In this document: positions 1 to 39,476 of the stretch, in pieces | Layout of the letters: each line of letters opens with the position of its first letter | Position numbering within the stretch: position 1 is the stretch's first letter | IMG/VR virus record: IMGVR_UViG_3300010155_002773 | Location: 1-39,476 of that record | Origin: a virus | Length of the DNA stretch: 39,476 bases | Direction: 5' to 3' (one strand) | Position numbers and translations under genes: made by a program | Notes under the pieces: model-generated | Databases searched by the model: none | Seen by the model: the letters and a program-made list of their open reading frames with translations, nothing else | What the model was told of the DNA's origin: nothing

Positions 1-7
1 AGGCTTT

Positions 8-433
8 ATGATGCCGGGCACGGCGACACAGGATACGCTGGATACTTGGAAGGCTAAAATCGACGCGCAGCCAACATTGTATGGGCAGTTTAAGGCGTGC
101 ATGACGATTATGAAGGATGTTAACCATAAGGTCTTCCTCGAAAGAACAACCTACACGCAGGAGCAGCAGCAGTATCTGAGGAACTACCTTGATGGTGAAT
201 ACGCGGGTATAATGAATGACCTCGAGCACCTCTTCGTGTCTCCTGAACTGGCTAACCTAAAAAAGGGTGACCAGGTTCCTGAGCTCACGCACTACCTTGA
301 TGACCCTGCTGGAGGTTTCTTTGAGAACCCCGAATGGAACGAGTATCGAGCCATGGTCTGGTGGGCGGCCAGTCGACGGGCGAAGCGCGATGCCCGCCCG
401 CTGATCGGTGTTCCTAGAGGAGGAGAACGCTAA
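8..433 (+). CDS. Hypothetical late protein between two ejection-type proteins
   Basis: This 141-residue helical, soluble protein matches no family I recognise. Its context (between the 1353-residue and 2054-residue internal-virion-type genes) suggests a small virion or chaperone component, which is inference only. There are two tandem start codons at 8 and 11. If the genome is circular, a GGAGG made of the last two and first three bases of the window sits 4 nt before the first and 7 nt before the second, so position 11 may be the real start. The stop TAA at 431-433 shares its last base with the ATG of the next gene, so translation is probably coupled. Tryptophans and an Arg-rich C-terminus are visible near residues 107-141. 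Confidence 0.8.
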   Translation: MMPGTATQDTLDTWKAKIDAQPTLYGQFKACMTIMKDVNHKVFLERTTYTQEQQQYLRNYLDGEYAGIMNDLEHLFVSPELANLKKGDQVPELTHYLDDPAGGFFENPEWNEYRAMVWWAASRRAKRDARPLIGVPRGGER

Positions 434-3400
434 TGCCGTACCCACCGGACGAAGAAGAGGAACGGAGATTTCTCACGCGGGAGCCAGACGCTGAGCCGGA
501 GGATTGGTTTCGTCCCCCGCCTCCCCCTAAGCCAGGCGAGCCAGGATTCAGGTCAGGGGGAGAAATCGACCACCTTCTCGGTCGACGAGCCCGTGTCGAT
601 GCTCTAGGACGCCCTATAGATGAAACGATCCTGAGGTCGAGGGAGGAAGTCGCACGACTCTTAGCGGCGGGGGGTGGAGCATCCGCAGAGCTTACGAGGG
701 CGGAAGCCAGACGCCACGTAAGTGAGGGGGATTTCTCCATAGGGCCGGTGGAGAAGTTTAAGCCTAAGAAGTACGACCATGATCGCTACCTACCGGAGAC
801 ATGGTTCGACCATGGTTGGAACTCGTCATTCGGCCTCCCTGCTCAGGTACTATGGCGATCCCAACGGTCGGCGATGACGAATAAGATTGACTTCTGGTCA
901 AAGGAAGGCATCCTTGACCCAGCCCTAATCCCGATAGCGGGCATGTTCTTCGACCACAAGTTCGACGTCGGCGCGGACGAGCTCACTGATCTGATGGGCG
1001 GCGAGAAGGACCACATGGGACATGTCGTCGGAACAGCGATCCTAATGGACCCGTTAACCTACATGACTGGTGGGCTGACAAGTCTGGGCAGGCTCGCGAA
1101 GGGGGCGACACACGCACGGCGGATGAAGGCTGTGTCGGACACGGCCAGGAGTTACCAAAGGGCGGGGAAGCTGAAGGCCGGGGGCAAAACCTTCGCGGAC
1201 CTGATGGACTGGGCGGACAACCTCCAGGTCAAAGATTTCGCTAAGTTGCTTAAGGATTCCAGGGCTACTCTCATGGCGCAGAAGCCGAAGCGCTCTTTGA
1301 AACCGTGGACAATCTGGAAGCGGTGGCGGGAGAAGGAGAATCTCAGGGTAGCAATTAGGGAGTTCTCGAGAACAGACAAAGCTAACCACGGCCTGCGCAT
1401 CACGGAGATATTGGCCCACGAAGGGAAGCGGCGTATCGGGTTTGGAATCCCATTCACTGCCTCGGAGAAGTACCTATTCTGGAAGATGCCTGCTCACTAC
1501 AACAACTGGTTTAAGTTGGTTGGGACAGCTACGGCGAGGACTATCGGATCGCCGCTGATAACGCGGCCTCTGATGGCTATCCCCGGCATGGACGCGGCGA
1601 TAATGAACCCGCTGCGCAACCTCAGGGGTGGCTGGAAAACGGGTGACCAGATAACAACCGTGCTCAACTTGGCGGAGGACAAGGCTGACCCCGAGATGCT
1701 GGGTCGCCTGGCTCACTGGGCTAACCGCCTAACAGGGGGTGGCGGGGTAGCGGACCGCATAGATTCCGTGGGCATTGATTCAGTTCTATCCGTCTTTGAC
1801 GAAGCCCGACTGGGGGGAGCCACCATAGAGGATGCGTTCAAGGCTGCAATGAAGGACATAGCCCCCGATAACGAGAGCATCAACAAAATCTGGGGCCGGC
1901 TAACTGGCGTCAAAACGGACGAAAAGCTCCGACCAGCCATATCAGCGATCACCAATGACATGGAGGGGGGCGCTGTTGCCGCACGTAAACTCCTCGAAGA
2001 CACCATGACGGCAGCCATGAAGGGGAGGGACGAAGCCCTCGAGGTCCTGTCCAACGAGAACATGCTGATCAAGCCGGACATAAGTGAGTGGGGCAAGCTG
2101 CGCGATGAGCTGAAGGCGGGCAACGAGGGGCGAAACGCATTAGCTAAGGGGCTTGCCGACTCGCTTTTTAAGATCGGCGAAAAGTCCAAGGGGTGGTTAC
2201 GCCAAGCATTTAAGGTTGGGGGGGAGATGCTGCATCAGGAGCAGTCAGCCAAGGGTCTCATCATAGACCTGGCTCGCAGCCAGAATCAGGTCCACTCCCT
2301 GACCAGGCGACTCTTCGTTGGTATCCAGAAGTTAGCTGACAGCAACGAGGAGATGACCCCCGAGTTGACGACCACCTTGCTCGGGGCCTTCATGCGCATG
2401 GACATACTCCCGGATGAGCTCGCAGCCGTCAGGGAGTTGGCCTCAGCGAATCCAAAGAATAGCCTCGAGGCCCTCCGAGCGCTGGATGATCAGCTCGACC
2501 GTGGCGAGGCTATTTTCAGAACGCTTGAGGAAGTGTTTAATGCGGCAGGGATCGAGGGCGATATTCTGAAGAAACTTTCCAAGTCTTTCAACGAAGAGGT
2601 ATTTACGCAGCTACCCAGACTGAACGAGCAGGAGCTCGCCGTTAAGTTCAAGGACTGGGCCCGCACCCTATCCGAGGAGGCGTTTGAGTTTACCCCTGAG
2701 CAGGCGAAGCGTATGGAGCGCTCGTACAATAAGCACACGCTTTTCTCGGGGACCCATGAAGGCCAACAGGTAGGGGCGCTAAGCGACGATGCCTTACAGG
2801 CGGAGTACAAGCGTGCAATGAAGTCAGCCCTACGTGCCACGACTGACAAGGAAGCTGCCGACATTCTCAGGCTGAATCCCGTGGTCACGGACTGGGTTAA
2901 GGCCGAGGGCATAACCGTCGAGGAGCTGCTAGAGGTTGCCCGCAGGGAGACACTCGCGCCTGCCACGCCCTCCACTACCAAGCCTGGGGTTGAGGGGTTC
3001 ATGGAGGCATACCTGGAGAGTTCTAAGGTTAACCCATCAGGCGGCGATAGGTACTGGCAGGTTAAAAGAACGGTAGAGAAGAAGGCGTATGACTTCATTG
3101 TCCAGACAGATGTTAGACCCGCACGGCGAATTACCGGGGGCAAGGGCGAAGAAATCCACATCCGCAGCATTTCAACAAACGCCCCAGGGTTCGGTTCCGG
3201 CACAGAAGTAATGAACCGGATCCTAAAGATAGCAGACGAGGCAGGCGTAACTGTACACCTTGATGCTGTCCCGTTTGGCTACAAAACCCTCACAAAAACG
3301 CAGTTGATGAAGTGGTACCGCAAGTTCGGGTTCAAGGGGGTGCGGAGAACGGGGCTCATGGTCCGTGCGCCGAAGGCGGTGAAGAAAGTTAAAGGGGCCC

Positions 3401-4827
3401 CGAAGACACGCAGGATCAAGAGGCCGGGCGCTACTAAGACGCTCGACTCCGCCAAGTTGAGGGCCTTCCTAAACCACCTGAAGGAGAGCCGCATAGCTGT
3501 CGAGGGGTCAGAAGTAGTTGGCGACCTCTACACCATCCTTCGCGGCAAGGGCAAGACGATGGACAGCAGCTTGTTCTTGGGTGCTGATGCTACCGAGATT
3601 CCAAAGGGGCGCTATACGCAGCTCGATTGGGATAAGCTGGTAGAGACTGACGCTGCACGGCGCCACTCGTTAGAGAATGGGCTGAAGGAGGGCGACGACC
3701 TCTACGAGGTAGCCAACGTCCCCACCAAAGTGAAAAGGAATAGGCGCGTCGAGGACCCACGCCTGCTCGCTGAGCAGGTCCCCGGAGAGGAGGGTGACGT
3801 AATGAAACTCATCCTCGGTCTGGGCCAAGAGAAGGCGTTCGCGATCTCCGACGATAGGCTCTCGGAGATAGCAATCTCATGGATGTCGGCGAGGCACATG
3901 ATCAAGGAGTACAAGACATTCTTGAGGCGGTCAATGAAGCTTAACGAGGGTCACCCCGAGAATGTACCCCTTCACCCTGAGTACCTTGACAAAATAGCTG
4001 CTCACATGCAGGAGATAGGGGGCAGGGCCAGGGACTTAGCCCTCCAACATCTACCCAAGGAGTTCATGAAGCTCTTCATAGATGTACAGGGGATACAGGG
4101 CACGATTTTCAACGAGTCGCGGCGCATGGGTATCTGGAAGATCGGTTCACCGATTGGGTATATAGGGCGGTACTTTAGTGAAAAGGGCCAGATGGCTATG
4201 GGCAGGCTAATTGGCGAAATTGATGGTATGTCCCCTGACATACTTACTCGCCTGGGCTCGAAGTCGCCGCACCGCTACAAGCGGAACATAACCACAATGA
4301 CCATAGAGGAGATTAACGAGCAGTACAATCAGTTACATGAACTCCAGAAAGAGTTCCCTGCCCTTAAGAAGTGGTTAACCAGGGCCGACAAGATCATGAA
4401 GGACGAGGGGCTTAAGTTCAAAGGTAGTTTTTGGAGCCCTAGGTCTCAACTAAGGCCCCGAGGCGAGGGCGTCAAAAGTTTTTGGAGGGAGCGCGTAAGC
4501 ACTGACCCGATACTCGGGCTGATGATGCGGCTGAGCGAGGCTTCAGGTGAGAAGTCCCTGGAGAAATACTTCGAGACGCTCTTCGACGCGACAAACAAGG
4601 TCCCCGGCGAGTCCAGCATGCTAGGTGGAAAGGTCGTGGCCATCCTCGACTCTGGAGGCAAGCCAGTTGGCGGGATTAAGTCGCTGAAATCGAAGACATT
4701 AGACAAAATGATAGAGTCAGAAGCGTGGAGAAGGGCGACTACGAGGGAGGAGATCAGCGAGGTGTCCCCGACCTACATCGTGATCTTATCTGACGATGGG
4801 GTCTACCACATTTTGGGCGCCGCGTGA
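433..4827 (+). CDS. Giant ejection/polyvalent virion protein, N-terminal part, with GNAT-like domain
   Basis: This 1464-residue protein starts at an ATG in a TAATG overlap behind AGAGGAGG. By position (last large gene of the structural operon, after gp14/gp15-like genes) it is probably the T7 gp16-type internal virion protein ejected into the cell. The N-terminus is acidic and then proline-rich (residues 1-40). The segment near residues 205-225 (DPLTYMTGG, followed by a hydrophobic helix) resembles large phage polyvalent proteins. Residues about 870-980 look like a GNAT acetyltransferase: a strand IHIRSIS, the acetyl-CoA loop PGFGSGTE at 918-925, a helix, a strand VTVHLDA, and WYRKFGF at 961-967. 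The frame ends at a single TGA (4825-4827) and continues in the same frame into the next ORF, so this may be only the first part of a 2054-residue product. No lytic transglycosylase motif was seen. Confidence 0.85.
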   Translation: MPYPPDEEEERRFLTREPDAEPEDWFRPPPPPKPGEPGFRSGGEIDHLLGRRARVDALGRPIDETILRSREEVARLLAAGGGASAELTRAEARRHVSEGDFSIGPVEKFKPKKYDHDRYLPETWFDHGWNSSFGLPAQVLWRSQRSAMTNKIDFWSKEGILDPALIPIAGMFFDHKFDVGADELTDLMGGEKDHMGHVVGTAILMDPLTYMTGGLTSLGRLAKGATHARRMKAVSDTARSYQRAGKLKAGGKTFADLMDWADNLQVKDFAKLLKDSRATLMAQKPKRSLKPWTIWKRWREKENLRVAIREFSRTDKANHGLRITEILAHEGKRRIGFGIPFTASEKYLFWKMPAHYNNWFKLVGTATARTIGSPLITRPLMAIPGMDAAIMNPLRNLRGGWKTGDQITTVLNLAEDKADPEMLGRLAHWANRLTGGGGVADRIDSVGIDSVLSVFDEARLGGATIEDAFKAAMKDIAPDNESINKIWGRLTGVKTDEKLRPAISAITNDMEGGAVAARKLLEDTMTAAMKGRDEALEVLSNENMLIKPDISEWGKLRDELKAGNEGRNALAKGLADSLFKIGEKSKGWLRQAFKVGGEMLHQEQSAKGLIIDLARSQNQVHSLTRRLFVGIQKLADSNEEMTPELTTTLLGAFMRMDILPDELAAVRELASANPKNSLEALRALDDQLDRGEAIFRTLEEVFNAAGIEGDILKKLSKSFNEEVFTQLPRLNEQELAVKFKDWARTLSEEAFEFTPEQAKRMERSYNKHTLFSGTHEGQQVGALSDDALQAEYKRAMKSALRATTDKEAADILRLNPVVTDWVKAEGITVEELLEVARRETLAPATPSTTKPGVEGFMEAYLESSKVNPSGGDRYWQVKRTVEKKAYDFIVQTDVRPARRITGGKGEEIHIRSISTNAPGFGSGTEVMNRILKIADEAGVTVHLDAVPFGYKTLTKTQLMKWYRKFGFKGVRRTGLMVRAPKAVKKVKGAPKTRRIKRPGATKTLDSAKLRAFLNHLKESRIAVEGSEVVGDLYTILRGKGKTMDSSLFLGADATEIPKGRYTQLDWDKLVETDAARRHSLENGLKEGDDLYEVANVPTKVKRNRRVEDPRLLAEQVPGEEGDVMKLILGLGQEKAFAISDDRLSEIAISWMSARHMIKEYKTFLRRSMKLNEGHPENVPLHPEYLDKIAAHMQEIGGRARDLALQHLPKEFMKLFIDVQGIQGTIFNESRRMGIWKIGSPIGYIGRYFSEKGQMAMGRLIGEIDGMSPDILTRLGSKSPHRYKRNITTMTIEEINEQYNQLHELQKEFPALKKWLTRADKIMKDEGLKFKGSFWSPRSQLRPRGEGVKSFWRERVSTDPILGLMMRLSEASGEKSLEKYFETLFDATNKVPGESSMLGGKVVAILDSGGKPVGGIKSLKSKTLDKMIESEAWRRATTREEISEVSPTYIVILSDDGVYHILGAA

Positions 4828-4839
4828 GCTGGGGATACG

Positions 4840-6597
4840 TTGGGGGCTGCTCTTGGGGTTATGCCTTTAGGGAGGTTTGCTGACGAGGTAGAAACAGGAG
4901 TCAAGGCTACCACCGCGCAGGCATTTGTCAGGGCGAGTAACCGATCCGATCTGTTTAATAGCATGCTCGATCCCGGCCAACTTGCGGGAGAAGAGGTACT
5001 ACACGGCCTAATGGGTCAACATGTACTTGCCGGACCTCAGCAAGTTATACGAGCTGCCATAGAGACAGCGGCTCAAACCTTGTCCGTCGCTCACCCCGCA
5101 TTGCGGGCCTACGACAACGTGAACTACATGATCAAGGGCTTCCAGACGATCTATCGCCCAGGATTCCATGTGAGCAACCTCGCCTCTGGTGTCTTTCAGG
5201 CTTTACACGCCGGAGTAAGGCCTGATCATCTTATATCGGCTTACGTGGACACGTTAGCTATCCTCTTCGGTGACGGCGAAGCTGCACGCTTAGGGTCGAT
5301 GATCACGACGGGGTTGGGTACGGGGGGCGTCAAGTTCAAGGGCAAGACGCTAAGGACGCCTTCGTTACAGTTCCTCGATGCCGTCCGCGAGCTGGGGCCA
5401 CTGACTGACGACATTCAAATAAACGATTTCCTAAGGGCAAACCTACACAAGATACCGTCAGCCGAAATACAACTGGGTGGCGGGAGGACGGTCTCGTGGT
5501 TCGACTTCGCCCGCGCCGCCAATGCGGGGCACCTCTACGGTACTTACTCCGCCGCATTGAGGACAGGGTCGGCCACGGTCTCGACCAGTCTGCTGAGGGC
5601 TAAGGTCCTGGCCTTAGCTGGCGAGGGTTCACGGATCGGTCGTTGGGTCACGAAGACGGTTGACAAGGGTAACCGCATCGCGGAGGTCTCCGAGTTCGTG
5701 AACCGGACGGCCACGGCCATTGGTCTGCTGCGGTCGGGCCACTCATTAGAGATGGCCGTAGACCTCACGCGGGGGGCGCACGTACCCTATGAGCAACTCA
5801 CGATTGCGGAGCGGGCTCTCGCCAAGCGGTCCATCGGGTTCTACACATTCGCCAGACATTACACACCTTGGGCGTGGACGAAGTTCATGGAGGACCCAGC
5901 CAAGCTGTCTGTCCTCGCGCACTCCATCATGGATAATAAGAAGTACGTCGATGTGAGCGGCGACAAGCCTACAGGTGTCCTGGGCGAAAAGAGGTACAAC
6001 ATCGCGAGGATGAATGCAAACATTGAGGCCATGATGTTACCCCAGGCGTTCGCTGAGCGTTTCCCCAAAGCGATTGTCGACACGACAAGCGGCGACGAGT
6101 TCTCGACCTCCCTATTACGCGACGAGCCTTCAGCCTCTGGGTTACTGTCTCTCGGAGGCATCGCAGGTATCGTCACGGGCGGGGCGGAGCTGTTCCCTAC
6201 AGGTAGCAGGCTTCAGCAAAAGAAGGGTTGGACACAGCATGCGCGAGACGCCACCTGGCCCATCAAGATAGCGTTTCAGCTTGCTGGGCTGAAGCCAAGC
6301 AGGGAGGATCTTTCGCCCTACGTGGACTACACGCCCATAGAGGCCATCCTGGCTGACACCGATTACGGGCTGGGCATCCGCAAGGTACGTCCGGGAGATG
6401 AACTGCTTCGTGCGCGAGCCCGGTACAAAGGTTTGGAGAGAAAGATTAAACTACGTCACGAGGCGACTGATGACAAGGAGGTTAAGGCGGATCTGGAGGG
6501 CTACCTACTAAAGCTCCAAGCCGAGCTTACACGTTTAGAAAAAATAGCCAAGTTGCAGGGTTATGGCGTCGCAACAGCGAAGAGGTTGAACTTCTAA
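4840..6597 (+). CDS. Giant ejection/polyvalent virion protein, C-terminal part after an in-frame TGA
   Basis: This 585-residue frame is in phase with the preceding 1464-residue ORF, separated from it only by TGA and four codons. The first possible start is TTG at 4840 with GGGG 6 nt upstream; an ATG follows at 4861. Two segments resemble C-terminal domains of large phage and mobile-element polyvalent proteins: RPGFHVSNL at residues 106-114, and an RSIGFYTFARHY segment near 330 followed by a Pro-Trp. This supports the view that both ORFs form one protein. Possible explanations are stop-codon readthrough, a recent nonsense mutation or sequencing error, or a true split into two separately initiated proteins. 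The C-terminus (about 520-585) is charged and helical. The stop overlaps the next ATG (TAATG). Confidence 0.8.
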   Translation: MGAALGVMPLGRFADEVETGVKATTAQAFVRASNRSDLFNSMLDPGQLAGEEVLHGLMGQHVLAGPQQVIRAAIETAAQTLSVAHPALRAYDNVNYMIKGFQTIYRPGFHVSNLASGVFQALHAGVRPDHLISAYVDTLAILFGDGEAARLGSMITTGLGTGGVKFKGKTLRTPSLQFLDAVRELGPLTDDIQINDFLRANLHKIPSAEIQLGGGRTVSWFDFARAANAGHLYGTYSAALRTGSATVSTSLLRAKVLALAGEGSRIGRWVTKTVDKGNRIAEVSEFVNRTATAIGLLRSGHSLEMAVDLTRGAHVPYEQLTIAERALAKRSIGFYTFARHYTPWAWTKFMEDPAKLSVLAHSIMDNKKYVDVSGDKPTGVLGEKRYNIARMNANIEAMMLPQAFAERFPKAIVDTTSGDEFSTSLLRDEPSASGLLSLGGIAGIVTGGAELFPTGSRLQQKKGWTQHARDATWPIKIAFQLAGLKPSREDLSPYVDYTPIEAILADTDYGLGIRKVRPGDELLRARARYKGLERKIKLRHEATDDKEVKADLEGYLLKLQAELTRLEKIAKLQGYGVATAKRLNF

Positions 6598-6818
6598 TGG
6601 GATCAGACGAAGGAGAATTCCGGGGGGCTACCCGCGCCGAGATCAGGTTCATCAAGGAACAGCTCTCGAGTCTAAGGTTGGACCTCAAAGAGATAAGCTC
6701 AGCTCTCGCTGACCTACGTGACTTTCGGACCAAGGTCTTAGCGTATGCCGGCCTGATGGCTGCCGCAGCCACGCTATGTATACAGTTCCTAATGGATCGA
6801 CTCAACGGAGGCGGATGA
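6597..6818 (+). CDS. Small XhlA-like membrane protein (lysis cluster)
   Basis: The protein has 73 residues. Residues about 12-45 form an amphipathic coiled-coil segment (FIKEQLSSLRLDLKEI and onward), followed by one transmembrane helix at about 47-66 and a short charged tail. This layout matches the haemolysin XhlA-type accessory proteins that work with holins, but the sequence is too short for certainty. The ATG shares its first base with the last base of the upstream TAA, and its own TGA overlaps the next start, so it is translated within the late operon. The holin-like gene at 7660 is close by, consistent with a membrane/lysis cluster. Confidence 0.6.
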   Translation: MGSDEGEFRGATRAEIRFIKEQLSSLRLDLKEISSALADLRDFRTKVLAYAGLMAAAATLCIQFLMDRLNGGG

Positions 6819-7057
6819 TGCCCCACGCAGACATAGGTATAATAGCGCGAATCGTACAATGGTTCAGTGGCGAAGAGCCTGGCGATCCGCCGAGGCGTAA
6901 GAAGGCCAGTGTGACTGAGGTGATGGAGCGAGCTGCCCAGGCAGAAGAACGGCTACTCACTGTTGAGCAGGCCACCATGTCCATGACTGTCGGCGACCTG
7001 CCCGAGGATGAACGGGCCAGATACGAGGCGGATGACGACGATGAGGATTGGTTCTAA
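6818..7057 (+). CDS. Hypothetical acidic protein
   Basis: This 79-residue protein has a short amphipathic N-terminus (ADIGIIARIVQWFSG), a helical middle and a strongly acidic C-terminus ending DDDDEDWF. I chose the second of two tandem ATGs (6815 and 6818) because GGAGG at 6807-6811 then has a 6-nt spacing. It overlaps the stop of the XhlA-like gene by one base. No family was recognised. The acidic Phe-terminated tail resembles that of some ssDNA-binding and scaffold proteins, but the late position does not support an SSB role, so no function is assigned. Confidence 0.65.
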   Translation: MPHADIGIIARIVQWFSGEEPGDPPRRKKASVTEVMERAAQAEERLLTVEQATMSMTVGDLPEDERARYEADDDDEDWF

Positions 7058-7069
7058 CGGAGAGGCGCG

Positions 7070-7342
7070 ATGCTAATTGCAGATGGACTTGACGATGCGC
7101 TGATCGGGATAGGGCGGAGGTGCGGTCAGCCTGACCTCGCAGTCTACTCAACTGAGAAATGCATCCAGATCCTCGTTGAGCGGGACGGTATGGATGAGGA
7201 CGAAGCACGAGAGTACCTGGAGTTCAACACCTTCGGCGCCTGGGTTGACGGGGAGACGCCCGTCTGGGTCGAGCTGATGGGAGTTCAGGAACTGAAGGAC
7301 ACTATCGGGGATAGCGAGGGGGATAAATGTTTGGATCAATAG
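7070..7342 (+). CDS. Conserved phage protein of unknown function
   Basis: This 90-residue protein has the pattern DGLDDALIGIGRRCGQ, a Tyr-x-x-(E/D)-K-C segment, RDGM and EYLEFN. I recognise this as a small protein recurrent in phages and prophages, with no known function. GGAGAGG lies just upstream of the ATG. The last codons overlap the start of the small ORF at 7327, so it is part of the tightly packed lysis-side cluster. No membrane segment or signal peptide is visible. Confidence 0.75.
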   Translation: MLIADGLDDALIGIGRRCGQPDLAVYSTEKCIQILVERDGMDEDEAREYLEFNTFGAWVDGETPVWVELMGVQELKDTIGDSEGDKCLDQ

Positions 7343-7497
7343 TCAAAGCTATCTTGGACTTCATATGGGGGATTCTCCGTGCAGACACTAAAGCGAAAAC
7401 AGTTAAGCCTTCTCCTCCTCTCACTCGCGATTGGGCTAGGAAGCGGCTGTGGAACTATCGGAACGACGGAAGTGGTCCTCGTCCCGACGACCGTTGA
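7327..7497 (+). CDS. Small nested ORF preceding the lipoprotein gene
   Basis: This 56-residue ORF starts at ATG 7327 with a strong GAGGGGG ribosome site about 5 nt upstream and ends at TGA 7495-7497. The N-terminus (FGSIVKAILDFIWGIL) is a short hydrophobic or amphipathic helix, and the rest is basic and Pro/Arg-rich. Its last 119 bases overlap the lipoprotein ORF in another frame, an arrangement like nested Rz/Rz1 spanin genes. It is too short to span the periplasm as a normal inner spanin, so a spanin role is only a possibility. The ribosome site is the main evidence that it is real. Confidence 0.5.
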   Translation: MFGSIVKAILDFIWGILRADTKAKTVKPSPPLTRDWARKRLWNYRNDGSGPRPDDR

Positions 7498-7663
7498 TGT
7501 TGACGGTGTCCCCTACACGATTGTACGCTTGGGTGAAGACATCAAAGCGAGGGTTTATGTAGAAGATGGGGCAGGTGGTTTCCTGCTCAGCGTCAACCGA
7601 GTTTTTATCAGTGCGGGTTGGCTTTTAATTCCGCCCCCGCCACCGAAGGGAGATGACAGATGA
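7379..7663 (+). CDS. Putative small lipoprotein (possible outer spanin-like)
   Basis: This 94-residue protein starts at GTG 7379 with GGGGGA 6 nt upstream. It has a basic N-terminus (KRKQ), a hydrophobic stretch LSLLLLSLAIG and a Cys at residue 24 in LGSGCG, which looks like a lipoprotein signal although the lipobox is imperfect (Gly rather than Leu at -3). The mature part is beta-rich and ends with a PPPPP run. Its place beside XhlA-like and holin-like genes, and its overlap with the 7327 ORF, fit an Rz1-type outer-membrane spanin. It is larger than typical Rz1 and could be another phage lipoprotein. The stop overlaps the holin-like start (ATGA). Confidence 0.6.
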   Translation: MQTLKRKQLSLLLLSLAIGLGSGCGTIGTTEVVLVPTTVDVDGVPYTIVRLGEDIKARVYVEDGAGGFLLSVNRVFISAGWLLIPPPPPKGDDR

Positions 7664-7842
7664 AGCCAGGATGGAAAACTACGGAGTGGGCCATGACGGC
7701 CCTTTGTATGGTTGTTGGCCTGCTGATTTCAGCGGGGATTTTCGATGAAACGGGGATGGTTATGAAGGCTCTTGGACTTGCTGCTGCGGCTTTGACCAGC
7801 GCGGGCTATTCAGTCTCGCGGGGTCTGGCCAAGCGTGGATGA
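7660..7842 (+). CDS. Holin-like two-helix membrane protein
   Basis: This 60-residue protein has a short charged N-terminus (MKPGWKTTEW) and two predicted transmembrane helices, about residues 11-28 and 35-53, joined by a short acidic turn, ending in SRGLAKRG. This is the layout of small class II-type phage holins, and the KTTEW and GYSVSRGLAK segments look like a phage holin family I have seen before. It would form the inner-membrane lesion at lysis. No endolysin was recognised anywhere in the genome, so its partner is unknown. The start overlaps the upstream stop in ATGA. Confidence 0.7.
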   Translation: MKPGWKTTEWAMTALCMVVGLLISAGIFDETGMVMKALGLAAAALTSAGYSVSRGLAKRG

Positions 7843-8257
7843 CATTGACTGGGCTTACTTTGCGGGGCTTCTTGATGCTGACGGCTGCATCTCCATATCA
7901 CGCTACCGCAGCAGCCAAGGTCGTGTCTACCACATGCTCAGGGTCGTACTTACCAACGGTGACAAACCAACGGTCGACCGCCTCGGCCTCGAGCTCGGAG
8001 GATCGGTCTATATAGGCAACAGGAACAGCCCCGCGCATCATGTCACAGTGTGGAATTGGTCGGTGTCGGGCCGTAAGGCCATTGATGTACTGCGCCAATG
8101 CCTGAAGCACCTACGCATTAAGAAGCTAAGGGCCCAGGTAGCTATTGAATATGGGAAGACGATGACCGGTGGAGTGTTAAGTAAGGCTACTATCAAGCAG
8201 CGCGAGAAGTTGTATAAGAGGATGAAGGTCCTGAACCAGAGGGGGAGGCACCGCTAA
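7835..8257 (+). CDS. Free-standing LAGLIDADG homing endonuclease
   Basis: This 140-residue protein carries one LAGLIDADG motif at the N-terminus (YFAGLLDADG, residues 8-17, with Asp16 as the expected metal ligand), followed by the usual beta-sheet saddle and basic C-terminal helices. A single motif implies action as a homodimer. GTG 7835 is the likely start and overlaps the holin-like stop by 8 nt. Such genes are selfish elements that cleave alleles lacking them. No intron or intein signature was seen around it, so it appears free-standing between the lysis cluster and the RuvC-like gene. Its stop shares one base with the next ATG. Confidence 0.85.
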   Translation: MDDIDWAYFAGLLDADGCISISRYRSSQGRVYHMLRVVLTNGDKPTVDRLGLELGGSVYIGNRNSPAHHVTVWNWSVSGRKAIDVLRQCLKHLRIKKLRAQVAIEYGKTMTGGVLSKATIKQREKLYKRMKVLNQRGRHR

Positions 8258-8760
8258 TGATTGTACTGGGAGTTGATCCGGGTTACCGCAACCTCGGCCT
8301 GAGCATCGTCGAAATCTCGGGCGATGGCAAGAAGGCCAAGGTGCTCTACTCGAAGAACGTCTCGGTAGGTAAGGCGACAGCCCCGATGATGTTCACGAAG
8401 TTCCTCTGGCCGAGGCTCGTTGCGCTCCACAAGGAGTACGGCATCGAGGCGGTAGCCAGTGAGACTCCCCCATTCATCATGGGGCAGATCAAGACGACGG
8501 CATTCCTCTGGGCCGTGGGCTCAATCGTTGTTGCCTGGGCGCATAACGAGGGGGTACCGTTCAAACACGCATCACCCATCTCGCTGAAGAGGGGCGTTTG
8601 TCGTGCGTTAGAGTTACCCTGGGATCGCAAGTTTATCCCCAAGAAGAAGGATGTGAAGGCGGCAGTTCGACGAATTACTGGGGACTGCGGCTCGACCTCC
8701 CACGAGGACGACGCCACTCTGGCCGCCATTCTCATGTTCAGTGAGGTTATCCCCCGATGA
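8257..8760 (+). CDS. RuvC-like Holliday junction resolvase
   Basis: This 167-residue protein has the RuvC/RNase H fold. GVDPGYRNLG at residues 5-14 gives Asp7, SETPPF gives Glu69, and SHEDDA at 148-153 gives His149 and Asp151/152, matching the acidic catalytic set. Phage resolvases of this type trim branched DNA before packaging. The length is close to the bacterial RuvC core. It lies in the late arm downstream of lysis genes rather than with the replication genes, consistent with a role in DNA maturation. The start is in TAATG and the stop overlaps the ParB-like start (ATGA). Confidence 0.88.
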   Translation: MIVLGVDPGYRNLGLSIVEISGDGKKAKVLYSKNVSVGKATAPMMFTKFLWPRLVALHKEYGIEAVASETPPFIMGQIKTTAFLWAVGSIVVAWAHNEGVPFKHASPISLKRGVCRALELPWDRKFIPKKKDVKAAVRRITGDCGSTSHEDDATLAAILMFSEVIPR

Positions 8761-9215
8761 GTAAAGTGTTGCACATGGCGAACAGGGCGAGTAGGGTAGG
8801 GTATGCAGGGGTAGTGATCTCTGACTTCGAGGTCAGGGCGCTCCCCGTAGCGGAGCTGTGGGCTCCGGTCAGTATCGTACCGTCGTTCATGCAGCAGGTA
8901 AGGGACTCCATCATGGAGGAGGGACTTCTCAATCCTATCATCGTTGTCCGCGCACCGAGGGAAGACGTCATCCGCCACTTCAGAGCGGTCAAGGCGGGCC
9001 TCCCGGAGGGCGCGAAGGATGCGCTACCGAAGGGCCTACCTGAAGAGGAGGTGATCAATACTATCTGGGGAGGCAGCAACCGCCTGGCCGCCGTCAAGGA
9101 ACTGGGTTACACCGAGGTCGACTGCCTGATCGTGCACGATTTCTTCATTGCCACAGCCATCCAGACGGCCCAACGTAACTCCTACGGCGAGGAGCCCAAT
9201 GCAGCCCATGAGTAA
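8757..9215 (+). CDS. ParB/sulfiredoxin-like domain protein
   Basis: In this 152-residue protein, residues about 47-66 (VRDSIMEEGLLNPIIVV) and about 100-126 (WGGSNRLAAVKELG, then a Val-rich strand) match the ParB N-terminal nuclease/CTPase-like fold, with the box-II-type G-x-x-R replaced by GGSNR. The family includes partition proteins, nucleases and phage ParB-like proteins. With no ParA, no helix-turn-helix and no centromere repeat seen here, plasmid partition is unlikely. A role in DNA processing or packaging with the neighbouring resolvase is a guess. Confidence 0.75.
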   Translation: MSKVLHMANRASRVGYAGVVISDFEVRALPVAELWAPVSIVPSFMQQVRDSIMEEGLLNPIIVVRAPREDVIRHFRAVKAGLPEGAKDALPKGLPEEEVINTIWGGSNRLAAVKELGYTEVDCLIVHDFFIATAIQTAQRNSYGEEPNAAHE

Positions 9216-9627
9216 AAAGGTCAGTAAGGCGCCACCACTTCGCGCCTTACCCACAGTCAACGAGATGGCTGAACAGCGCTTCGGCAAGGTTGAGGGCCTC
9301 GCCATCGTTGAGCAGACGACGATGCAGTTAGCGCGGCACTACGCTAAACGCTTCGACCTTGACCCCGACGACCCGGAGGTGACGCTCATAACCACGGCCC
9401 TGGCATTCACCCGTCACAAGGAGTTCACCCTGCTCGTTGAGGTAGAGCGTGACCTCTACACCAGGGTCGCGACTTCGCCCGAAGCCCTGAGCTACGGCCA
9501 GGTGCTCTTCAACGTGACCAAGACGGGCGCTTACCGAGACATACATCGAGAGGTTGACCGCCTGCACCTCAGAGCCGGTCGCTACATTGAAGAGCTGCGC
9601 TTCATCGCCGATGTCTCAGGAAAGTAA
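9199..9627 (+). CDS. Hypothetical protein (weak candidate small terminase)
   Basis: This 142-residue, mostly helical protein could start at 9199 (after GAGGAG) or 9208. No family was recognised with confidence. No other gene in the genome looks like a small terminase subunit. This product is of suitable size, is late expressed, and has a C-terminal helical segment (DIHREVDRLHLRAGRYIEE) of the kind used for oligomerisation, so TerS is a possibility but unproven. It overlaps the ParB-like gene by 17 nt and the zinc-ribbon gene downstream by 17 nt. Confidence 0.65.
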   Translation: MQPMSKKVSKAPPLRALPTVNEMAEQRFGKVEGLAIVEQTTMQLARHYAKRFDLDPDDPEVTLITTALAFTRHKEFTLLVEVERDLYTRVATSPEALSYGQVLFNVTKTGAYRDIHREVDRLHLRAGRYIEELRFIADVSGK

Positions 9628-9766
9628 GCCCACACCCCGTGCTTACCGCTGCATCATGTGTGGGGTCAAGCTCCCTGTGCGTATAGCGGGGACCCGCAAG
9701 CCTTGCCCAAGGTGTCTCTACCCATTCCCCCACGGTCGGGCGGAGGGGCGACGCGACCTCGGCTAA
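9611..9766 (+). CDS. Small zinc-ribbon protein, last gene of the late arm
   Basis: This 51-residue protein has two CxxC knuckles (CIMC near residue 15 and CPRC near 34), giving a four-Cys zinc ribbon with a basic Arg-rich C-terminus. The start ATG 9611 lies inside the end of the upstream gene. It is probably a nucleic-acid-binding or structural zinc protein; the exact function is unknown. It is the last + strand gene before the convergent point with the replication operon. Confidence 0.6.
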   Translation: MSQESKPTPRAYRCIMCGVKLPVRIAGTRKPCPRCLYPFPHGRAEGRRDLG

Positions 9767-9823
9767 AGAAAAGTGGCGGACCGCGTTATCTCACGATCCA
9801 CCACACCGAGATGTTCTCAGGTA

Positions 9824-9844
9824 AGGGGCCCCCTCAATGCCCCT
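9824..9844. terminator. Weak hairpin at the convergent end of both arms
   Basis: AGGGGC (9824-9829) pairs with GCCCCT (9839-9844) around a 9-nt loop. It lies between the ends of the + strand late arm and the - strand replication operon, abutting the stop of the 9844 gene. There is no clear T-run on either side, so intrinsic termination is uncertain. Confidence 0.3.
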
Positions 9845-10071
9845 CATTCAGCGCCTTCGTCTGATCGATCAAACATGATGGCGAGCGCTGCCAGAGCTAT
9901 ACGTAGGAGATCATTGCTGGGCAATTTCCCCATCTCCTCTAACAGGAAGAGCTCCTCCTGGGGCTCAGGTTCCGTCCCCATCTCGGGTTGGGGTTTCTCG
10001 GCAAATGTCTCGGAAGGCGCAGTAGCCTGGCCGTCCTCCTCGTCCGCATTGGAAGTAGGCGTCTGATCCAT
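9844..10071 (-). CDS. Hypothetical acidic protein, end of the replication operon
   Basis: This 75-residue protein has an acidic, Pro/Glu-rich N-terminal half (residues 1-45) and a hydrophobic helix LLRIALAALAIMF near 55-68. The ATG at 10071 follows an in-frame stop, so it is the first possible start. GGAGAGGAG lies upstream but at a long spacing. It overlaps the Cas4-like gene by 107 nt in another frame, which is unusually long for this genome. A shorter 45-residue product from ATG 9981 is possible. No family was recognised. Confidence 0.45.
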   Translation of the reverse strand: MDQTPTSNADEEDGQATAPSETFAEKPQPEMGTEPEPQEELFLLEEMGKLPSNDLLRIALAALAIMFDRSDEGAE

Positions 10072-10858
10072 GTCGTGTTAGGAACTCCTCTCCGGGATCG
10101 GAACCATCTTCGGCCATTTCGATGGCCAGCTTGACCCGCGCCAACTCACTCTTCAACGCTTCCGCTGAGATGTGTCGGGGCAGGAGGGGCTTGGTCAGGG
10201 AATCCCGGTTGATCCCTGCCACGATGGCCCCACTGTCGATGACGCCGAGGGCGTCGGTATAAACTGCGATCTGGGCAAGGTAGCCGAAGGCGTCGGGGTC
10301 TTCTCCCCATACGGTTTTGCCGTGCTTGCGGTAGGTGTAGCTACCCATTGTTTTAAAGTCCACCAGCATAACATTTACCTGACGCGGGATGTACTTCGCC
10401 TTGACTGCTGGATCAGTGCAGGTCACGAGCATGTCAACGTGCCCGGCCTGATTGTACTTTGTCGCGTCCTTCGGCCACCACGGCGCAAGGTTTACATGCT
10501 TCTCGACCTCGACGAGGAACCCTTCAGGCATTGCCGAGAGGACAGCGGCGTAGGATAGCTCATGGAGCAGGTGCCCCACCGCGAAGGTGCTCCCGATGTG
10601 ATCGGGCATCCCCCCGGAATCTTCGCCCTGGACAGAGAAGTAGGTCTGCCTCGCGCAGGCCAGGAATGCGGAGGGTCGGATTGTGCTCGCCTCGTTGCGG
10701 CGGGTAAAAACTTCCTTGATGGATTCGTTAGCGAGGTCGGCGCGGGTAGCCACGATGTCCTTGTCGATGTTCTGGACGGACATGCCGTGCATCCACACGG
10801 CGCTCAGGAAGCGTGACCAGTCGGCGTAGGGCTTGTCAGGTACGGGTAATCTACTCAT
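9965..10858 (-). CDS. Cas4/RecB-like Fe-S PD-(D/E)XK exonuclease
   Basis: This 297-residue protein has the nuclease core: GHVDM with Asp142, a VDFKT motif with Asp167 and Lys169, and the motif QIAVY with Gln196 and Tyr200. Four cysteines, Cys68 near the start and Cys271, Cys280 and Cys286 at the end, match the iron-sulfur cluster ligands of the Cas4/AddB family. Phage members act in recombination or in degradation of DNA ends. Here it follows the polymerase and small genes of the replication operon, so a DNA replication/recombination role is likely. No cas genes or arrays are present, so this is not CRISPR adaptation. The start overlaps the upstream stop by 8 nt. Confidence 0.87.
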   Translation of the reverse strand: MSRLPVPDKPYADWSRFLSAVWMHGMSVQNIDKDIVATRADLANESIKEVFTRRNEASTIRPSAFLACARQTYFSVQGEDSGGMPDHIGSTFAVGHLLHELSYAAVLSAMPEGFLVEVEKHVNLAPWWPKDATKYNQAGHVDMLVTCTDPAVKAKYIPRQVNVMLVDFKTMGSYTYRKHGKTVWGEDPDAFGYLAQIAVYTDALGVIDSGAIVAGINRDSLTKPLLPRHISAEALKSELARVKLAIEMAEDGSDPGEEFLTRHGSDAYFQCGRGGRPGYCAFRDICRETPTRDGDGT

Positions 10859-11090
10859 TGGAATTGTCCTTTATTTCAATACATTCAGCGATCTCTTCCG
10901 GCGGCTGATCTACGGCGATGGCCTTATCGGAGTTAAGGAGGAATATCATTGACCCTCCTTGTTTGAAATTGGGCACCACTGAGACGATGTTGTCAACATT
11001 GACGAGCCTCCCGCCACTCTCTTCGCTGAAGAGGTAAAGGAAGCTCTTTCGTCCCATCTCGATGATGCGGGTGTCGAACTTGGCCGGCAA
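10851..11090 (-). CDS. Hypothetical 79-residue protein with a TTG start
   Basis: I place the start at TTG 11090 because AAGGAG lies 6 nt upstream and the longer frame would run through an intergenic hairpin and into the upstream gene. The product is a small alpha/beta protein with strands SFLYLF, VSVVPNF and SMIFLLN and an acidic end. It resembles small phage proteins of the single-domain beta-barrel type, but no family is certain. It lies between the possible SSB gene and the Cas4-like nuclease and overlaps the latter by 8 nt, so its role is probably in DNA metabolism. Confidence 0.65.
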   Translation of the reverse strand: MPAKFDTRIIEMGRKSFLYLFSEESGGRLVNVDNIVSVVPNFKQGGSMIFLLNSDKAIAVDQPPEEIAECIEIKDNSNE

Positions 11091-11115
11091 GTTGATCTCC
11101 TTAAGGGTAAAAGGT

Positions 11116-11155
11116 GGGTGCCCACTGGGAATAGTGGGTGGATTGGTGGGCACCC
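11116..11155 (-). promoter_or_regulatory. Perfect 10-bp inverted repeat inside the replication operon
   Basis: GGGTGCCCAC (11116-11125) is exactly complementary to GTGGGCACCC (11146-11155), with a 20-nt loop. An alternative inner stem CCCACT/AGTGGG (11121-11138 area) could compete. On the - strand it sits about 45 nt after the stop of the 11200 gene and about 26 nt before the TTG of the 79-residue gene, followed by ACCTTTTACCC. It could be a leaky terminator, an RNA-stabilising hairpin or a translational control element. Confidence 0.6.
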
Positions 11156-11199
11156 GCCGACGCTCAGGGTTTTGCCGTCCCTGGGAGTGATAGCGTCGG

Positions 11200-11610
11200 T
11201 TAAACGGCTGGCGTGAATCGGAACTCAGCCCACTCCCCGAAGTCTCCCTCTTCGTGGAACACGCTGATGTTGATCGTCTCACCGATGAGATCCCGTGGAG
11301 TCTTGCTCACGGCGACAGACTTGTCAGGCCACACTGCTTTGAGCAGCTTGGTGTAAGTAGCGCGGGCATTGAGCGGGCGCTTATAGTTGATCCATGTCGA
11401 GAGATCACCATCGAAGGTGGGGCACTCGAAGCTGACGAGGAAGCGGGCTTCAACGCCCTTCTCCTTGGCCTTGTCATGGGGCTCGAAGGCACGGACATCG
11501 GTGATGAGGGTGTCGGGGTATGTCCCCTCGGGAGTCATTGGACGCTTGCCCTCGTACTCGGCTTCAGTGATGCCGTCATTGAGGATTGCGTCTGCGTCAA
11601 ACTCAGTCAT
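11200..11610 (-). CDS. Hypothetical replication-operon protein (possible ssDNA-binding protein)
   Basis: This 136-residue protein starts at ATG 11610 with GGAG 7 nt upstream; an ATG two codons earlier is the alternative. It is rich in aromatic and charged residues, with predicted strands (ARFLVSFEC, STWINYKRPL, INISVFHEE, WAEFRFTP). Size, beta content and position directly after the polymerase fit the OB-fold SSB-like proteins of phages, but no diagnostic motif is visible. Its 3' end is followed by a strong hairpin. Confidence 0.65.
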   Translation of the reverse strand: MTEFDADAILNDGITEAEYEGKRPMTPEGTYPDTLITDVRAFEPHDKAKEKGVEARFLVSFECPTFDGDLSTWINYKRPLNARATYTKLLKAVWPDKSVAVSKTPRDLIGETINISVFHEEGDFGEWAEFRFTPAV

Positions 11611-11824
11611 TATCATTCTCCATTTTTGGACCTCTGTCGAGGTTCTGCAAAAGTGCAAGTAAGTCGAGGCCGTGGTCTGCCGCCAATGGCTTGGCTCTAA
11701 GCAATTTCTCCACGGTCCCAGCGAGGGCCTCACGGTCCCTCGGTGGACGGTCGCCCATTTCCGCAAGTGCGTCACGCACTCGTCGGTCAATGAGATTAGC
11801 TATTGATTCTTCGTTGTTAGACAT
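11603..11824 (-). CDS. Hypothetical small helical protein
   Basis: This 73-residue, mostly helical protein (IANLIDRRVRDALAEMG, AGTVEKLLRAK, LDLLALLQNL) ends in an acidic/Asn-rich tail. The ATG at 11824 lies inside the end of the polymerase gene, and its stop overlaps the start of the next gene, so it is translationally coupled on both sides. A processivity or loading partner of the polymerase is conceivable but unsupported by any motif. Confidence 0.6.
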   Translation of the reverse strand: MSNNEESIANLIDRRVRDALAEMGDRPPRDREALAGTVEKLLRAKPLAADHGLDLLALLQNLDRGPKMENDND

Positions 11825-13490
11825 CGCCCCATGTTTCTCCAGTTGTTACCGAAGCGGGAAATTTGACATCCGAGAATACACCAGTATATGCGGAGTTGGC
11901 AGCAGTCTCCATAGTTTCCCTGAGTTTTTCTGCCTCACTCTCGGACCTCCCACTGATGAGTATCTCGTCATGCACCGAGAGCAGCGGCGATAAGTAGCTC
12001 TCGTCAACTGCCACCAACGCATGGCGCATGAGCTCAGCGGCTGAGCCTTGGACAATGACGCTGATGGATGGTCGAGTGGCCTCTGCCTGGGTGAAGATGC
12101 GCGTCCTCCCCGCCACTGTCCGGGCAAGGCAGAACGTCTCGGCATCACGCCACACACCCTCCATCCACTCGTGCAACTGGGCGAGGTTCCGCTTGTACTC
12201 CCCGAGGAAGCTCCGGGCTTCGGGTGTCGATGACTTCAGCTCGACGGCCAGGCGCTTGGCGCCCATACCGTTCAGTATCCCGAAGTTGACAGCCTTAGCC
12301 CTGAACCGCTCCTCGGGCGTTATCTTGTCTACGGCCTTGCCCAACATCTTAGCCGCTACCTCAGTGTGGGGGCAGCGCCCGGCGGCGAACGCCTCCAACA
12401 GTGTGGGTTCTTGGGCAAGGGCTGCTGCTACCCGCAGCTCTATCTGACTGAAGTCGCAGGCTGTCACCCCGTTGTTATAGGGAGAGGTCAAGCAGCCCCG
12501 GATGGCCTTGCCCAGCGGCCCCCGCTTCGGGATCTGCTGAAGATTGGGGGAGTCGCAACTGAATCTCCCCGTGGCAGTCCGAGTCGTGTTAGTCCTCGGG
12601 TAGAGGATGCCGTTCTGGGCCAGCTTGGGGAGCGGCTCAATGAAACTGTTGCGTAGCTTGATGAGCTTGCGCCACCCCAGGAGGGTGCCGGCCATCTCGT
12701 CGCCGTCGTCAACGAGCCCCTGAAGGACCAGCTTCGACGTACTCGGCTTGCCCGTCGCGGTATGGGGCAGCTTCCGGCCCTTCGAGATCAACCAATCTGC
12801 GACGTTGCGCGTAGAGTTCAGGTTGCCGTCGAGTCCGTAGGCGTAGAGCAGGTCCTCCTTCTCACCGATGCGCGTATCAATGCTGTCACGGACGGCACCG
12901 AGGCGGTCGGTCAGCAGACGCATACCCCTGCACTCCATCCCGTAGACAGCTTGGTCGACGCGGTAATCGAACGCGGCGAGGTCCATTCGGAGCGCCTTGT
13001 ACATTCGGGCAGTGATCCAGCAGTCGTCGGCAAGGTAAGCGCAGAGCTCGTCCTTCGGGACATCGAGGATGCGGCCCTTCTTCAGGAGATCCGGGGTAGG
13101 GATCTTCGGCCAGCCGTGGACTCGAGCAATGTGATCCATGCTGCGGCGCCCCGTAGTGTTGGTGTAGTAGGCGGCAGACATCGTGTCCTCCCACGGCATC
13201 TGGGGGTTCAGGCCCAGTGCGTGGAGGTCGAAGCGCAGGTTGTGCCCGATGAGTCGGATACCCTCCAGCTCCTCCCTTAGATCCCACTCCTCAAACTCTT
13301 CGCGGGTGACGATGAAGACATGCCTGGAGTCGAGGGGCATCAACCCGATGTAGTAGGCCCGGTGCGGTGCGGCGTGACCCTGAACCTCCAACCCATTCGT
13401 CTCGGTGTCCATGACCCACTTACGCTTGGCATCCCTTTGCAGTATACCCAACATGATCTCTCTATCTGGGCGGTGTATCTCGATGTTCAT
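11817..13490 (-). CDS. polA: Family A DNA polymerase with 3'-5' exonuclease
   Basis: This 557-residue phage-type PolA lacks the 5'-3' exonuclease. The proofreading domain shows DTETNG (Asp28, Glu30), Asp88 in HNLRFDLH and LADDCWIT near 153-160. The polymerase domain shows TATGRFS near 305-311, motif A CDFSQIELR with Asp346, motif B with Arg395, Lys399, Phe403 and Gly404, and motif C VHDE at 506-509. The residue matching E. coli Phe762 is Phe403. The residue matching E. coli Tyr766 is Asn407, which is unusual. It replicates the genome with the upstream prim-pol and SF1 helicase. The start overlaps the upstream stop in ATGA. Confidence 0.95.
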   Translation of the reverse strand: MNIEIHRPDREIMLGILQRDAKRKWVMDTETNGLEVQGHAAPHRAYYIGLMPLDSRHVFIVTREEFEEWDLREELEGIRLIGHNLRFDLHALGLNPQMPWEDTMSAAYYTNTTGRRSMDHIARVHGWPKIPTPDLLKKGRILDVPKDELCAYLADDCWITARMYKALRMDLAAFDYRVDQAVYGMECRGMRLLTDRLGAVRDSIDTRIGEKEDLLYAYGLDGNLNSTRNVADWLISKGRKLPHTATGKPSTSKLVLQGLVDDGDEMAGTLLGWRKLIKLRNSFIEPLPKLAQNGILYPRTNTTRTATGRFSCDSPNLQQIPKRGPLGKAIRGCLTSPYNNGVTACDFSQIELRVAAALAQEPTLLEAFAAGRCPHTEVAAKMLGKAVDKITPEERFRAKAVNFGILNGMGAKRLAVELKSSTPEARSFLGEYKRNLAQLHEWMEGVWRDAETFCLARTVAGRTRIFTQAEATRPSISVIVQGSAAELMRHALVAVDESYLSPLLSVHDEILISGRSESEAEKLRETMETAANSAYTGVFSDVKFPASVTTGETWGDV

Positions 13491-14020
13491 AGTGTAACCT
13501 TAACTCCAATGAGGGGTATGCGATGCTTCCCGTGCTTGCTTAACACGCCGGTCTTACTTAATTCGGTGGCGCCCTCGTAGGTGGCTTCGCTGTCAGGGTA
13601 TAATTGCACCCTAACGACGCGCTGGCCCTTGTTATGGAGGAAGGCGGCTCTGACTATTGAGTCCGAGTGAAATGGTTTGGACACCGCCCAACCATCGGCG
13701 CCCTGCTTAATGTTAACGGGGAAGGGTTTCCATGTCAGCCCCCGTAGCCATTGCTCCTCGAGTTCGTCATACGTCTCGATGGTATCTTCGGGCTTACTTG
13801 TCGTCAGACGGAGGTAATCGAGCGGTGCAAGAAGGGCAATGTAACCTCGGCGGCGGTGCAGGCAGGCGGCGAAGTAGGCGCGACCCGCCCTGCGGTGACT
13901 CGATGGTACGAGCTGTTGCAGGCCGGCACTGTACATCTCTGTGCTGCGCGGTGGGTGGAAGCGGACGCGGTTAGCTACGTTCATCAGTTGCTTCTTCAGT
14001 TTTTCGAGATGGAAGTTCAT
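13487..14020 (-). CDS. Hypothetical protein between helicase and polymerase
   Basis: This 177-residue basic alpha/beta protein has Arg-rich segments at about residues 18-60 (for example RAGRAYFAACLHRRRGYIALL) and a Lys/Arg-rich C-terminus. No known motif was recognised. It sits between the SF1 helicase and PolA with 4-nt overlaps at both ends. A nucleic-acid-binding accessory role would fit its charge and place, which is inference only. Confidence 0.75.
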   Translation of the reverse strand: MNFHLEKLKKQLMNVANRVRFHPPRSTEMYSAGLQQLVPSSHRRAGRAYFAACLHRRRGYIALLAPLDYLRLTTSKPEDTIETYDELEEQWLRGLTWKPFPVNIKQGADGWAVSKPFHSDSIVRAAFLHNKGQRVVRVQLYPDSEATYEGATELSKTGVLSKHGKHRIPLIGVKVTL

Positions 14021-15129
14021 AGGGGGAGCCTCGCTTTCAGTGTTCGGGGGAGGTAGACGCGGCGCCTTGCGCGGGTCAACATGACGTAGAGCAGACGGAG
14101 CGTCTCGGGGGTTCGATCCTCGAAGCGATGAATGGCTACTCTGGACCAGGGGAGGATGTAGACCTCATCGGCCTCGGCACCCTTCGCTGCGTGGCCGGTG
14201 GAGAGTACGAGTTCGTCGTCAGCCGCTGCGATATTGGGGACCACGCCGGTACGGGAGAGCCCCCAGTTCTGGAAGGCGTTGGCAACGGTACGGCGCGAGT
14301 AACCGAGGACGAGGCCACGAGGGGGGCGCTCTCGGGTGTCCCAAGTCAACAGCTCGGTCGAGTGGTCGGCCCTGAACGTACCTGCCGGGCGGTTATAGTA
14401 ACTGTGCAGGACACGGGCGGCGGCGGAGGCCACGGGATCACCCACTCGGTATCCCTTGTTCATAACGCGGCGCTCGTCGGCGAGTGACCAGAGCGGGGGG
14501 AGCGCATCGCCGAGTATGCCCTTGGCGTTTCCGAAGATGCACTGGCCTGGGTCGCCGTAGCAAGTCACTTCGCCATCAGCTCGGACGAGGGCAACGGCTG
14601 CGCGGAGCTCGACCCAGCTAAGGTCCTGCGCCTCATCGACCGAGAGATTGTCGAGCAGCTCCTTCTCGGGGACGGGGGCGCCAGCCTCGAGCCATCGGGC
14701 GAGTGGGAGGACAAACTTCAGCGGCCCCTTGGCCTGCTCGGAGCTAAGGTCGAAGGGTGGGGGACCGCCCGACCAGGCGTGGAGGTGCTGGGCCATCGTG
14801 TCCTGTCGGGTCAGCTTCCGGTTGCTGGGCGCATCGTTGACGTACTGAAGCAGGGCAGGGTCGAGTTGGTGGCGTATGCGTCGGAGCGAGTATGCCTGAT
14901 TGCCCGAGACGTTGTAGGATTTACTGCCCTGAACGAAGGGCTTGACGTAGGGCCAGGTCAGCGAATAGACCGTGCCTGCGGTTATGTGGGGGGCACGTTT
15001 GCGGAGGACGGCAGCGGCGTCGTTGGTATAAGTTATGACAGTTGTGAATGCGTCGGAGTGCTCGATGATTGTCCTTGTCTTGCCCGTTCCGGGGGGACCG
15101 TCAACCGCTATGACCTTGGGCTTGCTCAT
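14017..15129 (-). CDS. SF1 UvrD/Dda-like DNA helicase
   Basis: I place the start at ATG 15129, in an ATGA overlap with the primase stop, giving 370 residues; the longer open frame upstream lies inside the primase gene. Superfamily 1 motifs are in order: Walker A GPPGTGKT (11-18), Walker B DEAQD (165-169), motif III GDPGQCI (192-198), motif IV NKGYR (224-228), motif V near 310-325 (HAAKGAEADEV) and motif VI LLYVMLTRAR (346-355). It is compact like phage Dda/UvrD-type helicases. No DnaB-type replicative helicase is present, so this ATPase may unwind DNA at the fork or in recombination. Confidence 0.92.
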   Translation of the reverse strand: MSKPKVIAVDGPPGTGKTRTIIEHSDAFTTVITYTNDAAAVLRKRAPHITAGTVYSLTWPYVKPFVQGSKSYNVSGNQAYSLRRIRHQLDPALLQYVNDAPSNRKLTRQDTMAQHLHAWSGGPPPFDLSSEQAKGPLKFVLPLARWLEAGAPVPEKELLDNLSVDEAQDLSWVELRAAVALVRADGEVTCYGDPGQCIFGNAKGILGDALPPLWSLADERRVMNKGYRVGDPVASAAARVLHSYYNRPAGTFRADHSTELLTWDTRERPPRGLVLGYSRRTVANAFQNWGLSRTGVVPNIAAADDELVLSTGHAAKGAEADEVYILPWSRVAIHRFEDRTPETLRLLYVMLTRARRRVYLPRTLKARLPL

Positions 15130-16697
15130 TCGTCGGTCCCCTTTCTCTGCACAAATTGCTCGTACTGAGCTCCGATGTACTCTTGCGTCTCGGTCTGTAA
15201 TTGGTGGATGGGGCAGGCCCAGACCTTCTGGCCTGAGCGCATACCTACGAGTGTCTTCTGAAGCAGGTACTTCTTGACGAGTTTCTTGGCCTTGGGGATG
15301 TCGCCAAGCTGCGTGAGAAGAGTCTCCTGAAGCAGCAGCGGCATGACCAAGGTGGGCGCCTGCCCCTCCGTTAGCGGCCAGACGATGAAGGCGGTTGCTG
15401 TTCCGAGTGGGCGGCGCTCCGTCCATGCCTCCAAGAACAGTAAATCCCCAGCGGCGATCCGACTCCACTCCTCAAGCAGCTCCCAGAAGCGTTCCTCCGG
15501 CGGGATGCCCAGTTGATCGACGGCCTTCTCGGTCGAGAGCATGTACTCGAGGACGCGGGCCCACCCAGCCTGAATGAAGAGCGGTGATCGCGCAACGGTG
15601 TCGAGGCTGGCCGACGCCAGGCGGGTGAGTGTGGGGAGGATGTCGCGGAGGTCGCGGAGTCGGGTAATCTTGGTGGCCTCATGCCTACGCTTGGCCGAGC
15701 CGCCGAACCCCAGCATCCACTCCTTAGTCTTCCCTGTACTGTCTCTAATCTCAACCATCCAAGGCACGCCGGAGAAGATACCCTCGCACTCTGCCTTGAT
15801 GTCGGATACTGAGGGGTGCTTCTCCTTGCTCTGGTACTTCTCGGCGTTCTGGCTGCCGGTCGACCACCCGGAGTTGATGGCTACCCTGAACTCGGCCTCG
15901 CCGAAGTTGTGTCCAAGGAGTGGGCAGAGCGCGTCCCATGCCTCGGCGATGATCTTGGGCGTGATCTTGGCTGACGGGTGGAGCCGCCCGATAATCTGGC
16001 CCACCTGGGCTACCGTGACGTTCCGCTCGCCCTCGCTGATGTCCTCGATGCGGGAGAGCAGGGATAGGAAGTGTCCCACCTCGGTCGGCTGGGAGCCGGT
16101 GGGTGGGCCGGCCTTGCCCTGATCGCGCCGCGCAACGAGGCGGGCCATGAGGTCGGGGGGCGGGGTCGGTAAGCAGGCAGGGTCGGGGTCACCCTGAAGG
16201 ACACTGTACTTCGCCGGCTTCCCATTCTTGTTGGTGGCGAGGGAGCCCGGGAGCATGATGAGGCGCCGTGCGCGGCTGGATACCCTAACCTCGCCGGTCA
16301 CGCCGTCGCCGAAGTCGAAGGTGGCCGGGAGCCGCTCGGCATCAACCTCATCGGGGAGCCTGAACCAGATGTGGAAGCCGCCTGACGGGGAGCCGACAAC
16401 AAAAAGCGCAGGGTCGGGCGGGTTGCGGGGGCAGATGGATGGCCAGAGCGCGTCGAACTCCATCGAGTATACGTCGAGGTCAAGGATGAGGAGCCGGGTC
16501 GGGTCGTCTGGCTGGGGGCAGAGCGCGGCGCCCGTGACCCCCTTCTCGTGGAGGAGGTGGGCGTGGAGCAGGGCGCGGTCCCCATCTTTGATGAAGACAT
16601 CCCACGCCTGGCCACCGAGCGGTGACGGGAACTTCTGGCGGGCCTTCGTCGGGAAGACCCAGTAGCCCGACTCCGAGAGGTTAGTCCAATCTGACAT
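15126..16697 (-). CDS. Bifunctional primase-polymerase (prim-pol)
   Basis: This 523-residue protein starts at ATG 16697 with AGGAG 9 nt upstream. The N-terminal archaeo-eukaryotic primase domain shows ILDLD (Asp73, Asp75), SPSGGFH (103-109, His109) and LIMLPGS near 146-152. Residues about 240-290 resemble a PriCT-type helical domain. The remaining 230 residues are uncharacterised and no helicase P-loop is visible. It would make primers, and possibly extend them, for PolA. It is followed at once by the SF1 helicase in an ATGA overlap. Confidence 0.88.
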   Translation of the reverse strand: MSDWTNLSESGYWVFPTKARQKFPSPLGGQAWDVFIKDGDRALLHAHLLHEKGVTGAALCPQPDDPTRLLILDLDVYSMEFDALWPSICPRNPPDPALFVVGSPSGGFHIWFRLPDEVDAERLPATFDFGDGVTGEVRVSSRARRLIMLPGSLATNKNGKPAKYSVLQGDPDPACLPTPPPDLMARLVARRDQGKAGPPTGSQPTEVGHFLSLLSRIEDISEGERNVTVAQVGQIIGRLHPSAKITPKIIAEAWDALCPLLGHNFGEAEFRVAINSGWSTGSQNAEKYQSKEKHPSVSDIKAECEGIFSGVPWMVEIRDSTGKTKEWMLGFGGSAKRRHEATKITRLRDLRDILPTLTRLASASLDTVARSPLFIQAGWARVLEYMLSTEKAVDQLGIPPEERFWELLEEWSRIAAGDLLFLEAWTERRPLGTATAFIVWPLTEGQAPTLVMPLLLQETLLTQLGDIPKAKKLVKKYLLQKTLVGMRSGQKVWACPIHQLQTETQEYIGAQYEQFVQRKGTDE

Positions 16698-16992
16698 TAC
16701 TGAAATCTCCTGAATGTGTCTCCCCGACGATGACGCGCCAGCATTTGGCCAGCGCGATTCCCCAGCACTCGTCGTGGTCGGCGCGGCTGGACTCCCAGGC
16801 GATGACATGAGCCCACTCGTGCGCCAGAATTAGGTAGATGGCTTCGGGGCAGCGCTCCGCAACATCTTTGTGGATGCGTATGAGGTAGTGCCCCTTGCGC
16901 TGGGTGCAGTCGCCCAAGCAATCGTCGGGGACAGCTCTCGAGATGGATACCCGGACTGCCCGCCCGTCGAGGGGCGAGGCCAGGAGCCTCAA
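16681..16992 (-). CDS. Small HExxH metallopeptidase-like protein
   Basis: This 103-residue protein contains LAHEWAHVIAW near residues 56-66, an HExxH zinc motif, with a downstream DHDECWG segment supplying a possible third ligand. Phage proteins with HEWAH and an x-H-x-x-x-W segment form a SprT-like/zincin group. The substrate is unknown. No ATG is available; TTG 16992 is the first common start after an in-frame stop, and its ribosome site is poor. An unusual start further upstream (codons up to about 17040) cannot be excluded. It overlaps the prim-pol start by 17 nt. Confidence 0.7.
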   Translation of the reverse strand: MRLLASPLDGRAVRVSISRAVPDDCLGDCTQRKGHYLIRIHKDVAERCPEAIYLILAHEWAHVIAWESSRADHDECWGIALAKCWRVIVGETHSGDFSNVRLD

Positions 16993-17033
16993 CGCCTTGA
17001 CCGTCGCCCGGAACTTGCGGAGCGCCTGCTTCT

Positions 17034-17240
17034 CTAATCGTCGGCTGATAGCTCCCCCTCTTCGATGGCGTTAATCAGCGCGGAGCGCGGGTCAACCAGT
17101 TCGCGGCCTGACAGATAGGCCAGGGCTAGACGGATTACCCCGCTAACCGAGGTCTCCAGAACGAATGCGTACTGATGCACCTCGGCCAGTTCGTCGGACG
17201 TCATCCGTACTTCCACCCTTCGGTCCCTTCTTTGACCCAT
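17034..17240 (-). CDS. Ribbon-helix-helix-like regulator
   Basis: This 68-residue protein has a basic N-terminus, a strand RRVEVRMTS at about 7-15 and two helices (DELAEVHQYAFVLE and SVSGVIRLALAYLSG). This is the CopG/Arc ribbon-helix-helix layout, in which the paired strands bind DNA. It is the first gene of the replication operon, with GGAGG 7 nt before the ATG. An imperfect palindrome lies in the leader (17290-17306), so autoregulation of the operon is a reasonable inference. It has an acidic C-terminal tail. Confidence 0.65.
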   Translation of the reverse strand: MGQRRDRRVEVRMTSDELAEVHQYAFVLETSVSGVIRLALAYLSGRELVDPRSALINAIEEGELSADD

Positions 17241-17289
17241 TGAATTGCCTCCATTTCCTATTAGGCACCATTCGACCTATTCAGCGCTC

Positions 17290-17321
17290 GTAACGCTATG
17301 CGCTACGCCACCTTACGTCAA
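17290..17321 (-). promoter_or_regulatory. Candidate promoter and operator of the replication operon
   Basis: On the - strand, TTGACG (17321-17316) is followed 17 nt later by TAGCGT (17298-17293), a good -35 with a poor -10. A near-perfect palindrome GTAGCGC-ATA-GCGTTAC (17306-17290, one mismatch) covers the -10. Together with the adjacent ribbon-helix-helix gene this suggests a self-regulated promoter. The weak -10 keeps confidence low. Confidence 0.35.
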
Positions 17322-17357
17322 AAGCGCGTAAAAAACTAAATTGACCAGCCAAAATAA

Positions 17358-17385
17358 CGCCGCCGGGCCGTCAAACCCAGCGGCG
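17358..17385 (-). terminator. Rho-independent terminator after the early small-gene operon
   Basis: On the - strand, CGCCGCTGGG pairs with CCCGGCGGCG (10 bp with one G-U) around the loop TTTGACGG, followed by TTATTTT. It lies between the 17465 gene and the replication operon, so it probably separates the two early transcripts. Confidence 0.7.
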
Positions 17386-17392
17386 AAAAACT

Positions 17393-17439
17393 AAAAAAAA
17401 CTGCCTTTTGGCCTAAGCCGTTCTCCGCTTGGCGCTTAG
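17393..17439 (-). terminator. Second terminator-like element in tandem
   Basis: On the - strand, CTAAGC and GCTTAG (17439-17413) can form a stem, followed by GCCAAAAGGC and eight T residues (17400-17393). It is 25 nt downstream of the stop of the 17465 gene and just ahead of the stronger hairpin. The stem is short, so it may be a partial terminator. Confidence 0.45.
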
Positions 17440-17464
17440 ACCATTTGAATACGTCGAAAGGTTG

Positions 17465-17827
17465 CTAATACAATCGGCGCCGCCGGCCCCAGTAGTCATC
17501 CTCCTGCTGTCGCTCCTCGCGGCGCTCCGCCAGGCTCGGGTTATTCCACGACGGCTGGGTCCGGCACTGCGGGCAGTAGCGATTGGCCCGCTTGCCGTCG
17601 GGGCAGACGTAGGCCGAGCAGCAGGCGCCGCACCGCTCGCTGTCGGTCGCGCAGCTCTTGCCCTCGTCGGCCTCGGCCAGCGCGTCGATGGTGTCGATTA
17701 GCCCCGACAGGGCGCCCTCGACGAGGCTGAACTCGTGCGAGTGCGGCGGCAGGGCCTCGAGTATCTTGAAAAGCTGGCCTTGCTCTGCTTTCAGCGCCGC
17801 GATTACTTCGGCGAGTGGGTCACTCAT
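17465..17827 (-). CDS. Cys-rich hypothetical protein (zinc ribbon-like)
   Basis: This 120-residue protein has an N-terminal helical half (1-55) followed by eight cysteines in about residues 59-88 (CGACCSAYVCPDG and YCPQC), suggesting one or two zinc sites, then an Arg/Glu-rich tail ending RRRRLY. No family was recognised. It is the last gene of the early small-gene cluster. The start overlaps the upstream stop in ATGA. Its N-terminal 45 residues are similar in style to the preceding gene (both begin with an MSD helix), but no clear homology is visible. Confidence 0.65.
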   Translation of the reverse strand: MSDPLAEVIAALKAEQGQLFKILEALPPHSHEFSLVEGALSGLIDTIDALAEADEGKSCATDSERCGACCSAYVCPDGKRANRYCPQCRTQPSWNNPSLAERREERQQEDDYWGRRRRLY

Positions 17828-18162
17828 GGCTTTACTCTCTCGAAGAATGCCAGAGTCTTTGCCTGGTTGTCAGGGTCGAGCTGGCACCAGAACAGGGTAG
17901 CGTCGCGGTCCTCCCATTGGGCGCGGTAGCGCGGGTCGACACCGGGGAACAGGTGGTCTATCAACTCGCACTTATAGTTGAGCATCCCCCGCAGGAACGC
18001 GCCAATGAGCGCGGCAGGGTCGGTCGGGGTCGGGGTCGGTGTCGGGAGGGTGGCGTAGGTGTCGGTCAGGCCGTCGATGAGGGCGGTTAGGCGCCTCTGC
18101 TCATCTATCAGGGCATCTATTGAACTGTTAAGCTCTCGAGTCAGGGTCGGCAGGTCGCTCAT
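17824..18162 (-). CDS. Hypothetical protein with a Thr-Pro linker
   Basis: This 112-residue protein has an N-terminal coiled-coil-like helix (residues 5-35), a TPTPTPTDP linker at about 41-49 encoded by short GGTCGG-type tandem repeats, and a C-terminal domain with several aromatic residues. The linker repeat may vary in length by slippage. No function was recognised. It has ATGA overlaps on both sides. Confidence 0.6.
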   Translation of the reverse strand: MSDLPTLTRELNSSIDALIDEQRRLTALIDGLTDTYATLPTPTPTPTDPAALIGAFLRGMLNYKCELIDHLFPGVDPRYRAQWEDRDATLFWCQLDPDNQAKTLAFFERVKP

Positions 18163-18353
18163 TTGACATCCCTCCGGTTCGGGTTGGCGCTCCAGTTAAT
18201 AAAGCAGGCGGCGGCGGTTCCGTCAACCAGGCACAGGGTCCGGTCGGTGGTGATGAAGTCGAGGTGATTAGCTACCGCCTCGTCGGCCGTCTGGCGTTTC
18301 TCCTCGTCGGTCAGGTCGTCGTAGCCTTTCAACGTCTCTTTATCGTTGGTCAT
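18159..18353 (-). CDS. Hypothetical early protein
   Basis: The start is set at ATG 18353 because AAGGAAG lies 8 nt upstream; the longer frame has no ribosome site. This 64-residue protein is acidic and helical in its N-terminal half (LKGYDDLTDEEKRQTADEA) and has a beta-rich end. The leader contains the repeat ATTTCATTTCATTT shared with the 18631 gene. No family was recognised. Confidence 0.6.
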   Translation of the reverse strand: MTNDKETLKGYDDLTDEEKRQTADEAVANHLDFITTDRTLCLVDGTAAACFINWSANPNRRDVK

Positions 18354-18370
18354 GGTATGTACTTCCTTAT

Positions 18371-18384
18371 AAATGAAATGAAAT
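18371..18384 (-). repeat. ATTTCATTTCATTT leader repeat, copy 1
   Basis: The 14-bp sequence ATTTCATTTCATTT on the - strand lies just upstream of the AAGGA ribosome site of the 18159 gene. An identical copy stands in the same position before the 18631 gene (19015-19028). It is a U-rich leader that may help ribosome binding. Confidence 0.6.
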
Positions 18385-18448
18385 GGAATGGCGGTGGGCA
18401 TCTCACCCATCCGGGCGCCTGTTCTGGGCGGCGCCTGGCCCATCGGTT

Positions 18449-18634
18449 TTAGAGCCTGCCCAAGGTTACGCCGTTCTCGTCGGTAACTTCGACGAACGAG
18501 AAGCCGTCACCCTTTGGGTCATGGATTGCTGTATAGGTCCATTCGTCGTCGGCGTCAGCGTTAAGGTGTGCCGCTAATGCGTCCGCTCGGGCTGCGGTTA
18601 GCAGGGTCGCCGGATGGTTAATGGTTGCGCTCAT
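18449..18634 (-). CDS. Hypothetical small early protein
   Basis: This 61-residue protein has an N-terminal helix (LLTAARADALAAHLNAD) followed by strands (EWTYTAIHD, FSFVEVTDENG). It is a compact alpha/beta fold of a kind common among small early phage proteins, with no recognised family. ATG 18634 overlaps the upstream stop in ATGA. The stop is followed by a GGCGCC-containing inverted repeat (about 18413-18438) without a T-run. Confidence 0.6.
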   Translation of the reverse strand: MSATINHPATLLTAARADALAAHLNADADDEWTYTAIHDPKGDGFSFVEVTDENGVTLGRL

Positions 18635-18996
18635 GCTTGCAGGCTTTCGTGCTTCGCTTCGAGTTCGGCGTAGGTCGAATGCGCCCAGATTTCTACAGCC
18701 AGTGACAGCAGGTGACAGGCCATACCGGCCCAGGACATCGGCACCAGGTCGGCGCCGTCGATGGTATAACCAGCAACGTCTATGTATTGAAGCACGTCGT
18801 CGCCGTGTTCGTTCATTGTTTGCAGGGCCTGCCAGTAGGTAACGGCAGGCATGTAGGCGCCGCTCTCGCAGCCGCCCTGAACTATCGCGGCAATATCGTT
18901 ACCGTTAGCGTATTCAGGGTCGATCCATGCGGGAATCTCGGCAGGGTCGGGGTTGATTTCGTCTTCCCATAGTGCCGTGTCATAATCGCTGTCCAT
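18631..18996 (-). CDS. Hypothetical acidic early protein
   Basis: This 121-residue protein is strongly acidic at the N-terminus (MDSDYDTALWEDEINPD) and helical later (YWQALQTMNEHGDDVLQYI; ACHLLSLAVEIWAH). It has an excellent ribosome site, AAGGAGG, 8 nt before ATG 18996. Its charge would fit a DNA-mimic or host-inhibitor protein, but there is no direct evidence. It begins a new small block after the hairpin at 19031-19060. Confidence 0.65.
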   Translation of the reverse strand: MDSDYDTALWEDEINPDPAEIPAWIDPEYANGNDIAAIVQGGCESGAYMPAVTYWQALQTMNEHGDDVLQYIDVAGYTIDGADLVPMSWAGMACHLLSLAVEIWAHSTYAELEAKHESLQA

Positions 18997-19014
18997 TGGA
19001 ATATCCTCCTTAAA

Positions 19015-19028
19015 AAATGAAATGAAAT
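19015..19028 (-). repeat. ATTTCATTTCATTT leader repeat, copy 2
   Basis: This is identical to 18371-18384 and stands immediately before the AAGGAGG of the 18631 gene. It also provides the T-rich stretch after the hairpin at 19031-19060. Confidence 0.6.
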
Positions 19029-19030
19029 AA

Positions 19031-19060
19031 GCCGACGCAGGGAGTATAACCTACGCCGGC
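19031..19060 (-). terminator. Hairpin terminator between early genes
   Basis: On the - strand, GCCGGCGTAG pairs with CTGCGTCGGC (10 bp including two G-U pairs) around GTTATACTCC, followed by TTATTTCATTTCATTTTTT. It is placed a few bases after the stop of the 19067 gene. The loop contains TATACT, but no matching -35 was found. Confidence 0.65.
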
Positions 19061-19066
19061 GACAAT

Positions 19067-19288
19067 TTACAGGGCCGCCTTTTCTTGCTTCTCATGAGAT
19101 AGCACGGCACCCTCTACGGCTTCTTCGATCCAGTCCAGAATTAACCCGCTTACCACCGGCTCACCTTGTCCATCCTCACAGAAGCAATCGTGAGGTTCTG
19201 TCGAGCCGAAGACGTGTACCCCGACATGCGTAACCAGGGGGCATAGGCGAGAAGTCACCACGTCGATATTGTTTCTTTCGTTGCTCAT
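19067..19288 (-). CDS. Hypothetical early protein
   Basis: This 73-residue protein has strands in the first half (IDVVTSRL, THVGVHVFG), a PHDCFCEDG segment and a C-terminal helix (LILDWIEEAVEGAVLSHEKQEK). Three Cys and two His could bind metal, but the spacing matches no known motif. ATG 19288 overlaps the upstream stop in ATGA. No family was recognised. Confidence 0.6.
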   Translation of the reverse strand: MSNERNNIDVVTSRLCPLVTHVGVHVFGSTEPHDCFCEDGQGEPVVSGLILDWIEEAVEGAVLSHEKQEKAAL

Positions 19289-19518
19289 TGCTCGATACTC
19301 CTATTCAATTCTGCCAGGCAATTGTCACGGGCGTCGTTACTTGTGGCGCCTTCGCCGGTGTACCGTACCGGCACCGCCAAGGCGCCGGAAACCATCTTGC
19401 GCGGAGCGCCGGCGCATATCCATGCAACCCATGCCCCCGAATCAGGGTCGGCCTGTGCGTGGATTTGGCGATAGTTTCCGCCGGCGTCGATTACCGAATA
19501 CATTTTGCGGCAAGTCAT
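19285..19518 (-). CDS. Small early protein with a GxGAT motif
   Basis: This 77-residue beta-rich protein is followed by GEGATSNDARDNCLAELN near the C-terminus. The same G-x-G-A-T-x-x-(D/E)-A pattern occurs in the next gene upstream, suggesting the pair are related. The fold is reminiscent of HicB-like partial RNase H folds (strand, then a G-x-T-x-x-E-A helix), but no HicA partner is present. It has ATGA overlaps on both sides. Confidence 0.6.
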   Translation of the reverse strand: MTCRKMYSVIDAGGNYRQIHAQADPDSGAWVAWICAGAPRKMVSGALAVPVRYTGEGATSNDARDNCLAELNRSIEQ

Positions 19519-19775
19519 TTGTTCGAATCCTTTCTATGTGTGATTGATAGCCTAATACCGTGCCAGGCGCCAATCTCATGCTCGAGATTGTGTCGGTGTA
19601 TGGCGTCGCGTTGTGCGTCTTCCGGCGTCGCGCCACGTCCGAGGACGCCACTATCTAACGCCGGATGGTAGGCGCTGAAGCCACTAGGGAATGGCTCTCC
19701 TCTATGGTAGTGGTCGATGGTTTCTCTTATGTCCCATTTAGGACAATCGTTTGCTATTTGTTTGGTATTGCTCAC
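19515..19775 (-). CDS. Small early protein with a GxGAT motif (second copy)
   Basis: The start is GTG 19775, which forms a GTGA overlap with the upstream stop and has AAGGGA 6 nt upstream. The product has 86 residues, with a helix ECPKWD-type N-terminal region, FSAYHPALDSG and GRGATPEDAQRDAIHRHN. It shares the G-x-G-A-T-x-x-D-A helix with its downstream neighbour, so tandem duplication is possible. No enzyme motif was seen. The function is unknown. Confidence 0.6.
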   Translation of the reverse strand: MSNTKQIANDCPKWDIRETIDHYHRGEPFPSGFSAYHPALDSGVLGRGATPEDAQRDAIHRHNLEHEIGAWHGIRLSITHRKDSNK

Positions 19776-20116
19776 GTCTGATCCCTTTCGTTGCACCGGG
19801 CACGCGTCGCGCTACCGGCAAGTATCATCATTGCAATGGCGGAGGCGCCGACCACGACGAAGGCGCCAACAGGGAAAAATACGGTCAACGTCGCAACAAT
19901 AGACAGCAGTAATGCCATGATTAGCAGATTGCTACCAGGTGAGAACCACCGGCGCCCGCTGAACAAGTCGCCACATAGGCTGCACTCAATTCCTTTTAAG
20001 GTCGGGTTCGTTATCGTCGGTACGGCGTCGATGTCCGTCCAGTTTTCGGCATTGTCTGCGATGCACCGGCGGCATGCCGTCGCGCCGTCCGGCGTCTTGA
20101 AGATTTTAGTTGTCAT
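19772..20116 (-). CDS. Zinc-ribbon membrane protein
   Basis: In this 114-residue protein, CRRC near residue 16 and CSLC near 46 form a four-Cys zinc ribbon. Two transmembrane helices follow (about 64-82 and 84-101) with a basic tail. This suggests a small inner-membrane protein with a cytoplasmic zinc knuckle. The start overlaps the end of a 36-residue hydrophobic peptide gene, so both may be made together at the membrane early in infection. No known family was recognised. Confidence 0.65.
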   Translation of the reverse strand: MTTKIFKTPDGATACRRCIADNAENWTDIDAVPTITNPTLKGIECSLCGDLFSGRRWFSPGSNLLIMALLLSIVATLTVFFPVGAFVVVGASAIAMMILAGSATRARCNERDQT

Positions 20117-20216
20117 TTTGAGTTCTCCCGCCGCATACTAGTGCGGCTACAGGCAGTAGCAGGAAAAAAATTGGTGAGAATAGTACAAACAGGGTCGTTA
20201 TTACGGTGCGCTTCAT
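20106..20216 (-). CDS. Tiny hydrophobic peptide
   Basis: This 36-residue ORF has a basic start (MKRT), one transmembrane helix (VITTLFVLFSPIFFLLL, then PVAALV) and a Cys-Gly-Gly end. GGAG lies 9 nt upstream of ATG 20216. The stop overlaps the start of the zinc-ribbon membrane gene by 11 nt, which supports coupled translation. Its size and composition are like small phage membrane toxins or superinfection-exclusion peptides, but no function can be shown. Confidence 0.5.
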   Translation of the reverse strand: MKRTVITTLFVLFSPIFFLLLPVAALVCGGRTQNDN

Positions 20217-20247
20217 TCCATTGGGCTCCAAAAAATTATAAAGGAAT

Positions 20248-20290
20248 CAATCCCCTACGCACTACCTGGGCGGCAGTGTGTAGGGGATTG
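20248..20290 (-). terminator. Perfect 11-bp inverted repeat terminator
   Basis: CAATCCCCTAC (20248-20258) and GTAGGGGATTG (20280-20290) are exact complements, and further inner pairing (CACT/AGTG) extends the stem. On the - strand it is followed by ATTCCTTTATAATTTTTT. It lies 30 nt after the 20320 gene. It is the most stable-looking terminator in the early arm. The downstream TATAAT could also act as a -10 for the next genes. Confidence 0.75.
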
Positions 20291-20319
20291 GAGGCGCCTC
20301 GCGACGCCTCGCTATTACC

Positions 20320-20535
20320 TTATTCTGTGCATTCTAACTCGAGGATATAAACCGTTACTGCTTCGTCCTTGTTTTGCGGGTCAATATCCCAGGTGGCTCC
20401 GCAATCATACTCACGCACCATGTGATCGGTGTAGTGGTGGTCCTTGCCGTAATCTTGGCCACTACCGCATCCAGGGCATTTGGGCGGCAATTCCGGCTTA
20501 ATGTTATATGCTGCGTTAATCTTCAGGCTTTCCAT
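20320..20535 (-). CDS. Small zinc-binding early protein
   Basis: In this 71-residue protein, CPGCG at about 19-23, then HHYTDH and EYDCGATWD, give a Cys2/His/Cys set typical of small phage zinc proteins. It ends in a strand-rich acidic tail. ATG 20535 shares its first base with the upstream TAA. It is followed by the strong hairpin at 20248-20290. A regulatory or nucleic-acid-binding role is possible but unproven. Confidence 0.65.
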   Translation of the reverse strand: MESLKINAAYNIKPELPPKCPGCGSGQDYGKDHHYTDHMVREYDCGATWDIDPQNKDEAVTVYILELECTE

Positions 20536-21173
20536 TATTTGTTACTCCCTGCAAACATCTTTGGGTAGGCGCTTGCGAATACCCTCTCTATAAGTTCGAG
20601 TGGTTTGTCGCCTTCTCTGATAACCACCGGCATGATGCAGGCAATAAAGCGTGCGTCACCGTCGCGCCGGCTGTTTGCATATTCCCACACAAACATAGGT
20701 CCCCCTCTATTGGCGCCCGGGCTGTAGTCCGATAAAGGCGCCACACGTAAGTCTAGTACGCTTTCATCAGGCAACCAGTTGACCATATCGCGATTGAATG
20801 AGAATATGCCAGGCTTATCGCAATCCTTACCGTCGAATAGGCTCAGCAGCGTATCGGCGCCTTCAGTCAAGACGCCGGTGTTATGGATGTTCAGGTGGTC
20901 GGGATGTCCGGCGTCGGCAAGGATGGAAGCGTAGTCGGGTGTGAACATGTCCGGCTTCGCTACACCGTTCTGATACATCATTGTTACGCCGGCGTCTAGC
21001 AGCGCCTGGACGTCCACCGGTAGTCGGACGTAATCGGTGTGAATGATTACCTTGCCGTCGGTGAAATATGTACCGGCGTCTATCGTCTCTCCCTTTGTGG
21101 GTGTGGCGTCCAGTTTGAACGTACCCCATATTCTACATGGCTTCATACTCGCCTTCTTTGCGCTGTATTTCAT
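20535..21173 (-). CDS. Hypothetical early protein, largest of the small-gene cluster
   Basis: The start is ATG 21173, in an ATGA overlap with the preceding 41-residue gene; the longer frame upstream has no support. This 212-residue alpha/beta protein has no membrane segment and no recognised motif. It contains TDGKVIIHTDYVRLP, DMFTPDYASILADAG and a C-terminal helical end with PLELIERVFASAYP. As the first sizeable gene after the early promoter it is probably made soon after infection. Confidence 0.7.
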   Translation of the reverse strand: MKYSAKKASMKPCRIWGTFKLDATPTKGETIDAGTYFTDGKVIIHTDYVRLPVDVQALLDAGVTMMYQNGVAKPDMFTPDYASILADAGHPDHLNIHNTGVLTEGADTLLSLFDGKDCDKPGIFSFNRDMVNWLPDESVLDLRVAPLSDYSPGANRGGPMFVWEYANSRRDGDARFIACIMPVVIREGDKPLELIERVFASAYPKMFAGSNK

Positions 21174-21295
21174 CGGATTATCCCCGCTACTGTCAGCATC
21201 GCGTAAGCGCACATAACGACGCCGGTTGCGGTTGCAAACAGGAAAAACCCCCAACCATCGTCAATCAGATTCTTTGTCGCGCGGAATAGCTTCAT
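21170..21295 (-). CDS. Small membrane peptide, first gene of the early arm
   Basis: This 41-residue ORF from ATG 21295 has AAGGAG 9 nt upstream. It has a basic N-terminus (MKLFRATKN) and one transmembrane helix (WGFFLFATATGVVMCAYAML and onward). The stop overlaps the next ATG in ATGA. It is the first gene behind the leftward promoter at about 21338, with a leader of roughly 40 nt. An early membrane peptide could affect the host envelope or exclude other phages. This is inference from position only. Confidence 0.6.
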   Translation of the reverse strand: MKLFRATKNLIDDGWGFFLFATATGVVMCAYAMLTVAGIIR

Positions 21296-21337
21296 TTTTT
21301 TGAACTCCTTAATTGAAAAAAATCGAACCGAGCGCCC

Positions 21338-21367
21338 ATTATACAGGAACCAGGCGACAAATGTACA
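21338..21367 (-). promoter_or_regulatory. Early leftward promoter
   Basis: On the - strand, a perfect TATAAT (21343-21338) is preceded by TG (CTGTATAAT), and TTGTAC or TGTACA lies 19 or 18 nt upstream. Transcription would start near 21331, about 36 nt before the first early ATG. The -35 is imperfect. A second TATAAT at 21389-21384 lacks a good -35. Confidence 0.5.
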
Positions 21368-21426
21368 AACAAATACCGTACAAATTATAAGTATATTCTA
21401 CGTCCGTCATGACACACGACGCCGGC

Positions 21427-21444
21427 GCTCGAGATCAGCCCTGC
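21427..21444 (+). repeat. 18-bp direct repeat, copy 1
   Basis: GCTCGAGATCAGCCCTGC occurs here and again at 21483-21500, a 56-bp offset, in the control region upstream of terminase. Candidate roles are binding site, iteron or packaging-recognition sequence. Confidence 0.8.
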
Positions 21445-21482
21445 CGCCTGCTTCGTGATATCAAGTTAACCCAGAGGGAGCC

Positions 21483-21500
21483 GCTCGAGATCAGCCCTGC
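21483..21500 (+). repeat. 18-bp direct repeat, copy 2
   Basis: This is an exact second copy of the repeat at 21427-21444. It is followed directly by the near-palindrome TTGTACAGTACCGTGCAA. Confidence 0.8.
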
Positions 21501-21519
21501 ATTGTACAGTACCGTGCAA

Positions 21520-21537
21520 GGGGGGCCCTCGCCCCCC
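21520..21537. promoter_or_regulatory. G6/C6 hairpin upstream of the terminase promoter
   Basis: GGGGGG-CCCTCG-CCCCCC forms a 6-bp all-GC stem with a 6-nt loop about 50 bp upstream of the late -35. There is no T-run, so it is not a standard terminator. It may insulate the region or act as a structural signal for packaging or replication. Confidence 0.4.
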
Positions 21538-21584
21538 GGCGCTTGGCCCCCGCCCCCTAGCCACCGAAGCCGCCGGTGCCGCCC

Positions 21585-21612
21585 TTGCCCCTCGCGGTAC
21601 AATCTGTATAAT
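21585..21612 (+). promoter_or_regulatory. Late promoter giving a predicted leaderless terminase mRNA
   Basis: TTGCCC (21585-21590), 16-nt spacer, then a perfect TATAAT (21607-21612) preceded by TG. The terminase ATG begins at 21618, only 5 nt after the -10, so the expected transcription start coincides with the start codon. No Shine-Dalgarno sequence precedes the ATG. Confidence 0.6.
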
Positions 21613-21617
21613 CGGGA

Positions 21618-23174
21618 ATGCCCGAACACAGCCCCGAAGCGATCCGCGACGCGATCTTCCGCCTCTGGCGCGACCCCATCACCCTCGGAATCGCCCTGGG
21701 CTACAAGGGAACGCCCGAGGGGCGCAAGCAGTTCGGGCCCCTCCACCGCGCCATGCTCGAGCACACCCACAGCCAGCCCAAAACGAGCACCATTGTCCCT
21801 CGCGGCCACGCCAAGAGCACGGTCATCACGATCATCGACACCTGCGCCCACCTCCTCCACTTCCCCGAGAGCCGCAACCTAATCGCCTGCGCGACCCTTG
21901 ACCTCGCCAAGAAGCTGGTCGGCGAGATCCGCGACCGCCTCAACGGCGAGCTCGAGCTGCTCCCCGGCCTCTTCCTGCCGATCAGCAACGTCTTCCCCTG
22001 GCTCTCCCCCCAGGGCGATTCCCGCAAGGCGGGGCCCTGCGAGCAGTTCAACATCGTCGGGCGGAGCGGCAAGGGCCGCGAGCCCAGCGTCTTCGCCGCC
22101 TCCGTCGAGTCCAACCTCGCCGGCAACCACCCCACCCGCGCCGTCATCGACGACCCCGCCAACGAACAGAACAGCCGGACCTACAGCCGCCGCCAGAAGG
22201 TCATCGACTTCATCGAAACCCTCGAGCCGCTGATGTACGCGCCCGACAGCCCGATCAACCACATCGGGACGCCCTGGGCCTTCGAGGACGTCACCGCCTA
22301 CCTCAACCGCCGCCGCGACTGGGACCAGTTCCGCTTCGGCGTCTGGGACGGCGAGGGCGAGGGCGGACGCTCCGCGCTCTGCCCCTCCTTCCTGACCGCC
22401 GACGAGATCGACGAGAAGGAGGACGCGCTCAGCAAGACCTTCTTCAGCGCCCAGTACCTCTGCGCCCCCGTAGCCTCCGAGGAGGCGATCTTCGACCTCG
22501 CCCTCGTCAACGCCGCCACCGACACGGAGCTAACCCTCGACAACCTCCCCGAAGGCCCCGAGGTCCTGCTCTACGACCCGGTCGCCCGACTCACCGGAAC
22601 TGACGGCGACCTCAACGGCATCGTCGTCGTCAGGGTCCTCCCGGCCTCCGCCCTTGGACTAAAGGGCTTCGCGCCTGACCGCAACGTCTTCATCCCGGTC
22701 AAGGCGAAGGAACTCAACGGCGGGGCGGACGCCGCCGCCTGCTGGATCGAGGAGATCGGAGCCCCCGCCCACCCCCTCCTCAAATCCATCTGGATCGAGA
22801 AGGTCGCAGCCCAATCGCTCTTCGCCCCCTGGCTGGAGGAGCGCGGGCGCATCAACAAGAATATTCGCATCCGGGGCCAAAATATCGGAACTGGATCGCT
22901 CCCCTACCGTTTAATGAGTCTACAGACCGCCATGCGGAAAGGGCTCCTGATCCTCCCCCGAGATTTCCCTGGACGCAAACTCCTCACCCAGCGCCTAACC
23001 GAGTTCCCCCTAAGTAACTCAGACGACTTGATTTCTGCGCTGGCTTTGTTAAGCACTATGACGGAGCGCCGTGGAAGCCTCCCAGGGCTCCCCCCGGTAA
23101 CCTCCGAGACGCCCTACAACGTCGGAATCTGGCAAAGCAACACAACCCAGGGAGGTTACTGGCCCAATGGCTAA
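21618..23174 (+). CDS. terL: Terminase large subunit
   Basis: This 518-residue DNA-packaging motor has an ATPase domain with Walker A-like PRGHAKST (61-68), Walker B RAVIDDP with Asp178/179, and a coupling motif GTPW near 217-220. The RNase H-like nuclease domain has Asp320 in LLYDP, Glu394 in IWIEK and Asp469/470 in NSDDLISAL. It cuts and pumps DNA into the prohead through the portal. It is the first gene of the late arm, apparently leaderless. It has strongly C-ending codons compared with most late genes. The stop overlaps the portal start by 8 nt. No adjacent small subunit is evident. Confidence 0.93.
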   Translation: MPEHSPEAIRDAIFRLWRDPITLGIALGYKGTPEGRKQFGPLHRAMLEHTHSQPKTSTIVPRGHAKSTVITIIDTCAHLLHFPESRNLIACATLDLAKKLVGEIRDRLNGELELLPGLFLPISNVFPWLSPQGDSRKAGPCEQFNIVGRSGKGREPSVFAASVESNLAGNHPTRAVIDDPANEQNSRTYSRRQKVIDFIETLEPLMYAPDSPINHIGTPWAFEDVTAYLNRRRDWDQFRFGVWDGEGEGGRSALCPSFLTADEIDEKEDALSKTFFSAQYLCAPVASEEAIFDLALVNAATDTELTLDNLPEGPEVLLYDPVARLTGTDGDLNGIVVVRVLPASALGLKGFAPDRNVFIPVKAKELNGGADAAACWIEEIGAPAHPLLKSIWIEKVAAQSLFAPWLEERGRINKNIRIRGQNIGTGSLPYRLMSLQTAMRKGLLILPRDFPGRKLLTQRLTEFPLSNSDDLISALALLSTMTERRGSLPGLPPVTSETPYNVGIWQSNTTQGGYWPNG

Positions 23175-25200
23175 CTACGGCAAAAAACGCAAGAGCTACA
23201 TACTGCCCGAGAAGACTGCCGACAAGCTCGCTGATCTGGTAGCCACCGCTCGCGACGCGCTATCCATCCCGCTCGACGGCAACGAGAAGCTCATCGTCGA
23301 CATCTACACCGGACGCGACCCCCTCGGCGGCCTCAGTGGCCTCATCGGGGATCAGGGCGTCGCAGCGCACCTGATGAACGAGCCCCTGAGCATCGGCTCA
23401 TGGCGTCCGCCCGAAACAACGGCCAACCTTTTCCTATCACGGCTCCGCCAGATCGTCGCCGGACTGACGCCAGGCATCCCATCCTTCCGCGTCAAGGCGC
23501 GGGTCCCCGGCTCCGCCCATCTCGCCGACAAGCAGAACCAGCTCCTCCGCATAATGACCGACCACGGCCACCTCCGCGAGGCTATGCGCCGGGTGGCCTT
23601 CATCGGCATGCTCTCCCCATATTTCGGCGTCAAGATTTCTACTAACCCCGACGAAAAGATACCGTACCTTAGGATGAAGTACGAGGCACTCGAGCCCCGC
23701 GACTGTGGCTACGAGCCCTTCCACCGCCGCTTCAACTGGCACAGCTACGACCTCCAGTACGCCGACCTCCCCGATAGCTGGCTACCGGAGCTCTCCGGCA
23801 ACGAGGCCCCCGACCCCTGGTCAATCGTCCGCGTGACCGAGGTCTACCACGAGGGCTTCATGCACGGCTCGCCGAAGGGCACGGCTTGCCCGATGTCAGT
23901 CTTCGTCAGTATCCCCGACATAGAAGGGAAGGCGCTCGGCGGCCTGAACCAACCAATCAAACAAAACGCGGATGGGATTTCCCTCGGCGAGTACGTCGTG
24001 ACCGAGCCGCTCCTGTCTTGCCCCGTCGTGATCGACAGCTTCCTCGATCCCGCTCCAGGCGAGGACGTCCCGGCCAGCGAGGTCCTCTCGTGGATCCCGC
24101 TGATGCGGATGATCGTCCAGACCCTCGTCCAGATCGACCGCGAGATCCGAACCCTGAACAAGACCGTCCTCTACGACAAGAACGCCATTAACGAGGACAG
24201 CCTCCAGGCGGTCAAGAACGTAGCGCCGGGCGGAACCGTGTTCATCGGCGTAGACGTCGACGACGCTGTCCGTGGCGTCAACGCGACCATGCGACCGGTC
24301 GAGCAGAGCTCGGTCCTTAGCGAATACCTCGCAGCGCTCCAGACTTATATGCGTCTCTTCGACGACGTAACAGGCGTCAGCCCCACAGAGCGGGGGATGG
24401 CACCCAACCCGCGCAAGAGCGCGACGGAGGCGGCGGCGATTACCGACGCAAGCAGTCGACGGAACGCTGACCGGCTCGAGGTCATGGCGCTCATGTGGAC
24501 TCGTCTTGGTCAAGCGGCCTTCAAGGTGCAGCGCGAAACATTTGGCCCCACGGTCGATGTCCCTCTCGCCAACGGCGTGATCAGGACTATCCATGTTCCC
24601 GACCCGATGACCGCATGCTTCAGCTTCGACATCGACCCGGTTGAGCTGGGTCACCTCTCCAACCAGGGCGACATCCAGGCACTCATGCAGTGGATCACAG
24701 TTACTACCAATACCCAGCAGACCTTCGCGCAGGGCATACCCCGCATGACCCGCGAGGCGCTGCGCCGCCTGGGCAACGCGATGGGCATCGAAGACGCCGA
24801 TCTCTTCCTCGACGCACCCATCATCGAGCTGGGCCCGGAGGAGCGGTACATCCGCCATCTCCAGACCCAGCAGCCCATCCCGGTCTACGAGGATGACCAG
24901 CACGACATGTACATCGCCTACTACGCCAAGATGCAGGAGGCAGCTCTCCTGCGCGGCGATAGCGAGTACGCCATCATGGAGCTGCGGCAGGTCGTCGACC
25001 TTCACCGCAACTTCGCGGCGCGTAAGCAGGATGTGATCAACCCAGCTCAGATGGGTGATGTCATTCCGGGGATCGGTGCGGGACCAGGCGAAGTAGATAA
25101 CAACATGCAGGCGGCACTCGCTGCTGGTGGCATCCCTGACGCTGTTCCCCAGCAGCAGATGGGCCTCCCGCCTGAAGCAGCGGGCGGAGGCGGATACTAA
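23167..25200 (+). CDS. Portal protein
   Basis: This 677-residue protein follows terminase with an 8-nt overlap. The long helical stem region (DREIRTLNKTVLYDKN near 320-340), the segment FDDVTGVSPTERG near 399-411 followed by SATEAAAITDASSRRNADR, and the Pro/Gly-rich end fit podovirus-type portals, which form the dodecameric vertex for DNA entry. Length is in the range of portals with a C-terminal barrel. A GGAGGT ribosome site lies just before ATG 23167. The stop shares one base with the next ATG. Confidence 0.88.
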   Translation: MANYGKKRKSYILPEKTADKLADLVATARDALSIPLDGNEKLIVDIYTGRDPLGGLSGLIGDQGVAAHLMNEPLSIGSWRPPETTANLFLSRLRQIVAGLTPGIPSFRVKARVPGSAHLADKQNQLLRIMTDHGHLREAMRRVAFIGMLSPYFGVKISTNPDEKIPYLRMKYEALEPRDCGYEPFHRRFNWHSYDLQYADLPDSWLPELSGNEAPDPWSIVRVTEVYHEGFMHGSPKGTACPMSVFVSIPDIEGKALGGLNQPIKQNADGISLGEYVVTEPLLSCPVVIDSFLDPAPGEDVPASEVLSWIPLMRMIVQTLVQIDREIRTLNKTVLYDKNAINEDSLQAVKNVAPGGTVFIGVDVDDAVRGVNATMRPVEQSSVLSEYLAALQTYMRLFDDVTGVSPTERGMAPNPRKSATEAAAITDASSRRNADRLEVMALMWTRLGQAAFKVQRETFGPTVDVPLANGVIRTIHVPDPMTACFSFDIDPVELGHLSNQGDIQALMQWITVTTNTQQTFAQGIPRMTREALRRLGNAMGIEDADLFLDAPIIELGPEERYIRHLQTQQPIPVYEDDQHDMYIAYYAKMQEAALLRGDSEYAIMELRQVVDLHRNFAARKQDVINPAQMGDVIPGIGAGPGEVDNNMQAALAAGGIPDAVPQQQMGLPPEAAGGGGY

Positions 25201-25586
25201 TGCCTGAATACCCCTACCTATGCGGCGGCTGCGGCGAGCCCTGGACTGTAATCAAGAGCTTCGCCGAGAGCTCTGACCACGAGACTTGCCCGGGGTGCGG
25301 CATCGTCGCCACTGAGCAGGACTTCGAGCAGAAGAACATTGGCGGCTACGTCAACTCCGACGAGGACTGGTCCTCCGGTAAGGTAGTCGTCCAATTAGGC
25401 CCAAACCACCCCGACAGGATGGTCACATCGAAACATCAAATGGAAAAAGTTTACCAGAAGCACGATATAAGCATGGATACGGGCCACTTCAAGTCGGAGG
25501 AGGCCCAGATCAAAGCTACTGTACCGATCAATAAGCGCCGAGGGGGCTCCCCAGGCAGCGTTAGCGGCGTCAAAGAAGAATCTTGA
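25200..25586 (+). CDS. FmdB-like zinc-ribbon protein
   Basis: This 128-residue protein begins MPEYPYLCGGCG with CPGCG about 20 residues later, a CxxC-CxxC zinc ribbon of the FmdB type. The remainder is polar, with a KVYQKH helix and a Lys/Arg-rich end. FmdB-like proteins recur in phage structural operons, often near portal or capsid genes, with an unknown role. The capsid-operon promoter lies just at its 3' end. ATG 25200 overlaps the portal stop. Confidence 0.75.
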   Translation: MPEYPYLCGGCGEPWTVIKSFAESSDHETCPGCGIVATEQDFEQKNIGGYVNSDEDWSSGKVVVQLGPNHPDRMVTSKHQMEKVYQKHDISMDTGHFKSEEAQIKATVPINKRRGGSPGSVSGVKEES

Positions 25587-25610
25587 CACGCTGTCAACGT
25601 ATGGTACAAT
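25583..25610 (+). promoter_or_regulatory. Strong capsid-operon promoter with an operator-like inverted repeat
   Basis: TTGACA (25583-25588), 16-nt spacer and TACAAT (25605-25610) make a near-consensus promoter ahead of the scaffold gene. The -35 is half of a perfect inverted repeat TTGACA-CGC-TGTCAA (25583-25597), a possible repressor or activator site. The words GGTACAATCT around the -10 are also present upstream of terminase (21595-21604). Confidence 0.65.
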
Positions 25611-25667
25611 CTCGCTTAATTGGGAACTTTTTCTACGGAACCAATAGGCAAACCATAGGAGAAGCCA

Positions 25668-26381
25668 ATGTCTGAAGAACCTCTCGGAGAAGATACAGCT
25701 AACAGTGCTACACCCAGCGAGGAGTCTGCGCCCGTCCCCGAGGCGGCCCCGGAGATAGACCTTGCAGCGGAGGCCAGTCAAGCTGCTGTTACGGAACAGC
25801 GCTCGGAGGGATCAAAGATCCGTTCGTTGGATGATCTCGACCTCGAAGGCGCAGTGCGTACTCAGATCGAGTCATATGTTAGCAAGGCTGTTAATGATGC
25901 CGTCAGTAAACATGACGAGCGCCACAAGCAGCGGCTTGACGATGAGGGCTTTATGAACAGGTCCCAAATCGAAGAGCTTCTTGTGCAGAAGGATGCCGAG
26001 TATTCTCGGCGCGAGGAGGCAAAGGAAGCCTTCCTGCAAGTCCTGGGCACCGAGGGCATTGCCCCCGGCTCCGAGGACTACGGGAAGATCCAGAGCTTCT
26101 ATCGCACGGCTGTCGAAGACGGTCGCATCACTCCGCACATCTTGCTTTCGGAGGCAGGCATTAAGACACTCGTCGCTATGTCGGGTGTGTCGGGCGCGTC
26201 TAATCGGGATGCGGCTGGGCCACGGAGTGGGCTGACTCGATCAGCTCCATCGCCGGATGGCTCGGTCACCTGGGCGGATGGCACGACACAACTGAACGCG
26301 AAGGGTGGAGGTGAGGCTGCTGAGACTCTTGAGGAGCGTGTGCGACAAGCGGTTGCGAAGTCCATTGACCCACGCAGCTAA
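25668..26381 (+). CDS. Capsid scaffold protein
   Basis: This 237-residue protein directly precedes the major capsid gene. The N-terminal 45 residues are acidic and Pro/Ala/Ser-rich; a long coiled-coil region spans about residues 55-125 (AVRTQIESYVSKAVNDAV; EELLVQKDAEYSRREEAKE); the end is Gly-rich with a helical LEERVRQAVAKS tail. This is the normal layout of podovirus scaffolds, which bind capsid protein by the C-terminus and leave before packaging. AGGAG lies 7 nt before the ATG. No protease motif was seen. Confidence 0.85.
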   Translation: MSEEPLGEDTANSATPSEESAPVPEAAPEIDLAAEASQAAVTEQRSEGSKIRSLDDLDLEGAVRTQIESYVSKAVNDAVSKHDERHKQRLDDEGFMNRSQIEELLVQKDAEYSRREEAKEAFLQVLGTEGIAPGSEDYGKIQSFYRTAVEDGRITPHILLSEAGIKTLVAMSGVSGASNRDAAGPRSGLTRSAPSPDGSVTWADGTTQLNAKGGGEAAETLEERVRQAVAKSIDPRS

Positions 26382-26406
26382 CACAAACTCAAGGAGGAAA
26401 TAGGCA

Positions 26407-27573
26407 ATGGCCATTCCCAGTTATGCTCAATCTCTAGACACGATGGTCACCACGGCCCTCGAGACGATGAGCAAAGATCCCATCAATGCTCTCACCGAAT
26501 CTGGTGAGAAGTTCCTGAAGGCCGCCGCTACCAACGGTCGCGTCTTCGTTGTCAATGACGCCGAGTCTGTTCGGCACCCGATCCTCTATGGACACGGCGA
26601 AGACTCTTCGCTTTATGTGCCTGATACAGTTTCAGGAACCGCAGACGTTAATAACCTCGGTGCAGCGGCATCGGAAATCCTCACGCAGGCTATCTTCTTC
26701 ATGCAGGCTGGTACGCGGAACATCAACTTCCCGCAGTCCCAACCCGCAGGCAACCTTATCGACTACGTTTCGACTGTCGTCAGGGCCAACATGATGAAGA
26801 TTTTCAACGAGGAGGAGATTCTCTTCGCTCAAGGTATTGCTGGCGGCTCTTCTGTTCCGGGCTCCCCTGTGGCAAAAGACCCGATGACTACGGACGCAAG
26901 CTACTCGGCTGGCTATCCGATGTCGCTTCGGGCGATTTTCCAAAGCAGTTCCGCACCCACCTCGATTGAGACTGACGGCAACACGACGAATGAGTCGTTT
27001 GCTAACGTGAAGACGGATGACATCGCTAAATGGCAACCGACGTATCAAGCGACTACGTCGGCTACTCATGCGACGCTGTTTGCCGACCTCCAGTCTGCAA
27101 TCCTCAGTGCGTCGTTCTCTGAAGTTGAGCGCCCGACCCATGTTTACATGGCTCTTGGCTCGTTCGAGAAGATGCTCAGCTTGCTCCGCGCAAGCGCCGC
27201 GCTCCCCGATCCCGTTCAGGTCGACATGGGTAAGGAGGGGACCATCCCCTTCGGCGGTGTCACGCTTGACTGGTCACGTTACATGGATAAGGGATCTGCC
27301 TGGGATGTCTTCCCTGACGAGGACACGACCGCGACTTACCCCATTTTGGGTATCAACTGGAACTCACTCCGCTTGAACACCGTTCGTGCGGGTAGTCCGG
27401 GTAGCGATAACCTCGGCTTCATCCGCCAGCTTGGTGACATGCAGGCTCATCCGCTGAAGACCAACCTCTTCAAGCGCATTGAGTGGAAGCGTCAGTGGTC
27501 GATTGATAACGGTCGCCGCTCGTTCTTTAGCCTTGGTGACGCCACCGCTGCCGGCTACACCAGCATCGCTTAG
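26407..27573 (+). CDS. Major capsid protein
   Basis: This 388-residue protein follows the scaffold with AGGAGG 9 nt before the ATG. It has an N-terminal helical arm (1-45), an extended-loop-like region and many beta strands. It appears to have an HK97-type fold, and the size fits podovirus capsid proteins. Codon use is biased toward the common synonymous codons seen in highly expressed genes. Position after scaffold and before head-tail adaptor is the decisive evidence. No cleavage site is obvious. Confidence 0.88.
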   Translation: MAIPSYAQSLDTMVTTALETMSKDPINALTESGEKFLKAAATNGRVFVVNDAESVRHPILYGHGEDSSLYVPDTVSGTADVNNLGAAASEILTQAIFFMQAGTRNINFPQSQPAGNLIDYVSTVVRANMMKIFNEEEILFAQGIAGGSSVPGSPVAKDPMTTDASYSAGYPMSLRAIFQSSSAPTSIETDGNTTNESFANVKTDDIAKWQPTYQATTSATHATLFADLQSAILSASFSEVERPTHVYMALGSFEKMLSLLRASAALPDPVQVDMGKEGTIPFGGVTLDWSRYMDKGSAWDVFPDEDTTATYPILGINWNSLRLNTVRAGSPGSDNLGFIRQLGDMQAHPLKTNLFKRIEWKRQWSIDNGRRSFFSLGDATAAGYTSIA

Positions 27574-27590
27574 AAAGGGAGCCTCTACCG

Positions 27591-28436
27591 ATGGCCACGA
27601 AGGCAGAACTACGCACTCGGCTCAAGCGTCGTCTTGGCTTCGCTGTGGTTTCATCGGTAGAGGACGAACGTCTGGGAGAGGCCCTGAACTCCGGGATTGC
27701 GAGAGCGATCTCCGACAAGGTTCCTGGCCTCTCCCACGACATTTTTCAGGGCTCAGTCAGCGGCGAGCTCGCCCTGACCACGGCGGTGATCTCTGCGGGC
27801 GGCACGACTGTAACCCTAGATTCCCAGAACCCGATCACCTACCGCGTCTACCCTCACGACATCATCGTCGTCGATGTCAGCGGAACCGAGACGAAGTTCC
27901 TGATTCGCGACACCAAGGATGCCAACGAGGTTGACATAGGCACTCCGTCACCCGCAGCCTACTCGGGCGGCAGCGCCTCCAAGGTTATCCGGCGCAGCAT
28001 CCCGCTGCCCACTACCGGCCAGATCGTCGAGGTCTTCCGGGTAGGCTCCACTGGCCGGACCAGCAAGTTAGTTTACGAGCCGCTCTACGCTCACAGCGAC
28101 CCGTTCGAGACGGGGACGCCGAAGTTCTTCGAGCAGCGCTACTCAGAGACGCATGGCAAATCGTTCATCTCGCTCTGGCCCGCGCCAACCAGCTCAACCG
28201 ATCAATTCACCATCATCCAGACGAGGGCGGTCGAACGCCTCGACAGCGATAGCGACACGCTACTCTTCCCCGAGGAGGCCCTCGACGCCATCCTCGAGAG
28301 AGCTCGCCTGGCCTACTTGTCATGGGCGGGGACTTCGCTACCTGTCAAGGCCAGCTTGGCTATGGAAGCTGTCAAGGACTCAAGCGACTCACTCAAGAAC
28401 ACCTCGAACGCCACACAGATATTCACTAAACAGTAG
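27591..28436 (+). CDS. Head-tail adaptor/connector protein
   Basis: This 281-residue protein has an N-terminal helical bundle (MATKAELRTRLKRRLG; DERLGEALNSGIARAI), a central beta domain, and a C-terminal helical part with LFPEEALDAILERARLAYLS, typical of adaptor proteins (T7 gp11/P22 gp4 type) that dock on the portal. It lies between capsid and tail genes as expected. A GGGAGCC-type ribosome site lies before the ATG. The assignment is by fold impression and synteny, not by a single motif. Confidence 0.7.
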   Translation: MATKAELRTRLKRRLGFAVVSSVEDERLGEALNSGIARAISDKVPGLSHDIFQGSVSGELALTTAVISAGGTTVTLDSQNPITYRVYPHDIIVVDVSGTETKFLIRDTKDANEVDIGTPSPAAYSGGSASKVIRRSIPLPTTGQIVEVFRVGSTGRTSKLVYEPLYAHSDPFETGTPKFFEQRYSETHGKSFISLWPAPTSSTDQFTIIQTRAVERLDSDSDTLLFPEEALDAILERARLAYLSWAGTSLPVKASLAMEAVKDSSDSLKNTSNATQIFTKQ

Positions 28437-28448
28437 GGGTACATACCG

Positions 28449-29222
28449 ATGTCAGATTGCGGATGTCCAGGCGAGGATTATAGCGGCTCTTGTTGTTGCG
28501 CGTCTGTAACGCTTCTGCGTGGAGGTATTCATCCCGACTATATCAAGACCGCCCATGTCGATCTCTATGTCGATACTCCAGGCACTCGGACCTTTCAAGT
28601 CGCAGGGCTGACGGGCGATCCTATCCACATAATCTCAGTAACCGCCAGCCTGATGTGTATCAAGCGCAACACAGCTACGTTGCAGGCTAATATGGACAAG
28701 CAGGTCGAGGAGTTCACCTCGAACTACTTAACCCCGGTTACCCGACAGATCAATCCGGTAGGTTTCTCGCTCTTCACTACGCCCCAGTGGCTCACGACTA
28801 ACGAGCTTCGTGGTGGTTGGAACCCTCACGATGATACGGAAGACGGGCGAAGCTACATCGCTACCGGGGCGCTAACTGCACACCTACCCTCATGGCAGAA
28901 TCCGCCGGATCTCTTCGGCTTCTTCTGCGACGGTGGAGTTTTCGTCGAGATGAATGCGCCCAGCGAGCAATACGGCATCCGCGTCGTACTTAACTACGTC
29001 GACCGCCTCGCCTTCTCGCCGGCCTACGCTGACCCAGTCTCTGTCCTCCAACACTACTGGAAGTGTAGCCACTCGACTAATGGCGAGGAGTTCCTCGAGG
29101 GCTTCTATAGTGGCGTATCCTTCAATCTCGGCTCCTCGGCTTCTTCGGGCTCCACGACCGTAAGCACCGCGACTTCAGGGGATGAGGTCGAGACTAATCC
29201 ATTCTCCACAGAGGGGGGTTGA
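28449..29222 (+). CDS. Hypothetical structural protein with a Cys-rich N-terminus
   Basis: This 257-residue protein has an N-terminus with a Cys cluster (CGCPG and SCCC, residues 4-17) followed by a beta-rich body with many aromatic and Asn residues. A Ser/Thr/Gly-rich C-terminal 35 residues is probably flexible. Its place between adaptor and nozzle-like genes makes it a tail or neck component, possibly a second tube or receptor-contact protein. No family was recognised. The stop overlaps the next start (TGATG). Confidence 0.65.
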   Translation: MSDCGCPGEDYSGSCCCASVTLLRGGIHPDYIKTAHVDLYVDTPGTRTFQVAGLTGDPIHIISVTASLMCIKRNTATLQANMDKQVEEFTSNYLTPVTRQINPVGFSLFTTPQWLTTNELRGGWNPHDDTEDGRSYIATGALTAHLPSWQNPPDLFGFFCDGGVFVEMNAPSEQYGIRVVLNYVDRLAFSPAYADPVSVLQHYWKCSHSTNGEEFLEGFYSGVSFNLGSSASSGSTTVSTATSGDEVETNPFSTEGG

Positions 29223-32200
29223 TGGGACGCATACGAGTAGACAATCTCCCGATGGATCGCCAGACGGCTGGGACCGCCCGGAAGGATCTAAGTGGTGGGA
29301 GCCTCTTCAGTCCCAGTGCGCTCGCCGCCGTATACGAGAAGCGCGATGTCGACCCCGAGGCTCAGATATTCCAGCGCCGCCACGGCTCCACACGCTCATC
29401 CACCACCATCCCCAATATCCTGGGCATCGCCGCCGCGATTGACAAGGGCCGCGTTGTTGTTGACAAACCATTCACCGATACTACCTGGACAGTTTTCGCC
29501 ACGCTAAGGTTACCGCTCACCGGCGAGGATTCCTACGCACCGCTCTTTAACTATGGCGGCGTCCACGCCTACATTTACTACGATTACCCAACTAATGCCG
29601 TCCATCTCAGAGCTTACGAAGCCAGCGCCGCGTCAATAGCGTCGTATTCGCTCGGCGATCTCGACAGTGCGACAGACTATCGCATCATGGTCAGGCTTGT
29701 GGGAGGGGCTGTCTCAATCGTGGGCTGGCCGGTCCCGGCAGTTGGGGTAACACCATCTATTGACGCAGAGGTATCGGGTGAGCCTGCGGAGAGTCTCTTA
29801 AGCCCTCCCGGAAGTATAACTATATTTGGACCGCCACTCGCTGCGTTGATCCCAAGTTATGACGGGGTCGTGATAACCAACCTGATCTTCTACAACAAAT
29901 CCGACTTCAACAAGTCCTCTGAGTACGAGGTTCTCGCCTCTGACCTGACGCCCGCTAAAAGCGGCACCAACGCGGCGAGTACCGCCTACAAGGTGCTCTG
30001 GCATGAGACATTTACAGCGGGGGGTGACTCTTTAACTTTTGAGAACAGTGACGAAGTTACGTTATACGGGTATGTCGTCCCCTCGCTTCCTACAGTCTCT
30101 TCATCCGAGATACACTTCGGGGGCCTCGGCGCTATTGAGATCCCCTTCTATCTCGACTTCGACGAATACTACTGGACCCCAACCAATTCGGCAGCTCGAC
30201 TCGAGTGGATGTTTCAGATTGAGTTGACGCTGCCTAATACGCTCGCGTCTTCCACGATCTTTGAGTTTCAGGACATACTGCGGCTCATACTCCACCCATC
30301 GGGAGGTAATTTTGTTCTTCGGGGCAGTTTCGCAGGCACAGGCGTAGTGACCTCGACTCTGAATCTTGTCGCCGGGACGACTTACCAAATCTTCGTTGGC
30401 CGTAACCTTACCCAGTCACTGATTACAGTCACGCCTGATGGCGGGTCGGCAACCGCAACTACTGCCACAACGATAGACAATCCGGCCATCTTCAACTACG
30501 ACCAGATGCTGGGTTTCGTTATTGGTGACACGGTCGACCGCGAGAACACGCAACCATTTGGTGGGCGAATCAAGCGCTTCGCACTGCACAACGAGTCCGG
30601 CCTGAAGTGGCATCCGCTGAAGGATGCGGTCCTCTACTATGACAGCGCGTCGCTCATCGGCGACCAGGTCATTGACCGAGGCAACCGCGCCCTGAATAGC
30701 TTCGCCACGCTGCGCGTAGACACGGCCCCACCTTACTATAACGAGGGTGGATTTAAGGGTGGGTCTTACGTCGTGGCTACTGGCGGGTACGTTATGACAG
30801 GCAGCAAGCCTGATGTCACCTACACTGGTGAGCTCTCCAAGGCGATCACCAAGGATGCGGTTGTCCAGCGGCGCGGCGACAAGGCATTCATGACGACCAA
30901 CGGCGTGAACTACCTGATCGACGACTACTCGAAATCATTCAGGCCCCTGGGCATTAGTCGACCGACGACCAAGGTGAGCTGCTCTCCGCAGGGGGTAGGC
31001 TCCATCGACGGCTTCGTCCGGTACGCCTACCGCTGGGTGACCAAGGACGGCACGGTCGGTCCGGCCTTTGACCTTGACCCGGTCGATGCTCGTGACGGGG
31101 TGAACGTCTTCCTCGGCGCTGAGAACTTTGGCCTCCCCGGCGAGACTCCCTTCGGAATCAGCTTCGGTGAGATGGAGGGGATGAATGATCCAGATACCGC
31201 TCGCGGCGATGCTAGCGCTGGGACAGTCGAGGCATTCTTTGTCCAAGACAATGACGGCGAAGGCTCACGGCTCCTACGCAAGGAGATCAAAGACCCAGGG
31301 CTGACGTTAGAGATCGCAGCCCGCATCCCCGATCTTGACAATGTCAAGGAGAGCATCTTCAGTCAGGGCGCAGCCGCCCCTGCGGGGACACTGCACTGGG
31401 GAGCTGACCAGTCCCCATTCCAGTTCAGTTGGGCTCACGATGCGGGCCAAGAGTTCTGTGCTCAGGTTGCCTTCCGCTATGACAGCACTGAGGCGTATCA
31501 GACATTGCTCACGCTTGGCCGAACTAATCAGGAGGGAGGGAACGGTAACTGGAGACTACATACATTATGTGTCTCTATCCAACCGCCGCTAGTAGGGGAG
31601 AACTTTCATAGCATTGTGGTTACCCGCGACGCTCCGGCTGGCTCGAATCACCATAATAACGACCTTCACCACCACGCATGGGACTACAACTTCGTCAATG
31701 GCCGAGACTACAGCGTCTTCGTCCAGCGGGGAAGGAACAACGGCGGCCAAGACCTTCTTGTCAGTATCTATGACCAGACAAGCGACAGATGGGATATGTG
31801 GCCAGAGGTCGGCGGCTCGACGTCGTATACCGAGGTAATTAAGGAGGGCTTCTGGCCTACTACCTACGGGGCCAACACGGCAGCGTTAGTCATGTGGGGA
31901 ATATCGAGGCACGAGGGGAGTTCGCTATCAGGCAAAAGCCGTAAGCGGGCTGCTTCAGGTTCTTCGACCTTTAATCTTGGGCGCATTCCCGCCTTTGATG
32001 GTGGCGGACTGCTTTACCACGGCAGGCTATGGCGGAGAGCCTTCCCGCAGCAGGTGCTCAATATTAAAGCACTCGACCGCTACGGCGCAACTAATGGGTC
32101 TGTGTTAGACGATCTTATCGAGGTCGACTGCGCCTTCTGCCCGGACTCGAACGAGACGGCTATTACCGGGGGCTGGGATATTGTTCGAGATATGCGGGTC

Positions 32201-34510
32201 CCGTTCTTCGAGGATGGTGCGGGGGCGGTGAACGCAACGCCGACATTAACAACTAACGTGGATAATACACCTATCCTGACCTACGGCTGGAATATGGCGA
32301 CGGCGTCGGCCTCGAGTTGGACAGTCACCTCATTGGACAATGTCCCGCTCTGGATCAACTGGTCATCGCGAAATGAGGGCTCGCTCTCGATTGGCGTGGG
32401 TAGCAGAACTTCTGTCGAGATAGCTAAGAGGAAGTGGTATCCGGGCGCTAATATCCTGACCTTCGATGCGTTCGCAGGAACGCTTGATCTGAAGCAGTGG
32501 ACATGGATCACGCTCTATCTTCACCATGCAGCTCGACCGCAATCCTCCGCCACTTACTATGACGTCTGGTTAGAGCGGGTCTTCATTGATGGCAATACAG
32601 GCGACTGGGGCCATGTATACGACGCCGATATTGACATCGACGGCATCGCGGCCAACGCCTCGGGGACGTATCAGAACGGACTCTTCATGGTTGGTGGGCT
32701 CCCCGGTATGGACCAGGAGTTTCAGGTCGAGGTAACCGAGGTGCGCCTATGGGATGGTGAGCGTTACACCGCGCAGGGCGGCGGTGACGGGCTTTACACC
32801 TTCGGAACATATCTGTCCAGTCGCGTTCCCCCGAACCTGTGGGATAAACTATGGCACTACCTACGCTTCAATAAGATTGATACCAACGACCCAGCATCCC
32901 AGACCACGATGGATCAGTTTGGCTCGTTCATAGGTCCAGACGGAAGGCAGTTGGGCACCAATGCGGTCAAGATAGTGCACGGCTCAGAGGTCGTGGACTT
33001 AACGAGCGCTTCCGCAACCCAGACATACTTTGTCCCCTTCCCGGAGCCCCCGCTCTCGGCGATTAGAGGGATTCAAATCTTCAGGACGCAGGTCGTACCG
33101 GTCAGCACCGAGTACCCGAACGGCAACCCGAACCCGAATGCGTTATCGGACGCCTGGAGGGCTACCCGCGATGCGCCGCTCTACTTCTTGAGCGAGATCC
33201 CGAGGGGGACGACTCACTACTTGGACACTGCGCCCGATGGTGCGTTGGGCACGGAGCTTGACGCTACCACTGGCCTTATCCCTAGGGACCCGAAGGGTGT
33301 CTTCGAGTGGGAGGGCTACCTCGGGGTGTACGTCGGGGACCGGCCCCGGATTCACTTTGCGGAGTCACCCACGAGCTGGGAGAGCTTCCCGACCGAGATG
33401 ATCTTCGATCTCCCGGTGCGCGAGTACGGCCCGATTGAGGCGGCCATTGAACTGGCCTCACGCGATGCGCGTCAGTCTCGAGTTCTCTGTCTCGGCAAGT
33501 CGTGGGGCGTCTTCCTTGACGGCAGCCCGGCGCAGCCCCAGAGCAACTCGCTTGGTGGTGGGGTGGGTGCCTCCAGTTCGCGCTGCCTCGTGGTCGAGAA
33601 GGGCATTGCCTACGCCTACAACGGAACGCTCTGGGCGATCTCAGGCGACGGGCAGGTCGAGGACATCGGACTCCCGATCCTTGACCTTCTCCCTGATCCC
33701 GATAACGCTCGGCTCTCAATCTCCTCGGCGCTGAGTTCGCTATTCATCATCAACGAGAGCACCGGATTAGTGCTCCGCTTCCACCTCGCCAGGCGGCAGT
33801 GGTTCGTGGAGGATCGCTACGCGCTCTCGGTCACCGACATCGACGGGGTAGACAACTGGGTGCATGTCTCAGGCTACCCATCGGCGGGCGATACAGCGGT
33901 CTATCAGGATGACGTAGCTGCCGATACGCCCGAGGTCGTCGCAGTTTCGAGCTACTCCAACGGCGCGGACACGATAACTGTGGCGTCGAGCACCGGGCTG
34001 ACGATTGGGCAGCGCCTGACGGTAGTGGGCGACCGAGGGACAGGGACAGCGTCCGACCCGAGGGAGCGGGCGACGGTCACCATCAAGTCGATAGCAGGCA
34101 ACGTAATCTCAGTTGAGGAAAACCTTAACCTAAATGCGACCACGACCCTTTTGGATGGCAGTACGCCTACGGTGCTGTACAATGCTTATCCCGGAGTAGG
34201 CTATTGGGGCACGATGATAGACACAGGACAGTTCGTTGTGGAGGGCTCGGTAGTGGGGGCTACGCTGGGGATCTCGGCGGGCTCCGGGTGGTGGGCAGCC
34301 TACGACGCTGCCGACTTTGCCAAGGATCCCTCCGACCGCACAGGTTTCGCGGCGGCGGAATCGAAGCCAACCTCCGTGACCACGGCGGCGCGGTGGGGCC
34401 TGAGCAATCAGCAGCGGCTCGAGCGCCTAATGCTCTGGTCGCCTCGGGGTGAGTTGGCGACGCTGACTGAGATGGTACTTGACGTAATGGAAGATAAGAA
34501 AGGGGACTAA
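29222..34510 (+). CDS. Giant tail protein: nozzle-like C-terminus with LamG-like domains
   Basis: This 1762-residue protein starts at ATG 29222 in a TGATG overlap (a TTG just before is the other option). The N-terminal 25 residues (RIRVDNLPMDRQ) are like tail tubular protein B starts. Segments at about 75-160, 295-460, 670-900 and 1020-1180 look like repeated concanavalin/LamG-type beta sandwiches, which bind glycans or proteins. Residues about 1275-1560 look like a beta-propeller nozzle (IRGIQIFRTQ; FEWEGYLGVYVGDRPRIHF; KSWGVFLDG). T7 gp12 is less than half as long, so it appears to be a nozzle with inserted receptor-binding-type domains. A His/Asn cluster (SNHHNNDLHHH) lies near 810. Confidence 0.75.
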   Translation: MGRIRVDNLPMDRQTAGTARKDLSGGSLFSPSALAAVYEKRDVDPEAQIFQRRHGSTRSSTTIPNILGIAAAIDKGRVVVDKPFTDTTWTVFATLRLPLTGEDSYAPLFNYGGVHAYIYYDYPTNAVHLRAYEASAASIASYSLGDLDSATDYRIMVRLVGGAVSIVGWPVPAVGVTPSIDAEVSGEPAESLLSPPGSITIFGPPLAALIPSYDGVVITNLIFYNKSDFNKSSEYEVLASDLTPAKSGTNAASTAYKVLWHETFTAGGDSLTFENSDEVTLYGYVVPSLPTVSSSEIHFGGLGAIEIPFYLDFDEYYWTPTNSAARLEWMFQIELTLPNTLASSTIFEFQDILRLILHPSGGNFVLRGSFAGTGVVTSTLNLVAGTTYQIFVGRNLTQSLITVTPDGGSATATTATTIDNPAIFNYDQMLGFVIGDTVDRENTQPFGGRIKRFALHNESGLKWHPLKDAVLYYDSASLIGDQVIDRGNRALNSFATLRVDTAPPYYNEGGFKGGSYVVATGGYVMTGSKPDVTYTGELSKAITKDAVVQRRGDKAFMTTNGVNYLIDDYSKSFRPLGISRPTTKVSCSPQGVGSIDGFVRYAYRWVTKDGTVGPAFDLDPVDARDGVNVFLGAENFGLPGETPFGISFGEMEGMNDPDTARGDASAGTVEAFFVQDNDGEGSRLLRKEIKDPGLTLEIAARIPDLDNVKESIFSQGAAAPAGTLHWGADQSPFQFSWAHDAGQEFCAQVAFRYDSTEAYQTLLTLGRTNQEGGNGNWRLHTLCVSIQPPLVGENFHSIVVTRDAPAGSNHHNNDLHHHAWDYNFVNGRDYSVFVQRGRNNGGQDLLVSIYDQTSDRWDMWPEVGGSTSYTEVIKEGFWPTTYGANTAALVMWGISRHEGSSLSGKSRKRAASGSSTFNLGRIPAFDGGGLLYHGRLWRRAFPQQVLNIKALDRYGATNGSVLDDLIEVDCAFCPDSNETAITGGWDIVRDMRVPFFEDGAGAVNATPTLTTNVDNTPILTYGWNMATASASSWTVTSLDNVPLWINWSSRNEGSLSIGVGSRTSVEIAKRKWYPGANILTFDAFAGTLDLKQWTWITLYLHHAARPQSSATYYDVWLERVFIDGNTGDWGHVYDADIDIDGIAANASGTYQNGLFMVGGLPGMDQEFQVEVTEVRLWDGERYTAQGGGDGLYTFGTYLSSRVPPNLWDKLWHYLRFNKIDTNDPASQTTMDQFGSFIGPDGRQLGTNAVKIVHGSEVVDLTSASATQTYFVPFPEPPLSAIRGIQIFRTQVVPVSTEYPNGNPNPNALSDAWRATRDAPLYFLSEIPRGTTHYLDTAPDGALGTELDATTGLIPRDPKGVFEWEGYLGVYVGDRPRIHFAESPTSWESFPTEMIFDLPVREYGPIEAAIELASRDARQSRVLCLGKSWGVFLDGSPAQPQSNSLGGGVGASSSRCLVVEKGIAYAYNGTLWAISGDGQVEDIGLPILDLLPDPDNARLSISSALSSLFIINESTGLVLRFHLARRQWFVEDRYALSVTDIDGVDNWVHVSGYPSAGDTAVYQDDVAADTPEVVAVSSYSNGADTITVASSTGLTIGQRLTVVGDRGTGTASDPRERATVTIKSIAGNVISVEENLNLNATTTLLDGSTPTVLYNAYPGVGYWGTMIDTGQFVVEGSVVGATLGISAGSGWWAAYDAADFAKDPSDRTGFAAAESKPTSVTTAARWGLSNQQRLERLMLWSPRGELATLTEMVLDVMEDKKGD

Positions 34511-34512
34511 CT

Positions 34513-35424
34513 ATGGCTTTACCTTGGGCATCTATTCTTGGAGGGGCATCTCTTGCCACCGGATTAGGTTCACTGCTTTTCCCAAGTTCCGCTGGGGCGG
34601 ATGCTGCGAAGAAGGCAGCCAAAGAAGCGCGTAAGATGCGTGACTGGTACGAGGGCAAAGCTCGCGAGACGAGTCACAAACTCAACGCCGAGCTGGAGTC
34701 GATGCGCACGCTTCGCTCCCTGGACATGCCGGCCTATCAGGCGTCGGCCCAGATAGCGCAGCTTCAGCGCCAGAAGGGGTCGGAGCGGGTCGGTCGCCAG
34801 CGCATGCTTGGCGGGTTGGACCGGAGTACCCGCGATGCAGTCTTTGGGGGGCAGCTCACGCAGTACCTCGGGAGGGAGAACCAGCGGCTCGGACGCTACG
34901 CCGGAATGACCAAGCAGATTTTCGACATGGCTTCTCAGGGGCAGGCGCAGGTCAACCAGATGTTGCAGGCGGGTGGGGCGCAGTACGGCCAGATGATGGG
35001 CCAAGCTAACCAGATGGCCTACAACGCCGAGGTAGCCACAGGAAACAAGTGGGGCAAAGCGTTGGGCGCGTTGTCTCAGGGGCTATCGATGGCCAGCCAG
35101 GGCTTCGCGCAGAAGGAGGCGTTGGCCGAGCAGCGAAAATACCAAGAGGGCCAGGTGGCGGAGCAGCGAGACTTCCTGCGTGAACTCTATGGCACTTCTC
35201 CTGCCGGAGCTGCCGAAGCTGCTGGAGGCGGCGGGGGCGGCTACATGGGACCTGGTTATGTACCTCCCGGAAATCCACAGGCTCCAGGAGGGGGTGGGGG
35301 GTACGGATTCGGGATGAGCGGCAGTACGATTTCGCCCAATATGTATGGGCTTGACCCTATGGTTTTCAGTCAGTTTATGATGGGGGGAAGCCCCACAGCT
35401 TTTGGACCTCAGCAAGGGTACTAA
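34513..35424 (+). CDS. Internal virion protein, gp14-like
   Basis: In this 303-residue protein, a hydrophobic Gly-rich N-terminus (SILGGASLATGLGSLLF) is followed by a long coiled coil at about 30-215, with Gln/Met-rich heptads (QVNQMLQAGGAQYGQMMGQ), and a Gly/Pro-rich C-terminus. This matches T7 gp14-type core proteins that are ejected and enter the outer membrane. It sits between the nozzle-like gene and the large ejection protein, as in T7. It starts 2 nt after the upstream stop. Confidence 0.75.
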   Translation: MALPWASILGGASLATGLGSLLFPSSAGADAAKKAAKEARKMRDWYEGKARETSHKLNAELESMRTLRSLDMPAYQASAQIAQLQRQKGSERVGRQRMLGGLDRSTRDAVFGGQLTQYLGRENQRLGRYAGMTKQIFDMASQGQAQVNQMLQAGGAQYGQMMGQANQMAYNAEVATGNKWGKALGALSQGLSMASQGFAQKEALAEQRKYQEGQVAEQRDFLRELYGTSPAGAAEAAGGGGGGYMGPGYVPPGNPQAPGGGGGYGFGMSGSTISPNMYGLDPMVFSQFMMGGSPTAFGPQQGY

Positions 35425-35425
35425 T

Positions 35426-38400
35426 ATGTCAGCTCTATCAACTGCATTAGCAACAATCGGCGGGACCCTCGGAGCTGTCGGCAGCGGCACCCCTGGGGCC
35501 ATGGGCCAATTCGTCCAGAGCATGGGCCAGCAAGGGGAACGAGCCCTTGATCGGGAGTGGGCCGCCTTCGAGAAGCAGCAGGATAGAATGTTCCAGCTAC
35601 AGGCTCAGAAGTCGGCTGATGCGCTGACCATGCGCCGCGACAAGATGAAGCACGGCTTCGACATGGAGCGCCTCCAGGAGCAGCACGGGCTCGCAGTCAA
35701 GTTTGCCGGGATCGCGCAGGGGCTTAAGGGAGAGGCAGCTACGGTTGCTTACGACCGTAGAGAGGCCTCGCGGAAGGCCTCACAAGAGCACGATTTAAAG
35801 CTGGCCAAAGCTAATAATGATGCTAGGTACGCGATAGCGGTTCTCAACGCTTCGGCTACCGCAGGGGGAACTGCGCCAGAGGAAGCTGCCACTACCGTCG
35901 CATCAGCCACACGCACGAACCCTGCGCTGATCCAGGTGGCGGGTGGTAAGTTACCTCCTGAGGTAAGGGCCTCATTCTCAGCCGCAATAGCCAAAGGTGA
36001 CCATCTTGGGGCAGGGGAGATATTCGCGAATCACGTTGGTCCGATAGCCTTCAAACCTATATGGAGTCAGGTAAACTCGGAGTATGGAAAAGCAACAGAG
36101 ATTGACAGCGCTCTCGTCGGTATGGGCTACCCCATCGGGGATGTGCAAGGTATGGAGCCTGGCGAGAAGCAAAGACTGTATGGGATCAGGAGCAGGGAGC
36201 ACGCCGCTGCGCAGACATACATAGCAGGTCAGGCCAAGTTAGCGCAGGGGATAATGCAGATGCCTGCCGCAGGTAAGGATATAAGGAAAAGTCGAACAAA
36301 CTACGAGTCTGCCCTCGGTCAGCTTCAAGCGCTCAAAAACAGTGAGGGACACAGCCAAGTCGCCGGGTTCGATTTTCATGTCTTCGGGAAAGAGGAGCAG
36401 TTTAATGTAGCCCAGGAGTTCATCGAGGGGTTTGGGGGGCCACCCCTTAGGTCAGGGGGGGCTCTGGCCCCGCCCTCGAGGTCGGGTGGTTCGCTTGGTG
36501 TTGAATGGCAGAATCTCCAGAAGCAAATAGATAACAATATTCAGTCTCTCGAGACCGGGCAAACAACCGTGGAGCGGTCCATCGCAGGGCAGACACTTCA
36601 AGAGCATTTGTCCGAGGGCAACTTCGCTGGGTGGAAGGGTGCTCATCTGACTGCCTTCCGCGATGAGGAGGAGTTCACTGACTTCCTGCAAACTAACCCC
36701 GATGTCCAAAAACTCGTCGCGAGAGTGAACAGCATCGCGAATCTAATTTCGATGATACCGAAGAACGCGGACGTACTCCCCGGAATGCCTGAGGGGGTTG
36801 CCACGCTGGCCTTCCACTTTAACCGTATGGGCGCGGAGCTGCCCCAGGGCGGGGCCAATGAATTGCTCTCGATGCTTTATGACGACAGCGAAGGCGGTAT
36901 CACTGAGAAGGGGAGGAAGCACATCGGGACCTTCTTGAAGACGCTGGCCAACGTCGACCCGAGAAGAATGACCAGGGCCATGGTTCAGTATGACCAGTTT
37001 GTTAAAGACCGCGACATCGCCGAGGATATGTCGAGCGACATGTTCGCTCGGGACCTAGTTAACGCAGGCGTCGGCTCGCAGACGTTTTTGCCTCCTTTGG
37101 AGAACGGTACAGCCTTGTGGCAAAGCGCACTAGTGGACGAGGATGTGAACAATAAGTATGCCGCAAATCTGCCGGGGGCGACACAAGAAGACTATATGAT
37201 GAAGGCAAAGGTCTTCAGTAAGGAACGCTACCTACGTGCTCCTGGAGTACATAAGGCGTTTGCCAAATCCCTGACCCGGCCCCTCTTCAGCTTCGATCCC
37301 ACTATGGAAGGGGGGTATAGCACCGAAACCATACGAAGTATGGGGCACCAATACCTCACTTGGTTGGAAAATAAGCACAAGATCGTGAACAAGACGCAGA
37401 CTAAAGAGATAACCGACCCAGTCTGGGCGACCTTTATTAACGGCACTCGGGCGCAGTTCGACAAAGCCCTTGCTGCGGAAGGGTTCGATCCCGCCGGCGC
37501 GGAACCCTGGATCAAGGGTACGATGCCCGAAACTTCATTAGTGCCTCCGCTGTCTCAGTTAGAGATCTATCATCACAGCAAGGTTTCGATGGACCCGAAG
37601 CGAGGGAGAAACCTCGTGGTCCCGCTCACGGTGGTCGGGAGGGAGTCGACAAAAGGGGCTGGGACAATACTCCGGGGGCTACGCCTTCATGCGAGGGCCG
37701 ACCTCCAGGCACCTATGGACTTGCCAGCGGTATACGACTTAATTCAGCGCAATAACCAAGGCCCTCAGACGTTGCCGGGCTACGCCGAGTCGCTTGGGGG
37801 CACTTCGCTCAGGCAGATACCTCGCACGCAGGCTTTCGGTGAGCCCGATAGTTTAGAGGACTGGCCGGGTACGCAGGACTTGGTGCGAGACTTCCGATAC
37901 CGCATGGCTAAGCCGACCAGGGAAGCTGGGGTGCTGGAAGAGCGCGACATACCTAAGGCAGCCATCGACCCTATAATTGACGCTGGTCTACCTGAGGGTA
38001 TGCCGGAAGAAATATCTACTGAGCTCAAGCGGGCAGCTAGATCCTCTGCGCAGAAGTTGTCGGGGAAGGCGTTCTGGGCAGCCCTTGGCGCTGCCGCCGT
38101 CGTCGCCCCCATGCCCAAAGAGTTAAAGGGCGGGGTAACCGAGCCATTCGAGTTATACCTTAACCCACCAAAGGGAGTCGAACCTCGCGCTTGGGCTTCC
38201 CTGCTTGATCTCTTTGACATGAACAGTGTGGTCGGCTCAATGGATGCGGAGCTCGCTGCACGAATTGATCGGCATGGGTTCGAGGGAGGGGAGTGGTATG
38301 GGTTGAGGATGGATGACGGACGCGAAAGGCCATACCCGTATGAACCGGGTGGCTCACTTGACCCGTTCGGGCAGTTCGGGCCAATCACTGGTGATCCCAG

Positions 38401-39476
38401 ATACGATAATCATAATTTTTACGTCCCCCCTCGTGCCTACCCACGCCGGTACTCTGACGAGTGGTTCGAACAAGAAATGTACGGGCGGCCCCTGACAGAC
38501 GTGGACCCCCACCCCGAGATTCCAAGAATACCCGATGCTCCCCTCTGGCCCGAAAACCCGATGCTCCCCCTCCCGACGAGAGGGCGGTACGCACCTGCGC
38601 AGCCGGGGCCAGGCTTTGGTCCGGCATTCGGGGCCGAAGAGATGGGGCCGGTGGATCCGAGTGCCTACGATACCGCGCCGCCCCTCTACCCACCGGGCGG
38701 TGGAGGTGTTGGCGACGTAAGAGGGGGTAGAGTTAACCCCAACCAACCCTTAACTGTGTCACCTGGGGCATTTGAGCGCTCGCCGTTCAGCCAATTGCTC
38801 CAACCCTCCCAAGCTGGGGAATCTTTCCCACAGCTTGCCAGCGCCCAGTACGAGGAGGTCATAAACCCACGCATCGCCCTGTCCGAAGCGTTTCTTAACA
38901 CAGGGGGGAGGATCGATACGTCAACGCCGGCGGGGATGGCAGCAAAGACAATCTACACTCACCTCAAGCGCCATCAAACTAATGGCAATGGCGATATACT
39001 GCAACGCTTCAACGCTGGTGATCTCTCTATCCAGGAGCTCCTTGACCAAGGGGCGATTCCGCCCAGGTCGGACATACCCTACTCCACAACATTAGAGGAA
39101 ACGAGGCGGCAGCATACTGAGGTTGTGGCCGCATTAACTCGAATCCAGGGGATGGTGGATAGTGGCGACACAAGCCGCCAAGGTCTCTTTAGGGATAAAG
39201 AAATAGGGCCTGGTCGCCAGGTACAAATGGTCACCAGGAAGACTCTCGAGCGTGAAGCCGACATATTGACGTCGCGTGCAGGGAAGCTCCAGTTGCTGAT
39301 GGATGCTAAGACGAATCCGGTGGTAGAGCGAGCTGGCCGCATACTTGAGGACATCGTACTCGGGGTGGGAGGGAACAAACACTTCAGCAAGGCTGTCGCG
39401 GGAGACTCAGAAGCAGAATCAAAAAAAGAAAAAGAGGGGAAACAGGGAGTTGGGGAGCGCTTCCTACAACACATGG
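35426..39476 (+). CDS. Large internal virion (ejection) protein, open at the window end
   Basis: One frame is open from ATG 35426 to the last base, giving at least 1350 residues with no stop. It begins 1 nt after the upstream TAA. The N-terminus repeats the Gly-rich start plus coiled coil of the previous gene (LGAVGSGTPGAMG; EKQQDRMFQLQAQKS), then helical domains, a Pro/Gly-rich segment around residues 960-1110 and a Lys/Glu-rich end. Size and order fit T7 gp15-type ejection proteins. If the window is circular, three more codons (Glu-Ala-Leu) and TGA at 9-11 complete a 1353-residue protein whose stop overlaps the next start. No enzymatic motif was recognised. Confidence 0.85.
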   Translation, partial: MSALSTALATIGGTLGAVGSGTPGAMGQFVQSMGQQGERALDREWAAFEKQQDRMFQLQAQKSADALTMRRDKMKHGFDMERLQEQHGLAVKFAGIAQGLKGEAATVAYDRREASRKASQEHDLKLAKANNDARYAIAVLNASATAGGTAPEEAATTVASATRTNPALIQVAGGKLPPEVRASFSAAIAKGDHLGAGEIFANHVGPIAFKPIWSQVNSEYGKATEIDSALVGMGYPIGDVQGMEPGEKQRLYGIRSREHAAAQTYIAGQAKLAQGIMQMPAAGKDIRKSRTNYESALGQLQALKNSEGHSQVAGFDFHVFGKEEQFNVAQEFIEGFGGPPLRSGGALAPPSRSGGSLGVEWQNLQKQIDNNIQSLETGQTTVERSIAGQTLQEHLSEGNFAGWKGAHLTAFRDEEEFTDFLQTNPDVQKLVARVNSIANLISMIPKNADVLPGMPEGVATLAFHFNRMGAELPQGGANELLSMLYDDSEGGITEKGRKHIGTFLKTLANVDPRRMTRAMVQYDQFVKDRDIAEDMSSDMFARDLVNAGVGSQTFLPPLENGTALWQSALVDEDVNNKYAANLPGATQEDYMMKAKVFSKERYLRAPGVHKAFAKSLTRPLFSFDPTMEGGYSTETIRSMGHQYLTWLENKHKIVNKTQTKEITDPVWATFINGTRAQFDKALAAEGFDPAGAEPWIKGTMPETSLVPPLSQLEIYHHSKVSMDPKRGRNLVVPLTVVGRESTKGAGTILRGLRLHARADLQAPMDLPAVYDLIQRNNQGPQTLPGYAESLGGTSLRQIPRTQAFGEPDSLEDWPGTQDLVRDFRYRMAKPTREAGVLEERDIPKAAIDPIIDAGLPEGMPEEISTELKRAARSSAQKLSGKAFWAALGAAAVVAPMPKELKGGVTEPFELYLNPPKGVEPRAWASLLDLFDMNSVVGSMDAELAARIDRHGFEGGEWYGLRMDDGRERPYPYEPGGSLDPFGQFGPITGDPRYDNHNFYVPPRAYPRRYSDEWFEQEMYGRPLTDVDPHPEIPRIPDAPLWPENPMLPLPTRGRYAPAQPGPGFGPAFGAEEMGPVDPSAYDTAPPLYPPGGGGVGDVRGGRVNPNQPLTVSPGAFERSPFSQLLQPSQAGESFPQLASAQYEEVINPRIALSEAFLNTGGRIDTSTPAGMAAKTIYTHLKRHQTNGNGDILQRFNAGDLSIQELLDQGAIPPRSDIPYSTTLEETRRQHTEVVAALTRIQGMVDSGDTSRQGLFRDKEIGPGRQVQMVTRKTLEREADILTSRAGKLQLLMDAKTNPVVERAGRILEDIVLGVGGNKHFSKAVAGDSEAESKKEKEGKQGVGERFLQHM

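What the first reader, a model, noticed from the sequence alone, without database searches (positions are those of the whole stretch)
3040..3400. GNAT acetyltransferase-like domain inside an ejection protein
Residues about 870-980 of the 1464-residue protein show an acetyl-CoA loop-like PGFGSGTE (918-925), a following helix, a strand VTVHLDA and WYRKFGF (961-967), the usual order of GNAT motifs A and B. Internal virion proteins enter the host with the DNA, so this could modify a host protein, tRNA or small molecule at the first moment of infection, comparable in concept to T4 Alt. I know of polyvalent phage proteins carrying enzymes, but not of this pairing as a characterised system.
Basis: partly seen in the sequence, partly recalled or inferred. 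Interest (0 to 1): 0.72.

Follow-up and report, generated by a model that had tools for sequence, protein, structure and literature searches.

The report
Acetyltransferase-like domain swapped into phage protein
A giant protein of a marine virus of bacteria, probably injected into the host with the viral DNA, carries a domain related to acetyl-transferring enzymes where its relatives carry a different one; similar pairings have already been described in other phages.

Summary
Residues 908-989 (nt 3154-3399) of the 1464-aa ORF match a profile of phage GNAT domains at 38.9 bits (E 2e-10). The best of 5,000 shuffles reached 7.9 bits. A homologue-guided AlphaFold model gives a minimal GNAT order, and nearly all its best PDB matches are GNATs, AcrVA5 first. 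The Gly-x-Gly loop and alpha-4 Tyr962 are kept. The Arg usual at the loop start is Pro918, and no Pfam GNAT model detects the domain directly, so it is divergent and its activity is unproven.

The domain replaces residues ~840-1032. Ten relatives with sequence across this site carry an unrelated ~100-130-aa block, two distant ones carry neither, and none carries a GNAT. In all nine full-length relatives the host protein is a single 1,843-2,057-aa ORF; here an in-frame TGA (4825-4827) splits it.

'Ejection protein' rests on gene position only; the core matched no annotated family. The pairing is not new: Iyer et al. 2017 described GNATs in phage polyvalent proteins and proposed a host-modifying role. 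I found the same domain inside an N4-type virion RNA polymerase and PLxRFG or structural giants.

Verdict: a new, divergent member of a known kind, probably a virion-delivered protein acetyltransferase; target unknown.

The parts
433..4827 (+). 1464-aa ORF: front three quarters of a giant internal (probable ejection) protein, with an N-terminal extension of about 120 aa that relatives lack
   Evidence: ATG with strong Shine-Dalgarno AGGAGGAG
2950..3528 (+). Variable slot, about residues 840-1032: not alignable to the relatives, which carry an unrelated ~100-130-aa block here
   Evidence: tblastn gaps; alignments; slot profile hits ten relatives but not the window; GNAT profile hits no relative
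3154..3399 (+). GNAT-like domain core, residues 908-989
   Evidence: family HMM 38.9 bits, E 2e-10; AlphaFold core block means 68-92 pLDDT; Foldseek
3184..3207 (+). PGFGSGTE, residues 918-925: acetyl-CoA pyrophosphate-loop equivalent; G921 and G923 conserved, Arg position is Pro918
3313..3333 (+). WYRKFGF, residues 961-967: motif B helix with the invariant Tyr962 (candidate general acid)
4825..4827 (+). In-frame TGA that splits the gene; not present in any of nine full-length relatives
4840..6597 (+). Same-frame ORF, 585 aa from TTG 4840 (or ATG 4861): the C-terminal, best conserved part of the same protein family (33-43% identity)

Best explanation
The feature is a divergent GNAT (GCN5-type acetyltransferase fold) domain that replaced another domain in a variable slot of a giant internal virion protein of a marine tailed phage. 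Most likely the protein is packaged in the head, enters the host with the DNA at the start of infection, and the domain binds acetyl-CoA and acetylates a host protein, either a transcription or translation component or a defence protein. Shown here: homology to a phage GNAT family, the predicted fold order, and replacement of the slot. Inferred from gene position: ejection. Inferred from family membership: catalysis and a protein substrate; the target is unknown.
For: Family HMM match, 38.9 bits against a shuffle maximum of 7.9. 49 of 52 domain-family members match Pfam Acetyltransf_7. Model with helix-strand-strand-helix-strand-helix-strand order, mean pLDDT 73 and up to 92 in the motif B region. 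The top 22 PDB fold matches are nearly all GNATs, and BFVD matches include the Gundel_1 structural protein. Conserved G921, G923, D935, L958, Y962, G966, R978. Same domain in N4-type virion RNA polymerase, PLxRFG and structural giants. Clean slot swap relative to ten relatives. Structural-module position: portal, MCP-size ORF, tail-size ORFs, two internal-protein-like ORFs, then this gene if the contig ends are joined. Published precedent.
Against: Pro918 replaces the near-invariant Arg of the loop, and the beta4-to-loop turn is two residues shorter than in the family. No Pfam model detects the window domain. Very long branch. The gene carries an in-frame stop downstream. No independent evidence of packaging: the core has no Pfam, PHROG, PDB or INPHARED match and its model was unusable, pLDDT 49. 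The AlphaFold model leans on the GNAT homologues in its alignment.
Confidence: 0.5

Rival explanations
1. A catalytically dead GNAT-fold domain kept as a binding or structural module of the internal protein: it may still bind a host or phage partner but transfers nothing.
For: Arg918 to Pro, two-residue deletion before the loop, long branch, no Pfam detection, absent in all relatives.
Against: G-x-G, Tyr962 and the six residues invariant across the alignment (G921, D935, L958, Y962, G966, R978) are all retained although the rest is only 17-30% identical to the family.
Confidence: 0.3
2. The protein is not ejected: it is a tail or other structural protein that stays outside, or a morphogenesis protein, so the domain never reaches the host cytoplasm in this way.
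For: No database match of the core to any known ejection protein. The only weak bridge, through distant relative L197, is to a PHROG called tail fiber.
Against: Giant size, position at the end of the structural module after smaller internal-protein-like ORFs as in T7-like phages (established knowledge), largely helical predicted C-terminal part though at low confidence, and the same domain inside N4-type virion RNA polymerases, which are ejected (ejection of N4 vRNAP from established knowledge).
Confidence: 0.15
3. Chance resemblance of a lineage-specific linker to GNAT motifs.
For: No single-sequence Pfam match; few and short motifs.
Against: Profile score five times the best shuffle score, over 82 residues; concordant single-sequence hits to several other phage GNATs; fold search.
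Confidence: 0.03

Closest known systems
GNAT domains in phage polyvalent proteins (Iyer et al. 2017, PMC5512222)
   Same: GNAT-fold domain inside a very large phage protein thought to be delivered with the genome; proposed role is modifying host proteins
   Different: No neighbouring ART, peptidase or other recognisable conflict domain in this protein; core unrelated by sequence to any annotated family; domain below all Pfam cut-offs
GNAT-like domain in Pokkenvirus (N4-type) virion RNA polymerases, Pokken and Piffle
   Same: Homologous domain (HMM 44-45 bits) within an ejected giant protein of 3,522-3,523 aa
   Different: Carrier is a polymerase; the loop there keeps the Arg (GRGQGGA)
PLxRFG and structural giants: Klebsiella phage ZX1, Vibrio phages 1.185.O and 1.232.O, Tenacibaculum phage Gundel_1
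   Same: Homologous GNAT domain embedded in 2,482-3,867-aa proteins
   Different: They keep Arg at the head of the loop; the window has P-G-F-G-S-G-T and lacks the DFGG and ENKGRNKDF segments of the main family
AcrVA5 (anti-CRISPR acetyltransferase acting on Cas12a; 6iuf)
   Same: Best PDB fold match, also a minimal GNAT; hit by the A5 profile at E 0.002
   Different: Solo anti-CRISPR protein, not part of a virion protein; the window domain alone has no significant sequence match to it
phiKMV-group Rac acetyltransferase (PMC7552054) and T4 Alt
   Same: Concept: phage enzyme that modifies a host protein early in infection; Rac is a predicted GNAT, Alt is carried in the virion
   Different: Rac is made after infection, Alt is an ADP-ribosyltransferase; no homology to either was tested here

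Membership tests
GNAT superfamily | Core order beta4-alpha3-beta5-alpha4-beta6/7 | tested here: met
   Model strands and helices E41-47, E57-64, H74-88, E91-95, H106-114, E126-129
GNAT superfamily | Fold match to solved GNATs | tested here: met
   Nearly all top 22 Foldseek PDB matches are GNATs, E 0.004 for AcrVA5 with TM 0.65 on the target; no E below 0.001. Model guided by GNAT homologues
GNAT superfamily | Pyrophosphate-loop glycines G-x-G/A at the start of alpha3 | tested here: met
   G921 and G923 align with G (51/51) and G/A (51/51) of the family
GNAT superfamily | Q or R at the first position of the loop motif (typical, not universal, so not counted as defining) | tested here: not met
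   Pro918; 47 R, 3 Q, 1 K in the 51 others
GNAT superfamily | Tyr in alpha4 as general acid (typical) | tested here: met
   Tyr962, 51/51 in the family
GNAT superfamily | Curated Pfam GNAT model above cut-off | tested here: inconclusive
   No Pfam hit for the window domain; 49 of 52 homologous members hit Acetyltransf_7 at E up to 0.01
GNAT superfamily | Acetyl-CoA binding and transfer | not testable with these tools
   needs purified protein
Polyvalent proteins (Iyer 2017) | Two or more recognisable conflict or enzymatic domains in one polypeptide | tested here: not met
   Only the GNAT-like domain is recognisable; Pfam and PHROG scans of the window ORFs and of relatives found nothing else. 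Not filed as a polyvalent protein in the strict sense
Polyvalent proteins (Iyer 2017) | Delivered into the host with the DNA | not testable with these tools
   position only
AcrVA5-type anti-CRISPR acetyltransferase | Acetylates Cas12a or another Cas protein | not testable with these tools
   only a fold-level resemblance
Internal virion / ejection proteins of T7-like phages | Sequence or structural homology to known ejection proteins | tested here: inconclusive
   No match in Pfam, PHROGs, PDB sequences or INPHARED; C-terminal model too poor to compare

The most novel reading that the evidence does not exclude
The slot at residues 840-1032 is an exchangeable effector site of a virion-delivered protein: related phages load different small domains there, and this phage has loaded a minimal, AcrVA5-like acetyltransferase that disarms a host defence or transcription protein before any phage gene is expressed.
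Probability: 0.2. Interest if true: 0.65.

Novelty: new member of a known kind. Interest (0 to 1): 0.34.

Why it matters
If right, it adds a carrier, an otherwise orphan group of marine phages, to the known theme of enzymes that ride into the cell with phage DNA, and shows by direct comparison with ten relatives that such domains are swapped in and out of one site of the probable ejection protein. That gives a practical way to find further effectors: read the same slot across the group. The target of any virion-borne GNAT remains an open and testable question.

Tried and rejected
Pfam, PHROG and PDB-sequence searches with the window protein or domain alone gave nothing significant except phrog_10691, a 3,925-aa family of unknown function, E 9.5e-6. 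The search for related loci with the protein or domain alone found nothing; relatives were reached through the portal and then by profiles. INPHARED has no relative of the host protein. I tested whether the block in the relatives is a degenerate GNAT: profile-profile comparison gives 0.65% probability, so rejected. I tried to identify the core by modelling the C-terminal 585 aa: pLDDT 49, so no fold search was made. Bridging through distant relatives L193, L195 and L197 reached only two uncharacterised environmental phage records and one weak tail-fiber PHROG. A scan for near-identical contigs with another codon at the TGA found none, so a sequencing error cannot be told from a real stop. A domain tree places the window on a very long branch, so no ancestry is claimed. 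Terminal overlap of the contig: none found, though joining the ends gives sensible gene spacing.

Full report
Observation. The window protein alone gives no Pfam match. In tblastn against INPHARED the domain alone matched two records: a solo protein annotated GNAT in Pseudomonas phage HRDY3 and a 3,292-aa protein of Vibrio phage 1.232.O. Searching with the HRDY3 protein opened the family: Lu11, Klebsiella phage ZX1 PLxRFG protein (3,867 aa), Tenacibaculum phage Gundel_1 structural protein (2,482 aa), Vibrio phage 1.185.O (2,514 aa), and the virion RNA polymerases of the N4-type phages Pokken and Piffle (3,522 and 3,523 aa).

Is it more than chance? Profiles from these sequences found 338 related stretches in viral contigs and a few more. 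Of 66 loci examined, 40 carry the domain in ORFs of 1,200 aa or more, cut ORFs included. 49 of the 52 sequences used for modelling, but not the window one, match Pfam Acetyltransf_7 at E up to 0.01, so the family is GNAT. An HMM of the family hits the window ORF at residues 908-989 with 38.9 bits, E 2e-10; the best of 5,000 shuffles of the window domain scores 7.9 bits and no other window ORF is hit.

Structure. The model of residues 850-995, guided by 51 homologues, has mean pLDDT 73, about 90 around alpha3 and 92 around motif B, and the order helix-strand-strand-helix-strand-helix-strand. The best PDB matches are GNATs: AcrVA5, Naa50, puromycin acetyltransferase, TacT2; the viral library returns Gundel_1 and other phage GNAT proteins. 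The E-values against the PDB are modest (0.004 at best), the AcrVA5 superposition has a poor rmsd (8 A over 100 columns), and the model borrows from its homologues, so this agrees with the profile result and is not independent of it. The beta-bulge could not be inspected.

Active-site residues. Across the alignment G921, D935, L958, Y962, G966 and R978 are invariant, window included; G923 is G or A in all. Arg, present in 47 of 51 others at the head of the loop, is Pro918 in the window, and the turn before the loop is two residues shorter. The domain is therefore divergent; I judge activity somewhat more likely than not, but it is not shown.

The carrier protein. Relatives were reached through the portal protein and then by profiles. 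Nine full-length relatives (L065, L067-L072, L079, L084) have a single ORF of 1,843-2,057 aa covering both window ORFs, 433-4827 and 4840-6597, which are in one frame separated by TGA 4825-4827. The stop lies in a loop of variable length; ATG 4861 has a possible Shine-Dalgarno. Whether it is an error, a real split or read through is open; no near-identical contig covers it.

The slot. Tblastn matches of the window protein stop at residue 839 or before and resume at 1028 or later. Between, nine relatives and the partial L184 share a block that their own profile recognises at 122-212 bits; that profile does not hit the window, the GNAT profile does not hit the relatives, and the two profiles are unrelated (0.65% probability). 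Two distant relatives, L193 and L181, have neither. This is a domain replacement, not divergence of one domain.

Is it an ejection protein? The core has no Pfam, PHROG, PDB or INPHARED match, and a model of its C-terminal part is too poor to use. The claim rests on size and place: terminase (21618), portal (23167), MCP-size ORF (26407), a 1,763-aa tail-size ORF (29219), a 303-aa ORF (34513), a ~1,360-aa ORF (35402 to the end) and, if the contig ends are joined, a 141-aa ORF and this gene. This is the usual place of internal virion proteins in T7-like phages (established knowledge). I hold ejection at about 0.75.

Known or new? Iyer et al. 2017 (PMC5512222) name GNATs among four classes of protein-modifying domains in polyvalent proteins, with two families, one in gammaproteobacterial prophages and an uncultured Mediterranean phage, and suggest protein substrates. 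The jumbo-phage overview PMC7824862 relates them to T4 Alt and phiKMV Rac (Rac in PMC7552054). New here is a divergent GNAT in an orphan marine phage protein and the direct view of a swapped slot. AcrVA5-like GNATs are known anti-CRISPRs, and structure-guided searches have found more (PMC10799925), which makes an anti-defence role possible but no more than that. That the phage group is marine is an inference from one relative's metagenome neighbours and was not tested.

Noticed in passing
4825-4827: In-frame TGA splits a gene that is a single ORF in nine full-length relatives; homology continues on both sides. Sequencing error, real split with restart at TTG 4840 or ATG 4861, or readthrough cannot be told apart.
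   Followed up: partly
1-11 and 39200-39476: Joining the contig ends ends the 35402 ORF with a stop a few bases into the window, overlapping the start of ORF 8-433: the contig is probably a complete, circularly permuted genome without terminal overlap.
   Followed up: partly
7835-8257: Free-standing ORF matching PHROG HNH endonuclease (E 5e-23) but with the motif YFAGLLDADGC, which looks LAGLIDADG-like; it abuts a RuvC-like ORF (8257-8760).
   Followed up: no
433-790: N-terminal extension of about 120 aa, proline-rich at its start, absent from all relatives of the giant protein.
   Followed up: no
L069 (G013:C1:13500-20800): The 2,057-aa relative has about 170-220 extra residues ahead of the slot (slot starts at residue 930 instead of 706-767): possibly another inserted domain, no Pfam match.
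   Followed up: no
L091:936-1391: Klebsiella phage ZX1 has, besides the GNAT domain in its PLxRFG giant, a separate gene annotated GNAT next to its tail fiber gene.
   Followed up: no

Follow-up and report, generated by a model that had tools for sequence, protein, structure and literature searches.

A probably leaderless, or nearly leaderless, terminase gene at the head of the late operon in an uncultured phage group

Introduction

The cI message of phage lambda, transcribed from PRM, begins with AUG. It has been named as a leaderless mRNA (PMC9031893), and phage transcripts have been characterized in one account as "often leaderless" (PMC5312081), a description that counts against the novelty of a further case. 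In the cited descriptions from Deinococcus-Thermus and Actinobacteria, leaderless genes carry a TANNNT motif ~12 bp upstream of the start (PMC3160421) or a motif set off from the ORF by 6-7 bp (PMC12340547). For the Thermus phage phiYS40, most middle and late messages are described as leaderless, and IF2 goes up while IF3 goes down (PMC3594737), and in Cluster O mycobacteriophages the divergent promoters PL1 and PR2 are predicted to be leaderless (PMC4351075). Within our partial coverage of the literature on leaderless phage messages, no leaderless terminase message was found.

Here, we analyzed a viral stretch of 39,476 bases (hereafter, the window), in which the first gene of the late operon is terL, encoding the terminase large subunit. 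In the window and in many relatives, this gene is probably leaderless or nearly so. As in the bacterial leaderless genes (PMC3160421, PMC12340547), a TANNNT motif lies ~11-12 bp upstream, no ribosome site is present, and the start codon is predicted to stand at the 5' end of the message. In those bacteria, however, leaderless initiation is described as a genome-wide habit, whereas in the window it is clear only for terL, the other late genes having ribosome sites. The likeness to phiYS40 is a late phage mRNA without a leader, but here it concerns the operon's first gene only. In Cluster O, the two divergent promoters, both predicted to be leaderless, are ~5 kb away from the left end and terL is ~14 kb away from it (PMC4351075); in the window, only the rightward promoter is of this kind, and it abuts terL beside a presumed genome end. 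With lambda cI, the locus shares a phage gene whose mRNA would start at AUG, although cI is the repressor in lysogeny and terL a late packaging gene. Less usual here are the confinement of leaderlessness to the first gene and its placement against the presumed genome end.

Results and discussion

The phage and its terminase promoter

The window encodes SU10-like portal and adaptor proteins (the adaptor below the Pfam cut-off) and a terminase, while its left arm encodes a family A DNA polymerase, a UvrD-like helicase and a primase-polymerase-like protein. In an annotated phage collection, four records matched the terminase, covering 45-49% of its length with 23-24.5% identity, and these distant matches place the window in a phage of an uncultured group. 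The window also contains a LAGLIDADG-like endonuclease gene (7835-8257; Pfam LAGLIDADG_1, E 1e-5) directly before a RuvC-like gene.

The elements at the head of the late operon are as follows.

21585-21590, plus strand: -35-like hexamer TTGCCC, 4/6 consensus bases
21607-21612, plus strand: -10 hexamer TATAAT, 5 nt (CGGGA) from the terL ATG; its position recurs in relatives
21618-21620, plus strand: ATG start codon of terL, its A being the predicted transcription start
21618-23174, plus strand: terL, terminase large subunit, 518 aa (phrog_38, E 6.5e-43), gene 1 of the late operon

The promoter, TTGCCC-16 nt-TATAAT ending at 21612 before an ATG at 21618, is exactly as originally predicted, and it matches the consensus at 10 of 12 positions. 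TATAAT begins 11 bp 5' of the ATG, in keeping with the TANNNT of leaderless genes at ~12 bp. Considered alone, this match rises only mildly over chance: a promoter scan of 15 kb returned 9 promoter-like sites versus 4.9 +/- 2.3 in shuffles, and TATAAT occurs five times on the plus strand of the window.

The start codon at 21618 is sound. In the terL frame, a stop at -9 is followed by this ATG as the sole possible start, and two relatives with 80% identity (L004 and L005) begin at the same residue. Conservation extends from about residue 4, and the next methionine, residue 46, lies within conserved sequence. With regard to the codon expected of a leaderless gene, terL in the window has AUG, and several relatives have TTG or GTG.

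With 5 nt separating the -10 from the ATG, its A is base six counted from the end of the hexamer. The commonest -10 spacing would set +1 one base into the terL codon. The 5-nt gap is at the short end of the normal range between -10 and +1; because it is under the usual 6-7 nt, some transcripts may begin inside the AUG.

Ribosome sites at terL and at other genes

As expected of a leaderless gene, terL has no Shine-Dalgarno sequence. For pairing with the 16S 3' end, its duplex energy came to +0.9 kcal/mol, a worse value than at any other of the 26 window starts scored (a ranking in which the row of the small left gene was scored from a misplaced start), and random window positions average -3.1, with 25% reaching -5. 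All 14 other listed plus-strand genes score -5.2 or better, and the late arm's other eight genes (23167 to 34513) range from -5.2 to -11.8. The original observation that terL lacks a ribosome site is confirmed, and the other late genes of the window have such sites. The portal gene, next in the operon, provides the contrast to terL.

23150-23155, plus strand: GGGAGG ribosome site for the portal gene, duplex energy -11.8
23167-25200, plus strand: portal gene (Pfam SU10_portal; phrog_156), overlapping terL by 8 nt
25583-25610, plus strand: internal late promoter TTGACA-16-TACAAT, 57 nt 5' of a gene at 25668 that has a ribosome site

Near the other window starts, a -10-like hexamer was found in 1 of 24 cases (9965-10858, minus strand; a weak GACAAT), and the leaderless expression of most middle and late genes seen in phiYS40 does not extend to the window. 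In the nine relatives' records scored, weak ribosome sites precede many other genes as well, which makes the missing site of terL less distinctive there.

Recurrence of the close -10 hexamer in relatives

Since a promoter match alone means little, relatives were collected: 13 loci and then 62 viral loci and one genome locus, from which 61 terL upstream regions, including the window's, were read. Clustering of 60 of the 61 rows yielded 30 dereplicated upstream regions, L054 being left out with <30 nt upstream. The start table omits L014, L045, L051 and L053, where the terL start or its upstream sequence is absent, and shorter copies (L002, L005-L007, L011, L013) were exchanged for longer loci of the same contigs. 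Two loci found later, L127 and L132, stand outside the 30 clusters.

A hexamer was counted if it had at least 4/6 matches to TATAAT with A2 and T6 fixed and ended 4-10 nt 5' of the start. Such a hexamer is present in 14 of the 30 regions, including the window's and the doubtful AAAAAT of L038, compared with a mean of 2.3 and a maximum of 8 in 2000 shuffles; for gaps of 4-8 nt only, the count is 11/30 (shuffles 1.7, maximum 8). By gap, there are two hexamers at 4 nt, two at 5, five at 6, three at 8 and four at 10, with fewer beyond. Because the starts in this count had been picked by hand with the upstream sequence in view, it was redone under a fixed start rule in nine longer relatives' records, which also served for the energy scoring and some of which had been shortened, by 10 kb at most; one (G010) had no usable terL start. 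Under this rule, a close hexamer was found at 6 of 8 terL starts in relatives versus 2 of 97 starts of other genes (Fisher p = 5e-7, a value that ignores relatedness and is hence too optimistic). The predicted leaderless terminase message is well supported by this comparison: the close -10 recurs above shuffles, yet 16 of the 30 clusters have no hexamer at 4-10 nt.

The pairs of hexamer and start include TATAAT-5-ATG (L049), TACACT-6-ATG (L048), TACAAT-6-ATG (L055), TATACT-6-GTG (L058), TAGGAT-6-ATG (L008), TATACT-6-ATG (L019) and TATAGT-8-GTG (L064). The hexamers and their flanks vary among relatives, suggesting that the spacing is kept rather than the sequence. Other arrangements also occur: in L018, the -10 lies at 21 nt and the leader contains an AGGTG site; in L039, TATAAT is 13 nt from the start; and in L057, TTGACA-17-TACGAT lies ~95 nt 5' of terL.

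A conserved block that may mark the packaging end

Upstream of the terL promoter, two further elements were identified.

21552-21566, no strand assigned: conserved GCCCCCTAGCCACCG block, putative packaging end (cos)
21520-21537, no strand assigned: GGGGGG / CCCCCC inverted repeat, immediately left of the block

The block is a C-run ending CTAGCCACCG and was seen in 22 of 30 cluster representatives, counted by eye. This count includes L038, which has a variant ending, and L019, which has one extra C, and excludes chance matches to the loose pattern in L064 and L047; the contigs of L020 and L047 begin too near terL for the block to be judged. It is also present in L127 and in L071, a member of one of the clusters. 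In relatives, G/C-rich hairpins likewise lie 5' of the block, and the distance from the block to the first codon is 20 to ~110 nt in 20 of the 22 cases, 137 nt in L057 and 199 nt in L052. Six more distant relatives (L063, L065 and L067-L070) have neither the block nor a close hexamer at terL. The exact 15-mer GCCCCCTAGCCACCG occurs in 27 viral stretches, 22 of the phage group and five unrelated (L112, L118, L119, L122 and L129), and CCTAGCCACCGCGTC gives 26 matches, within the phage group only in L133, L149, L008, L009 and L131. Because they match unrelated stretches, these short forms evidently occur by chance too.

A conserved site beside the terminase gene is what would be expected of cos, and 4 of 60 contigs start in or beside the block (L016, L017, L019 and L052), suggesting that the block may be a packaging end. 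L016 and L017, from different data sets, both begin exactly at CCTAGCCACCG and are identical from there to terL. L019 (G002, 41,525 bases), whose gene order is that of the window rotated, starts with CCCCCTAGCCCACCG, from which terL is read outward, and ends with GGCACCTCCC, which brings the two contig ends together within the C-run. The start of L052, at CCCCCGCCCCCCGGCCACCG, is a few bases to the left of this. Measured leftward from the right edge of the block, the four starts fall at 11 to 20 nt, at more than one base, and many contigs, the window's included, run through the block; the contig starts may instead reflect assemblies that broke at the hairpin. As single-stranded DNA, 21480-21617 folds only weakly better than shuffles (z -1.72). 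If the block is the packaging end, terL would lie ~62-65 bp and the -35 ~30 bp from the left genome end.

In L127, which has 65% identity, a 94-codon ORF (491-775) lies between the block and terL and overlaps the terL GTG. Its ATG (491) stands 6 nt after TACGGT, which fits TANNNT but has 3/6 consensus matches, under the threshold of at least 4/6, and the arrangement is consequently only suggestive. This ORF could encode a small terminase subunit.

A model for initiation at terL

The observed sequence layout, the missing ribosome site and the recurrence in relatives form the basis of the following model. TTGCCC/TATAAT would act as a host sigma-70-type promoter for the late plus-strand operon, with +1 at the A of the terL AUG or no more than two bases off. 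With an mRNA that begins at AUG, terL would be initiated leaderlessly, the ribosome binding the 5'-terminal AUG, whereas initiation at the portal gene and the genes downstream would use their own ribosome sites. The likely effect would be a modest output of terminase relative to the capsid proteins made from the same mRNA. Given the probable left end, only ~30 bp of the packaged genome would precede the promoter, and the promoter and the first codon would be packed together beside the packaging site. We regard this explanation as a whole, in which a sigma-70-type promoter starts the terL mRNA at or near its AUG for leaderless initiation, as likely.

An unlikely variant is a very short leader of ~3-9 nt, in which +1 falls a little further 5', as it would if the TACAAT ending at 21603 were used, and the ribosome loads without Shine-Dalgarno pairing. 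A promoter-like GTGCCG-16-TACAAT (8/12) does end at 21603, and relatives with a hexamer at 8-13 nt would have leaders of a few nucleotides. The same would hold for a mostly-TTG group of relatives, in which the hexamer is ~10 nt away (10 nt in L029 and L033, both with a TTG start) or under the threshold; UUG is described as a poor leaderless start in E. coli (PMC9031893). However, in the window it is TATAAT, the full consensus, that stands 5 nt from the ATG, and gaps of 5-6 nt recur in relatives of different sequence, both of which favor a start at or near the AUG.

A distant promoter is less probable still. Under this reading, transcription would start at a site such as TTGAAA-18-CATTAT (21313-21342), a 9/12 match with the block between it and terL, and the ~270-nt leader, including the G/C hairpin and the block, would be a regulatory RNA; in L057, a promoter lies ~95 nt upstream. 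Nevertheless, terL would remain without a ribosome site, Rfam returned nothing for 21250-21750 up to E 1, the -10 adjacent to the start recurs in relatives, and contigs that terminate at the block suggest a DNA end there. Folding of the first 80 nt of the terL mRNA predicted from the close promoter is no better than in shuffles (z 0.2).

That the hexamer is an AT-rich coincidence, with terL read from the upstream open frame (ORF 21409-21882) or otherwise, is highly improbable: promoter scans alone are little over chance, but the recurrence in relatives exceeds both shuffles and other genes, and the part of this ORF 5' of terL, searched alone against 58 other loci, gave no relative with an E better than 0.07. 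On the grounds of that search, ORF 21409-21882, whose frame differs from that of terL and which runs across the terL start, was rejected as a gene. Among the matches listed for the whole ORF, most fall on terL coding sequence read out of frame, and a few (for example, L018, L071, L025, L027 and L037) reach back over the block.

Returning to leaderless initiation at terL, we also considered a more speculative extension, to which we give little credence, in which a single compact switch would comprise the late promoter, the leaderless first codon and the packaging end. By binding the end sequence, which is ~20 bp away from the -35, terminase would block its own promoter, leaderless initiation would tie terminase synthesis to the late ribosome state, and the onset of packaging would regulate its own motor.

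The locus provides a sequence-based, testable case of probable leaderless initiation that is retained at the first gene of a late phage operon and is not shared by the other genes of these phages. It raises the question of how a leaderless start would benefit the packaging motor but not the capsid genes. The block, in turn, offers a possible physical genome end for an uncultured phage group, which helps to orient metagenomic genomes.

Host of the phage group

The suggestion that the host translates leaderless mRNAs well was not upheld, given that the other late genes have ribosome sites and that a single start among the 24 others has a close hexamer. The one lead to a host, a weak one, is the relative L071 (9850-10924), which lies in a MAG labelled Gemmatimonadota. 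It carries terL residues 4-297, beyond which stands a run of N, together with the block and a promoter-like stretch. This MAG was rejected as proof of the host, because terL residues 4-297 alone match and the match stops at the run of N. In the 100 kb around the terL piece, none of the other window proteins (27 searched) matched, and 395 genomes drawn from Gemmatimonadota gave no match besides this MAG. The literature covered contained nothing on leaderless genes in Gemmatimonas. In 400 kb of the MAG, 133 in-frame ATG candidates of first genes display a clear ribosome-site peak, and five have a hexamer at gaps of 5-7 (~3 expected from other positions); the MAG may have a small share of leaderless genes.

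The divergent left arm

The left arm is transcribed in the opposite direction from its own promoter.

21338-21367, minus strand: divergent left-arm promoter TGTACA-18-TATAAT, with CTGTATAAT in common with the terL promoter
21170-21295, minus strand: small ORF of 41 aa that opens the left arm; AAGGAG site, leader of ~35 nt

The presence of both a ~35-nt leader and an AAGGAG site on this side indicates that leaderlessness in the window is specific to the rightward operon. Between the divergent promoters, GTACA occurs at 21363, 21378, 21504 and 21597, with 24 occurrences on the same strand window-wide. The GTACA-like elements TACCGTACAA, TACCGTGCAA, TTGTACAGTA and CGGTACAAT flank both promoters (21361-21603), and a perfect 19-nt direct repeat, CGCTCGAGATCAGCCCTGC, is found at 21426 and 21482. 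Together, the GTACA-like elements and the direct repeat are possible operators.
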